From the NCBI GenBank assembly GCA_035610835.1, contig CM069452.1, positions 69,598,919-69,662,918 of the forward strand: 64,000 nucleotides of DNA, read 5' to 3'. The position numbers and the translations under genes are program-made. Origin of the DNA: Ophiura sarsii. Lineage: Eukaryota > Echinodermata > Ophiuroidea > Amphilepidida > Ophiuridae. The first letter of the stretch is position 1. Each line of letters begins with the position of its first letter. Below, in pieces: positions 1 through 64,000 of this stretch. Under the pieces are notes generated by a model. The model did not search any database, had not been told where the DNA came from, and worked only from the letters and a program-made list of their open reading frames with translations.

Positions 1-955
1 TTTTTGGAACCTTTTAAAGTGTTATAAAGGGTTCCATACGGGACAGCCAAGAACCCCTGAAGCCTGAAGCATCCTTTTTCTAAGAGTGTACGGACTGCCT
101 GCTTTCACCCTGCCACGTTACAATGTGCAGTTTGCGCCACAAACGCGTATACACTTTGTATGCGTCATTACGTGTGCGCCGAATCGCGCGCGCCATGATA
201 AACGCGGCCGCGCAGCTTCAACATCGTAACGGTTGTTATGGTACCGCCACAGTTTCTTTATCGTTAGCAAACTACGCGTTCATCTATGTTACTAAAGCGA
301 AAGTGTCACTTTAAGATCTGTGTAAGAGTTTTTATTTACATTTAGAAAATGTCGTAAAATAATGTTATTTATCGGACGTTTAGTCACGTATAAATGCTTG
401 TACTCATGCGATCTTTAAGAATAACAAACGACCGCATATACAGAAATGTAGCTATATCCCTGATGAAAATATTTTGGGTGAAGACCATATGTCATCACTC
501 ACTCCGAAAACCACAATTTGTGCCCGAACAGTAGCTACTCGAGTAAAAGAAATTCAACATTTCGGATTATCATCTGTGATCCTTTCTGCGCATGTCTGAA
601 AACGGGAAAATACTGGCATTGAACTATCTAATTAGCTCGTCTATTAGAGGCGCAATTACCACGCTTTTTCAGTTGAAGAGGGACGCGAGTGTAAAATTAT
701 TATTGAACTATCTAATCAGGCGAGGGACCGAAAATTAGTATATTAGTAGATATACCTGATGAGTGCAGCCAATGCTGGCTGTATGAAACAGTGCTGTAGT
801 ATAATCATGGAATTGTAATCAAGTTGATTTTATATAATATATATATATATATATAATTATATATATTCTATTAAATATTAATTTAATTTAAGTGTCCAAG
901 AACTTCTTTTGCCGAGTGTATAATAATAACATTTCTATGTCTTGCCATTTCACAG
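1..955. other. Upstream stretch with no recognised gene
   Basis: I see no coding exon here. A 63-codon open frame at 123-314 has no recognisable domain. Positions about 836-868 hold a TA microsatellite. The last about 80 bases (875-955) resemble the 3' half of the ankyrin introns and end in the usual acceptor ttcacag, so ankyrin exon 1 is probably preceded by an upstream exon of the same gene. A phrase reading attgaactatctaat occurs twice (about 618 and 702). Confidence 0.5.
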
Positions 956-3900
956 GGCTACACTGCATTACTCATTGCAGCTAGGTACTCATCCTCAGCT
1001 GAATGCATTAAGGCATTACTTAAGGGTAATGCAGACATAGAAGCTAGGACTAAAAATGTAAGTGTATCACTTGAATATGGACTAAGAATAAGGTTAATTC
1101 ACTATTTATGTGGATTGTGTTTTCAATTAAATTATGTATTAGTGTATCAGTATATTGGATATATTTATATTACAATGATTATATAATAATAACGTTTCTA
1201 TGTCTTGCCATTTCACAGAGCCACACTGCATTACCCTTTGCAGCTAGGTACTCATCATCAGCTGAATGCATCAAGGCATTACTGGAGGGTAATGCAGACA
1301 TTGAAGCTAAGAATGAAAATGTAAGTGTATCACTTGAATATGGACTAAGAATAAGGTTAATTCACTATATATGTGGATTGTATTTTCAATTGAATTATGT
1401 ATTAGTGTATCAGTATATTGGATATATATATATTACAATGATTATATAATAATAACATTTCTATGTCTTGCCATTTCACAGAGCCACACTGCATTACATT
1501 TTGCAGCTAGGTACTCATCATCAGCTGAATGCATCAAGGTATTACTGGAGAGTAATGCAGACATTGAAGCTAAGGATGAAAATGTAAGTGTATCACTTGA
1601 ATATGGACTAAGAATAAGGTTAATCCTCTATGTGGATTGTATTTTCAATTGAATTATGTATGAGTGTATCAGTATATTGTATATATTTATATTACAATTA
1701 TTATATAATAATAACATTTCTATGTCTTGCCATTTCACAGGGCTGCACTGCATTACATTATGCAGCTTGGTACTCATTATCAGCTGAATGCATCAAATCA
1801 TTACTGGAGGGTAATGCAGACATTGAAGCTAAGGATAAATATGTAAGTGTATCACTTGAATATGGACTAAAAATAAGGTTAATTCTCTATTTATGTTGGT
1901 TGTATTTTCAGTTGAATTATGTATGAGTGTATCAGTATATTGTATATATTTATATTACAATGATTATATAATAATAACATTTCTCTGTCTTGCCATTTCA
2001 CAGGGCTACACTGCATTACATTTTGCAGCTAGGTATTCATCATCAGCTGAATGCATCAAGGCATTACTGGAGGGTAATGCAGACATTGAAGCTAAAGATA
2101 AATATGTAAGTGTATCACTTGAATATGGACTAAGAATGAGGTTAACTCTCTATTTATGTGGATTGTATTTTTAATTGAATTATGTATTACTGTATCAGTA
2201 TATTGCATATATTTATATATTACAATGATTATATAATAATAACATTTCTATGTCTTGACATTTCACAGAGCCAAACTGCATTACACTTTGCAGCTAGGTA
2301 CTCATCATGTGAATGCATCAAGGCATTACTGGAGGGTTATGCAGACATTGAAGCTAAAGATAAATATGTAAGTGTATCACTTGAATATGGACTAAGAATA
2401 AGGTTAATTCTCTATTGATGTGGATTGTATTTTCAATTGAATTATGTATGAGTGTATCAGTATATTGTATATATTTATATTACAATGATTATATAATAAT
2501 AACATTTCTCTGTCTTGCCATTTCACAGGGCTACACTGCATTACATCTTGCAGCTAGGTGCTCATCATCAGCTGAATGCATCAAGGCATTACTGGAGGGT
2601 AATGCAGACATTGAAGCTAAGGAAGAAATTGTAAGTGTATCACTTGAATATGGACTAAGAATAAGTTATGTTTTAATAATTAATTTATAATGATTAAGTA
2701 CAGTGCATACGTGATTATATAATGATAACATTTCTCTGTCTTGCCATTTCACAGGGCTACACTGCATTACATTTTGCAGCTTGGTTCTCATCAGCTGAAT
2801 GCATCAAGGCATTACTTGAGGGTAATGCAGACATTGAAGCTAAGGATAAAATTGTAAGTGTATCACTTGAATATGGACTAAGAATAAGGTTAATTCACTA
2901 TTTATGTGGATTGTATTTTCAATTGAATTATGTATTAGTGTATCATTATATTGGATATATTTATAGTACAATGATTATATAATGATAACATTTATCTGTC
3001 TTGCCATTTCACAGAGCAGGACTCCATTACATTTTGCAGCTGGGTTCTCATCAGCTGAATGCATCAAAGTATTACTTGAGGGTAATGCAGACATTGATGC
3101 TAAGAATACAAATGTAAGTGTATCACTTGAATATGGACTAAAAATAAGGTTAATTCACTATGTATGTGGATTGTATTTTCAATTGAATTATGTATGAGTG
3201 TATCAGTATATTGTATATATTTATATTACAATGATTATATAATAATAACATTTCTCTGTCTTGCCATTTCACAGGGCTATACTGCATTACATTTTGCAGC
3301 TAGGTACTCATCATCATGTGAATGCATCAAGGCATTACTGGAGGGTAATGCAGACATTGAAGCTAAGGATAAAGATGTAAGTGTATCACTTGAACATGGA
3401 CCAAGAATAAGGTTAATTCACAATTTATGTGGATTGTATTTTTAATTGAATTATGTATTAGTGTATCAGTATATTGTATATATTTATATTACAATGATTA
3501 TATAATAATAACATTTCTATGTCTTGCCATTTCACAGGGCGACACTCCATTACATTTTGCAGCTAAGTACTCATCATCACGTGAAGGCATCAAGGCATTA
3601 CTGGAGTGTAATGCAGACATTGAAGCTAAGGAAAAAGATGTAAGTGTATCACTTGAATATGGACTAAGAATATGGTTAATCCTCTATTTATGTGGATTGT
3701 ATTTTAATTGAATTATGTATTACTGTATCAGTATATTGTATATATTTATATTACAATGATTATATAATAATAACATTTCTCTGTCTTGCCGTTTCACAGG
3801 GGTGCACTGCATTACATTTTGCAGCTAGGTATTCATCATCAGCTGAATGCATCAAGGCATTACTGGAGGATAATGCAGACATTGAAGCTAAGGATAAAAA

Positions 3901-6900
3901 TGTAAGTGTATCACTTGAATATGGACTAAGAATAAGGTTAATTCTCTATTTATGTGGATTGTATTTTCAATTGAATTATGTATTACTGTATCAGTATATT
4001 GTATATATTTATATTACAATGTTTATATAATAATAACGTTTCTATGTCTTGCCATTTCACAGGGCTACACTGCATTACATCTTGCAGCTAGGTACTCATC
4101 ATCAGCTGAATGCATAAAGGCATTACTGGAGGGTAATGCAGACATTGAAGCTAAGAATAAAAATGTAAGTGTATCACTTGAATATGGTAATTCTCTATTT
4201 ATGTTGGTTGTATTTTCAGTTGAATTATGTATGAGTGTATCAGTATATTGTATATATTTATATTACAATGATTATATAATAATAACATTTCTCTGTCTTG
4301 CCATTTCACAGGGCTACACTGCATTACATATTGCAGCTAGGTACTCATCATCATGTGAATGCATCAAGGCATTACTGGAGGGTAATGCAGACATTGAAGC
4401 TAAGGATAAAGATGTAAGTGTATCACTTGAACATGGACCAAGAATAAGGTTAATTCACTATTTATGTGGATTGTATTTTCAATTGAATTATGTATTAGTG
4501 TATCAGTATATTGTATATATTTATATTACAATGATTATATAATAATAACATTTCTATGTCTTGCCATTTCACAGGGCGACACTCCATTACATTTTGCAGC
4601 TAAGTACTCATCATCACGTGAAGGCATCAAGGCATTACTGGAGTGTAATGCAGACATTGAAGCTAAAGATAAATATGTAAGTGTATCACTTGAATATGGA
4701 CTAAGAATGAGGTTAACTCTCTATTTATGTGGATTGTATTTTTAATTGAATTATGTATTACTGTATCAGTATATTGTATATATTTATATTACAATGATTA
4801 TGAAATAATAACATTTCTCTGTCTTGCCATTTCACAGGGCTACACTGCATTACATTTTGCAGCTAGGTATTCATCATCAGCTGAATGCATCAAGGCATTA
4901 CTGGAGGGTAATGCAGACATTGATGCTAAGAATACAAATGTAAGTGTATCACTTGAATATGGACTAAAAATAAGGTTAATTCACTATTTATGTGGATTGT
5001 ATTTTTAATTGAATTATGTATTACTGTATCAGTATATTGTATATATTTATATTACAATGTTTATATAATAATAACGTTTTTATGTCTTGCCATTTCACAG
5101 AGCCACACTGCATTACACTCTGCAGCTAGGTACTCATCATCAGCTGAATGCATCAAGGCATTACTGGAGGGTAATGCAGACATTGAAGCTAAGGATGAAG
5201 ATGTAAGTGTATCACTTGAACATGGACCAAGAATAAGGTTAATTCTCTATTTATGTGGATTGTATTTTCAATTGAATTATGTATTACTGTATCAGTATAT
5301 TGTATATATTTATATTACAATGAATATATAATGATAACATTTCTCTGTCTTGCCATTTCACAGAGCCACACTGCATTACATTTTGCAGCTAGGTACTCAT
5401 CATCAGCTGAATGCATCAAGGCATTACTGGAGGGTAATGCAGACATTGAAGCTAAGGATAAAGATGTAAGTGTATCACTTGAACATGGACCAAGAATAAG
5501 GTTAATTCACTATTTATGTGGATTGTATTTTCAATTGAATTATGTATTAGTGTATCAGTATATTGCATATATTTATATTACAATGATTATATAATGATAA
5601 CATTTCTCTGTCTTGCCATTTCACAGGGCAACACTGCATTACATTTTGCAGCTAACTCATCATGTGAATGCATCAAGGCATTACTGGAGGGTAATGCAGA
5701 CATTGAAGCTAAGGATAAAAATGTAAGTGTAGCACTTGAACATGGACCAAGAATAAGGTTAATTCACTATTTATGTGGATTGTATTTTCAATTGAATTAT
5801 GTATTAGTGTATCAGTATATTGTATATATTTATATTACAATGATTATATAATAATAACATTTCTATGTCTTGCCATTTCACAGGGCGACACTCCATTACA
5901 TTTTGCAGCTAAGTACTCATCATCACGTGAAGGCATCAAGGCATTACTGGAGTGTAATGCAGACATTGAAGCTAAGGAAAAAGATGTAAGTGTATCACTT
6001 GAATATGGACTAAGAATATGGTTAATCCTCTATTTATGTGGATTGTATTTTAATTGAATTATGTATTACTGTATCAGTATATTGTATATATTTATATTAC
6101 AATGATTATATAATAATAACATTTCTCTGTCTTGCCATTTCACAGGGGTGCACTGCATTACATTTTGCAGCTAGGTACTCATCAGCTGAATGCATCAAGG
6201 CATTACTGGAGGGTAATGCAGACATTGAAGCTAAAGATAAATATGTAAGTGTATCACTTGAATATGGACTAAAAATAAGGTTAATTCACTATTTATGTGG
6301 ATTGTATTTTTAATTGAATTATGTATTACTGTATCAGTATATTGTATATATTTATATTACAATGTTTATATAATAATAACGTTTCTATGTCTTGCCATTT
6401 CACAGAGCCGCACTGCATTACACTCTGCAGCTAGGTACTCATCATCAGCTGAATGCATCAAGGCATTACTGAAGGGTAATGCAGACATTAAAGCTAAGGA
6501 TGAAGATGTAAGTGTATCACTTGAACATGGACCAAGAATAAGGTTAATTCTCTATTTATGTGGATTGTATTTTCAATTGAATTATGTATTACTGTATCAG
6601 TATATTGTATATATTTATATTACAATGATTATATAATGATAACATTTCTCTGTCTTGCCATTTCACAGAGCCACACTGCATTACATTTTGCAGCTAGGTA
6701 CTCATCATCAGCTAAATGCATCAAGGCATTACTGAAGGGTAATGCAGACATTGAAGCTAAGAATAAAAATGTAAGTGTATTACTTGAATATGGTAATTCT
6801 CTATTTATGTTGGTTGTATTTTCAGTTGAATTATGTATGAGTGTATCAGTATATTGTATATATTTATATTACAATGATTATATAATAATAACATTTCTCT

Positions 6901-7793
6901 GTCTTGCCATTTCACAGGGCTACACTGCATTACATTTTGCAGCTAGGTACTCATCATCATGTGAATGCATCAAGGCATTACTGGAGGGTAATGCAGACAT
7001 TGAAGCTAAGGATAAAGATGTAAGTGTATCACTTGAACATGGACCAAGAATAAGGTTAATTCACTATTTATGTGGATTGTATTTTCAATTGAATTATGTA
7101 TTAGTGTATCAGTATATTGCATATATTTATATTACAATGATTATATAATGATATCATTTCTCTGTCTTGCCATTTCACAGGGCAACACTGCATTACATTT
7201 TGCAGCTAACTCATCATGTGAATGCATCAAGGCATTACTGGAGGGTAATGCAGACATTGAAGCTAAGGATAAAAATGTAAGTGTAGCACTTGAATATGGA
7301 CTAAGAATAAGGTTAATTCACTACTTATGTGGATTGTATTTGCAATTGAATTATGTATTACTGTATCAGTATATTGTATATATTTATATTACAATGATTA
7401 TATAATAATAACATTTCTCTGTCTTGCCATTTCACAGGGCAACACGCCATTACATCTTGCAGCTGGGTGCTCATCATCAGCTGAATGCATCAAGGCATTA
7501 CTGGAGGGTAATGCAGACATTGAAGCTAAGGATAAAAATGTAAGTGTATCACTTGAATATGGACTAAGAATAAGGTTAATTCACTGTGGATTGTATTTGC
7601 AATTGAATTATGTATTACTGTATCAGTATATTGTATATATTTATATTACAATGATTATATAATAATAACATTTCTCTGTCTTGCCATTTCACAGGGCAAC
7701 ACGCCATTACATCTTGCAGCTGGGTTATCATCAGCTGAATGCATCAAGGCATTACTTCAGGGTAATGCAGACATTGAAGCTAAGGATAAAAAT
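956..7793 (+). CDS. Ankyrin exons 1-27 (intact)
   Basis: Each exon codes one ankyrin repeat of the form G-x-TALHFAA ... ECIKALLEGNADIEAKD. Exons: 956-1057, 1219-1320, 1482-1583, 1741-1842, 2004-2105, 2269-2367, 2529-2630, 2755-2853, 3015-3113, 3275-3376, 3538-3639, 3800-3901, 4063-4164, 4312-4413, 4575-4676, 4838-4939, 5101-5202, 5364-5465, 5627-5722, 5884-5985, 6146-6244, 6406-6507, 6669-6770, 6918-7019, 7181-7276, 7438-7539, 7695-7793. Lengths are 102, 99 or 96 bp. All begin after cag and end before gtaagt, in phase 0, so any exon can be skipped without a frameshift. None contains a stop. Differences cluster at repeat residue 2 (Y, H, C, N, D, R, Q), at 10-15 (R/W/G/K/N, Y/F/C, then S/A/C) and at the last residues, which in ankyrin folds lie at hairpin tips and the inner-helix face used for binding. 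Confidence 0.88.
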
Positions 7794-10700
7794 GTAAGTG
7801 TATCACTTGAATATGGACTAAGAATAAGGTTTATTCACTATTTACGTGGATTGTATTTTCAATTGAATTATTTATTACTGTATCAGTATATTGATATGAT
7901 ATGATTTTATTGGCACAAAATCGCGACCCGAAGGCCGAATTACATTGTACAGGAAAGTAAGGAATACATATAAAACAATTCAATACACAAATAGACAACA
8001 TACTGGGCAGGAACATGGCAAACAACAAGGGACAAGGCCAAATACAGGATATGCGAAGCAAATTATGGGAGATCACTCAGTCTGTTGATCAACTTCACAT
8101 AATAAGGAATGGGGCTTTCAGCATATCTGTTTGTGCGAGCACGAGGCTGGGTGAGTTCGGCATTGTTTCTCAATTGTCTACCATGAACCTGACCTCTGCA
8201 TGCAGGGAGCAACCTTTTAGTCCTACTGCATTCGGCTAGTGACTGAGCAAACTTCAGAGAATGTTGCTCCCTCCGGGCAGACAAATAATCAAAATTACAT
8301 ACATCTAAAGCATTACGATAGGAAATAAAACTAGGACCAAGGATAATTCTTAAAGCTCTCTTTTGGACTCTCTCAAGTTTTAGAGCTAGTTTGGATGTGA
8401 GGGCACAATGCCAGATGACGTCAGAATATTCAAGCAGAGGGCGAATGTACCCCCTGTACACCGTCACTAACTCGGATGTATGAAAACCAAAACGTTTAAG
8501 AGATCGCAACATAAAAAGTCTTTTGTTGGCATTCTTGCACATGTGGTCAATTTGAGTGTCCCATTTAAGATCATCCTGTAACCAAATGCCCAAAATTTTG
8601 GCAGAGCTAGCAAAAGAAAGCTGCGATGGACCAATTTTTAAGTCAGGATGGGGAGGGGGGTCTTGCATGAAACACATCTGCATGGCTTGGCATTTGGCAG
8701 GGTTGAGTTTGAGTTGATTAGTAACAGACCAATCCAGAAAGCCATCAAGATCAGCTTGCAAGTTGCTACTCTCACTAGAGGAACGATTTTCGGCGAACGT
8801 AAGATCGTCCACATATTTCCAATAGTGGGAATAACAACTCTCAGCCGCATCATTGATAACTGCCTGAAAGGTTATGGGTCCAAGTTTAGTTCCTTGAGGA
8901 ACACCAGCACAAAGGGGCAAATAATTGGACACGGTTTGGTTATAGCGCACGCATTGGCGACGATCATTGAGAAAACTACATATCCATGGAACAATAGTCC
9001 CCCGGACCCCCAAGGCAATTAACTTCTGAATAGCAATAGAATGATTTACTAGATCAAATGCCTTCGAAAAATCAGTGAGGACTACTGTTCCGATATTTTT
9101 TGGCTTGTCAGCACCCTGGAACAAGAAATGAGTAAGATTCAAAAGATAGTGCGCAGTTGAAACACCTTGAATGTTACCGAACTGATTGATGTCAATAGAA
9201 TCTTGAATATCTTGCACCACCCATTTAGCAATAAACCCTTCAGCAATTTTGGCAAATATATCTGTCAGTGATATTGGTCTCATTTTATCAATGGAGGGTG
9301 GAAATTGTTTAGGAATGGGAACAACAATTGCCGACCTCCATTGGTGTGGGACCACCCCTTCTTTAAAGGAACAATTAAGCACGTCCGTGAGTGGACTACT
9401 CAGTTCGTATGCAAACTCTTTTATGAGTTTGGGTGGAATGCCATCAGGGCCACTGGATTTGGATGTCTTAACTACCTTGAGCACATTATATACTTCCCAT
9501 GGATTTAGTTCAGGGGCTACATAATTGACAGGCAAATAGGCAGGGAGAGCAGACATATTTAAAGGTTCAATATGGGATGAAATACTGACAAACTTGGAAT
9601 TGATGGCATTTGCCATATCCTTGTGATTTGTTCTGTCAATACCAGGTATATGCATATCAAGATCAGATTTTGTTGATATTGTATATATTTATATTACAAT
9701 GATTATATAATGATAACATTTCTCTGTCTTGCCATTTCACAGGGCTACACTGCATTACATCTTGCAGCTAGGTACTCATCATCAGCTGAATGCATAAAGG
9801 CATTACTGGAGGGTAATGCGGACATTGGATCAAAGGATCAAATCCATGACCAATTCAACAAAATCTGATCTTGATATGCATATACCTGGTATTGACAGAA
9901 CAAATCACAAGGATATGGCAAATGCCATCAATTCCAAGTTTGTCAGTATTTCATCCCATATTGAACCTTTAAATATGTCTGCTCTCCCTGCCTATTTGCC
10001 TGTCAATTATGTAGCCCCTGAACTAAATCCATGGGAAGTATATAATGTGCTCAAGGTAGTTAAGACATCCAAATCCAGTGGCCCTGATGGCATTCCACCC
10101 AAACTCATAAAAGAGTTTGCATACGAACTGAGTAGTCCACTCACGGACGTGCTTAATTGTTCCTTTAAAGAAGGGGTGGTCCCACACCAATGGAGGTCGG
10201 CAATTGTTGTTCCCATTCCTAAACAATTTCCACCCTCCATTGATAAAATGAGACCAATATCACTGACAGATATATTTGCCAAAATTGCTGAAGGGTTTAT
10301 TGCTAAATGGGTGGTGCAAGATATTCAAGATTCTATTGACATCAATCAGTTCGGTAACATTCAAGGTGTTTCAACTGCGCACTATCTTTTGAATCTTACT
10401 CATTTCTTGTTCCAGGGTGCTGACAAGCCAAAAAATATCGGAACAGTAGTCCTCACTGATTTTTCGAAGGCATTTGATCTAGTAAATCATTCTATTGCTA
10501 TTCAGAAGTTAATTGCCTTGGGGGTCCGGGGGACTATTGTTCCATGGATATGTAGTTTTCTCAATGATCGTCGCCAATGCGTGCGCTATAACCAAACCGT
10601 GTCCAATTATTTGCCCCTTTGTGCTGGTGTTCCTCAAGGAACTAAACTTGGACCCATAACCTTTCAGGCAGTTATCAATGATGCGGCTGAGAGTTGTTAT

Positions 10701-13700
10701 TCCCACTATTGGAAATATGTGGACGATCTTACGTTCGCCGAAAATCGTTCCTCTAGTGAGAGTAGCAACTTGCAAGCTGATCTTGATGGCTTTCTGGATT
10801 GGTCTGTTACTAATCAACTCAAACTCAACCCTGCCAAATGCCAAGCCATGCAGATGTGTTTCATGCAAGACCCCCCTCCCCATCCTGACTTAAAAATTGG
10901 TCCATCGCAGCTTTCTTTTGCTAGCTCTGCCAAAATTTTGGGCATTTGGTTACAGGATGATCTTAAATGGGACACACAAATTGACCACATGTGCAAGAAT
11001 GCCAACAAAAGACTTTTTATGTTGCGATCTCTTAAACGTTTTGGTTTTCATACATCCGAGTTAGTGACGGTGTACAGGGGGTACATTCGCCCTCTGCTTG
11101 AATATTCTGACGTCATCTGGCATTGTGCCCTCACATCCAAACTAGCTCTAAAACTTGAGAGAGTCCAAAAGAGAGCTTTAAGAATTATCCTTGGTCCTAG
11201 TTTTATTTCCTATCGTAATGCTTTAGATGTATGTAATTTTGATTATTTGTCTGCCCGGAGGGAGCAACATTCTCTGAAGTTTGCTCAGTCACTAGCCGAA
11301 TGCAGTAGGACTAAAAGGTTGCTCCCTGCATGCAGAGGTCAGGTTCATGGTAGACAATTGAGAAACAATGCCGAACTCACCCAGCCTCGTGCTCGCACAA
11401 ACAGATATGCTGAAAGCCCCATTCCTTATTATGTGAAGTTGATCAACAGTGATCTCCCATAATTTGCTTCGCATATCCTGTATTTGGCCTTGTCCCTTGT
11501 TGTTTGCCATGTTCCTGCCCAGTATGTTGTCTATTTGTGTATTGAATTGTTTTATATGTATTCCTTACTTTCATGTACAATGTAATTCGGCCTTCGGGTC
11601 GCGATTTTGTGCCAATAAAATCATATCATATCATACATTGAAGCTAAGGATGAAGATGTAAGTGTATCACTTGAATATGGACTAAGAATAAGGTTTATTC
11701 ACTATTTACGTGGATTGTATTTTCAATTGAATTATTTATTACTGTATCAGTATATTGTATATATTTATATTACAATGATTATATAATGATAACATTTCTC
11801 TGTCTTGCCATTTCACAGGGCTACACTGCATTACATCTTGCAGCTAGGTACTCATCATCAGCTAAATGCATCAAGGCATTACTGGAGGGTAATGCGGACA
11901 TTGAAGCTAAGGATGAAGATGTAAGTGTATCACTTGAATATGGACTAAGAATAAGGTTAATTCACTATTTATGTGGATTGTATTTTCAATTGAATTATGT
12001 ATTACTGTATCAGTATATTGCATATATTTATATATTACAATGATTATATAAAAATAACATTTCTATGTCTTGTCATTTCACAGGGCTACACTGCATTACA
12101 TTTTGCAGCTTGGTACTCATCATGTGAATGCATCAAGGCATTACTGGAGGGTAATGCAGACATTGAAGCTAAGGATGAAGATGTAAGTGTATCACTTGAA
12201 TATGGACTAAGAATAAGGTTAATTCTCTATTCATGTGGATTGTATTTTCAATTGAATTATGTATTAGTGTATCAGTATATTGTATATATTTATATTACAA
12301 TGATTATATAATAATAATATTTCAATGTCTTGACATTTCACAGAGCCACACTGCATTACACTTTGCAGCTAGGTACTCATCATCATGTGAATGCATCAAG
12401 GCATTACTGGAGGGTAATGCAGACATTGAAGCTAAGAATGAAGATGTAAGTGTATCACTTGAATATGGACTAAGAATAAGGTTAATTCTCTATTGATGTG
12501 GATTGTATTTTCAATTGAATTATGTATTAGTGTATCAGTATATTGCATATATTTATATATTACAATGATTATATAATAATAACATTTCTATGTCTTGTCA
12601 TTTCACAGGGCTACACTGCATTACATTTTGCAGCTAGGTACTCATCATGTGAATGCATCAAGGCATTACTGGAGGGTAATGCAGACATTGAAGCTAAGGA
12701 TGAAGATGTAAGTGTATCACTTGAATATGGACTAAGAATGAGGTTAACTCTCTATTTATGTGGATTGTATTTTCAATTGAATTATGTATTACTGTATCAG
12801 TATATTGTATATTTTTATATTACAATGAATATATAATGATAACATTTCTATGTCTTGTCATTTCACTGGACTGGACTCCATTGCATTTTGCAGCTACAGG
12901 GTGAGTCAAAAAAAGTTTACCCTAATTGAAAAAAATCTAAAAAAAAAATGTCTGACCACAAAATCAAGGCAAACAAAACTTTAAATGATTGCGCCATTTC
13001 TTTGCTACCATCTGGAATAAAATCACGCTATTTGATGATACCGTTAAGTAAATATGACTATTTCTGTACAGGAGCTGTTTTTTCACCAAATACACGGTTT
13101 TTAATTTCAAGCTTAACGAGCTTAATAATGTTTACTAGGATTATGATGTAAAGCATTAAACATCTTGTTTATTAAAAGAATTAAGTAGACAATAGACTTG
13201 TTCAAAATTGTCTCCTAATAGATTAAAACAATAGACAGCTTTAAGGCCTATTTATGACACAATTACCACACTTTAATCATTTCATAACAAAGGAATTGAT
13301 CCTTTCGCTGTCGGTATTGTAATTTTTTATTGGTCGTATCTATCTTATGAAATATAATGGTCAAGATCTGGAAGCGTGTTCGGACGTTAAATTGGTCACT
13401 TTTATTCAAAACAGCGTAAAATAAGTTTCCCTCAACCAATCTAAACCAGATAAAATTCATATTAAAGCTAATTGATTTGTCTTTATACCATTGTTTTGAG
13501 AAAAAAAAACGAAAACTTTTTTCTGAAAAAATCGCTGAAGTTGAGTAAACTTTTTTTTGACGCACCCTGTAGGTGCTCATCATGTGAATGCATCAAGGCA
13601 TTACTGGAGGGTAATGCAGACATTGAAGCTAAGGATAAAAATGTAAGTGTATCACTTGAATATGGACTAAGAATAAGGTTTATTCTTTATTAATGTGGAT

Positions 13701-16700
13701 TGTATTTTCAATTGAATTATGTATTAGTGTATCAGTATTCAGTATATGTAGGGGTGTATCAGTATATTGTATGTACTTATATTACAATGATTATATAATG
13801 ATAATAATTAGGCTCTATTTAAAACTAATAAACAATTAGATAAATTCATAACCACCAAGCCATCAAAATGTCGTAACGCGTGTTACCAAACTCATATTCA
13901 GGGAAACGTGCTAAAACTTCATTTATTTATCACTATTTATGGTTAAATATGTTAGTTCAATTGTCAAAGTCAAAATTAATTTTAATTTAGAAATTAAAAA
14001 AAGAATCGAATGCTAGCAAATTATCGCTGGACAAAGTGTAACGCGTGATACCGTAACACGTGTTACCGACTATTTTGCAATTTACAAAAAAGTGAGAACT
14101 TGAATTCTTGTTATTATTCTAGTATTATAAACCTTAGACGGGTACTTGCTTACAGTAGTGACCAATTGATTGTAGATTGGTTAGTTTATGTACAAAAGCA
14201 GGGAGGGTAAGAATTGGTTATGTTTTAATAATTAAATAATGGCCAAGGTTATGAGGAGGCCACGGTTATGAGGAGGAAGGGAGTATTTTAAGCTAAATCT
14301 TTGAAAGATACCCCTGTCAAACTAAAAGCCTGGTCATAAATCTCCTCAAAATTGTTTTACATATTATACAGTCCTCAAAATAAATAACTGACCAGGTAAT
14401 AAATATGCTCTCAACTCCAGAACTATAACTCCTACGTAAAAATATTAGACAATAAAGTTGTAGGGAATATTAACTCAGTTATGTGCCCTAAACCAAAACA
14501 ACGTCCGTTTTTCATTTTAACATTTCGTTCGTCTACACGCAGCCTAGGACTAGTAACAGGCAGATTATTGATTAACTTGTAGCAACAACTCACTGGTCGA
14601 TAGTAACACGGGGATTGGGGATGCATCAATTGATCAATGCAACCCATACACATACCTGTCACACTGTCCCGCGTGTTCAAATCCCAAGTTTTAAAATGTA
14701 AACTGCACTTTGTTTGATCCTTTTAAATGTCGCATTCTTAATTATTAACCGATCTCAATGAATAATGTATCAACTTAAAGAAGAGAAATTTCTTTACAAC
14801 TTTATTATTTAATATTTTTATGTAGGAGCTATAGTTTTGGAGTTAAGAGTATATTTATTACCTGGTCAGTTACTTATTTTGAGGACTGTATTTCATTTTT
14901 AGATGATGAAATGTCAATTTTGGACCCGAATGAATATTATTGCAAATTGGATCTTTTATGCTTCATAATGATACCAAAACAAGGGTATGTCAAGTTGGAA
15001 ACTCTATATCGCAAAAGATAACAATCTAATGCAGTTGAATGTCCTAAATTTACCATAAGTCTTGATTTACACTGAGTTTTATTTATGTTTTATGTATTCA
15101 GCAACATACACCCCTGCACTTGGCTTGTTATGAGTATGACAAAACAAGCAGTAGCTCAAGGTTCAATACAATACTTCAACTTATCCAGTGGAATGCAAAT
15201 ATATATGCACAGAACAAGGTCAGTGTAATTAAGCAAGTGATGGGGCATTCATAATTCAAAATATGTATAGATGAGGTGACCGTTGTTTACATGAGTAGTG
15301 TTTACAAATTGATTAGCGCCTGGTCTAAAGACATACTAGAGGTACTAGTCCATGACTAACTACTGCATACATCATACTATATGACAGCAAAACACATCAC
15401 TGAGCGCCAATACTAGTCCATGACTAACTACTGCATACATCATACTATATGAAAGCAAAACACACATCACTGAGCGCCAATTTTAAAAGCACATGCCCTT
15501 ATGGTGCGCACGCAAACCGCCAGGCAACCAGATTTAGTACCTGGTCTCTCATTGTGCTTAGGGATGCATACCATGACTACTGCACTATTACACCGTAAGC
15601 ATGGTAAGTAATGATCAATCAAGTGAATTAAAGCACTTTCCCTGTAGGTGCGCACGCAAACCGCCGGGCACTACGTCACCGGTCACACCATCTATAAGAT
15701 ATAGAGAAACCTTAAACCAGTATACCCAGTAGAAAGTCACTGTGATATACAGTGTAAGCATCCCCTGTGGATGAAAGTTTTATGGCATGAATTTGGGGAA
15801 CTCGCATGGCGGAGAGGTAGTTACAAAACGCTCTAGAAAATACAACAAAGTTATAAAGTTTATGAGATATATAATGCTATTATATTGAACTAGGCGGTCA
15901 CCCGGGGTTTGGCGGTCACCCGGGTTTGGCGGTCATCCGGGTTTGGTGGTTTGTAGAATGCATGCATAAAGCCCGATCGGACAAACTTTGAAAATTCGAC
16001 CCTTAGACGACCTTTGACCCCGGACGACCCAAGAAAAACAAAGCCGTTTTATTTTTTCCACGCTCTACTCGTATTCGGGCTTCCCGCCACCGTTTAAGCC
16101 CGATCGGACAAACTTTGAAAATTCGACCCCTAGACGACCTGTGACCCCAGAAGACCCGACAAACGCTAACCCGTTTTATTTTTGCCACGCTCGCCTCGCA
16201 TCGAGCATTGTGATCACCGAGTTTAAGCACGATCCGACCAACTTCAAAAAGTTGACCCCTAGATGACCTTTGACCTCGTACGCTCTAGCGAATGCGAACT
16301 TGCTCTTGCGGGGACCGAGCTGCACCCAACTACTGAGTTTGAACGCCGCCCGACCCTGGGAAGGCTTTGAAAAAAGCACGCACAGACAAACAGACAGAGT
16401 AGCGTATTATTATATAGATCATATTCAACTTACGTACATGTAATCACAGTGAAAATTCACACCTAGCATCTACAATCTTGTTCAAAACCTGTTGGGACAC
16501 TATACACGTGAGCATGAAATATCTTCCAAAATTAGTAAAAAGCTGTAAGTTGAAAGTATGATAGTCAAAACTAGTTTATGTAAAGCTGCCATCCCCCACC
16601 CCCCCCCCCCCCCCAATCAATGTTGGGGCTGATATATATAACACAGCCCGTTGCTGGACGATGCTTTTATATGGGCCAACATTGAGTTTAGGGGGAGGGA

Positions 16701-19700
16701 CCACCGTTCCACAGGACATGCAGGAAGTGTCCCAACAGTTTTGAACATGATTGCATTAAGGGAGTGGAAAAGTGAGCTATAAATAATACAAAATTCGCTA
16801 TATCTCGAAAACGGTAGCTTTGATTTTAACAATTCTTTTTAAGAAATGAAGAACATTGCTTCTGTAACATTCCGAGTTTAACTTCATAGTCTAATTACGT
16901 ATACATATTTAATAAAATACATAAATAACCTTTATTTTGATGAAGTGTCATAATTTCAAAGTATCTAATTTACAGCGGTGGGTGTTTTAAACGATTGCAT
17001 CACCTGTTTTCCGTTTTTAGACACAACTTTTGATTCAATAAAGGGTTTCTTGATCAGATTTGGAGGATATATAGGTCATGTTATCGGTCACGTGACCAAC
17101 TACTTAAAAATGTTATGCTCTAACTTACTTTTAGGGATAGTTCACTTTTAATTACGGAGGAATATTTTGCACACTAGATGCCCAAGAAGTAATGGATATT
17201 GCCAGTTATTTAGATTCAAATGGTTTCTTGATAACATATAATACCATCCAAACATGCTAGAAAATACTCTCGTCGCTTACGCGACTCCTGCGTCACGGAA
17301 AATGGATTACATAACAAGGAAGGGTGGGCGCTCTAATCGCTTACGCGACTCGTATGCATCTCAATTGGGGAATATTGTGGTTGCTTTGGCGAGTACCAAC
17401 AAGTTAAATCAATCGGCGCACACACTATCGTATTAAGTATTTAACTATTTGAATTAATTCTTTTACTTAATGAATACAAAGAATGTAAAAACAAAATACA
17501 TAATTTGTATTAAACGCACTCATATAGAGTTCTCTGGCATTTTAAAAGTGTACGGGGATATGGATTTAAGTTTTAAAATATTCAAAACATAGGCCGATGT
17601 CAGACTCGAACCTATAACATTTGGTTTACCTACATGTACACTATTGTGTGTAAGACAACAGCGCGCTAGACCGGTCGGCCATGGAGGGAACACACCACTT
17701 AACAACGTTTTAAAGAATATCAGGACTATTATAGACACAATCGATATAGGTTAGCCGTTGTTGTTAATGCATTGTATTATAGTTCATTTTGACAATGTAT
17801 TTTGATGGGCAATAACAGTAATCCATAGAATATTTTCAATCAGAAGTCAGAAATATTATGGGAAAGTCGATTTTCAACAGTATGCCATTATTTTAATATA
17901 AAGGTCTTTGACATATTTTCTTTTTTTACAACTCATGGCTTACTGTCGATCCAATCGATTCTACATGTAGCATGTTGGCATACTGTGAATAGCCTATATC
18001 GATTGTGTCCATAATAGTCCTGATATTAATCTTTAAAACGTTGTTAAGTGGTGTGTTCCCTTCATGGCCGACCGGTCTAGCGCGCTGTTGTCTTACACAC
18101 AATATTGTACATGTAGGTAAACCAAATGTTGTATATAGGTTCGAGTCTGACATCGGCCTATGTTTTGAATTTTTACATGACGCAAGAATATAAACAATAT
18201 TGGTGCTTATTGCTAACATGTCACTCAAAGAGATCTACGTGTTTCTTTTAAAATAAAATCATGTCATGATAAAATGACATTATTTGTTTACCTATATCAT
18301 ATAAAGAAGTCTTTATTAAATGTACCAATTAGGTGCGTAATTCAGACAATGCCCCTTTAAATTGAAGACATTACTAACCCATTCTTTTTTTTAAACAAAC
18401 GATACTAATCGTACATTATCGCTCTCTAATATTGCCAAATATGAGATTAATTGGAACATTTTTAAAGCAGTTACAAGGACTTTTATGAATTTAGTACATT
18501 ATTTTTTCAATGCTTTAATACATGTATTAAGGGAGTGGAAAAGTGAGCTATAAATAATACAAAATTCGCTATATCTCGAAAACGGTAGCTTTGATTTTAA
18601 CAATTCTTTTTAAGAAATGAAGAACATTGCTTCTGTAACATTCCGAGTTTAACTTCATAGTCTAATTACGTATACATATTTAATAAAATACATAAATAAC
18701 CTTTATTTTGATGAAGTGTCATAATTTCAAAGTATCTAATTTACAGCGGTGGGTGTTTTAAACGATTGCATCACCTGTTTTCCGTTTTTAGACACAACTT
18801 TTGATTCAATAAAGGGTTTCTTGATCAGATTTGGAGGATATATAGGTCATGTTATCGGTCACGTGACCAACTACTTAAAAATGTTATGCTCTAACTTACT
18901 TTTAGGGATAGTTCACTTTTAATTACGGAGGTATATTTTGCACACTAGATGCCCAAGAAGTAATGGATATTGACAGTTATTTAGATTCAAATGGTTTCTT
19001 GATAACATATAATACCATCCAAACATGCTAGAAAATACTCTCGTCGCTTACGCGACTCCTGCGTCACGGGAAAATGGATTACATAACAAGGAAGGGTGGG
19101 CGCTCTAATCGCTTACGCGACTCGTATGCATCTCAATTGGGGAATATTGTGGTTGCTTTGGCGAGTACCAACAAGTTAAATCAATCGGCGCACACACTAT
19201 CGTATTAAGTATTTAACTATTTGAATTAATTCTTTTACTTAATGAATACAAGAATGTAAAAACAAAATACATAATTTGTATTAAACGCACTCATATAGAG
19301 TTCTCTGGCATTTTAAAAGTGTACGGGGATATGGATTTAAGTTTTAAAATATTCAAAACATAGGCCGATGTCAGACTCGAACCTATAACATTTGGTTTAC
19401 CTACATGTACACTATTGTGTGTAAGAAGACAGCGCGCTAGACCGGTCGGCCATGGAGGGAACACACCACTTAACAACGTTTTAAAGAATATCAGGACTAT
19501 TATAGACACAATCGATATAGGTTAGCCGTTGTTGTTAATGCATTGTATTATAGTTCATTTTGACAATGTATTTTGATGGGCAATAACAGTAATCCATAGA
19601 ATATTTTCAATCAGAAGTCAGAAATATTATGGGAAAGTCGATTTTCAACAGTATGCCATTATTTTAATATAAAGGTCTTTGACATATTTTCCTTTTTTAC

Positions 19701-22700
19701 AACTCATGGCTTACTGTCGATTCAATCGATTCTACATGTAGCATGTTGGCATACTGTGAATAGCCTATATCGATTGTGTCCATAATAGTCCTGATATTAA
19801 TCTTTAAAACGTTGTTAAGTGGTGTGTTCCCTCCATGGCCGACCGGTCTAGCGCGCTGTTGTCTTACACACAATATTGTACATGTAGGTAAACCAAATGT
19901 TGTATATAGGTTCGAGTCTGACATCGGCCTATGTTTTGAATTTTTACATGACGCAAGAATATAAACAATATTGGTGCTTATTGCTAACATGTCACTCAAA
20001 GAGATCTACGTGTTTCTTTTAAAATAAAATCATGTCATGATAAAATGACATTATTTGTTTACCTATATCATATAAAGAAGTCTTTATTAAATGTACCAAT
20101 TAGGTGCGTAATTCAGACAATGCCCCTTTAAATTGAAGACATTACTTACCCATTCTTTTTTTTAAACAAACGATACTAATCGTACATTATCGCTCTCTAA
20201 TATTGCCAAATATGAGATTAATTGGAACATTTTTAAAGCAGTTACAAGGACTTTTATGAATTTAGTACATTATTTTTTCAATGCTTTAATACAATCTTGT
20301 TCAAAACCTGTTGGGACACTATACACGTGAGCATGAAATATCTTCCAAAATTAGTAAAAAGCTGTAAGTTGAAAGTATGATAGTCAAAACTAGTTTATGT
20401 AAAGCTGCCATCCCCCACCCCCCCCCCCCCCCCCCCAATCAATGTTGGGGCTGATATATATAACACAGCCCGTTGCTGGACGATGCTTTTATATGGGCCA
20501 ACATTGAGTTTAGGGGGAGGGACCACCGTTCCACAGGACATGCAGGAAGTGTCCCAACAGTTTTGAACATGATTGCATTAAGGGAGTGGAAAAGTGAGCT
20601 ATAAATAATACAAAATTCGCTATATCTCGAAAACGGTAGCTTTGATTTTAACAATTCTTTTTAAGAAATGAAGAACATTGCTTCTGTAACATTCCGAGTT
20701 TAACTTCATAGTCTAATTACGTATACATATTTAATAAAATACATAAATAACCTTTATTTTGATGAAGTGTCATAATTTCAAAGTATCTAATTTACAGCGG
20801 TGGGTGTTTTAAACGATTGCATCACCTGTTTTCCGTTTTTAGACACAACTTTTGATTCAATAAAGGGTTTCTTGATCAGATTTGGAGGATATATAGGTCA
20901 TGTTATCGGTCACGTGACCAACTACTTAAAAATGTTATGCTCTAACTTACTTTTAGGGATAGTTCACTTTTAATTACGGAGGAATATTTTGCACACTAGA
21001 TGCCCAAGAAGTAATGGATATTGCCAGTTATTTAGATTCAAATGGTTTCTTGATAACATATAATACCATCCAAACATGCTAGAAAATACTCTCGTCGCTT
21101 ACGCGACTCCTGCGTCACGGAAAATGGATTACATAACAAGGAAGGGTGGGCGCTCTAATCGCTTACGCGACTCGTATGCATCTCAATTGGGGAATATTGT
21201 GGTTGCTTTGGCGAGTACCAACAAGTTAAATCAATCGGCGCACACACTATCGTATTAAGTATTTAACTATTTGAATTAATTCTTTTACTTAATGAATACA
21301 AAGAATGTAAAAACAAAATACATAATTTGTATTAAACGCACTCATATAGAGTTCTCTGGCATTTTAAAAGTGTACGGGGATATGGATTTAAGTTTTAAAA
21401 TATTCAAAACATAGGCCGATGTCAGACTCGAACCTATAACATTTGGTTTACCTACATGTACACTATTGTGTGTAAGACAACAGCGCGCTAGACCGGTCGG
21501 CCATGGAGGGAACACACCACTTAACAACGTTTTAAAGAATATCAGGACTATTATAGACACAATCGATATAGGTTAGCCGTTGTTGTTAATGCATTGTATT
21601 ATAGTTCATTTTGACAATGTATTTTGATGGGCAATAACAGTAATCCATAGAATATTTTCAATCAGAAGTCAGAAATATTATGGGAAAGTCGATTTTCAAC
21701 AGTATGCCATTATTTTAATATAAAGGTCTTTGACATATTTTCTTTTTTTACAACTCATGGCTTACTGTCGATCCAATCGATTCTACATGTAGCATGTTGG
21801 CATACTGTGAATAGCCTATATCGATTGTGTCCATAATAGTCCTGATATTAATCTTTAAAACGTTGTTAAGTGGTGTGTTCCCTTCATGGCCGACCGGTCT
21901 AGCGCGCTGTTGTCTTACACACAATATTGTACATGTAGGTAAACCAAATGTTGTATATAGGTTCGAGTCTGACATCGGCCTATGTTTTGAATTTTTACAT
22001 GACGCAAGAATATAAACAATATTGGTGCTTATTGCTAACATGTCACTCAAAGAGATCTACGTGTTTCTTTTAAAATAAAATCATGTCATGATAAAATGAC
22101 ATTATTTGTTTACCTATATCATATAAAGAAGTCTTTATTAAATGTACCAATTAGGTGCGTAATTCAGACAATGCCCCTTTAAATTGAAGACATTACTAAC
22201 CCATTCTTTTTTTTAAACAAACGATACTAATCGTACATTATCGCTCTCTAATATTGCCAAATATGAGATTAATTGGAACATTTTTAAAGCAGTTACAAGG
22301 ACTTTTATGAATTTAGTACATTATTTTTTCAATGCTTTAATACATGTATTAAGGGAGTGGAAAAGTGAGCTATAAATAATACAAAATTCGCTATATCTCG
22401 AAAACGGTAGCTTTGATTTTAACAATTCTTTTTAAGAAATGAAGAACATTGCTTCTGTAACATTCCGAGTTTAACTTCATAGTCTAATTACGTATACATA
22501 TTTAATAAAATACATAAATAACCTTTATTTTGATGAAGTGTCATAATTTCAAAGTATCTAATTTACAGCGGTGGGTGTTTTAAACGATTGCATCACCTGT
22601 TTTCCGTTTTTAGACACAACTTTTGATTCAATAAAGGGTTTCTTGATCAGATTTGGAGGATATATAGGTCATGTTATCGGTCACGTGACCAACTACTTAA

Positions 22701-25700
22701 AAATGTTATGCTCTAACTTACTTTTAGGGATAGTTCACTTTTAATTACGGAGGTATATTTTGCACACTAGATGCCCAAGAAGTAATGGATATTGACAGTT
22801 ATTTAGATTCAAATGGTTTCTTGATAACATATAATACCATCCAAACATGCTAGAAAATACTCTCGTCGCTTACGCGACTCCTGCGTCACGGGAAAATGGA
22901 TTACATAACAAGGAAGGGTGGGCGCTCTAATCGCTTACGCGACTCGTATGCATCTCAATTGGGGAATATTGTGGTTGCTTTGGCGAGTACCAACAAGTTA
23001 AATCAATCGGCGCACACACTATCGTATTAAGTATTTAACTATTTGAATTAATTCTTTTACTTAATGAATACAAGAATGTAAAAACAAAATACATAATTTG
23101 TATTAAACGCACTCATATAGAGTTCTCTGGCATTTTAAAAGTGTACGGGGATATGGATTTAAGTTTTAAAATATTCAAAACATAGGCCGATGTCAGACTC
23201 GAACCTATAACATTTGGTTTACCTACATGTACACTATTGTGTGTAAGAAGACAGCGCGCTAGACCGGTCGGCCATGGAGGGAACACACCACTTAACAACG
23301 TTTTAAAGAATATCAGGACTATTATAGACACAATCGATATAGGTTAGCCGTTGTTGTTAATGCATTGTATTATAGTTCATTTTGACAATGTATTTTGATG
23401 GGCAATAACAGTAATCCATAGAATATTTTCAATCAGAAGTCAGAAATATTATGGGAAAGTCGATTTTCAACAGTATGCCATTATTTTAATATAAAGGTCT
23501 TTGACATATTTTCCTTTTTTACAACTCATGGCTTACTGTCGATTCAATCGATTCTACATGTAGCATGTTGGCATACTGTGAATAGCCTATATCGATTGTG
23601 TCCATAATAGTCCTGATATTAATCTTTAAAACGTTGTTAAGTGGTGTGTTCCCTCCATGGCCGACCGGTCTAGCGCGCTGTTGTCTTACACACAATATTG
23701 TACATGTAGGTAAACCAAATGTTGTATATAGGTTCGAGTCTGACATCGGCCTATGTTTTGAATTTTTACATGACGCAAGAATATAAACAATATTGGTGCT
23801 TATTGCTAACATGTCACTCAAAGAGATCTACGTGTTTCTTTTAAAATAAAATCATGTCATGATAAAATGACATTATTTGTTTACCTATATCATATAAAGA
23901 AGTCTTTATTAAATGTACCAATTAGGTGCGTAATTCAGACAATGCCCCTTTAAATTGAAGACATTACTTACCCATTCTTTTTTTTAAACAAACGATACTA
24001 ATCGTACATTATCGCTCTCTAATATTGCCAAATATGAGATTAATTGGAACATTTTTAAAGCAGTTACAAGGACTTTTATGAATTTAGTACATTATTTTTT
24101 CAATGCTTTAATACAATCTTGTTCAAAACCTGTTGGGACACTATACACGTGAGCATGAAATATCTTCCAAAATTAGTAAAAAGCTGTAAGTTGAAAGTAT
24201 GATAGTCAAAACTAGTTTATGTAAAGCTGCCATCCCCCACCCCCCCCCCCCCCCCCCCAATCAATGTTGGGGCTGATATATATAACACAGCCCGTTGCTG
24301 GACGATGCTTTTATATGGGCCAACATTGAGTTTAGGGGGAGGGACCACCGTTCCACAGGACATGCAGGAAGTGTCCCAACAGTTTTGAACATGATTGCAT
24401 TAAGGGAGTGGAAAAGTGAGCTATAAATAATACAAAATTCGCTATATCTCGAAAACGGTAGCTTTGATTTTAACAATTCTTTTTAAGAAATGAAGAACAT
24501 TGCTTCTGTAACATTCCGAGTTTAACTTCATAGTCTAATTACGTATACATATTTAATAAAATACATAAATAACCTTTATTTTGATGAAGTGTCATAATTT
24601 CAAAGTATCTAATTTACAGCGGTGGGTGTTTTAAACGATTGCATCACCTGTTTTCCGTTTTTAGACACAACTTTTGATTCAATAAAGGGTTTCTTGATCA
24701 GATTTGGAGGATATATAGGTCATGTTATCGGTCACGTGACCAACTACTTAAAAATGTTATGCTCTAACTTACTTTTAGGGATAGTTCACTTTTAATTACG
24801 GAGGAATATTTTGCACACTAGATGCCCAAGAAGTAATGGATATTGCCAGTTATTTAGATTCAAATGGTTTCTTGATAACATATAATACCATCCAAACATG
24901 CTAGAAAATACTCTCGTCGCTTACGCGACTCCTGCGTCACGGAAAATGGATTACATAACAAGGAAGGGTGGGCGCTCTAATCGCTTACGCGACTCGTATG
25001 CATCTCAATTGGGGAATATTGTGGTTGCTTTGGCGAGTACCAACAAGTTAAATCAATCGGCGCACACACTATCGTATTAAGTATTTAACTATTTGAATTA
25101 ATTCTTTTACTTAATGAATACAAAGAATGTAAAAACAAAATACATAATTTGTATTAAACGCACTCATATAGAGTTCTCTGGCATTTTAAAAGTGTACGGG
25201 GATATGGATTTAAGTTTTAAAATATTCAAAACATAGGCCGATGTCAGACTCGAACCTATAACATTTGGTTTACCTACATGTACACTATTGTGTGTAAGAC
25301 AACAGCGCGCTAGACCGGTCGGCCATGGAGGGAACACACCACTTAACAACGTTTTAAAGAATATCAGGACTATTATAGACACAATCGATATAGGTTAGCC
25401 GTTGTTGTTAATGCATTGTATTATAGTTCATTTTGACAATGTATTTTGATGGGCAATAACAGTAATCCATAGAATATTTTCAATCAGAAGTCAGAAATAT
25501 TATGGGAAAGTCGATTTTCAACAGTATGCCATTATTTTAATATAAAGGTCTTTGACATATTTTCCTTTTTTACAACTCATGGCTTACTGTCGATTCAATC
25601 GATTCTACATGTAGCATGTTGGCATACTGTGAATAGCCTATATCGATTGTGTCCATAATAGTCCTGATATTAATCTTTAAAACGTTGTTAAGTGGTGTGT

Positions 25701-28700
25701 TCCCTCCATGGCCGACCGGTCTAGCGCGCTGTTGTCTTACACACAATATTGTACATGTAGGTAAACCAAATGTTGTATATAGGTTCGAGTCTGACATCGG
25801 CCTATGTTTTGAATTTTTACATGACGCAAGAATATAAACAATATTGGTGCTTATTGCTAACATGTCACTCAAAGAGATCTACGTGTTTCTTTTAAAATAA
25901 AATCATGTCATGATAAAATGACATTATTTGTTTACCTATATCATATAAAGAAGTCTTTATTAAATGTACCAATTAGGTGCGTAATTCAGACAATGCCCCT
26001 TTAAATTGAAGACATTACTAACCCATTCTTTTTTTTAAACAAACGATACTAATCGTACATTATCGCTCTCTAATATTGCCAAATATGAGATTAATTGGAA
26101 CATTTTTAAAGCAGTTACAAGGACTTTTATGAATTTAGTACATTATTTTTTCAATGCTTTAATACAATCTTGTTCAAAACCTGTTGGGACACTATACACG
26201 TGAGCATGAAATATCTTCCAAAATTAGTAAAAAGCTGTAAGTTGAAAGTATGATAGTCAAAACTAGTTTATGTAAAGCTGCCATCCCCCACCCCCCCCCC
26301 CCCCCCCCAATCAATGTTGGGGCTGATATATATAACACAGCCCGTTGCTGGACGATGCTTTTATATGGGCCAACATTGAGTTTAGGGGGAGGGACCACCG
26401 TTCCACAGGACATGCAGGAAGTGTCCCAACAGTTTTGAACATGATTGCATTAAGGGAGTGGAAAAGTGAGCTATAAATAATACAAAATTCGCTATATCTC
26501 GAAAACGGTAGCTTTGATTTTAACAATTCTTTTTAAGAAATGAAGAACATTGCTTCTGTAACATTCCGAGTTTAACTTCATAGTCTAATTACGTATACAT
26601 ATTTAATAAAATACATAAATAACCTTTATTTTGATGAAGTGTCATAATTTCAAAGTATCTAATTTACAGCGGTGGGTGTTTTAAACGATTGCATCACCTG
26701 TTTTCCGTTTTTAGACACAACTTTTGATTCAATAAAGGGTTTCTTGATCAGATTTGGAGGATATATAGGTCATGTTATCGGTCACGTGACCAACTACTTA
26801 AAAATGTTATGCTCTAACTTACTTTTAGGGATAGTTCACTTTTAATTACGGAGGAATATTTTGCACACTAGATGCCCAAGAAGTAATGGATATTGCCAGT
26901 TATTTAGATTCAAATGGTTTCTTGATAACATATAATACCATCCAAACATGCTAGAAAATACTCTCGTCGCTTACGCGACTCCTGCGTCACGGAAAATGGA
27001 TTACATAACAAGGAAGGGTGGGCGCTCTAATCGCTTACGCGACTCGTATGCATCTCAATTGGGGAATATTGTGGTTGCTTTGGCGAGTACCAACAAGTTA
27101 AATCAATCGGCGCACACACTATCGTATTAAGTATTTAACTATTTGAATTAATTCTTTTACTTAATGAATACAAAGAATGTAAAAACAAAATACATAATTT
27201 GTATTAAACGCACTCATATAGAGTTCTCTGGCATTTTAAAAGTGTACGGGGATATGGATTTAAGTTTTAAAATATTCAAAACATAGGCCGATGTCAGACT
27301 CGAACCTATAACATTTGGTTTACCTACATGTACACTATTGTGTGTAAGACAACAGCGCGCTAGACCGGTCGGCCATGGAGGGAACACACCACTTAACAAC
27401 GTTTTAAAGAATATCAGGACTATTATAGACACAATCGATATAGGTTAGCCGTTGTTGTTAATGCATTGTATTATAGTTCATTTTGACAATGTATTTTGAT
27501 GGGCAATAACAGTAATCCATAGAATATTTTCAATCAGAAGTCAGAAATATTATGGGAAAGTCGATTTTCAACAGTATGCCATTATTTTAATATAAAGGTC
27601 TTTGACATATTTTCCTTTTTTACAACTCATGGCTTACTGTCGATTCAATCGATTCTACATGTAGCATGTTGGCATACTGTGAATAGCCTATATCGATTGT
27701 GTCCATAATAGTCCTGATATTAATCTTTAAAACGTTGTTAAGTGGTGTGTTCCCTCCATGGCCGACCGGTCTAGCGCGCTGTTGTCTTACACACAATATT
27801 GTACATGTAGGTAAACCAAATGTTGTATATAGGTTCGAGTCTGACATCGGCCTATGTTTTGAATTTTTACATGACGCAAGAATATAAACAATATTGGTGC
27901 TTATTGCTAACATGTCACTCAAAGAGATCTACGTGTTTCTTTTAAAATAAAATCATGTCATGATAAAATGACATTATTTGTTTACCTATATCATATAAAG
28001 AAGTCTTTATTAAATGTACCAATTAGGTGCGTAATTCAGACAATGCCCCTTTAAATTGAAGACATTACTAACCCATTCTTTTTTTTAAACAAACGATACT
28101 AATCGTACATTATCGCTCTCTAATATTGCCAAATATGAGATTAATTGGAACATTTTTAAAGCAGTTACAAGGACTTTTATGAATTTAGTACATTATTTTT
28201 TCAATGCTTTAATACAATCTTGTTCAAAACCTGTTGGGACACTATACACGTGAGCATGAAATATCTTCCAAAATTAGTAAAAAGCTGTAAGTTGAAAGTA
28301 TGATAGTCAAAACTAGTTTATGTAAAGCTGCCATCCCCCACCCCCCCCCCCCCCCCCCCCAATCAATGTTGGGGCTGATATATATAACACAGCCCGTTGC
28401 TGGACGATGCTTTTATATGGGCCAACATTGAGTTTAGGGGGAGGGACCACCGTTCCACAGGACATGCAGGAAGTGTCCCAACAGTTTTGAACATGATTGC
28501 ATTAAGGGAGTGGAAAAGTGAGCTATAAATAATACAAAATTCGCTATATCTCGAAAACGGTAGCTTTGATTTTAACAATTCTTTTTAAGAAATGAAGAAC
28601 ATTGCTTCTGTAACATTCCGAGTTTAACTTCATAGTCTAATTACGTATACATATTTAATAAAATACATAAATAACCTTTATTTTGATGAAGTGTCATAAT

Positions 28701-31700
28701 TTCAAAGTATCTAATTTACAGCGGTGGGTGTTTTAAACGATTGCATCACCTGTTTTCCGTTTTTAGACACAACTTTTGATTCAATAAAGGGTTTCTTGAT
28801 CAGATTTGGAGGATATATAGGTCATGTTATCGGTCACGTGACCAACTACTTAAAAATGTTATGCTCTAACTTACTTTTAGGGATAGTTCACTTTTAATTA
28901 CGGAGGAATATTTTGCACACTAGATGCCCAAGAAGTAATGGATATTGCCAGTTATTTAGATTCAAATGGTTTCTTGATAACATATAATACCATCCAAACA
29001 TGCTAGAAAATACTCTCGTCGCTTACGCGACTCCTGCGTCACGGAAAATGGATTACATAACAAGGAAGGGTGGGCGCTCTAATCGCTTACGCGACTCGTA
29101 TGCATCTCAATTGGGGAATATTGTGGTTGCTTTGGCGAGTACCAACAAGTTAAATCAATCGGCGCACACACTATCGTATTAAGTATTTAACTATTTGAAT
29201 TAATTCTTTTACTTAATGAATACAAAGAATGTAAAAACAAAATACATAATTTGTATTAAACGCACTCATATAGAGTTCTCTGGCATTTTAAAAGTGTACG
29301 GGGATATGGATTTAAGTTTTAAAATATTCAAAACATAGGCCGATGTCAGACTCGAACCTATAACATTTGGTTTACCTACATGTACACTATTGTGTGTAAG
29401 ACAACAGCGCGCTAGACCGGTCGGCCATGGAGGGAACACACCACTTAACAACGTTTTAAAGAATATCAGGACTATTATAGACACAATCGATATAGGTTAG
29501 CCGTTGTTGTTAATGCATTGTATTATAGTTCATTTTGACAATGTATTTTGATGGGCAATAACAGTAATCCATAGAATATTTTCAATCAGAAGTCAGAAAT
29601 ATTATGGGAAAGTCGATTTTCAACAGTATGCCATTATTTTAATATAAAGGTCTTTGACATATTTTCCTTTTTTACAACTCATGGCTTACTGTCGATTCAA
29701 TCGATTCTACATGTAGCATGTTGGCATACTGTGAATAGCCTATATCGATTGTGTCCATAATAGTCCTGATATTAATCTTTAAAACGTTGTTAAGTGGTGT
29801 GTTCCCTCCATGGCCGACCGGTCTAGCGCGCTGTTGTCTTACACACAATATTGTACATGTAGGTAAACCAAATGTTGTATATAGGTTCGAGTCTGACATC
29901 GGCCTATGTTTTGAATTTTTACATGACGCAAGAATATAAACAATATTGGTGCTTATTGCTAACATGTCACTCAAAGAGATCTACGTGTTTCTTTTAAAAT
30001 AAAATCATGTCATGATAAAATGACATTATTTGTTTACCTATATCATATAAAGAAGTCTTTATTAAATGTACCAATTAGGTGCGTAATTCAGACAATGCCC
30101 CTTTAAATTGAAGACATTACTAACCCATTCTTTTTTTTAAACAAACGATACTAATCGTACATTATCGCTCTCTAATATTGCCAAATATGAGATTAATTGG
30201 AACATTTTTAAAGCAGTTACAAGGACTTTTATGAATTTAGTACATTATTTTTTCAATGCTTTAATACAATCTTGTTCAAAACCTGTTGGGACACTATACA
30301 CGTGAGCATGAAATATCTTCCAAAATTAGTAAAAAGCTGTAAGTTGAAAGTATGATAGTCAAAACTAGTTTATGTAAAGCTGCCATCCCCCACCCCCCCC
30401 CCCCCCAATCAATGTTGGGGCTGATATATATAACACAGCCCGTTGCTGGACGATGCTTTTATATGGGCCAACATTGAGTTTAGGGGGAGGGACCACCGTT
30501 CCACAGGACATGCAGGAAGTGTCCCAACAGTTTTGAACATGATTGCATTAAGGGAGTGGAAAAGTGAGCTATAAATAATACAAAATTCGCTATATCTCGA
30601 AAACGGTAGCTTTGATTTTAACAATTCTTTTTAAGAAATGAAGAACATTGCTTCTGTAACATTCCGAGTTTAACTTCATAGTCTAATTACGTATACATAT
30701 TTAATAAAATACATAAATAACCTTTATTTTGATGAAGTGTCATAATTTCAAAGTATCTAATTTACAGCGGTGGGTGTTTTAAACGATTGCATCACCTGTT
30801 TTCCGTTTTTAGACACAACTTTTGATTCAATAAAGGGTTTCTTGATCAGATTTGGAGGATATATAGGTCATGTTATCGGTCACGTGACCAACTACTTAAA
30901 AATGTTATGCTCTAACTTACTTTTAGGGATAGTTCACTTTTAATTACGGAGGAATATTTTGCACACTAGATGCCCAAGAAGTAATGGATATTGCCAGTTA
31001 TTTAGATTCAAATGGTTTCTTGATAACATATAATACCATCCAAACATGCTAGAAAATACTCTCGTCGCTTACGCGACTCCTGCGTCACGGAAAATGGATT
31101 ACATAACAAGGAAGGGTGGGCGCTCTAATCGCTTACGCGACTCGTATGCATCTCAATTGGGGAATATTGTGGTTGCTTTGGCGAGTACCAACAAGTTAAA
31201 TCAATCGGCGCACACACTATCGTATTAAGTATTTAACTATTTGAATTAATTCTTTTACTTAATGAATACAAAGAATGTAAAAACAAAATACATAATTTGT
31301 ATTAAACGCACTCATATAGAGTTCTCTGGCATTTTAAAAGTGTACGGGGATATGGATTTAAGTTTTAAAATATTCAAAACATAGGCCGATGTCAGACTCG
31401 AACCTATAACATTTGGTTTACCTACATGTACACTATTGTGTGTAAGACAACAGCGCGCTAGACCGGTCGGCCATGGAGGGAACACACCACTTAACAACGT
31501 TTTAAAGAATATCAGGACTATTATAGACACAATCGATATAGGTTAGCCGTTGTTGTTAATGCATTGTATTATAGTTCATTTTGACAATGTATTTTGATGG
31601 GCAATAACAGTAATCCATAGAATATTTTCAATCAGAAGTCAGAAATATTATGGGAAAGTCGATTTTCAACAGTATGCCATTATTTTAATATAAAGGTCTT

Positions 31701-34700
31701 TGACATATTTTCCTTTTTTACAACTCATGGCTTACTGTCGATTCAATCGATTCTACATGTAGCATGTTGGCATACTGTGAATAGCCTATATCGATTGTGT
31801 CCATAATAGTCCTGATATTAATCTTTAAAACGTTGTTAAGTGGTGTGTTCCCTCCATGGCCGACCGGTCTAGCGCGCTGTTGTCTTACACACAATATTGT
31901 ACATGTAGGTAAACCAAATGTTGTATATAGGTTCGAGTCTGACATCGGCCTATGTTTTGAATTTTTACATGACGCAAGAATATAAACAATATTGGTGCTT
32001 ATTGCTAACATGTCACTCAAAGAGATCTACGTGTTTCTTTTAAAATAAAATCATGTCATGATAAAATGACATTATTTGTTTACCTATATCATATAAAGAA
32101 GTCTTTATTAAATGTACCAATTAGGTGCGTAATTCAGACAATGCCCCTTTAAATTGAAGACATTACTAACCCATTCTTTTTTTTAAACAAACGATACTAA
32201 TCGTACATTATCGCTCTCTAATATTGCCAAATATGAGATTAATTGGAACATTTTTAAAGCAGTTACAAGGACTTTTATGAATTTAGTACATTATTTTTTC
32301 AATGCTTTAATACAATCTTGTTCAAAACCTGTTGGGACACTATACACGTGAGCATGAAATATCTTCCAAAATTAGTAAAAAGCTGTAAGTTGAAAGTATG
32401 ATAGTCAAAACTAGTTTATGTAAAGCTGCCATCCCCCACCCCCCCCCCCCCCCCAATCAATGTTGGGGCTGATATATATAACACAGCCCGTTGCTGGACG
32501 ATGCTTTTATATGGGCCAACATTGAGTTTAGGGGGAGGGACCACCGTTCCACAGGACATGCAGGAAGTGTCCCAACAGTTTTGAACATGATTGCATTAAG
32601 GGAGTGGAAAAGTGAGCTATAAATAATACAAAATTCGCTATATCTCGAAAACGGTAGCTTTGATTTTAACAATTCTTTTTAAGAAATGAAGAACATTGCT
32701 TCTGTAACATTCCGAGTTTAACTTCATAGTCTAATTACGTATACATATTTAATAAAATACATAAATAACCTTTATTTTGATGAAGTGTCATAATTTCAAA
32801 GTATCTAATTTACAGCGGTGGGTGTTTTAAACGATTGCATCACCTGTTTTCCGTTTTTAGACACAACTTTTGATTCAATAAAGGGTTTCTTGATCAGATT
32901 TGGAGGATATATAGGTCATGTTATCGGTCACGTGACCAACTACTTAAAAATGTTATGCTCTAACTTACTTTTAGGGATAGTTCACTTTTAATTACGGAGG
33001 AATATTTTGCACACTAGATGCCCAAGAAGTAATGGATATTGCCAGTTATTTAGATTCAAATGGTTTCTTGATAACATATAATACCATCCAAACATGCTAG
33101 AAAATACTCTCGTCGCTTACGCGACTCCTGCGTCACGGAAAATGGATTACATAACAAGGAAGGGTGGGCGCTCTAATCGCTTACGCGACTCGTATGCATC
33201 TCAATTGGGGAATATTGTGGTTGCTTTGGCGAGTACCAACAAGTTAAATCAATCGGCGCACACACTATCGTATTAAGTATTTAACTATTTGAATTAATTC
33301 TTTTACTTAATGAATACAAAGAATGTAAAAACAAAATACATAATTTGTATTAAACGCACTCATATAGAGTTCTCTGGCATTTTAAAAGTGTACGGGGATA
33401 TGGATTTAAGTTTTAAAATATTCAAAACATAGGCCGATGTCAGACTCGAACCTATAACATTTGGTTTACCTACATGTACACTATTGTGTGTAAGACAACA
33501 GCGCGCTAGACCGGTCGGCCATGGAGGGAACACACCACTTAACAACGTTTTAAAGAATATCAGGACTATTATAGACACAATCGATATAGGTTAGCCGTTG
33601 TTGTTAATGCATTGTATTATAGTTCATTTTGACAATGTATTTTGATGGGCAATAACAGTAATCCATAGAATATTTTCAATCAGAAGTCAGAAATATTATG
33701 GGAAAGTCGATTTTCAACAGTATGCCATTATTTTAATATAAAGGTCTTTGACATATTTTCCTTTTTTACAACTCATGGCTTACTGTCGATTCAATCGATT
33801 CTACATGTAGCATGTTGGCATACTGTGAATAGCCTATATCGATTGTGTCCATAATAGTCCTGATATTAATCTTTAAAACGTTGTTAAGTGGTGTGTTCCC
33901 TCCATGGCCGACCGGTCTAGCGCGCTGTTGTCTTACACACAATATTGTACATGTAGGTAAACCAAATGTTGTATATAGGTTCGAGTCTGACATCGGCCTA
34001 TGTTTTGAATTTTTACATGACGCAAGAATATAAACAATATTGGTGCTTATTGCTAACATGTCACTCAAAGAGATCTACGTGTTTCTTTTAAAATAAAATC
34101 ATGTCATGATAAAATGACATTATTTGTTTACCTATATCATATAAAGAAGTCTTTATTAAATGTACCAATTAGGTGCGTAATTCAGACAATGCCCCTTTAA
34201 ATTGAAGACATTACTAACCCATTCTTTTTTTTAAACAAACGATACTAATCGTACATTATCGCTCTCTAATATTGCCAAATATGAGATTAATTGGAACATT
34301 TTTAAAGCAGTTACAAGGACTTTTATGAATTTAGTACATTATTTTTTCAATGCTTTAATACAATCTTGTTCAAAACCTGTTGGGACACTATACACGTGAG
34401 CATGAAATATCTTCCAAAATTAGTAAAAAGCTGTAAGTTGAAAGTATGATAGTCAAAACTAGTTTATGTAAAGCTGCCATCCCCCACCCCCCCCCCCCCC
34501 CCCCCAATCAATGTTGGGGCTGATATATATAACACCGCCCGTTGCTGGACGATGCTTTTATATGGACCAACATTGAGTTTAGGGGGAGGGACCACCGTTC
34601 CACAGGACATGCAGGAAGTGTCCCAACAGTTTTGAACATGATTGCATTAAGGGAGTGGAAAAGTGAGCTATAAATAATACAAAATTCGCTATATCTCGAA

Positions 34701-37700
34701 AACGGTAGCTTTGATTTTAACAATTCTTTTTAAGAAATGAAGAACATTGCTTCTGTAACATTCCGAGTTTAACTTCATAGTCTAATTACGTATACATATT
34801 TAATAAAATACATAAATAACCTTTATTTTGATGAAGTGTCATAATTTCAAAGTATCTAATTTACAGCGGTGGGTGTTTTAAACGATTGCATCACCTGTTT
34901 TCCGTTTTTAGACACAACTTTTGATTCAATAAAGGGTTTCTTGATCAGATTTGGAGGATATATAGGTCATGTTATCGGTCACGTGACCAACTACTTAAAA
35001 ATGTTATGCTCTAACTTACTTTTAGGGATAGTTCACTTTTAATTACGGAGGTATATTTTGCACACTAGATGCCCAAGAAGTAATGGATATTGCCAGTTAT
35101 TTAGATTCAAATGGTTTCTTGATAACATATAATACCATCCAAACATGCTAGAAAATACTCTCGTCGCTTACGCGACTCCTGCGTCACGGAAAATGGATTA
35201 CATAACAAGGAAGGGTGGGCGCTCTAATCGCTTACGCGACTCGTATGCATCTCAATTGGGGAATATTGTGGTTGCTTTGGCGAGTACCAACAAGTTAAAT
35301 CAATCGGCGCACACACTATCGTATTAAGTATTTAACTATTTGAATTAATTCTTTTACTTAATGAATACAAAGAATGTAAAAACAAAATACATAATTTGTA
35401 TTAAACGCACTCATATAGAGTTCTCTGGCATTTTAAAAGTGTACGGGGATATGGATTTAAGTTTTAAAATATTCAAAACATAGGCCGATGTCAGACTCGA
35501 ACCTATAACATTTGGTTTACCTACATGTACACTATTGTGTGTAAGACAACAGCGCGCTAGACCGGTCGGCCATGGAGGGAACACACCACTTAACAACGTT
35601 TTAAAGAATATCAGGACTATTATAGACACAATCGATATAGGTTAGCCGTTGTTGTTAATGCATTGTATTATAGTTCATTTTGACAATGTATTTTGATGGG
35701 CAATAACAGTAATCCATAGAATATTTTCAATCAGAAGTCAGAAATATTATGGGAAAGTCGATTTTCAACAGTATGCCATTATTTTAATATAAAGGTCTTT
35801 GACATATTTTCCTTTTTTACAACTCATGGCTTACTGTCGATCCAATCGATTCTACATGTAGCATGTTGGCATACTGTGAATAGCCTATATCGATTGTGTC
35901 CATAATAGTCCTGATATTAATCTTTAAAACGTTGTTAAGTGGTGTGTTCCCTTCATGGCCGACCGGTCTAGCGCGCTGTTGTCTTACACACAATATTGTA
36001 CATGTAGGTAAACCAAATGTTGTATATAGGTTCGAGTCTGACATCGGCCTATGTTTTGAATTTTTACATGACGCAAGAATATAAACAATATTGGTGCTTA
36101 TTGCTAACATGTCACTCAAAGAGATCTACGTGTTTCTTACTCCGTTCCTCCGTAAGAAACCAAATTTCTTTTCTAAATCTACCTTATGTTAAAAGAAAAC
36201 ACGAGAGTACAAAATAAACAGAATACAGATGCAGTTGTGTTGAACGGAGTTGGAAATGGCATAGTTGGCCAGACCACACAATAATTATTATTATTTCATA
36301 TTCATATTCATATTCTAATCGTATTCATATCATATCGTATCAAAGTTATTGTTTATTATCATTATCAAATCATATTCCGAGGGACTTTGAAGCCAATAGA
36401 CTAGTGGAAGGGCTTATTTTCATATAAGCGTTTCTCGCCGTTTCAGTCTTCCACCGTCCTTGCTTTGATATCAAAAATGATGGTACGCTAGAGTTACAAG
36501 CGGCTGAAGCACCTCCTGACCTGAGGCTGTGCAGGCCATATACGGATATGTCCGGAACAAGAGGTTTGAGTGCGTCTAAAACGATCTCGCGAGTTCGCGT
36601 GTAACTGAGGGGGTAAACTGATGGGATAAGACCAGATTTAGTGTTGGTAAATCTACGTAAGACTGGTAATGGAGAGTCTACCGGATCTCCTAAAGCCATG
36701 AGATATCGCTCGGCTGCGACCACGGGACATGTTGACCTGAATGTTCTAGCGATTACAACGTCAGCTCCCTGTCTGAATTGATCGGTCTTTGACCTAGGAA
36801 GATGAATTGTCATACGGTCAGACGTGATGACGCAGTCCTTTCTTGTCACTGAACTTAAATCGTTGAAACGGAGAAAACCGGCATAACTTACGAAACAAAT
36901 GAACAAAACACGGAGATCCGCTAATGTTGCTGTAGAGTGTCCATGCGAAGCAAGAATCTTAGCCAAAATGACGGGTGTAATTGGCTCTTTACGAACCGTC
37001 GGGGAAGAGTTTAGACGCTTAAAACCCTGCAATGATGATTTAACCAAGGAGTTGGTGGTTGGAGAAGTCAGTCCGGCTAAACCGTGTACCCAACTAACAG
37101 CCGCTGCCGCGGAATCTGCTACAGTTTTTAAACCAGTGTTGGCGAGGTGCGAAACGTAAAGAGCGAAATGAAATGGATTGACGGGAAAAGAAACAATCTC
37201 CGGTGTAGATGAAGCCCATTTCTCCCATTGTTTCCAGGATGCAATGTACTTTTTGGTGGTCGAAGTGGCCTTCGCTGACATGAGAAGATTCGGAAGATTC
37301 ACGGTGGCGAGCTGCTTTAAGGTAGGGTCATGCAATGTGGACGCCAAGTCACTCCAAATCTCTGTACAACAGGAAAACAAAAAACAAGAAACAGACAACA
37401 GTGGAGAGTTCAGCACAAAAGTGCGTGCAAATTGCAACTATAAATGTCAATGACAAATTTAACATAATACGTATGCCCCGTCAATGATGAGGCGTGTAAG
37501 GTCAACTCGAACTATAGTTCATAAATTGCGCATGTAACAACAAAAGTAATATCATCAAAAACAAAAAACAATAATAAAACAAAGTGTAAGGGACAAATTA
37601 TAAGTTGCAGAACACTTGGCGTCTGGCATCAGTCCGACGACCCCGGGGCCGTCGGCACTCGGGGGCCACGAAAAACCTCCCGTAGGTAGGAAACGTGGGT

Positions 37701-40332
37701 GCAACCAGAATGCCAAACGAAGGTGCACTCCTCGGCTCCAAGAATGAAATAAAAGTGAAATTAGCATAAATAAAACTAATGGATTAACCGAATAAATGAT
37801 TAAATTTTGCGCCTGAAAGTAACACTAACACTATCGGGTGGGGCGGGTGGGTGTGCGGTCTGAAGAACGAACCGAGAATGAGAGCTGAAAAGCTATCACT
37901 CGCGCAGCGAGTGATGACGTAACGAAGCGTTACGTAATGAGTGCTTGAATGCACTCATCATGCGTTCGATAACGAAAAGAAATGGTAATTTCTTACTCCG
38001 TTCCTCCGTAAGAAACCAAATTTCTTTTCTAAATCTACCTTATGTTAAAAGAAAACACGAGAGTACAAAATAAACAGAATACAGATGCAGTTGTGTTGAA
38101 CGGAGTTGGAAATGGCATAGTTGGCCAGACCACACAATAATTGAGAACCGCCAAAGAAGGCAAGAGATGAAAAACTCAATAAAACAAATAATTTACTGTA
38201 TTTAGGACGCAGATGTAATAATATAAAATTAAATGCAGCAGTGAGCTAATCAAGCCTGGATGGTGAGAAAAGATAAAGATGATAAAATTAACTAATACGA
38301 AGTCGCCAAACTGTCTGTGATGGTTTGTGCAGGAATGCCACCAAATAAAGCACTGAATGAATTGTATAGGTGCGTGTAAATAATAATGCTCGCAAATTCG
38401 GCATTAGCTCAAAAGCTCATCGCGTAGATTAAATATCCTGCGTGTATGAATGCCTACAAATTGGCATTAGCGAGAAAAAATCTCTGGCTATCCACTCTTA
38501 TGCTCTGAAATCGGCATGGTTATTGAAAAGGTAAACACTATCAAAGGGTTTTAAATAAAAAATAAAAACCTAACGAGTTTAAAAAAGCACTGCCCAACAT
38601 GCGTAAGCCCACAAAACATGAGATTACAAACATAACAACCCGCGGACAAAAGCGCTCACTAGAAAAGGCGTGAGATTATACAAATAAGTAAAAGGATTAT
38701 CGAATAGTATTGATGGAAAGTGACCACCTAAAATTGATCGAACATTGTCAAGCACGAGTAACTAGGAGTAGGACAAAAGGTATCAAGGGATACAAATCCA
38801 TTGACCCGTGATATTTTTTGCAGCGGATAAGCTATATAATGAAATTGGCCTTATAATATATTAATATAAGTGGTTACAAGCTATCCCGCGCAAAAATGGC
38901 AGTAACCTAAATCTGCACAACAAAATCCTCTATTGCTCGCGCGTGGGGGAGCCGAGAAATCTACTCTAATGGCCAAAGTGAGAAAGGAGGGAGTATGACA
39001 AAAAAGAGAATTGCCTAATGTCGGAGGGTGAAAAGAAACGTTTAACAACCTCCAATCCACAATATGCTCCTCTAAATGAGAGCCGTCGGGACAAATAACA
39101 GGCCAAAACATGGCAGATGTCCACTTGGTAATAATTAGCGTACCGGCGGCTTTGAATGATTTCAGGCGGGAAAACACTTGCACGATCAAAGATGCAGGGG
39201 GGCAAAAATAATTGTTACCGACGCTCCAATTTTGACAAAAAGCGTCCACACCCGATGATCCCCTGCACCAAAATCTAGTATTGAATACAGGAAGTTTAGC
39301 ATTGTGAGGGGATGCAAAGCGATCCACCGAGTGGGGGCCCCATAAGGCATCAATTAAGGAGAAGGAAGAGTCATCTAAAGACCAATCGTCAAAATCTTGA
39401 ATTTTACTGAGCTCGTCAGCTAAGGTATTCTCAGCTCTTGGAATCCATAATGGAAAAAGAATGATATCATGCTGTCTACATATTGAAAATATTGACATAG
39501 AAATGTCTTGTAAGTCTGGTTTTGGGCTGCCACATTTAATGATGCGGGGGACATTAGAATTGTCTGAGAACCATTTGACTTTCTGATGAACGAGAACGTT
39601 ATGTAACTCTAAAAGAATTCTATGCACAGCGGAAAGTTCGCGCCAGGTAGAACTTTTGGAGGCGTCGATATCGGACCAATGACCCTGAACGCGAATATCG
39701 CGACCTTGGATGTAACCGCCGTAACCGGTGGCGCTGGCATCGGAAAATATTTGCATGGTTGGTACAAGACGATACTTGAACGGGAAACCGTTCAGTGAGG
39801 TTATGTTTGATAGCCAAAAATCAAACTCTGAAATGACGGAGTCAGGAACAAAAACAGAATCTGACCAAAATAATCTAGATTCAATGACACTATACGTCGC
39901 TCGGGTCATTAACCTTGCGACTGGACCGAGTGCGAGGCACTACGAAAACCCTATTGTATATTTCACGGACATAAATTATGCTAATGAGCTCATTAAATGA
40001 CGTCACTCACATCATTGGGTTTTGCCGATGATTGAAATACGTTGATTGAAATTCTAGGTCGAGTAAAATGATGTTCTTATTTGTTGTCTGTGAGCTTTTC
40101 TGATTTTTTTCCCGTATTGGAGTATTTTTTTATTGAAAATAGACAGTTCAAATTAAACGTTGGTTCCAAGTTCAAGTAACAGCACATGTATTAAAGGCGA
40201 CAGCAAAGGCAATATGCAAGCAACATTTGAGAAAAAACGATGCCCGACTTTGCAAGAAAGTGTACGGGGAAGTGTACGAGTGAACATGACAAACCAAAAC
40301 ATCCTAGTAATAATCATCTCCGTGGCGCAATT

Positions 40333-40372
<40 letters not shown>

Positions 40373-43300
40373 GAGTCCAGCCGGGGGCGTTGTTACTTTT
40401 TGCATTTAATGCAGATCGACAAATCACAGTAAAAATATATTGACAAAATCACAGACCACTTACACAAAAATCGCATCTGCGCATGCTCCTGTCGCGATCG
40501 AAATCTACCACGCAAGCAATGAGAGAGTTTTCATAGTGCGAGGGACATAGATATAATTAGACCAGTAAAGCGGGCTAACGATTTGATAGGAACTCTGATT
40601 GTTGCGCGCACAGCTGATTTGATACTGTTGATAGTAGAAAAGAGTGAATCAATCTTAAGCTGCGGTACAATGAAAGATGTAGATGGGGAATCAATAATGA
40701 GGCCCAAAAACTGGATACTAGAGACAGGGTTCCAAACACACTTGGTTGAATTGGGGATAAAGCCTGAACGAGTGATTGTGTCACGCACAATAGCCGTGTT
40801 GATGGCAGCTGATTCGGCACTCGGGGATACAATTAAGCCATCATCGATATACATGAATGCCTGGATGCCGCGTGCGCGCCAATGATATACCAAAGGCCTG
40901 CAAAGCTTTGTAAAAATGTAACAAGCACTGCTTAATCCAAAAGGGAGGACCGTGAAAGTGTAATATCTGGTAATAGAATCATGATGACGCCAAGCAAAAC
41001 CTAAATATTTCTGGTGAGGTGGAAAAATGTCAACGTGGTGATACCCTGACTTAAGATCGTACTTAACATAATATTGATCGCGGTCGAGAACTTGAGCAAT
41101 GAGCTTTAAATCGTCGTACTTGAACTTTGAGTTTTGAATGTATTGATTTGGAATCCTCAGATCTAATACTAATCTGAGCTTTTTACCGTCTGCCACGGTC
41201 AATGCGTTGCAACAATAAGGTTGAGAATTAACCTGGATTACGCAATTGTTACGCAATAGTTCCGCAATGGCGGATTCAACAAAATTGGGGTGAATCAGAC
41301 TAGATTTGTTATTCCGAGCGTACGATGTAGGCGGAATTGTGTCAAATGGTATCTTGTAACCAGAATCAATTACATCAGTTATATAAGCACTGGATGAAAG
41401 AACATTTTTCCAAAAATCCAAGCAAGGTTTTAATTTACCTTTTACTCCATTAGGTGCGTTAAAATCAATTTGCGACGCCGGGAACTGGTGGCAACGGACG
41501 GCCGGTTCTGGATGGGCAGTAGGTGGCGATGTGTCCAGCTGCGCCGCATGCGAAACACTGGCGGTTGGCGGCGAAACGGTTGTTGTTGTATGATCCACGG
41601 TGACTGAAGCCACGAAAAGCACCACGAGGAGGCATCGTGCGTGCCGGCTGAAACTGAGGCCGGTATGGGCGTGTCTTGGAAGCTCTGGACTTCTTGAGCG
41701 ATTCGGCTCTTTTTGCAGCCGCAGATTTTTCTGCCTACAAAAACACGAAGAAAGAAAAATGATTATGAAAAAGCCCTAGACCATTGATTGAGGTTAAAAA
41801 GTGAAACACTGATGATAAATGCAAAAATAGCGTTATGAAAAAGACAAAGATACGAAAGAAATGTAAATCCATAATGACGGGGGATAATGGGTAGCGATAC
41901 TGCCTTTCGTTGACGCTTAAAATCGCACATGCAGTCAAATATAATTATTTGATGTAATTTTTGGAAAAATGAACATAATACCTTGCGGAGTCGTTTCTCG
42001 TCTTCCTCATCTTCTGCGAGGTTATCTGCTATGTATTCCTTCACAGTAGACCAGCCTGATGGGGAGCGGTCAGCTAACTTAATAAGTTTTTGCCTCTTGA
42101 CCAACAGGCCGATACACGTGGCAAGATTGCCTTGTGCAGCTAAGATGTCTGCTTGCTCGATATCTTCCGTGGCTCTCTCGACAAGCTTTAAAAGCTCGAC
42201 CGAGTGGAGATATTGGTCCTTATTACCTTCGTTCTTGAAGGTCACTGCTTCCCCTAGTCGCTGTTTTTTGCATGCGTTATCTACTCGCTTGTCTATAGAA
42301 GCGGCCAAAGAATTAATCGCTTGAAGAACAGAGGCTGGATTTTCTTCTTCCATTTCAGTGAAAAGAAGAATCTATCAAAGCTATAGCTGATAACGTGTGT
42401 GTGTGTGTGCGGTCTGAAGAACGAACCGAGAATGAGAGCTGAAAAGCTATCACTCGCGCAGCGAGTGATGACGTAACGAAGCGTTACGTAATGAGTGCTT
42501 GAATGCACTCATCATGCGTTCGATAACGAAAAGAAATGGTAATTTCTTTTAAAATAAAATCATGTCATGATAAAATGACATTATTTGTTTACCTATATCA
42601 TATAAAGAAGTCTTTATTAAATGTACCAATTAGGTGCGTAATTCAGACAATGCCCCTTTAAATTGAAGACATTACTAACCCATTCTTTTTTTTAAACAAA
42701 CGATACTAATCGTACATTATCGCTCTCTAATATTGCCAAATATGAGATTAATTGGAACATTTTTAAAGCAGTTACAAGGACTTTTATGAATTTAGTACAT
42801 TATTTTTTCAATGCTTTAATACATGTATTAAGGGAGTGGAAAAGTGAGCTATAAATAATACAAAATTCGCTATATCTCGAAAACGGTAGCTTTGATTTTA
42901 ACAATTCTTTTTAAGAAATGAAGAACATTGCTTCTGTAACATTCCGAGTTTAACTTCATAGTCTAATTACGTATACATATTTAATAAAATACATAAATAA
43001 CCTTTATTTTGATGAAGTGTCATAATTTCAAAGTATCTAATTTACAGCGGTGGGTGTTTTAAACGATTGCATCACCTGTTTTCCGTTTTTAGACACAACT
43101 TTTGATTCAATAAAGGGTTTCTTGATCAGATTTGGAGGATATATAGGTCATGTTATCGGTCACGTGACCAACTACTTAAAAATGTTATGCTTTAACTTAC
43201 TTTTAGGGATAGTTCACTTTTAATTACGGAGGTATATTTTGCACACTAGATGCCCAAGAAGTAATGGATATTGCCAGTTATTTAGATTCAAATGGTTTCT

Positions 43301-46300
43301 TGATAACATATAATACCATCCAAACATGCTAGAAAATACTCTCGTCGCTTACGCGACTCCTGCGTCACGGAAAATGGATTACATAACAAGGAAGGGTGGG
43401 CGCTCTAATCGCTTACGCGACTCGTATGCATCTCAATTGGGGAATATTGTGGTTGCTTTGGCGAGTACCAACAAGTTAAATCAATCGGCGCACACACTAT
43501 CGTATTAAGTATTTAACTATTTGAATTAATTCTTTTACTTAATGAATACAAAGAATGTAAAAACAAAATACATAATTTGTATTAAACGCACTCATATAGA
43601 GTTCTCTGGCATTTTAAAAGTGTACGGGGATATGGATTTAAGTTTTAAAATATTCAAAACATAGGCCGATGTCAGACTCGAACCTATAACATTTGGTTTA
43701 CCTACATGTACACTATTGTGTGTAAGAAAACAGCGCGCTAGACCGGTCGGCCATGGAGGGAACACACCACTTAACAACGTTTTAAAGAATATCAGGACTA
43801 TTATAGACACAATCGATATAGGTTAGCCGTTGTTGTTAATGCATTGTATTATAGTTCATTTTGACAATGTATTTTGATGGGCAATAACAGTAATCCATAG
43901 AATATTTTCAATCAGAAGTCAGAAATATTATGGGAAAGTCGATTTTCAACAGTATGCCATTATTTTAATATAAAGGTCTTTGACATATTTTCCTTTTTTA
44001 CAACTCATGGCTTACTGTCGATTCAATCGATTCTACATGTAGCATGTTGGCATACTGTGAATAGCCTATATCGATTGTGTCCATAATAGTCCTGATATTA
44101 ATCTTTAAAACGTTGTTAAGTGGTGTGTTCCCTCCATGGCCGACCGGTCTAGCGCGCTGTTGTCTTACACACAATATTGTACATGTAGGTAAACCAAATG
44201 TTGTATATAGGTTCGAGTCTGACATCGGCCTATGTTTTGAATTTTTACATGACGCAAGAATATAAACAATATTGGTGCTTATTGCTAACATGTCACTCAA
44301 AGAGATCTACGTGTTTCTTTTAAAATAAAATCATGTCATGATAAAATGACATTATTTGTTTACCTATATCATATAAAGAAGTCTTTATTAAATGTACCAA
44401 TTAGGTGCGTAATTCAGACAATGCCCCTTTAAATTGAAGACATTACTAACCCATTCTTTTTTTTAAACAAACGATACTAATCGTACATTATCGCTCTCTA
44501 ATATTGCCAAATATGAGATTAATTGGAACATTTTTAAAGCAGTTACAAGGACTTTTATGAATTTAGTACATTATTTTTTCAATGCTTTAATACAATCTTG
44601 TTCAAAACCTGTTGGGACACTATACACGTGAGCATGAAATATCTTCCAAAATTAGTAAAAAGCTGTAAGTTGAAAGTATGATAGTCAAAACTAGTTTATG
44701 TAAAGCTGCCATCCCCCACCCCCCCCCCCCCCCCCCCCCCCCAATCAATGTTGGGGCTGATATATATAACACCGCCCGTTGCTGGACGATGCTTTTATAT
44801 GGACCAACATTGAGTTTAGGGGGAGGGACCACCGTTCCACAGGACATGCAGGAAGTGTCCCAACAGTTTTGAACATGATTGTAGACTTTAAAATGGAACC
44901 AAAGGTATCATGCACCAATCCAAGTAAAATTAAGAAAGCTCAGCTGTTGTCATAAAAACTGACAACAGCCTAAGGCTTTAACATGGTCTAATTCTGACCG
45001 TTGATGCAAGAAGGAAAATAAATGGATATCAATTGGATTATCATAAAATGACATGATAATAAAAGTTATCACCTCATGACTGAAGACTTTCTTTTTTGTG
45101 GTGTTTATATGATTTTCTATAGGAAGAAGTGGCACCACTTGATTACCTCAGCATATTCAAACGAAAAAATGTCAAACAAGCCCATGACGTGAGTATTATT
45201 ATTTCATTCGTTTGACATTGTCAGATCAGTCCGAGACGAATAGCTAAATTTAGCTATAATTATTATTGGTATATCTGTGTAATTTTCTTTTTCAATAACA
45301 GTTAAAAGCATTTTTTAATTTTGTATTTGAGGGATAAAAAGTCATACATTTTTGTTGACCGATACTTACCTAAAGCTTGTATTGATTTTATGCCATTAAA
45401 AGCATATCTGCATTGCCATTTAGAAGGAAGTCTAGTACCATCTGTAACCGCAGAGTGATATCGTGCCTAAATATCATCAACAATCATTTCAAAATAACAG
45501 AAGTAAACCCTTGTTCTATGGGCAGGTATTTTTCCTCTTCAAAATAATACGAAAGAATTAAAGGTAAATGTTCCGATTTTCAACTTGAAGTTTTCTATTC
45601 TACATGAAAGGTCATCCTTAAAGAGTTATATTCTAAAGTTTGAGTTGCATAACTCTAATGGTTCTTATTTTAGACGCACAAGATGCCGTAAAATGTGCCC
45701 ATTGAGTTGTACACAAACTATATTGGTGGTTAACCACCTTTCGCGGTAATTCGATGTTATTTCACCGATTTCTCCGTAATCTTACTGATTTGGACCGTCA
45801 AATTTCAGTATGTTAATCAGAAAAATATGATCTTTCATATGATATGAAAATCTCCAGATCTTTGAGAAAAATCTGTGTTATGAAAATGTGATCGGGTCAT
45901 CTACCTTTAACTTAAAGAGGTCACAACAAATCTGTTATCAAATTCAGTCAGTTTACAATGCCCCACATGAACACATTAAGTCAGTTTGATAGTGCATTCT
46001 TTTAGCACATGGTCACTGGATAACATTCCCATTTCAGAGATGTTCACTTAATCCACTTTTCCCCACTATTTAAAATCAGAACATACACGCATCTTGATTT
46101 GAGTGCTCAGTTCCATGGGATTTACTGCTCATCTTTTTTATATTTGTTTGTTGTTGTTTTTTCTTTGAATTTGTGGTTATTCTTAAAGAAAATCATGGTT
46201 CCTCGTAAGCTATTGCACCAGGGAAAACGGCCAATGGATGTCGTCAAGTTATTTATTTGTGGTGATCCCGCTGCCGGGAAATCCACTCTTAAACAAACAC

Positions 46301-49300
46301 TAACAAAGGTAAGTTAATTTTGTTTAGTTGTATATTTGTGTATGAAGAGTTTGGTTCCAAAAGGAGCTAACTCACTATAAGTGAAATAGGAGAAAAGCAA
46401 TAATTTTAAAATGAGGATGTTCAGACTGAGGATGTTGCACTTCTTTGATTATGCTTGTTTTCTGCCCTATGAAAGATACCATACGACGTATGTGAAGGCT
46501 TAAAAACTAGTTTGATTTCATTCTTTGATTTTCACTGTATTTCCTATGTCTTTCTTTATTTTCGGAAACGAGTGGAGGGCGGCTCCTTTTGAAACAAAAA
46601 TGTTTCGACCAATTTTTAAAAAAACACTTTACCAAACAATCTTTATTTCAAAATAAGGTGCATCTAAAAAAACAATGTCAAATGACATTGAAAACAGAAA
46701 ACCGTTTTCTTCATTGTATTTCATTAAGGACATTCCTATCAATGTTTTGCCACGATAAAAGAACCATAATTCTACCATTTTGGCTTAGAAAATAGTGAAT
46801 TATATTCAAATTTCCGAAAACTACCGGAAACTTCCGGAAATTAGCGAGGGCCATAACTTGGACCTGAACATGCTACAGATGTAGAACAAAGTTTAAAAGA
46901 TATATTTTGTAACTCTCTTTCATGTTCAGCACACAACTCAATTGCGACAAAAAGTGAGTGAGCTCCTTTTGGAACTAAGCTCTTCATATCATCATAAAGA
47001 GTTAGATTTGGGACAAATATCAGGCGGATATCATCATAAAGAGCTAGATTTGGGACAAATCTCAGGCGGAATTTAAACAACATTTTGTTTCAATCATCAT
47101 GAGCAAGAATGTTTATCATATTTGTATTTTGAATTGGTAAACGATAGAAAATGTTGTTTTTTGATTGTATTGCTGATGGATGACAAATCAATTCAACTAT
47201 AAGTATATTACATCCTAACTTTTGAATTGGGCCTTTTAGTTTTACACTTAAAGGTATATTATGTGATCAGGGGATGCCCTCAATCCTCGAAAAAAAATTG
47301 GAAGCAGATTTTTTTGCAGATTTACATTTCTGATCATAAATCGAACATATATTCCAAGTTACAGGGCGATACGATTCTTAATTACTTCAAAATCATTGTT
47401 TTAGAGTGAAAATAAACTGTCAGGTTAGCGGACAGTTATACAATTCTTAATTACTTCAAAATCATTGTTTTAGATTGAAAATAAACGGACAGTTTATTTT
47501 TTTTACTCCAAATTCACTCTAAAACCATGATTTTGAGGTAATTAATAATCGTATTGCTCTGTTACTTTGAATATATTCATGATTTATGATCAGAAATGTA
47601 AATCTGCAAGAAAATCTGCTTTCAATTTTTTTCGAGGATAAAGGGCGTCCCCTAGAAAAGATCACATAGTATACCTTTAGTATCAGTATCAGTTCAGAAT
47701 AATCTCCAACGATATGTATGGTGTTGGCTGAGTCATGTGTTGTGTTGGCTAAGTAATGTATTGTTTTTCCACAAGAGTGCAAATATATCAACTAAAATAC
47801 CAGGCAGAATAGGGTGCTTAGAATTTTAATTCTAAGCACCCTATTCTGCCTGGTATATGCCTTACTGGTATCCTCATATTAAAATATGAGGATACCAGTA
47901 AGGCAAAAAAAGAAAGAAGTTGTGTTGCCCTCAGCGACCGACCCTAACATCTTAAAAACTAGGGTCGTATTTTTATTTTTTTATTTTTAGATTTAAATTT
48001 GATCTTTAAGTGTCTAAATGCTACTATTTCTTGCTAGAAATGAATAAGTAAGCTTGAATAAATGTTTTTAGACTATTATCACACAAGAAACATTAGTTAA
48101 ATTGACTTGAGGCCTATACCAATTTTGTCTCAACGTAAACCATTTATTTTTCAGCCAAGAAGGAAAATAAGAAAAGATTTCCGACCGACCCAATTTTAAA
48201 TTTTTAGCACTTGAAGGCAACACAAATCTTCTTTTTGGCCTAAGTGACATAGCAACACAATATAATATGACGGTTAAACTTATTCAAAAAAAATTCTGTT
48301 TACAACCCGTAAAACATTCGCAGCCATTAACTTATGAATTTATGTCAACAGAATTCTGTTGTATTTTACTATGTTATTAAAGGCATATCATCCAAGGAGC
48401 GCCCTCCATTCATGATTTTTTTTTTTAGAAAGTAGAATTATCGCTCTGTAACTCAGAATATATTTATAATTTATGATCAGAAATGTAAATCTGCAAGAAA
48501 AGCTACGTTCTAAAAAAATTATGAATAGAGGGCGCCCCCTGGAAAAGATCACATAATATGCCTTTAATTAAACCTTTCAATTTCACGTTTGTTTTTCTAG
48601 AAATTTACCTTGCCATCTTTTATGAAAGACGTGTTTGACAGATCAAAGCAGGTGATGATTTCTTAATTTGTTGTAAAAGTGTTACATGTACAAATAATTT
48701 AAGTAAATTTTCACACATTCCTCACATTCCTTTTATTACATTTCCAGCATAAAAGAATGTTTTTTTAAATGAGAGAGTTGAATTCTAAAACAAATTAATA
48801 TTAACACATTATCTCAACCTAGATAGAACAGAAAGAAAACAATATTAAACAGGAAATTAAATACTAGTACTAGATTTGTAGATCTTCATCAACTGAATGG
48901 TTTTGATTTTGATTTTCAATAGGAAGAGGAGGGCAGAGATTCTGATTACCTTCGTACTGCTGGCATTGATGTGTCGAGGCAGTCGGTACCTGGTGTTGGC
49001 AGATTTGTGATATGGGACTGTGCTGGGCATCAGGAGTACTCCATCACCCACGGGATGTTGCTTGGCACAACGGCACAGTCCATATTTTTTGTGCTGTACG
49101 ATCTCGCATCGCTAGAATCTCAGAAGGTAAAATAATGTTGATTTTTTTTTTTTAAATAACAAGTTTAAAAAAAGCCTCATTGAGAATTTGCAATGTTTGA
49201 AAGATTGTATGTGTCAAATTCAACTATTTTCTAGAAATATGGTGACCTTTTTTCAAAATCCTGTCAACTTGTTCAGACAAAGAAAAAACACAAACGGCCC

Positions 49301-52300
49301 TGTTCCACTATTTTTTTTTTTACAGTGTTTTGAAAATGTTTGAGAAATTGGGAATTTTTTTGTTTTTGTTTGTTAACCCTACCTAGCTCTGGTTTTTAAC
49401 AGGAATCACAATTTTGGAAGGGAAAACACCAACTAAATTGTCAGGGACCGGCTGGGAATTGATCCGGGGACCCTCCAGACATCAGCCCGTCGTCCCACCC
49501 ACTAAGCCCCTCAGCTACTCGTTTGCGTAGTACAGTCAACACAAAAAGTAATTATGACTATGTAATAATGTGCTGATAACTTTTTAAGTATAACTCCTTC
49601 ATAAATAAAGTTGATGAGGAATTTCTCCTCTTTAATTTGAGATATTGCACACTAGGAATGGTTGATTATTGAGCAAGTTACAATCCCAAATGTTAGGTCA
49701 AGTCTGATAAATCACTATTTGGAAGCCAAAATGGTAGAAATATGGTTCTTTTATCATGGTAAAACATTGATAGAAATGTCCTTAATGAAATGTAATGAAG
49801 AAAACGTAAAATGTATGGGATAATTTTTTTCTTTTTAAATTGCACACAAACAGAAAGAAGTGTTGTTATTTCAAAAAATGTGCCAAATTGTCCAAATTTT
49901 CAGTTTTTTCAAGAAAAAACAAAATTTCATAATTTAGTTGAAGGTGAAGTATTTAAATGCGGATTTCAATGTGATTTGATAATGTCTTTTCGGTGTACTT
50001 TAATTGAAAATAAGGATTGTTTAGTAAAGTGGTTTTTGAAAATTGGTCAAAACATTTATGTTCCAAAAGGGACTAGTTTCCGAAAATAAAGAATGACATA
50101 GGAAATAAAGTGAAAATTTAAAAAAAATGAAATCAAACCTGTTTTTAAGTATACACATATAGTATCTTTCATATGGCAGAAAATAAGCATAATCAAAGAA
50201 GTGCAACATCCTTAATTTAAAAAACGTTGCTTTTCTCCTATTTCACTTATATGGAGTTGATCCCTTTTGGAACATAGCTCTTCATATGTCTAAGTAGGAG
50301 TCATACTTTTAGAGCTATCAGCGCATTTATTACCTGGTCAGTTACTTATTATGTTGACTGTATACCACGCTCACTATATATGCTCTGTTGATGACGTCAT
50401 TGAAAACCATCCCGACAGGTACTTAAAGACTATGGGCTTAGAAGTAGTATTTTAGCACTCGGGGGTTAGGGTTGAATTTAATGTAGAAAAATGTTGGAAA
50501 ATGTTGAAAATTCAGCAACATTTTCACAAAAATATTGTGGGCAAAAACAAAACAAAACACATGTTGGCCGACCGGCCCTAACTGAGAGGTCTGTTTCCCC
50601 CACAGAACAGGATATTCTTGTTGTCGCCATAGAGGTATTGCCCTTGTTTCGATATCAAGAAGAATGCAGAGCTATCTTAATCCTGGCACTGTTTGATTTA
50701 GATTTTACATACATTCCTGTTTATTTGAATTATCGATACCTTAAAGGTTAGCCAAAATGGTAATTCAAGTTTGTTTTATTATATGGAGGATATTGTAAAA
50801 AACAAAAGTACAAAACGAATTACCCTTTAATATTGCACCGGAAACAAAATATAGAGTTTTTCTAAGCATGCATAATTTGTATTATGTACATGTATATTAA
50901 TTATACATGCAATCATCAATATACAATGCAATGTACAATACAATGTATATTATACATTGTATATTGATGATTGATGATAGCAGGTTATTACTTTTGAATT
51001 CGACCTTAAGCCACTCAAGTGCCCATATATCCGCCAAACAACATCGTAACGCAACAAAAAGAGGTGTCAAAATGCGCAGAATTAAACTATGAATCGAATT
51101 AATTAATTCTTTTATTGCATACTATTTCAAGTTCTGATAAATCTGACCATTTGTAAGTGTTTAGACTTTATTGGCGCAGTTTAGGTCGGTTGCGTAAGCA
51201 TCCATCTGGAATTTTGTTTATGCAGACCTATTGAAAGAGACCCAGACGGATACCTTCTAAACATACCCCGTCGAATAAAATATACTTTAGAAGGGGAATT
51301 ATGAACCCATTATCTTTGGGACCCATGCATGTGAGTCTTTGTAGAGTAATCATTGCCTCCTTACATGCCCATGCATGCATGCAGTTAAGACTCAATAGTT
51401 GATTATTTTTTATCCATGTTTATAATTTACAGGCATCCATCAGGTACTGGCTGCCATTTATTCGTGCAACCAATGGGAAACAAGATGGCCGGCCTCAAGT
51501 TATTTTTATTGGAACTCACTTAGACGTAATCAGAGACCAAGAACATGGTGAGTTTGTTTTAAAATAAATGTTCAGTGCCACAATGTCCTATCTCCATAGC
51601 TGCCAGGTGTCATATATCGGGGGAGGGGATAAAGTATAACAGAGATGTACCTCCTTTTTGGGACACTGGTTTTGCATAAAATCCCTAAACATGGGTAATG
51701 ATTTTGTGCTGAAAAATCCCAAAATATGGGTTCTGTGCCGTGAAGATCATTTCAAAACCCACAAACAACTAAATCAGCCATTCTAGATGTAGAAAACCCC
51801 TAATATGATTAATCCTAAACCAGGCGTTCTCAACTGGTGGAGTGCGCGCCATTTGTGGTGCTTTGAGGCAGTCAAATATGCGCGCAGCCAACAACTATAA
51901 AAAATAAAAATAAAAAAGAAGAAAAGAGAGTCAAAGTTTTTGTATACATATAAATGGGCGTAAAAACGTTCGTACGTGCATCTGAAAGTCACTAATAGCG
52001 GGAAATTAGTCATTTGTCTGTTTTCATAAACCAAATCTTGTGCAAAAAAGGGTAAAATTGAGGAAATCGGAGCCCGGAATCGGAGCCTCTCAAACCCCTA
52101 AATTCCATGAGCTTCCCCTGGACCCCCACCAGGGGCCGTAATGCAGGCCCATAGACCCCACCAGTTAGTCGCTCTGCTCGTTTTGCTAGCAACGTCAGTG
52201 GCACTTCTTGATATTTGGAAAATGGTGCTTCATAAAAGTTAGTTGAGAAGGCCTGTCCTAAACCGTGAAAATCACAAACAAAATAATCACATCAGCCATT

Positions 52301-55300
52301 GGTTGAAGTAGAAACCCCCTAATCTAGGTCAGGGGTTAGTTGGTGAAGCAGTTGTAAACAATACTTGATAATGTTGTTAAATCAGTTGTGGGAACAGACT
52401 ACCAATGACAATATTGATCACTCAGGCTTTTTGAGAGCAACATGTACAACATATCAACTTTTTATGACATTACAATAGAGATGATCATCCCTGTGTACAG
52501 ATATCTGTGCTGAAACACATGTTATCTATCAAACAATTTCATAATGGCACTTTGCCTTACGTCGTAACTTATTTCATTCCTGATGTTTTGTCTGTTTGTT
52601 TTATTTGTCTACAGGTCAACATGTCGGGTTCCAAATGTTGAAAGAGGCACAAGAACTGTTTGAACCATCATTGGACATTGACTCTGACCTCATACTGGTT
52701 GATTGTAGGAAAGGAGACTGTGAAGGAATGAAACGACTCAAAACGGTCTTGAAAAGACGGGTAGCAGAAATGATAGTAAGTTATTTTGTTACTTTTTATA
52801 TGATGATTCTTTTGCAGAAACAAATATTCAGTTTTAATGGTTGGTCCTCTATGTCAGAAGTGATGGTAGTCGGAATCCCGGTTGAGTAGGGCTGTCAACT
52901 GTAATAGTCGCCATCACAGTACGTTGGATAAAATTCCACCCAACTCGCATCCATGAACGTTTAAAGTGCATGCTTCCTGGTTCACCGGCATACGCTTTCA
53001 TATTTGGAATTTCACCAAAAATAATATGACAACAACTATACATTATTGTATGTTTAACTACAAAAAGTTCATAAACAGATAGGGGTCGATCCTTTTTAGA
53101 TTGGGTGCATTATGTGAGTTAACCCTAACCTTCCTACACACTACAAAACCAGATGCTTCTACAATCTTGTACTGCGCGGCGGCCTGGTGCATCTCATACC
53201 ATGCTCCGTCAGTCGTTCAACTTGCAAAAAAATGACTGCATTGATCAACAGGGTGTTAGTAGGATCAGTCAGTCATGTATTCATGTTTGCTATTTAGATT
53301 TTTGAAACATATTTTTGGAAGTATTTAAGCGCATGTGGTTTTTCAGACTTTACATGTGCCCTTGCCTACTCTGGGGAAATATAAATGATTGAGTCATTCT
53401 AGTAACCCAGAGAACAAAGTAAAAACTTCTCAGATCATGTTTTTATTTTCTCTGGTGGCTATAATGATTTGATTACCTTGATTTTTTCCAAAAATCGAGG
53501 TTCTGTATCTGTGCCGTTTCTTTCTTCTTCATCTTCATCTTCATCTTCTTCTTTCCTCAAACCCACCTACAAAATGCATCTCCTCCTACAGTTTACATGC
53601 TACAATCACCAGATTTGGTCAGTAGGACCCCCCACCAGACCTTCATATAGGGTGTTCACGGTTTGGGGTCAAAATTCACACAGGGGTCACTAGGGGTCAA
53701 AAGGTGATTTTCACTTAAAACTCATTTCCAATTTAGTGAAATGACCTAGGATCTTCAAAATTGGTCCACATATTCCTTTTGACCGTACGCATATACAAAA
53801 GATAGGTTTTTAAAATTAAAAATCATTTGGGGTCACTAGGGGTCAAAATGTAAATTTTCAATTCGATCACTTAAAATGCATCTTGTCTCAGAGGAAATGA
53901 CTCATGATCTTCACAATTGGTCAAAAGATTCCTTGGGTCCGTGCACATATAGGGTGTTCAGCGATTAAAAGTGACATGTCATACGGGGTCACTAGGGGTC
54001 ATTGAACTTTACAGGGGTAAAAGTTAAGACATGCTCCGATTTGAACCGGGTTTGTTGCGTCTTGTTTGGATTGATGAGCCATGAAAATAAATTAATCATA
54101 TTGACCAGTTCAAAGGTCAAACAGGGGTCACCAGGGGTCATTGAACTTTACAGGGGTAAAAGTTAAGACATGCTCCCATTTGGACCGGGTTTGTTGCATC
54201 TTGTTTGAATTGATGAGCCAAGAAAATAAGTCAATCATATTGACCAGGTCAAAGGTCAAGAAGGGATCACCAGGGGTCATTGAACTTTACAGGGGTAAAA
54301 GTTAAGACATGCTCCGATTTGGACCGGGTTTGTTGCATCTTGTTTGAATTGATGAGCCAAGAAGATAAGTTAATCATATTGACCAGGTCAAAGGTCAAGA
54401 AGGGTTCAATAGGGGTCATTGAACTTTACAGAGGTAAAAGTTAAGACATGCTTCGATTTGGACCGGATTTGTTGCATCTTGTTTGGTTTGATGAGCCAAG
54501 AAAATAAGTCAACATATTGACCAGGTCAAAGGTCAAGAAGGGGTCACTAGGGGTCATTGAACTTTACAGGGGTAAAAGTTAAGGCATGATCCGATTTGGA
54601 CCGGATTTCTTGCATCTTGTTGGGATTAATGAGCCAAGAAAATAAGGCCATCATTTTAATCAGGTCAAAGGTCAAGAAGGGGTCACTAGGGATCATTTTT
54701 TCATAAAAAAATCAAGGTAGCCTGGTCTTAGACCGGAGCAAGATCTAGTTCATTTTTTGTTTGTTTCAGAAATCAAAAAAACTGCCAGAGATATGTGACA
54801 AGTTACAGGCTGTCATTGAATCTCTGCGCAAGGCCGATATTCCTGTAATCAGTTGGAGTGATTATCAGCAACGGGTCAAAGCCAAGTTTGATGTAGTTGA
54901 TGAGGACACATTGAGAACAGTTACATCATATTTTCATTTGTTGGGCGAGGTAAGTGATTTGAATTAAATAAGTTGTTACTCTAATTTGTTTTTAAATGCT
55001 GCAAGTCAAAACTTGCAAATCCCATGGTGGGAAGATTCACCTAAATTGGGTCAATGGTCGTGTAGGGATCATTAGAGATCAATCCCTGTGAGTCATCGCA
55101 AGTCCCCTGCACCAAAGATTATTGTCACCAAATTTGGTTGAGATTGCATGACTTTTGATATGAGAGCCCTAAACAGCAATATAAGTACTGCATGTTTAAA
55201 GTTTTTGCAAAATGGGTTAAAGGTCATGCAGGGGTCATTAGAGGTCAATCTGTGTACACCCCATGAGCATCTCAAGTCCCTTATCCAAAGATTATTTTCA

Positions 55301-58300
55301 CCAAGTTTGGTTGATATTGACGTCTGGTTTTTCATATGAAAGCACTGAACAGGCCGAACCTAACCAAAAGGGAACATACGTCAAAGGTCATGTAGGGGTG
55401 TTTAGAGGCCATCTGTGTACACCCCATGAGCATCTCAAATCCCTTACCTAAAGATTATTGTCACCAAGTTTGGTTGAGATTGAAATTTGACTTTTGATAT
55501 GGGGGCAGTGAAAGGTTGAACCAAACCAAAGGGGCTAACCAAAAGGTAACATACGCCTTGTACATTAATGGGGTATTCTATTACTCACATTATAGGTGGA
55601 TTTAAAAGTAATGACTCAGTATTTTAAAACATTTGAAACAAGTAAAAAGTATTAAAATGTGTAAGATCTTGTATATAAGCCTTTTATAAGCCTTTTTTTT
55701 AATTACCCATCATGTGACTGCCTGCTCTCTTATTTATTTATTTATTTATTTATTATGCCAGGTCCGCTGCTTATGCTAATTGAGATCACATTCTCATCTA
55801 TAAATATTGTGCTAGATCATTCTAAGTGTGTCTGTTTGAATAAGTGTTATATAAACATGTTTCATCTTTATGACCCTAGAATTGACTAACAAGACCGAAG
55901 ATTTAAATTTGCGGATCTCACCATGCCATGCAAGGGGCCGCCTTTATTTATAATGGCTATCAATTCATAACATACACAAAAGCACAAAGCCATGAAGAAG
56001 GAAAAAATGTGTTTCAACCAATCGCCGGAGCGGTACATGCCGCAACCCTTGCACTCCAACGTATATGAAGCCGAAAACCTAGATAATGACCGAAATACTG
56101 ATATGCGTACTATTTATGATACTAATATGCAAAAGTCAATTCAAATTAATGTGTTTACAACCAGTCGCCGGTGCATGTATAACCCAACCTCCCACTCCAA
56201 CGTTAAGACGTATGGGGCTGAGGGGAACACCTACATGTATATAATGGCTCTAAAAAGTGTACCTTCTTTAAATGTCAATCGTTCCATTTAGTCATTGATA
56301 AATAGCAATTAATATCACAACTTTTTACGTCAAAAATAGATCACTACCACAGGTTTGCCAGTTGTCCAACATGTATCTCCCTTGCACAACCTAGAGGGCG
56401 GGTGGGTAAGGAATATGGTCACCAACTCCAACAGATCAACATCCTGGCTCTTGCAATGACAAGAAATGACAACGGGGGGAAACGCTATGTACCGGTCCAT
56501 GAAATACAAACAGGGGATGTGCAGGTCACAGAAAATCCAGATGCACATGTACGCAGGCAACTGCAGGACATAATGCCCATAAGGATGCAAGACAGAACTA
56601 CATTTCAAGAGCTGGTGGTAAATTTAAAATTTGCTCAATTGCATTTTGAAAATTGTTGATTATCATTTTTGTTATTGTTATTTTCAGATATATTGGGCCA
56701 AGTTCAATAATGACGACAAAGAAGACCAACTCATCCTGAACATTCAATGGTTCACCCATGAAATAATTGGGAAGGCTTTTGCTGGTGATAAATTTGAATC
56801 ACAATTCCAAATCCTTCCAAACCAGCAATGCTATACCTTGGAAGAGCTCCACGAGTTCTTCCCAAAGTTTGCGAATACATCTCAGCTTCTCAACTTACTT
56901 GATCACTTGGATATCGTCCATGAAACCTTGGACGGGAAATTTTTGATCCCAGGTAAACTGCCCATGACCGGTCCAGAGATAACCTGGGATCGACAGCAAG
57001 CTACAGAGCTGAGAGGCCGAAGTATAGCTTGTTCGGAAAATAATATTGATATTATTAATCCGAATGTTTTCCCGTCCATCCAGAAGCTTATTCTCGATGA
57101 GAAAATATATTCTGGTTGCAAGGTTTCACGATCGGCAGTGTGGTGCAAAATTGGTGAAATTGAGTTGTTTGTCAATCTTACCAAGCTCAAGGATGTCATC
57201 AATACTGCCGTGAGATATCCAAGTGATGCGAAGAGAGAAGCGCATTCTCAACTGGAATATATATTCGACTTGATTCTGTCCCAGTTATTAGAGAAATCAA
57301 GCGGCACAAATCTGCAACACGGCTATATCAGTCAAGTAGCCCTCCAAGAAAAGAAAGATCTTGCAGATTTGTGGAGCTTTTCCAAGGAGGAACTATTGAA
57401 GGCTGAGGATGAGGGTGGCTTCATTGTCAAACATCGCGATTCTACCGTTGCCGTAGAGGATATCTCTAAAATTCTCTTCCGGGGCTATGACATGATGTTC
57501 TTAAAAGAATTTGGCTCACGATGTCATTTCCAATGGCTCCCAGTCAAGGCAGCTGGTAGATGTTTCGGTCGACTTGATACAAAGAATGACTTGGGCGAAG
57601 ACTACACTGCTGTGGGGGAGGCCCTTGGATTTCAACAGTATCTGGTTACTGGACTGGTAGAGGAAAGCAGAGGAAATGGAGAATCTCCAACCAAGATGAT
57701 CATCAAGGAGTGGTGTAGTGACAAGAAGCACAAGATGACCATCGGTGTTCTCCAACAACTTCTGACTCGTCTCAGTTTGGTGGAGAATGCTGATGCGTTG
57801 CTCGCTATCGATGAGGTTGTGGAAGAATATGCACCTAATACTCAGGTAACTAGGAGATTCATAAAAAATATTTCTAATGTATGGAATGATATATAGAGTA
57901 CCCTTGATAATAAGTTCTAGTTAATCATACCTACAATAAAAACGATCAATAACCTTTTTTTTCTTCAAATATTTTATTGATTTGTATTATTCTAACTACT
58001 TCTAAATCTCTCACTGGAAAAACAGGCATAACCTAACCTCCACTGGTACGTGGGGAATCGCACCCAGGTTGCCTGCATTTGAGTCTTCTAGTCTAGTGCA
58101 TTGGGAATCGCACCCAGGTTGCCTGCATTTGAGTCCTCTGGTCTGGTGCATTGGGAAGCGCACCCAGGTTGCCTGCATTTGAGTCCTCTGGTTTGGCGCA
58201 CGGGGAAGCACTCCCATGTTGCCTACATTTGAGTCCCCTGGTCTGGTGCATGGGGAAGCGCACCTAGGTTGCCTGCATTTGAGTCCTCTGGTCTGGTGCA

Positions 58301-60907
58301 TTGGGAATCGCACCCAGGTTGCCTGCATTTGAGTCCTCTGGTCTGGTGCATTGGGAATCGCACCTAGGTTGTCTGTATTTTTGAGTCCTCTGGTCTTGTG
58401 CATTGGGAATCGCACCCAGATTGCCTGCATTTGAGTCCTCTGGTCTGGTGCATTGGGAATCGCACCCAGGTTGCCTGCATTTGAGTCCTCTGGTTTGGCG
58501 CACGGGGAAGCACTCCCATGTTGCCTACATTTGAGTCCCCTGGTCTGGTGCATGGGGAAGCGCACCTAGGTTGCCTGCATTTGAGTCCTCTGGTCTGGTG
58601 CATTGGGAATCGCACTCATGTTGCCTGCATTTGAGTCCTCTGGTCTGGTGCATGGGGAATCGCACCTATGTTGCCTGTATTTGAGTCCTCTGGTCTGGTG
58701 CATTGGGAATTATTTGGTCTGTTGAACGGGGAATCGCACCCAGGTTGCCTCCATTTGAGGATCCTCTCCTAATATAGGTATGGCATGGAAGTTTGCTTTA
58801 AAAGTGTGTGCACCATTTTTGTATATCTGGCAAGGATGGCAACACAAGATGGCATTGGAATAGTATTTGTTATTACTTATTGTATTGTGACTGTTAGGGT
58901 TTAATATAAGTTACCATTGTAATATGTTAACAGAATTAACAAAAAGAAAACACATTATCATTAGAATGAACAAAAGTCATTGAACGGACGACAAGAGGGG
59001 GCCAGACCATTAGCAGTGCCAAAGACATTGGCATGGCAGAAGCCTGGGGGTGGGGGATGTGCGATGTACGCCTCTAAAGTACGCCTAAAGTTTGTCAGAC
59101 ACCTTAAGGTAGATGTTCCGATTGCTGGCCCGATTTTCAACATGATGTTTTCTATTCTACATGAAGGGTCATCCTTAAAATAGTTGTATTCCAAAGTTTG
59201 AGTTGCATAACTCCTACGGTTCTTAATTTAGAAGCACAAGGTGACATGAAATATGCCCATTGAGTAGTACACAATCTGTCCAGGTGGTTAACCATCTTCA
59301 GTTTAGCCTATAACGTATAAATGGGAAATACCTTCCGCCAAACATTTTACAGAAATAATGATTGATGGGAAAAATATACGATTTCGTCTGATATCAAAAT
59401 ATGTTAATGGGCCAAAAAAATTAATTTTAAAAGTGATCGGAACATCCACCTTTAAAGAACATGTGTATTTAATATTTCCTTGTCCCCTAAATTGTCCCCA
59501 TCACCATAAATGTTGATGCTTCCGCCGTCGTTGGCAAGTGGGAAGGGGACAAGGGAAGTTAACCCCACCCAATGTGCCTCTGTTAAAAGAAATTCTGTCT
59601 CTTCAATGAACATATTTATCAAATATCAAATGTTTCTTAGAAAGCACTTAGTAGTTTTGTTCCTTGTATAATGCTGTATGTTGTTGCTTCCAAATGGTAG
59701 TAAATCAGATTTTGATAATTTTGCTATCTATACAGGAAGCTTTAGAACACCCGAACAACTCTTCATGTGCCAGCAGTCATGACTTCGATAGCACATCTGA
59801 TTTTGGTAAGTAAATAAATGTACTGCTGAGATGACCAGATTTGTTCATTTTCTTTTTGAGCCATTGACTTCAACTTAGTCAACACAAGTCATGTTTGTTG
59901 TGAATTGACTTGATTTGTATCACAGACTCAAAGTAACTTGACTTAAATTGAAACAAAAAATCCATATGACTTGATTTTACTCAGGACTCACATTAAGTAC
60001 ATCAAATTATATGACTATGGCGTATCTAGCGGCACGGGAGGGGACATGCCAAAATGACCAAATCCTCCACCCATACCCCCCACCCATACCCTCTAGAAAA
60101 ATTAATGAATGAAGAAAATCCGGAAGAAAATAAATCATATTCTTCAAGGATTTAAAAATATATTTGCTTTTAAAGTCGTCAGATGTTCGAGGAAGGGGCA
60201 TCAGATTCTATTGTTTCCATTGGGCTATTCCAGTTGAGATTCACTATGGAGGACTGTGTCCTTAATCTTCCATATAGACAGGGAGTGTAGATTTCAAACG
60301 GAGTCACCAAAGAAGGTAACCCGTTTGAAATCCACACTCCCTGTGGGGAAACTAAGGTCATGTCGTCCATAGAGGGCGTATGGATTTCAACTGCAATCCT
60401 TGACAATATTGTTGGAACTCTCTTATGTGTTTGATTACAAACTCCCCCTGCTTGTGCTCGTCCTACCGACCATGTATTGCAGTCCCGACCGTGTAAAATT
60501 CTTTAAAAAACACACACACAATATTTTTTCAAGTCATGTGTATGACCTTGATTGAACCCATGTGACCCCATACCATGTCAATGTTACCTCTATCTTAGAG
60601 GTAAACCTGTGATGCATTTAAATGTAATATTATATCCATCATGCATACATGAAACATTTTTATTGCCAGATCACATGCATACCGACTGAAACTGTAATTT
60701 TTGGAACTGTAATTTCAAACTAAATGTTAACTAATTGAAATAAGTATTTATACATCTTTCTAATGTTATATCATTTGACAAGCAATTAACTCTTCTATTG
60801 CCATATTTAGTTAACAAATTGTAAATAAAATACTGAAAATGTTGTTGCTTTATGTTTTTCACACAGAAAATGATCCTCAAATGTCATACTTAATTTTGTT
60901 AAATTAA
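956..60907 (+). CDS. Ankyrin-Roc-COR-Death (ROCO family, DAPK1-like) gene, multi-exon
   Basis: I read this as one gene: 33 ankyrin exons (956-13642), a linker exon (45123-45188), Roc exons (46189-46308, 48601-48651, 48923-49126, 51433-51547, 52615-52775), a COR start exon (54770-54949), a large COR plus Death exon (56688-57845) and two tail exons (59736-59805, 60867-60907). Exon phases agree across all joins. If every ankyrin exon were used the protein would have about 1,110 ankyrin residues and about 720 more. The domain order matches DAPK1 after its kinase; no kinase is seen here, although the 5' end may lie outside the window. ROCO proteins are large GTPases; DAPK1-type members act in cell death and stress signalling. 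Whether the ankyrin array and the Roc part are one transcript is inferred from order, strand and phase, across a 31-kb repeat-filled gap. Confidence 0.65.
7894..9675 (-). mobile_element. CR1/Jockey-like LINE, 5'-truncated copy 1 (in intron 27)
   Basis: This is a non-LTR retrotransposon fragment flanked by the 6-bp target duplication ATATTG (7888-7893 and 9676-9681). Its 3' end is at the left, after an AATAAAA signal and a short TCATATCATATCA tail, as in CR1/L2 elements. The endonuclease is missing, so the copy is 5'-truncated and could not move by itself. It lies in the ankyrin intron before exon 28, antisense to the host gene. Confidence 0.85.
8063..9655 (-). CDS. LINE reverse transcriptase, partial ORF (copy 1)
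   Basis: The 530-residue open frame is the reverse transcriptase part of a CR1/Jockey-group ORF2. Visible landmarks are SSGPDGIPPKLIKE (fingers), the motif A aspartate in VVLTDFSKAFD, AGVPQGTKLGP (motif B) and the catalytic YVDD box. A C-terminal region with KLERVQKRALRIILG follows, which is typical of this group. No apurinic endonuclease is present, because the element is cut off at 9675 and the methionine at 9655 is not a natural start. The frame has no stop or frameshift, so the insertion is fairly young. Clade assignment (CR1, L2, Daphne or Crack) would need a phylogeny. Confidence 0.85.
   Translation of the reverse strand: MHIPGIDRTNHKDMANAINSKFVSISSHIEPLNMSALPAYLPVNYVAPELNPWEVYNVLKVVKTSKSSGPDGIPPKLIKEFAYELSSPLTDVLNCSFKEGVVPHQWRSAIVVPIPKQFPPSIDKMRPISLTDIFAKIAEGFIAKWVVQDIQDSIDINQFGNIQGVSTAHYLLNLTHFLFQGADKPKNIGTVVLTDFSKAFDLVNHSIAIQKLIALGVRGTIVPWICSFLNDRRQCVRYNQTVSNYLPLCAGVPQGTKLGPITFQAVINDAAESCYSHYWKYVDDLTFAENRSSSESSNLQADLDGFLDWSVTNQLKLNPAKCQAMQMCFMQDPPPHPDLKIGPSQLSFASSAKILGIWLQDDLKWDTQIDHMCKNANKRLFMLRSLKRFGFHTSELVTVYRGYIRPLLEYSDVIWHCALTSKLALKLERVQKRALRIILGPSFISYRNALDVCNFDYLSARREQHSLKFAQSLAECSRTKRLLPACRGQVHGRQLRNNAELTQPRARTNRYAESPIPYYVKLINRLSDLP
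9816..11462 (+). CDS. LINE reverse transcriptase, partial ORF (copy 2)
   Basis: This is the same CR1/Jockey-group reverse transcriptase as in copy 1, with an intact frame, the motif A LTDFSKAFD and the YVDD catalytic box. The frame opens in host ankyrin sequence: its first codons at 9816-9827 are exon 28 bases read out of the ankyrin frame, so the listed start is accidental and the LINE part begins at 9828. Two residues are lost near the C-terminus compared with copy 1, from a 6-bp deletion. No endonuclease domain is present. Confidence 0.83.
   Translation: MRTLDQRIKSMTNSTKSDLDMHIPGIDRTNHKDMANAINSKFVSISSHIEPLNMSALPAYLPVNYVAPELNPWEVYNVLKVVKTSKSSGPDGIPPKLIKEFAYELSSPLTDVLNCSFKEGVVPHQWRSAIVVPIPKQFPPSIDKMRPISLTDIFAKIAEGFIAKWVVQDIQDSIDINQFGNIQGVSTAHYLLNLTHFLFQGADKPKNIGTVVLTDFSKAFDLVNHSIAIQKLIALGVRGTIVPWICSFLNDRRQCVRYNQTVSNYLPLCAGVPQGTKLGPITFQAVINDAAESCYSHYWKYVDDLTFAENRSSSESSNLQADLDGFLDWSVTNQLKLNPAKCQAMQMCFMQDPPPHPDLKIGPSQLSFASSAKILGIWLQDDLKWDTQIDHMCKNANKRLFMLRSLKRFGFHTSELVTVYRGYIRPLLEYSDVIWHCALTSKLALKLERVQKRALRIILGPSFISYRNALDVCNFDYLSARREQHSLKFAQSLAECSRTKRLLPACRGQVHGRQLRNNAELTQPRARTNRYAESPIPYYVKLINSDLP
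9828..11634 (+). mobile_element. CR1/Jockey-like LINE, 5'-truncated copy 2 (inside exon 28)
   Basis: This is almost the same sequence as the copy at 7894-9675 but in the opposite direction. It is about 35 bp longer at the 5' side and has its own target duplication ACATTG. It ends with the AATAAAA signal and a TCATATCATATCAT tail. The two copies form a roughly 1.8-kb inverted repeat around about 150 bp of host sequence. A small deletion near 11448 (actgag missing) separates the copies. Confidence 0.87.
11819..12707 (+). CDS. Ankyrin exons 29-32 (intact)
   Basis: Four more phase 0 exons lie at 11819-11920, 12084-12182, 12344-12445 and 12609-12707 (34, 33, 34 and 33 residues). All end in the sequence AK(D/N)ED, unlike most upstream exons, which suggests these four share a recent duplication history. 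Splice sites are the same as upstream. Exon 29 has K in place of E in the SSSAKC turn, as exon 23 does. Confidence 0.85.
12869..13642 (+). pseudogene. Ankyrin exon 33, broken: lost acceptor and MITE insertion
   Basis: Host bases 12869-12896 and 13572-13642 add up to a 99-bp, 33-residue repeat (TPLHFAA ... ECIKALLEGNADI). It is damaged twice. The acceptor reads ttcactg instead of ttcacag, so the AG is lost. A 673-bp mariner-like MITE with a TA duplication sits after the third GCA-GCT codon pair. The donor gtaagt is intact. It is probably not spliced into the mRNA as a normal repeat. Confidence 0.8.
12897..13569. mobile_element. Mariner-like MITE in ankyrin exon 33
   Basis: Terminal inverted repeats of about 27 bp begin CAGGGTG(A/C)GTCAAAAAAA on both sides. 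A TA dinucleotide flanks each end (12895-12896 and 13570-13571), which is the Tc1/mariner target duplication. No transposase is present; the open frames inside are short and AT-rich. Removing the insert restores the ankyrin exon exactly. Confidence 0.85.
13806..16470. other. Intron or intergenic stretch with old repeats
   Basis: I see no coding exon in this stretch. It holds palindromic GTAACACGTGTTAC-type motifs (13873 and 14037-14068) and a fold-back element: 14370-14438 is the inverse of about 14822-14891, both containing TAATAAATAT and the phrase tgaccaggtaat. A 68-70 bp direct duplication occupies 15343-15410 and 15411-15480. A further shared phrase tgcgcacgcaaaccgcc occurs near 15506 and 15650. 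Linker exons between the ankyrin and Roc parts could hide here, but I could not identify any. Confidence 0.5.
15895..16420. repeat. Short tandem repeats and a SINE/LINE-like tail
   Basis: About four copies of an 18-19 bp unit (ggcggtcacccgggtttgg) at 15895-15955 are followed by three diverged copies of a roughly 127-bp unit starting gcccgatcggacaaacttt at 15971, 16097 and 16224. The block ends in acagacaaacagacagagtagcgtattattatatagat (about 16382-16420), a tail style common in invertebrate dispersed repeats. The 75- and 67-codon open frames here are not supported as genes. Confidence 0.55.
16473..16753. mobile_element. Element A copy 1 (mariner-like MITE), left border of the array
   Basis: The element is 281 bp and starts CAATCTTGTTCAAAACC and ends GTTTTGAACATGATTG. 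The outer 27-28 bp are inverted repeats with one mismatch and one single-base gap, including the shared core TGTTGGGACAC. A TA precedes it at 16471-16472. The middle has a long C run (about 16601-16615) followed by AATCAATGTTGGGG. No transposase is present. The other end of the array carries the same element followed by TA, so one A insertion in unique DNA probably marks the original locus. Confidence 0.85.
17581..17756 (-). repeat. Left arm of the monomer inverted repeat, tRNA-Leu-like (monomer 1 example)
   Basis: Read on the minus strand, this arm contains ATGGCCGACCGGTCTAGCGC, close to the A-box region of tRNA-Leu (ATGGCCGAGTGGTCTAAGGC), and GGTTCGAGTC, a B-box match, about 85 bp apart with a long spacer. 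The stems do not fold well, so this is tRNA-derived (SINE-like) and not a working tRNA. The same arm recurs in every monomer. Confidence 0.6.
17990..18170 (+). repeat. Right arm of the monomer inverted repeat, tRNA-Leu-like (monomer 1 example)
   Basis: This is a near-perfect inverse of 17581-17756, about 230 bp away, with small indels (for example ttaatctttaaaac against ttctttaaaac). The tRNA-like sequences point away from each other. A transcript across both arms would form a long hairpin of about 180 bp. Confidence 0.7.
18519..18526. other. TACATGTA junction between monomers 1 and 2 (excision footprint of A)
   Basis: Where other junctions have TA, element A and then (C/T)ATTAAGGG, this one reads TA-CA-TG-TA-TTAAGGG. 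CA and TG are the first and last two bases of A. A 2-base staggered excision of the Tc1/mariner type followed by end joining would leave exactly this. Confidence 0.7.
20292..20575. mobile_element. Element A copy 2
   Basis: This copy sits between monomers 2 and 3. It is the same as copy 1 except for C-run length (longer). It is preceded by TA and followed by CA, where a TA duplication would be expected; one C/T change explains this, and it is shared by all internal A copies. Confidence 0.85.
22341..22348. other. TACATGTA junction between monomers 3 and 4
   Basis: This is the same 8-base footprint as at the junction of monomers 1 and 2. Monomers 1-2 and 3-4 are duplicates of one 3,822-bp dimer, so the two footprints may come from a single excision. 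Confidence 0.7.
24114..24397. mobile_element. Element A copy 3
   Basis: This copy sits between monomers 4 and 5 and has the same ends and internal sequence as copy 2. Confidence 0.85.
26165..26447. mobile_element. Element A copy 4
   Basis: This copy sits between monomers 5 and 6 and differs from its neighbours by C-run length. Confidence 0.85.
28215..28499. mobile_element. Element A copy 5
   Basis: This copy sits between monomers 6 and 7, with a longer C run than copy 1. Confidence 0.85.
30267..30545. mobile_element. Element A copy 6
   Basis: This copy sits between monomers 7 and 8 and has the shortest C run of the set (279 bp in total). Confidence 0.85.
32313..32593. mobile_element. Element A copy 7
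   Basis: This copy sits between monomers 8 and 9 and is 281 bp. Confidence 0.85.
34361..34644. mobile_element. Element A copy 8 (variant type)
   Basis: This copy sits between monomers 9 and 10. It carries caccgcccg and atggaccaac where copies 1-7 read cacagcccg and atgggccaac. The right-border copy 9 shares both changes, so copies 8 and 9 form a subtype. Confidence 0.85.
36133..36286. repeat. Terminal split repeat (A1)
   Basis: This 154-bp sequence is identical or nearly so to 37989-38142. It begins TTTCTTAC and has GTAAGAAA at 36152-36159, an 8-bp inverted pair around an 11-base loop, as expected for recombinase binding sites. Confidence 0.85.
36370..37437 (-). CDS. Tyrosine recombinase of the Ngaro-like element
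   Basis: This protein would close and insert the circular DNA intermediate. Family landmarks are visible: an N-terminal SAM-like region (residues about 55-160), the first catalytic arginine in YAGFLRFNDL (about 210), the box HSLR in GLHSLRSGGAS (about 302-311), the GRWK motif and the nucleophile tyrosine in NAYMKIS near the C-terminus. The length of 355 residues is normal. The first roughly 26 residues look like intron readthrough: a pyrimidine-rich tract and an AG acceptor stand at 37362-37385, so the true exon may start at 37361. The gene lies beyond the internal repeat junction, apart from RT and RNase H. Confidence 0.85.
   Translation of the reverse strand: MQFARTFVLNSPLLSVSCFLFSCCTEIWSDLASTLHDPTLKQLATVNLPNLLMSAKATSTTKKYIASWKQWEKWASSTPEIVSFPVNPFHFALYVSHLANTGLKTVADSAAAAVSWVHGLAGLTSPTTNSLVKSSLQGFKRLNSSPTVRKEPITPVILAKILASHGHSTATLADLRVLFICFVSYAGFLRFNDLSSVTRKDCVITSDRMTIHLPRSKTDQFRQGADVVIARTFRSTCPVVAAERYLMALGDPVDSPLPVLRRFTNTKSGLIPSVYPLSYTRTREIVLDALKPLVPDISVYGLHSLRSGGASAACNSSVPSFLISKQGRWKTETARNAYMKISPSTSLLASKSLGI
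37438..38880. other. Non-coding part of the Ngaro-like element
   Basis: This stretch lies between the recombinase and RNase H and contains the B1-A2 repeat junction. The 70-codon open frame at 37555-37767 (minus) has no recognised domain. 38143-38880 is AT-rich with no gene seen; short repeated phrases (ggcattagc at 38400 and 38462) occur. Confidence 0.5.
37851..38142. repeat. Internal repeat junction (B1-A2)
   Basis: The 144-bp B1 repeat (37851-37994) runs directly into the 154-bp A2 repeat (37989-38142), sharing TTTCTT. This is the order the two element ends would take in a closed circle. It lies between the RNase H and recombinase genes. Confidence 0.85.
38881..39909 (-). CDS. RNase H and C-terminal part of the Ngaro-like pol
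   Basis: RNase H degrades the RNA strand during reverse transcription. Visible catalytic positions are the D of SDASATGYGG (residue about 57), the E of WRELSAV, the D of FSDNSN and the D of ADELSK. It is followed by the VDRFASPHNAKLPVFNTRFW region, typical of DIRS/Ngaro pol C-termini. The listed methionine is not a true start: upstream codons (39910-39937, reading LALGPVARL) continue the frame of the RT gene, which is cut off by the insertion at 39938-40536. RT and RNase H were therefore one protein before the insertion. Confidence 0.85.
   Translation of the reverse strand: MTRATYSVIESRLFWSDSVFVPDSVISEFDFWLSNITSLNGFPFKYRLVPTMQIFSDASATGYGGYIQGRDIRVQGHWSDIDASKSSTWRELSAVHRILLELHNVLVHQKVKWFSDNSNVPRIIKCGSPKPDLQDISMSIFSICRQHDIILFPLWIPRAENTLADELSKIQDFDDWSLDDSSFSLIDALWGPHSVDRFASPHNAKLPVFNTRFWCRGSSGVDAFCQNWSVGNNYFCPPASLIVQVFSRLKSFKAAGTLIITKWTSAMFWPVICPDGSHLEEHIVDWRLLNVSFHPPTLGNSLFCHTPSFLTLAIRVDFSAPPRASNRGFCCADLGYCHFCAG
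39938..40536. mobile_element. Nested TIR element that splits RT from RNase H
   Basis: The ends read CACTACGAAAACCCT and, in reverse complement of the right end, CACTATGAAAACTCT. The sequence GTGCGAGG stands at 39930-39937 and again at 40537-40544, a duplication of 5-8 bp (ambiguous because gtg also matches the element end). Removing one copy joins the RT frame SMSLAL directly to GPVARL of RNase H. No transposase is present. An 8-bp duplication would favour a hAT-like origin. Confidence 0.75.
40316..40389 (+). tRNA. tRNA-Asn(GTT)-like gene inside the nested element
   Basis: The sequence has the full cloverleaf order: D-arm TGGCGCAATTGGTTAGCGCG, anticodon stem TTCGG/CCGAA with loop CTGTTAA (anticodon GTT at 40350-40352), variable AGGTT and T-loop GGTTCGAGTCC. 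Two defects show: a G-G mismatch in the T stem and an A-C pair at the acceptor end. A run of five T follows at about 40396, a possible Pol III terminator. It may be a slightly decayed copy or a functional variant. Confidence 0.75.
40531..41625 (-). CDS. Reverse transcriptase of the Ngaro-like element (truncated by insertion)
   Basis: This is the RT part of pol. Landmarks are LRLVLDLRIPN, the motif A aspartate in VKYDLKSGYHHVDI, the LPFGLSSACYIFTKL motif and the catalytic YIDDG box, followed by the thumb and SLARFTGLIISMSLAL. It stops just after that phrase only because of the nested insertion at 40536. The N-terminus overlaps the second gag exon in another frame, and the listed methionine may be internal; RT may begin by frameshift or by its own start. 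Relation to the Ngaro/DIRS group is based on motif style and the neighbouring recombinase. Confidence 0.87.
   Translation of the reverse strand: MVLFVASVTVDHTTTTVSPPTASVSHAAQLDTSPPTAHPEPAVRCHQFPASQIDFNAPNGVKGKLKPCLDFWKNVLSSSAYITDVIDSGYKIPFDTIPPTSYARNNKSSLIHPNFVESAIAELLRNNCVIQVNSQPYCCNALTVADGKKLRLVLDLRIPNQYIQNSKFKYDDLKLIAQVLDRDQYYVKYDLKSGYHHVDIFPPHQKYLGFAWRHHDSITRYYTFTVLPFGLSSACYIFTKLCRPLVYHWRARGIQAFMYIDDGLIVSPSAESAAINTAIVRDTITRSGFIPNSTKCVWNPVSSIQFLGLIIDSPSTSFIVPQLKIDSLFSTINSIKSAVRATIRVPIKSLARFTGLIISMSLAL
41465..41734 (-). CDS. Ngaro-like gag, candidate exon 2 with CCHC zinc knuckle
   Basis: After a TTTTTGTAG acceptor (41735-41743), the phase-0 frame begins AEKSAAAKRAESLKK and runs 89 codons to TGA at 41465-41467. 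It contains a basic, RG-rich region and CFACGAAGHIATYC, a C-x2-C-x4-H-x4-C zinc knuckle typical of nucleic-acid binding gag proteins. It overlaps the start of the RT frame. The intron of 247 bp (41735-41981) is a prediction. Confidence 0.65.
   Translation of the reverse strand, partial: AEKSAAAKRAESLKKSRASKTRPYRPQFQPARTMPPRGAFRGFSHRGSYNNNRFAANRQCFACGAAGHIATYCPSRTGRPLPPVPGVAN
41982..42353 (-). CDS. Ngaro-like gag, candidate exon 1
   Basis: This open frame starts MEEENPASVLQAINSLA and continues as a helical, charged protein of 124 residues up to ...EKRLRK, then meets a GTATTATG donor at 41981. Beyond it the frame (to 41763) is hydrophobic and AT-rich, as in an intron. No named gag domain is recognised. 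The assignment rests on position before RT and on the zinc knuckle in exon 2. Confidence 0.65.
42405..42548. repeat. Terminal split repeat (B2) with stacked hairpins
   Basis: This matches 37851-37994. It contains three perfect small hairpins in a row: ATCACTCGC/GCGAGTGAT (42449-42469), ACGTAACG/CGTTACGT (42471-42489) and ATGAGTGC/GCACTCAT (42491-42512). The AAGAAAT/ATTTCTT inverted pair lies at the edge (42531-42548). On the coding strand this would form the 5' leader of the element RNA. Confidence 0.85.
42820..42827. other. TACATGTA junction between monomers 10 and 11
   Basis: This is a third junction without A. The surrounding monomers differ from the dimer type, for example in carrying the variant at 43193 (gctttaac), so it may be either an independent excision or an older copy of the same one. 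Confidence 0.65.
44593..44881. mobile_element. Element A copy 9 (variant type), right border of the array
   Basis: This 289-bp copy has the longest C run and the same two variant positions as copy 8. Unlike internal copies it is followed by TA (44882-44883) and unique DNA, not by CATTAAGGG. Joining the left flank (catcTA) and right flank (TAgacttt) of the array gives a plain TA target site. Confidence 0.85.
45123..45188 (+). CDS. Linker exon between ankyrin and Roc parts
   Basis: This is a 66-bp exon (EEVAPLDYLSIFKRKNVKQA + HD) between the acceptor ttttctatag and the donor gtgagt, in phase 0 at both ends. It matches the phase of the next exon. It has no known motif, but the composition is protein-like and the position, just before the Roc P-loop exon, fits an ankyrin-Roc connector. 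Confidence 0.6.
45558..45910. mobile_element. MITE family 1, copy 1
   Basis: The ends are TTAAAGGTAAATGTTCCGAT and, inverted, TTAAAGGTAGATGACCCGAT. A second copy of the same family is at 59104-59455, sharing internal phrases such as attctacatga, ggtcatcctta and agtttgagttgcataactc. The TTAA-like edges could be a target duplication. Confidence 0.65.
46189..46308 (+). CDS. Roc GTPase exon 1 (P-loop)
   Basis: This is a 40-codon, phase 0 exon between cttaaag and gtaagt. It contains VVKLFICGDPAAGKSTLKQT: the G1/P-loop GDPAAGKST binds the phosphates of GTP. In ROCO proteins this is the start of the Roc domain. The methionine near the 5' end is internal to the gene and there is no sign of a separate start here. 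Confidence 0.8.
46343..46986. mobile_element. MITE family 2 (TA target)
   Basis: Inverted ends of about 33 bp (TGAAGAG...TTCCAAAAGGAGCT on both sides) are flanked by TA at 46341-46342 and 46987-46988. No transposase is seen. A diverged copy in the opposite direction lies at about 49720-50290. Confidence 0.7.
47249..47679. mobile_element. Fold-back MITE family 3, copy 1
   Basis: About 170 bp at each side are inverse to one another (AAAGGTATATTATGTGATC ... GATCACATAGTATACCTTT). Phrases atttctgatcataaat and gatttatgatcagaaat mark the arms. A compact copy is at 48379-48565. Confidence 0.7.
47797..47904. repeat. Two adjacent perfect hairpins
   Basis: The first is 47797-47825 paired with 47828-47856 (29 bp, loop TT). 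The second is 47859-47880 paired with 47883-47904 (22 bp, loop AA). Both are mismatch-free by eye and only two bases apart. They match no MITE in this window. Confidence 0.85.
48379..48565. mobile_element. MITE family 3, copy 2 (short)
   Basis: The ends are AAAGGCATATCATCCAAGG and, inverted, AAAGGCATATTATGTGATC. The core matches copy 1 at 47249-47679. It lies just upstream of the next Roc exon. Confidence 0.65.
48601..48651 (+). CDS. Roc GTPase exon 2
   Basis: This is a 51-bp, phase 0 exon coding KFTLPSFMKDVFDRSKQ, between tttttctag and gtgatg. It continues the segment after the P-loop. The size and phase match both neighbours, but there is no diagnostic motif in it. Confidence 0.6.
48923..49126 (+). 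CDS. Roc GTPase exon 3 (G3 motif)
   Basis: This is a 68-codon, phase 0 exon. FVIWDCAGHQEYSITHGMLL contains the G3 motif (D-x-A-G-H/Q) that contacts the gamma-phosphate and magnesium, and FFVLYDLASLES is the following core beta strand. ROCO and Rab-like GTPases share this pattern. Acceptor ttttcaatag, donor gtaaaa. Confidence 0.82.
49437..49525 (-). repeat. Possible tRNA-derived SINE fragment
   Basis: Read on the minus strand it has an A-box-like GGGGCTTAGTGGGTGGG and a B-box-like GGATCAATTCC about 40 bp later. The GC content is well above the surrounding intron. No second copy was found in the window. Confidence 0.35.
49720..50290. mobile_element. MITE family 2, diverged inverse copy
   Basis: This region is the inverse of 46341-46795, with shared blocks around aagaaccataattctacc, attatgcttgttttctgcc and aagtgaaataggagaaaagc. 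One end (tttggaacatagctcttcata) matches the family terminus; the other end is unclear. Together with the element at 46343 it forms an inverted pair around Roc exons 2 and 3. Confidence 0.6.
51433..51547 (+). CDS. Roc GTPase exon 4 (G4-like motif)
   Basis: This 115-bp exon starts in phase 0 and ends in phase 1. ASIRYWLPFIRATN is followed by QVIFIGTHLDVIRDQEH: the THLD stands where GTPases have N/TKxD for guanine recognition, as is usual in ROCO proteins. Acceptor atttacag, donor gtgagt. Confidence 0.82.
51548..52614. other. Intron with a hAT MITE
   Basis: Apart from the element at 51821-52255, AT-rich intron sequence with no gene was seen. Confidence 0.5.
51821..52255. mobile_element. hAT-type MITE with exact 8-bp target duplication
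   Basis: The ends are CAGGCGTTCTCAACT and, inverted, CAGGCCTTCTCAACT. TCCTAAAC stands directly outside both (51813-51820 and 52256-52263). The 435-bp element has no transposase; such ends are typical of Charlie-like hAT elements. Confidence 0.88.
52615..52775 (+). CDS. Roc C-terminal exon
   Basis: This exon enters in phase 1 and ends in phase 0. After completing a glycine codon it codes QHVGFQMLKEAQELFEPSLD ... LILVDCRKGDCEGMKRLKTV. The strand LILVDCRKGD is where G5 lies in Roc domains (S/C-x-K-like), followed by the last helix. Acceptor tttgtctacag, donor gtaagt. Confidence 0.78.
52776..53460. other. Intron sequence with no feature seen
   Basis: I see no exon, MITE or tandem repeat here. 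Confidence 0.4.
53500..54700. repeat. 139-bp minisatellite with nuclear-receptor-like motif
   Basis: The first part has a TTC/ATC microsatellite (53518-53558) and diverged ggggtcactaggggtca repeats. From 54003 the phrase tgaactttacaggggtaaaagt recurs at 54003, 54142, 54281, 54420 and 54558, that is, every 138-139 bp. Units hold AGGTCAAAGGTCA at 54246, 54385, 54523 and 54662, with one variant at 54107. Confidence 0.85.
54770..54949 (+). CDS. COR domain exon 1
   Basis: This is a 60-codon, phase 0 exon (KSKKLPEICDKLQAVIESLR ... TVTSYFHLLGE). In ROCO proteins a helix pair and the phrase FHLLGEIYW start the COR domain, which mediates dimerisation after Roc. The last residues LLGE join in frame to IYWAKF of the exon at 56688. 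Acceptor tttgtttcag, donor gtaagt. Confidence 0.8.
55030..55560. repeat. Three diverged copies of a roughly 170-bp repeat in an intron
   Basis: Phrases aaagattattgtcaccaa and tttggttgagatt recur near 55115, 55287 and 55451. They carry the same ggggtcattagaggtc words as the other arrays in this region. Short open frames over them (55148-55451) are artefacts. An ATTT run is at 55733-55755. Confidence 0.65.
56402..56620 (+). other. Open frame of unknown status in a COR intron
   Basis: This frame reads QLQQINILALAMTRNDNGGK and on to HVRRQLQDIMPIRMQDRTTF + QELV, with protein-like composition. A cag acceptor precedes ATCAACATC at about 56431 and a gtaaat donor follows at 56619, both phase 0. If spliced in, however, it would split LLGE from IYWAKF of COR. 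It could be an optional exon, a remnant of another gene or chance. I do not recognise it. Confidence 0.3.
56688..57845 (+). CDS. COR and Death domain exon
   Basis: This is a 386-codon, phase 0 exon. It starts IYWAKFNNDDKEDQLILNIQ, with the WFTHEIIGKAF helix typical of COR. The middle includes SRSAVWCKIGEIELFVNLTK. Near the end (about 57588-57840) is a Death domain: DLGEDYTAVGEALGF, a middle helix ending EESRGNGESPTKMIIKEWCS and GVLQQLLTRLSLVENADAL, with the spacing seen in DAPK and ankyrin Death domains. Death domains bind other Death domains in cell death and immune signalling. The acceptor is ttttcag and the donor CTCAG-gtaact. Confidence 0.85.
58046..58765. repeat. 50-bp minisatellite, about 14 units
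   Basis: The unit contains aatcgcacccaggttgcctg and catttgagtcctctggtctg. Most units are exactly 50 bp. As 50 is not a multiple of three, the 184-, 79- and 83-codon open frames on the minus strand cycle through frames and are not genes. Confidence 0.9.
59104..59455. mobile_element. MITE family 1, copy 2
   Basis: The ends are TTAAGGTAGATGTTCCGAT and, inverted, TTAAAGGTGGATGTTCCGAT. The interior matches copy 1 at 45558-45910. Confidence 0.7.
59736..59805 (+). CDS. C-terminal exon after the Death domain
   Basis: This is a 70-bp exon (EALEHPNNSSCASSHDFDST + SDF) between ctatacag and gtaagt, phase 0 in and phase 1 out. The serine-rich, acidic tail is similar to the serine-rich end of DAPK1-type proteins, but this is only a composition match. 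Confidence 0.6.
59806..60866. other. Intron with a fold-back MITE
   Basis: A fold-back element lies at 60222-60400. I see nothing else in this intron. Confidence 0.5.
60222..60400. mobile_element. Fold-back MITE family 4
   Basis: Inner arms cagggagtgtagatttcaaa (60280-60299) and tttgaaatccacactccctg pair around a 20-30 base loop. The outer ends ctattccagttgagat and atttcaactgcaatcc also match in inverse, with mismatches. No coding potential was seen. Confidence 0.6.
60867..60907 (+). CDS. Possible last exon with stop codon
   Basis: After the acceptor tttttcacacag the frame enters in phase 1, as required: a split GAA, then NDPQMSYLILLN and TAA at 60905-60907. The match of phase and good acceptor support it, but it is short and I cannot show a polyadenylation site in the right place. 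Confidence 0.45.
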
Positions 60908-61440
60908 ATGCTTTAGTAATGAGATCTTAAGTTATAAGTTACCAGTGCTATGTTGTGGGCGTAGAGTATATGGGGTCATTTCCGGTGAAGTATGGTCATC
61001 CAAAAGATATGACAGGGTTCAAAATGTGGTGTGCTTGCTTTTGTGTTAATAGGACAAGTCAGAACAACCACTAGCAAAACAAATCTGAGATCTGACAAAT
61101 AAACCCTACCTTTTGGACAGCATCTATGGACAAGCAAACATCCCCCCTGATAGATAGGTTCGACCAGGGTGATGAAGATGACAATCACAATCTATTCATA
61201 TAAGACCAAGTAAAAAAAAGTGTTCCTTGTTCTAACTTGAATCAATGAAGAAGACCATTATACTTGCTATATTATCGGGGGGTTTTTCCCTTCAAGATGG
61301 CCACCATCCAGAATATTACTTGGTAAAAAAGGTTAAGTCTACTCACACGTCTCAAAATTTATGATGGAGCCTAGGATGAAAGTAGTGGCTATGATTTTTA
61401 TTGTCTCGCCTGATGTAATCAGAAAGAGACTATGTTATCA
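60908..61440. other. Downstream stretch with no recognised gene
   Basis: I see no gene, tandem repeat or element ends. It may be 3' UTR or intergenic. Confidence 0.4.
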
Positions 61441-61454
61441 CTATTTCTGTCCGG

Positions 61455-61548
61455 CATCCGCCGTCCGCCGTCCGCCGTCCGCCGTCAGCCGTCAGCCGTC
61501 AGCCGTCCGCCGTCCGCCGTCAGCCGTCCGCCGTCAGCCGTCAGACGG
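61455..61548. repeat. 7-bp minisatellite (CCGTC(A/C)G)n
   Basis: About thirteen copies of a GC-rich heptamer, ccgtccg or ccgtcag, occur in an AT-rich setting. Open frames through it at 61361-61774 and 61485-61670 are artefacts. Confidence 0.85.
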
Positions 61549-61569
61549 CCGTGTGCTAAGAAATACCTT

Positions 61570-64000
61570 TGTGACGCGATATCTGGAGATCCGTAAGGCC
61601 TATCGTGATGGGACTTGGTGGAGGGAAGGGGGGTGGTGCGTTCTGTTGCTGATTGATTTTTCAAGGTCATTGGGGGTCATACAAGGTCATCGGGGTCAAA
61701 TATGCTTAAAACTTTTGAGACGCGTTGTGACGCGATGTCTAGAGATCCGTAAGGCCTATCTTGATGGGACTTGATGTCAGGGAAGGGGGTGGGGTGTTCT
61801 TTTGCTGATTAGATTTTCAAGGTCATTGGAGGTCATTCAAGGTCATCGGGGTCAAATATGGGGTCAAATAAGATCCGTAAGGCCGATCTTGATGGGATTT
61901 GGTGGAGGGAAGGGGGTGGTGTGTTCTTTTTGCTGATTAAATTTTCAAGGTCATCGGAGGTCATTCAAGGTCATCGGGGTCAAATATGGGGTCAAATAGA
62001 TCAGTAAGGCCTATCTTGATGGGATTTGGTGGAGGGAAGGAGGGTGGTGTGTTCTTTTTGCTGATTAAATTTTCAAGGTCACCAGAGGTCATCGGGGTCA
62101 AATATGGGGTCAAATAGATCAGTAAGGCCTATATTGATGAGATTTGGTGGAGGGAAGGGGAGTGGTGTGTTCTTTTTGCTGAATAAATTTTCAAGGTCAT
62201 CAGAGGTCATTCAAGGTCATCGGGGGTCAAATAGGATCCATAAGGCCTATCTTGATTGGATTTGGTGGAGGGAAGGGGGATGGTGTGTTCTTTTTGTTCT
62301 TAATTTTTCGGGGTCATCAGGGGTCAAATATGGGGTCAAACAGATCAGTAAGGCCTATCTTGATGAGATTTGGTGGAGGGAAGAGGGATGGGGTGTTCTT
62401 TTTGTTGATTATTTTTTCGGGGTCATCGGGGGTCAAATATGGTGTCAAATAGATCAGTAAGGCCTATCTTGATGGGATTTGGTGGACGGAAGAGAGATGG
62501 TGTGTTCTTTTTGTTGATTAATTTTTCGGGGTCATCGGGGGTCAAATATGGGGTCAAATAGATCAGTAAGGCCTATCTTGATGGGATTTGGTGGAGGGAA
62601 GGGGGGTGGTGTGTTCTTTTTGTTGATTAATTTTTCGGGGTCATCGGGGGTCAAATATGGGGTCAAATAGATCAGTAAGGCCTATCTTGATGTGATTTGG
62701 TGGACGGAAGAGGGATGGTGTGTTCTTTGTGTTGATTAATTTTTCGGGGTCATTGGGGGTCAAATATGGGGTCAAATAGATCAGTAAGGCCTATCTTGAT
62801 GGGATTTGGTGGAGGGAAGGGGGGTGGTGTGTTCTTTTTGTTGATGAATTTTTCGGGGTCATCGGGGGTCAAATATGGGGTCAAATAGATCAGTAAGGCC
62901 TATCTTGATGGGATTTGGTGGACGGAAGAGGGATGGTGTGTTCTTTTTTGTTGATTAATTTTTCGGGGTCATCGGGGGTCAAATATGGGGTCAAATAGAT
63001 CAGTAAGGCCTATCTTGATGGGATTCGGTGGAGGGAAGGGGGGGGTGGTGTGTTCTTTTTGTTGATTAATTTTTCGGGGTCATCGGGGGTCAAATATGGG
63101 GTCAAATAGATCAGTAAGGCCTATCTTGATGGGCTTTGGTGGAGGGAAGGGGGGTGGTGTCTTCTTTTTGTTGATTAATTTTTCGGGGTCATCGGGGGTC
63201 AAATATGGGGTCAAATAGATCAGTAAGGCCTATCTTGATGGGATTTGGTGGACGGAAGAGGGATGGTGTGTTCTTTTTGTTGATTAATTTTTCGGGGTCA
63301 TCGGGGGTCAAATATGGGGTCAAATAGATCAGTAAGGCCTATCTTGATGAGATTTGGTGGAGGGAAGAGGGATGGGGTGTTCTTTTTGTTGATTATTTTT
63401 TCGGGGTCATCGGGGGTCAAATATGGGGTCAAATAGATCAGTAAGGCCTATCTTGATGGGATTTGGTGGACGGAAGAGGGATGGTGTGTTCTTTTTGTTG
63501 ATTAATTTTTCGGGGTCATCGGGGGTCAAATATGGGGTCAAATAGATCAGCAAGGCCTATCTTGATGGGATTTGGTGGAGCGAAGGGGGGTGGTGTGTTC
63601 TTTTTGTTGATTAATTTTTCGGGGTCATCGGGGGTCAAATATGGGGTCAAATAGATCAGTAAGGCCTATCTTGATGAGATTTGGTGGAGGGAAGAGGGAT
63701 GGGGTGTTCTTTTTGTTGATTATTTTTTCGGGGTCATCGGGGGTCAAATATGGGGTCAAATAGATCAGTAAGGCCTATCTTGATGGGATTTGGTGGACGG
63801 AAGAGGGATGGTGTGTTCTTTTTGTTGATTAATTTTTCGGGGTCATCGGGGGTCAAATATGGGGTCAAATAGATCAGTAAGGCCTATCTTGATGTGATTT
63901 GGTGGACGGAAGAGGGATGGTGTGTTCTTTGTGTTGATTAATTTTTCGGGGTCATTGGGGGTCAAATATGGGGTCAAATAGATCAGTAAGGCCTATCTTG
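61570..64000. repeat. Roughly 109-bp tandem array running off the window
   Basis: Early units are irregular (about 120-177 bp, to about 62340); later ones are 109 bp (for example gatcagtaag at 62452, 62561 and 62670). The unit contains aggcctatcttgatgggatt and ggggtcaaatatggggtca. A two-unit alternation between gagggaagggggg and gacggaagaggga forms suggests higher-order repeats. The 118- and 66-codon open frames are not genes. The words ggggtca and aggtca link it to the arrays at 53.5-55.5 kb. Confidence 0.9.

Follow-up and report, generated by a model that had tools for sequence, protein, structure and literature searches.

A candidate family of ANK-Roc-COR-Death-CARD recognition receptors with homogenised one-repeat ankyrin exons in the brittle star Ophiura sarsii

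The window analysed here, a 64-kb stretch of the genome of the brittle star Ophiura sarsii, carries a tandem array of ankyrin exons followed on the same strand by exons for a Roc-COR GTPase and a Death-like region. Compared with its paralogues, the locus probably belongs to a family of germline-diversified cytosolic ANK-Roc-COR-Death-CARD recognition receptors, with a ROCO switch and a Death/CARD output. We put the probability of this reading at about 0.6; it draws on computed exon structure, paralogue layout, family size, within-locus homogenisation, fast contact positions and frame preservation. A large gene family with a fast-changing binding surface suggests an undescribed kind of intracellular immune receptor.

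The sequence-only reading had counted 33 near-identical exons in the window. We found 31 intact exons (31/31 on recheck), the other two being broken by transposon-like inserts. The intact exons are 102 nt (22 exons), 99 nt (7) or 96 nt (2) long. Each has an open frame, is preceded by AG and uses the donor GTAAGT and the acceptor CACAG. Five array exons, when joined, match Pfam Ank_2 with 169.5 bits, with one ankyrin repeat per exon. The proposal of one repeat per phase 0-0 exon, each a multiple of three in length, is borne out in 31 of 31 intact copies. That of identical splice sites throughout holds for the same 31 and fails at the split exon 12869-12896/13570-13642, whose acceptor is CACTG. 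The first 27 intact exons occupy 956..7793 on the plus strand, with introns of 124-163 nt and starts at 956, 1219, 1482, 1741, 2004, 2269, 2529, 2755, 3015, 3275, 3538, 3800, 4063, 4312, 4575, 4838, 5101, 5364, 5627, 5884, 6146, 6406, 6669, 6918, 7181, 7438 and 7695; the array period is 263 (Tandem Repeats Finder). Four more lie at 11819..12707 on the same strand (11819-11920, 12084-12182, 12344-12445 and 12609-12707). The array begins upstream of the window with two further intact exons (C12:69592670 and C12:69595895), so that the whole locus holds 33, all of them with GTAAGT and CACAG. A diverged terminal ankyrin exon (15102..15218, plus strand, 39 aa, phase 0-0) is kept in the paralogues. 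Comparison of the upstream regions of the loci did not locate the 5' end of the gene. The array is not due to chance, because it is tandemly organised and recurs at other loci, and an assembly artefact is ruled out, as the paralogous arrays elsewhere differ in repeats, introns and flanks.

The Roc, COR and Death exons follow on the array strand at 46.2-57.8 kb, 29.9 kb beyond the final ankyrin exon on the array side. An ankyrin-cap/linker exon beginning EEVAPLDYL (45123..45188, plus strand, phase 0-0) precedes five Roc exons, at 46189..46308 (with the P-loop GDPAAGKST), 48601..48651, 48923..49126 (DCAGHQEY), 51433..51547 (GTHLD) and 52615..52775, all on the plus strand. The Roc domain scores 35.6 bits against PF08477 (cut-off 27) and matches the LRRK2 Roc domain in the PDB (E 9.1e-8); the LRRK2 alignments end at query residue 317-324, just past Roc. 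A plus-strand exon at 54770..54949 is assigned to COR from its position after Roc and from the weak COR-A match of a relative, P0002 (24.6 bits, E 2.5e-5, under the cut-off of 35.3); the window gene itself has no Pfam match for COR. The COR-Death exon (56688..57845, plus strand) ends at a probable donor, CAG|GTAACT, past which its reading frame stays open to a stop ending at 57896. Its Death match (17.6 bits) is under the Pfam cut-off of 22.6, and a homologue, P0001, which shares 47% identity with the exon, reaches 34.4 bits. AlphaFold models of the COR-Death exon from two sequences have a mean pLDDT of 47. A linker exon of phase 0-1 (59736..59805, plus strand) lies between the COR-Death exon and a CARD exon located beyond the window at C12:69664680, which scores 31.1 bits against CARD_2 (cut-off 28.2) and has RIG-I/DDX58 as its best PDB match (E 1.5e-6). 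A short query for a downstream TIR domain, as in P0002, found none in 16 and 24 kb, and a plasmid search had no useful outcome. For a Death exon at L032:6926-7249 the genome contains at least 150 relatives, so its position beside the gene proves little.

That the array stands before a Roc-COR-Death gene was correct as to strand and order; a single gene is not visible in the window, and that part of the claim, like the tie to a Death-domain protein, draws its support from the layout of the paralogues. Paralogue A has all nine downstream exons in the same order, and its terminal ankyrin and linker exons are 0.5 kb apart and adjoin Roc, which rules out a separate ankyrin gene unconnected to Roc-COR. 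A Roc gene with its own start, at the ATG of Roc exon 1, is less likely in view of the conserved cap exons that lie upstream. Of the 12 closest COR-Death loci, the window locus included, 11 have the terminal ankyrin exon no more than 50 kb upstream. Each of the 42 best COR-Death matches is followed by a CARD match on its own strand at a distance of up to 25 kb, where a uniform spread of hits across the genome would give about 0.0005 per locus; this count takes the best 42 of 107 COR-Death matches and, on the CARD side, 58 of 61, with three fragments left out. At the six loci read, all six have a phase-0 donor at the matching COR-Death place, a linker exon of phase 0-1 and a phase-1 CARD acceptor. 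On this layout we read the array and the Roc-COR-Death exons as one gene.

The family comprises at least 42 long COR-Death matches, a lower bound because 103 of 240 candidates were scored. Outside the best 42, a match at C16:10.08 Mb has a downstream CARD match, and for partial COR-Death matches at C12:40.04, C8:40.87 and C2:86.63 Mb no nearby CARD match is listed. A stop falls inside seven of the 42, two of them among the 12 closest; that of paralogue B is one codon behind the presumed donor. Among 17 terminal-exon matches, four lack a COR-Death match in the surrounding 50 kb; the two located on C18 score weakly (E 0.08 and 0.97). The stretches of paralogues A, B and C that were read with one search pattern (AG, open frame, in-phase donor) contain 20, 24 and 25 array exons, counting intact copies only; array A has the 20, several of them alike, and the stretch for array C ends before the array does. 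For 101 of the 102 array exons found by this pattern at four loci, the nearest neighbour is in the same locus. This homogenisation supports the suggestion that the array changes over time, as do the differing exon numbers (20 to 33 over the stretches covered).

Diversity within the array is concentrated at the positions with which ankyrin repeats would touch a partner. The contact set (codons 2, 10, 11, 24, 33 and 34) was fixed beforehand from designed ankyrin binders. Nucleotide diversity at these codons is 0.287 against 0.062 in the introns, 4.7 times as high, and pN is 0.238 against 0.070 at the remaining codons (permutation p 0.003; in this and the Mann-Whitney test, codons or columns count as independent). 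An even spread of variable residues over the repeat, named in advance as the pattern that would tell against recognition, was thus not what we observed. Third positions (0.070), like the first two positions of codons outside the set (0.075), are about as variable as introns, so that the average constraint on the exon is not strong once 13 invariant residues of 34 are set aside. Indels in the exons measure 3 or 6 nt, and of eight distinct gaps in the introns seven have lengths not divisible by three. The per-residue dN/dS comparison across copies proposed earlier was run as site models, and three of the four arrays show support for positive selection on the binding face: M2a improves on M1a by 2dlnL of 22.2 (C12), 20.5 (A) and 39.2 (C), and array B is not significant (3.17, p 0.21). 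The copies in these tests are non-independent, and recombination between them can inflate the statistic; five array-A exons, initially assigned a GTAAAT donor further upstream, were lengthened by six bases for the models. On the exon tree the model selects codons 2, 10, 11, 32 and 34, on the exon-plus-intron tree it adds codons 1, 7 and 33, and the intron-tree fit retains only sites 2 and 15 (omega 14). The expectation that variation would sit at hairpin tips and the inner helix is largely met by the contact codons and the site-model picks; codon 15, outside the contact set, has the highest pN (0.474) and departs from it. If the receptor reading is right, natural variation hits much the same ankyrin positions as DARPin randomisation.

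In the mechanism we propose, recognition would fall to the ankyrin solenoid (at this locus a cap and 33 array repeats), the Roc-COR GTPase would be the switch, and Death and CARD would relay the signal, with cell death or inflammatory pathways as its probable targets. The solenoid would change in the germline through unequal exchange, block duplication, gene conversion or the death of single exons; with one repeat per phase 0-0 exon, such changes would leave the frame unbroken, and selection would favour amino-acid change on the binding face. The proteins would accordingly be predicted to be expressed, to bind ligands, to signal and to act in immunity. An echinoderm would then possess an undescribed large NLR-like receptor family built on a ROCO GTPase, combining a Death domain with a RIG-I-related CARD and evolving its binding solenoid through exon birth, death and exchange.

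Arthropod Dscam is known for combinatorial alternative splicing, and Dscam-like arrays work by mutually exclusive exon choice. Each transcript of the brittle-star gene could likewise take a subset of array exons, giving many solenoids from one gene. Every intact exon is phase 0-0, and an open message requires that the two split exons be skipped. Tandem exon duplication of any repeat also predicts symmetric exons, however, and phase symmetry by itself is no evidence for alternative splicing. The splice sites are consensus and uniform in 33 of 33 exons, with no mark of alternative exons, so that inclusion of every exon fits at least as well. A close parallel is offered by brown-algal ROCO genes, for which splice variants of LRR exons are reported (PMC11378527). 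We consider combinatorial splicing unlikely, and likewise its extension, in which exon subsets per transcript or per cell would provide a large, anticipatory, NLR-independent repertoire of cytosolic receptors, with germline diversification of the binding face in addition. By default, all intact exons would be included and the two split exons skipped. Should the receptor reading hold, combinatorial splicing of recognition arrays in non-arthropod animals becomes a directly testable question.

In repeat proteins it is common for an exon to carry a single repeat and for the repeats to be homogenised. The array might encode a constitutive, very long ankyrin scaffold with no recognition role, its repeats kept alike by ordinary concerted evolution, and the lack of significant selection in array B would agree with this. 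Such a scaffold does not account well for contact codons 4.7 times as variable as the introns of the same array, for significant M2a fits in three of four arrays, or for a large family with a CARD and a Death-like region, and we regard it as improbable.

Decay of the window copy is more improbable still, although mobile elements have entered the locus. An ankyrin exon at 9743..11657 (plus strand; pieces 9743-9827 and 11635-11657) is split by a LINE-like element of 1.8 kb (9828-11634) with the target duplication ACATTG and a Pfam reverse transcriptase in an ORF at 9798-11459. A second LINE-like copy, in the opposite orientation (7896..9680, minus strand), lies within an intron; the two are 99.5% identical across 1786 bp. 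The dead exon at 12869..13642 (plus strand) is split by a mariner-like inverted-repeat element inserted at TA (12897-13569); both element types were judged by eye. A further 28 kb of repeats fill an intron (16752..44306), where 11 tandem units of 1.8-2.05 kb surround an element that carries an ORF for a reverse transcriptase; paralogue A has no such insertion at the corresponding place. Against decay, all 31 other window exons are open, with 0.003 expected when stops alone are counted at the intron rate and shared ancestry is ignored. The Roc, COR and Death exons have likewise all retained open frames and their splice sites, and their overall dN/dS is less than 1 (0.445 from cap to Death against paralogue A); values above 1 against that paralogue occur in two short downstream exons with few changes, the linker (4.9) and Roc exon 1 (2.2).

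Our literature search found no description of animal repeat-per-exon ROCO arrays; the nearest precedents are brown-algal ROCO genes and fungal ANK-NLRs. The available text on the former (PMC11378527, which cites Zambounis et al. 2012) describes LRR-ROC-COR proteins with one LRR per exon in tandem arrays and with positive selection acting on the concave face; an immune-receptor role is proposed for them. Shared with the brittle star are the ROCO GTPase, tandem phase-symmetric exons of one repeat each and positive selection on the binding face (here in three of four arrays). The algal exons are 72-nt LRR exons of phase 2, whereas ours are 96-102-nt ankyrin exons of phase 0, and that text mentions no Death or CARD, in contrast to the Death-like region and CARD found here. 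Fungal NLR/STAND proteins with ANK, TPR or WD repeats have highly conserved repeats for which concerted evolution is suggested, and positive selection in their ankyrins falls on the concave surface, in inner helices and the hairpin/loop, one site excepted (PMC4986451, in the portion available). Homogenised repeats and selection on the ankyrin binding surface are thus common to both, but the fungal proteins use a NACHT or NB-ARC switch and fungal effector domains instead of Roc-COR, and the same portion does not mention one repeat per exon. If the receptor reading is correct, it would suggest that algae, fungi and animals each reached homogenised hypervariable repeats on a nucleotide-binding switch.

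Among animal proteins, RIG-I (DDX58) is related through its CARD alone, and no helicase was seen in the brittle-star gene. To our knowledge, DAPK1 has no CARD. The DAPK1 group is described, in the part of the source available, as metazoan Roc-COR proteins with an additional Death domain and no LRR (PMC6337361), a combination that may be shared by the brittle-star gene, whose Death match is below the Pfam cut-off. DAPK1 carries a kinase ahead of Roc-COR; no kinase was found in the brittle-star gene as read from the ankyrin array onward, and the group has one human member, compared with at least 42 long COR-Death matches in the brittle star.

The window (GC content 36.5%) contains 31 intact ankyrin exons between positions 956 and 12707, each encoding a single repeat. 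All 31 are open, 96, 99 or 102 nt in length and phase 0-0, with the donor GTAAGT and the acceptor CACAG, and the majority of the array introns are 155-163 nt long. The sequence-only reading had counted 33 alike exons sharing one set of splice sites, which holds for these 31 copies. The other two are dead: one is interrupted by a LINE-like insertion that shows a target duplication, the other by a mariner-like element, and the latter copy reads CACTG instead of CACAG. Two further intact exons lie approximately 3 and 6 kb upstream of the window, bringing the complete locus to 33 intact copies; that this equals the earlier count is a coincidence.

The exons of the window array differ more than their introns (mean pairwise difference 0.097 vs 0.055), and pN (0.102) exceeds pS (0.081). 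Exon indels are of 3 or 6 nt only, and of the 8 distinct gaps in introns, 7 have lengths not divisible by three. We defined contact codons as exon codons 2, 10, 11, 24, 33 and 34, which match the positions randomized in designed ankyrin binders (DARPins). Codons were aligned to the randomized positions through the TPLH motif, with position 26 counted among them. Residues 46, 48, 56, 57, 78, 79, 81 and 89, named in PMC3602593, were used to check the spacing. It had been proposed that the variation falls where ankyrin repeats bind partners. Variation is indeed concentrated at the contact codons (pN 0.238 vs 0.070 elsewhere; permutation p 0.003, or 0.0033 with codon 24 dropped), but the most variable single codon, 15, lies outside this set. 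Independently of any tree, π at first and second positions is 0.287 for contact codons and 0.075 for other codons, against 0.062 in introns.

Selection was assessed with custom codon site models. M2a was favored over M1a in the window array, with 2ΔlnL reaching 22.2 on the exon tree, 42.3 on the exon plus intron tree and 82.4 on the intron tree. The selected sites were 2, 10, 11, 32 and 34 on the exon tree, were joined by 1, 7 and 33 on the exon plus intron tree, and were 2 and 15 only on the intron tree. Among the paralogous loci with their own ankyrin exon arrays, the test was significant in A (20.5) and C (39.2) and not significant in B (3.2).

Within the regions retrieved, the four arrays examined contain 33, 20, 24 and 25 intact exons. 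For 101 of these 102 exons the closest relative lies within the same locus, indicating that the arrays are homogenized within loci. Adjacent units in the window array are barely more alike than all pairs (difference 0.104 vs 0.110). Near-identical units do occur at a distance of 9-10 (11 and 20, 14 and 24), suggestive of block duplication or conversion. The array exon has at least 149 matches in the genome (150 of 449 candidates scored), including ones at other places, mainly on C16, the contig of paralogue A. In a more distant subfamily, on C18 (43.10-43.12 Mb, L026/L027), two stretches of one ankyrin repeat each lie 7 kb from one another and precede a terminal ankyrin stretch. These two, read as stretches rather than exons, differ at residues 2, 7, 11, 13 and 14, some of which coincide with the hot positions of the array.

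With 13 fixed residues per repeat, a diversified binding face and copies homogenized within loci, the array has, as judged from sequence, the pattern expected of a recognition domain. Phase symmetry allows exons to be gained, lost or disabled individually, and an open message requires that the two split exons be skipped. Combinatorial use of the array exons, the boldest reading, is possible, but all intact exons share identical consensus splice signals, and thus inclusion of every intact exon is the default expectation. Death and CARD are the output domains; an immune role, a ligand and signaling are inferred. Brown-algal ROCO genes encode one LRR per 72-nt exon, with splice variants and with concave-face sites under positive selection (PMC11378527). 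Fungal NLRs are described as having highly conserved ANK repeats whose positively selected sites lie, one excepted, on the concave face (PMC4986451), and DAPK1 is the metazoan ROCO protein that carries a Death domain and has a kinase ahead (PMC6337361). Our search of open-licence papers found no description of an animal version of this arrangement, and a word search of the main text of the A. filiformis genome paper (PMC11310086) matched neither 'ankyrin' nor 'roco'.

Downstream, on the same strand, the array is followed by a terminal ankyrin exon of diverged sequence (15102-15218) and then by an exon for a cap/linker (45123-45188). Five exons encode Roc and one encodes COR, ahead of the long COR-Death exon (56688-57845) and a linker exon of 70 nt (59736-59805). 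Roc matches Pfam at 35.6 bits. The Death domain scores 17.6 bits, under the Pfam cut-off of 22.6, and scores 34.4 bits, over the cut-off, in the homologue P0001, which is 47% identical to the window COR-Death exon. COR gave a weak match in the relative P0002 only, an A. filiformis paralogue with 45% identity over 79% of the query. Paralogue A retains all nine downstream exons in order behind its own array, at 86-96% identity. Relative to A, cap-to-Death dN/dS is 0.445. Individual exons lie at 0.11-0.6; the exceptions are the linker, at 4.9, and Roc exon 1, at 2.2, each based on few changes.

A CARD exon lies just outside the window, downstream (Pfam CARD_2, 31.1 bits, cut-off 28.2), with RIG-I/DDX58 as its best PDB match; that of paralogue A falls slightly under the cut-off (27.5 bits). 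Across the genome (1.57 Gb, 748 contigs), the COR-Death exon has at least 107 matches. The best 42, which span nearly the entire exon, comprise 12 at 80-100% identity, including the window locus, and 30 at 47-57%; a stop is present in seven of them. All 42 have a same-strand CARD exon no more than 25 kb downstream (chance expectation ~0.0005 per locus, assuming uniform hits). In the 50 kb upstream, a terminal ankyrin exon is present at 11 of the 12 closest loci and, as weak hits, at 2 of the 30 more distant ones; 4 of 17 terminal-ankyrin-exon hits are unpaired. All six loci read share a phase-0 GT at one and the same position of the COR-Death exon, a linker exon going from phase 0 to 1 and a CARD acceptor in phase 1. 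Paralogue B has a stop one codon behind the COR-Death donor, which would be permissible provided that this donor is used.

Further in-phase exons follow, a second linker (0-1) and then a second Death exon (1-1). This Death exon, at L032:6926-7249 (C12:69669844-69670167, on the window's contig), has at least 150 genome matches, many ~60% identical, and the Death-domain expansion in this genome is very large. Since it has so many relatives genome-wide, we do not claim the second Death exon for the gene. Ten weaker CARD matches (32-35% identity) cluster at C17:38.5-43.9 Mb, with no COR-Death match there among the matches listed, and constitute a second CARD family. Another family having the COR-like part in common is represented by some 30 distant matches (30-36% identity), which align to approximately residues 60-260 of the COR-Death exon and fall for the most part at C7:74-78 Mb and C15:34-37 Mb.

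The terminal ankyrin and cap/linker exons are separated by 29.9 kb, largely tandem repeats and a retrotransposon-like element; the corresponding gap in paralogue A is 0.5 kb. On the minus strand, the element contains a reverse transcriptase ORF (40534-41775, Pfam) and, recognized by eye without a Pfam match, RNase H-like (38884-39939) and tyrosine recombinase-like (36373-37437) ORFs. Together with the amplified repeats, it looks like a DIRS/Ngaro-type element. Eleven tandem units of 1.8-2.05 kb, 99-100% identical over the 300-nt pieces compared, flank it on both sides (16752-36125 and 42824-44306). A tRNA-Asn (GTT) lies within the retrotransposon region (40315-40390). Short tandem arrays also occur behind the COR-Death exon (50-bp unit, 58053-58710) and at the window end (109-118-bp units, 61743-64000).
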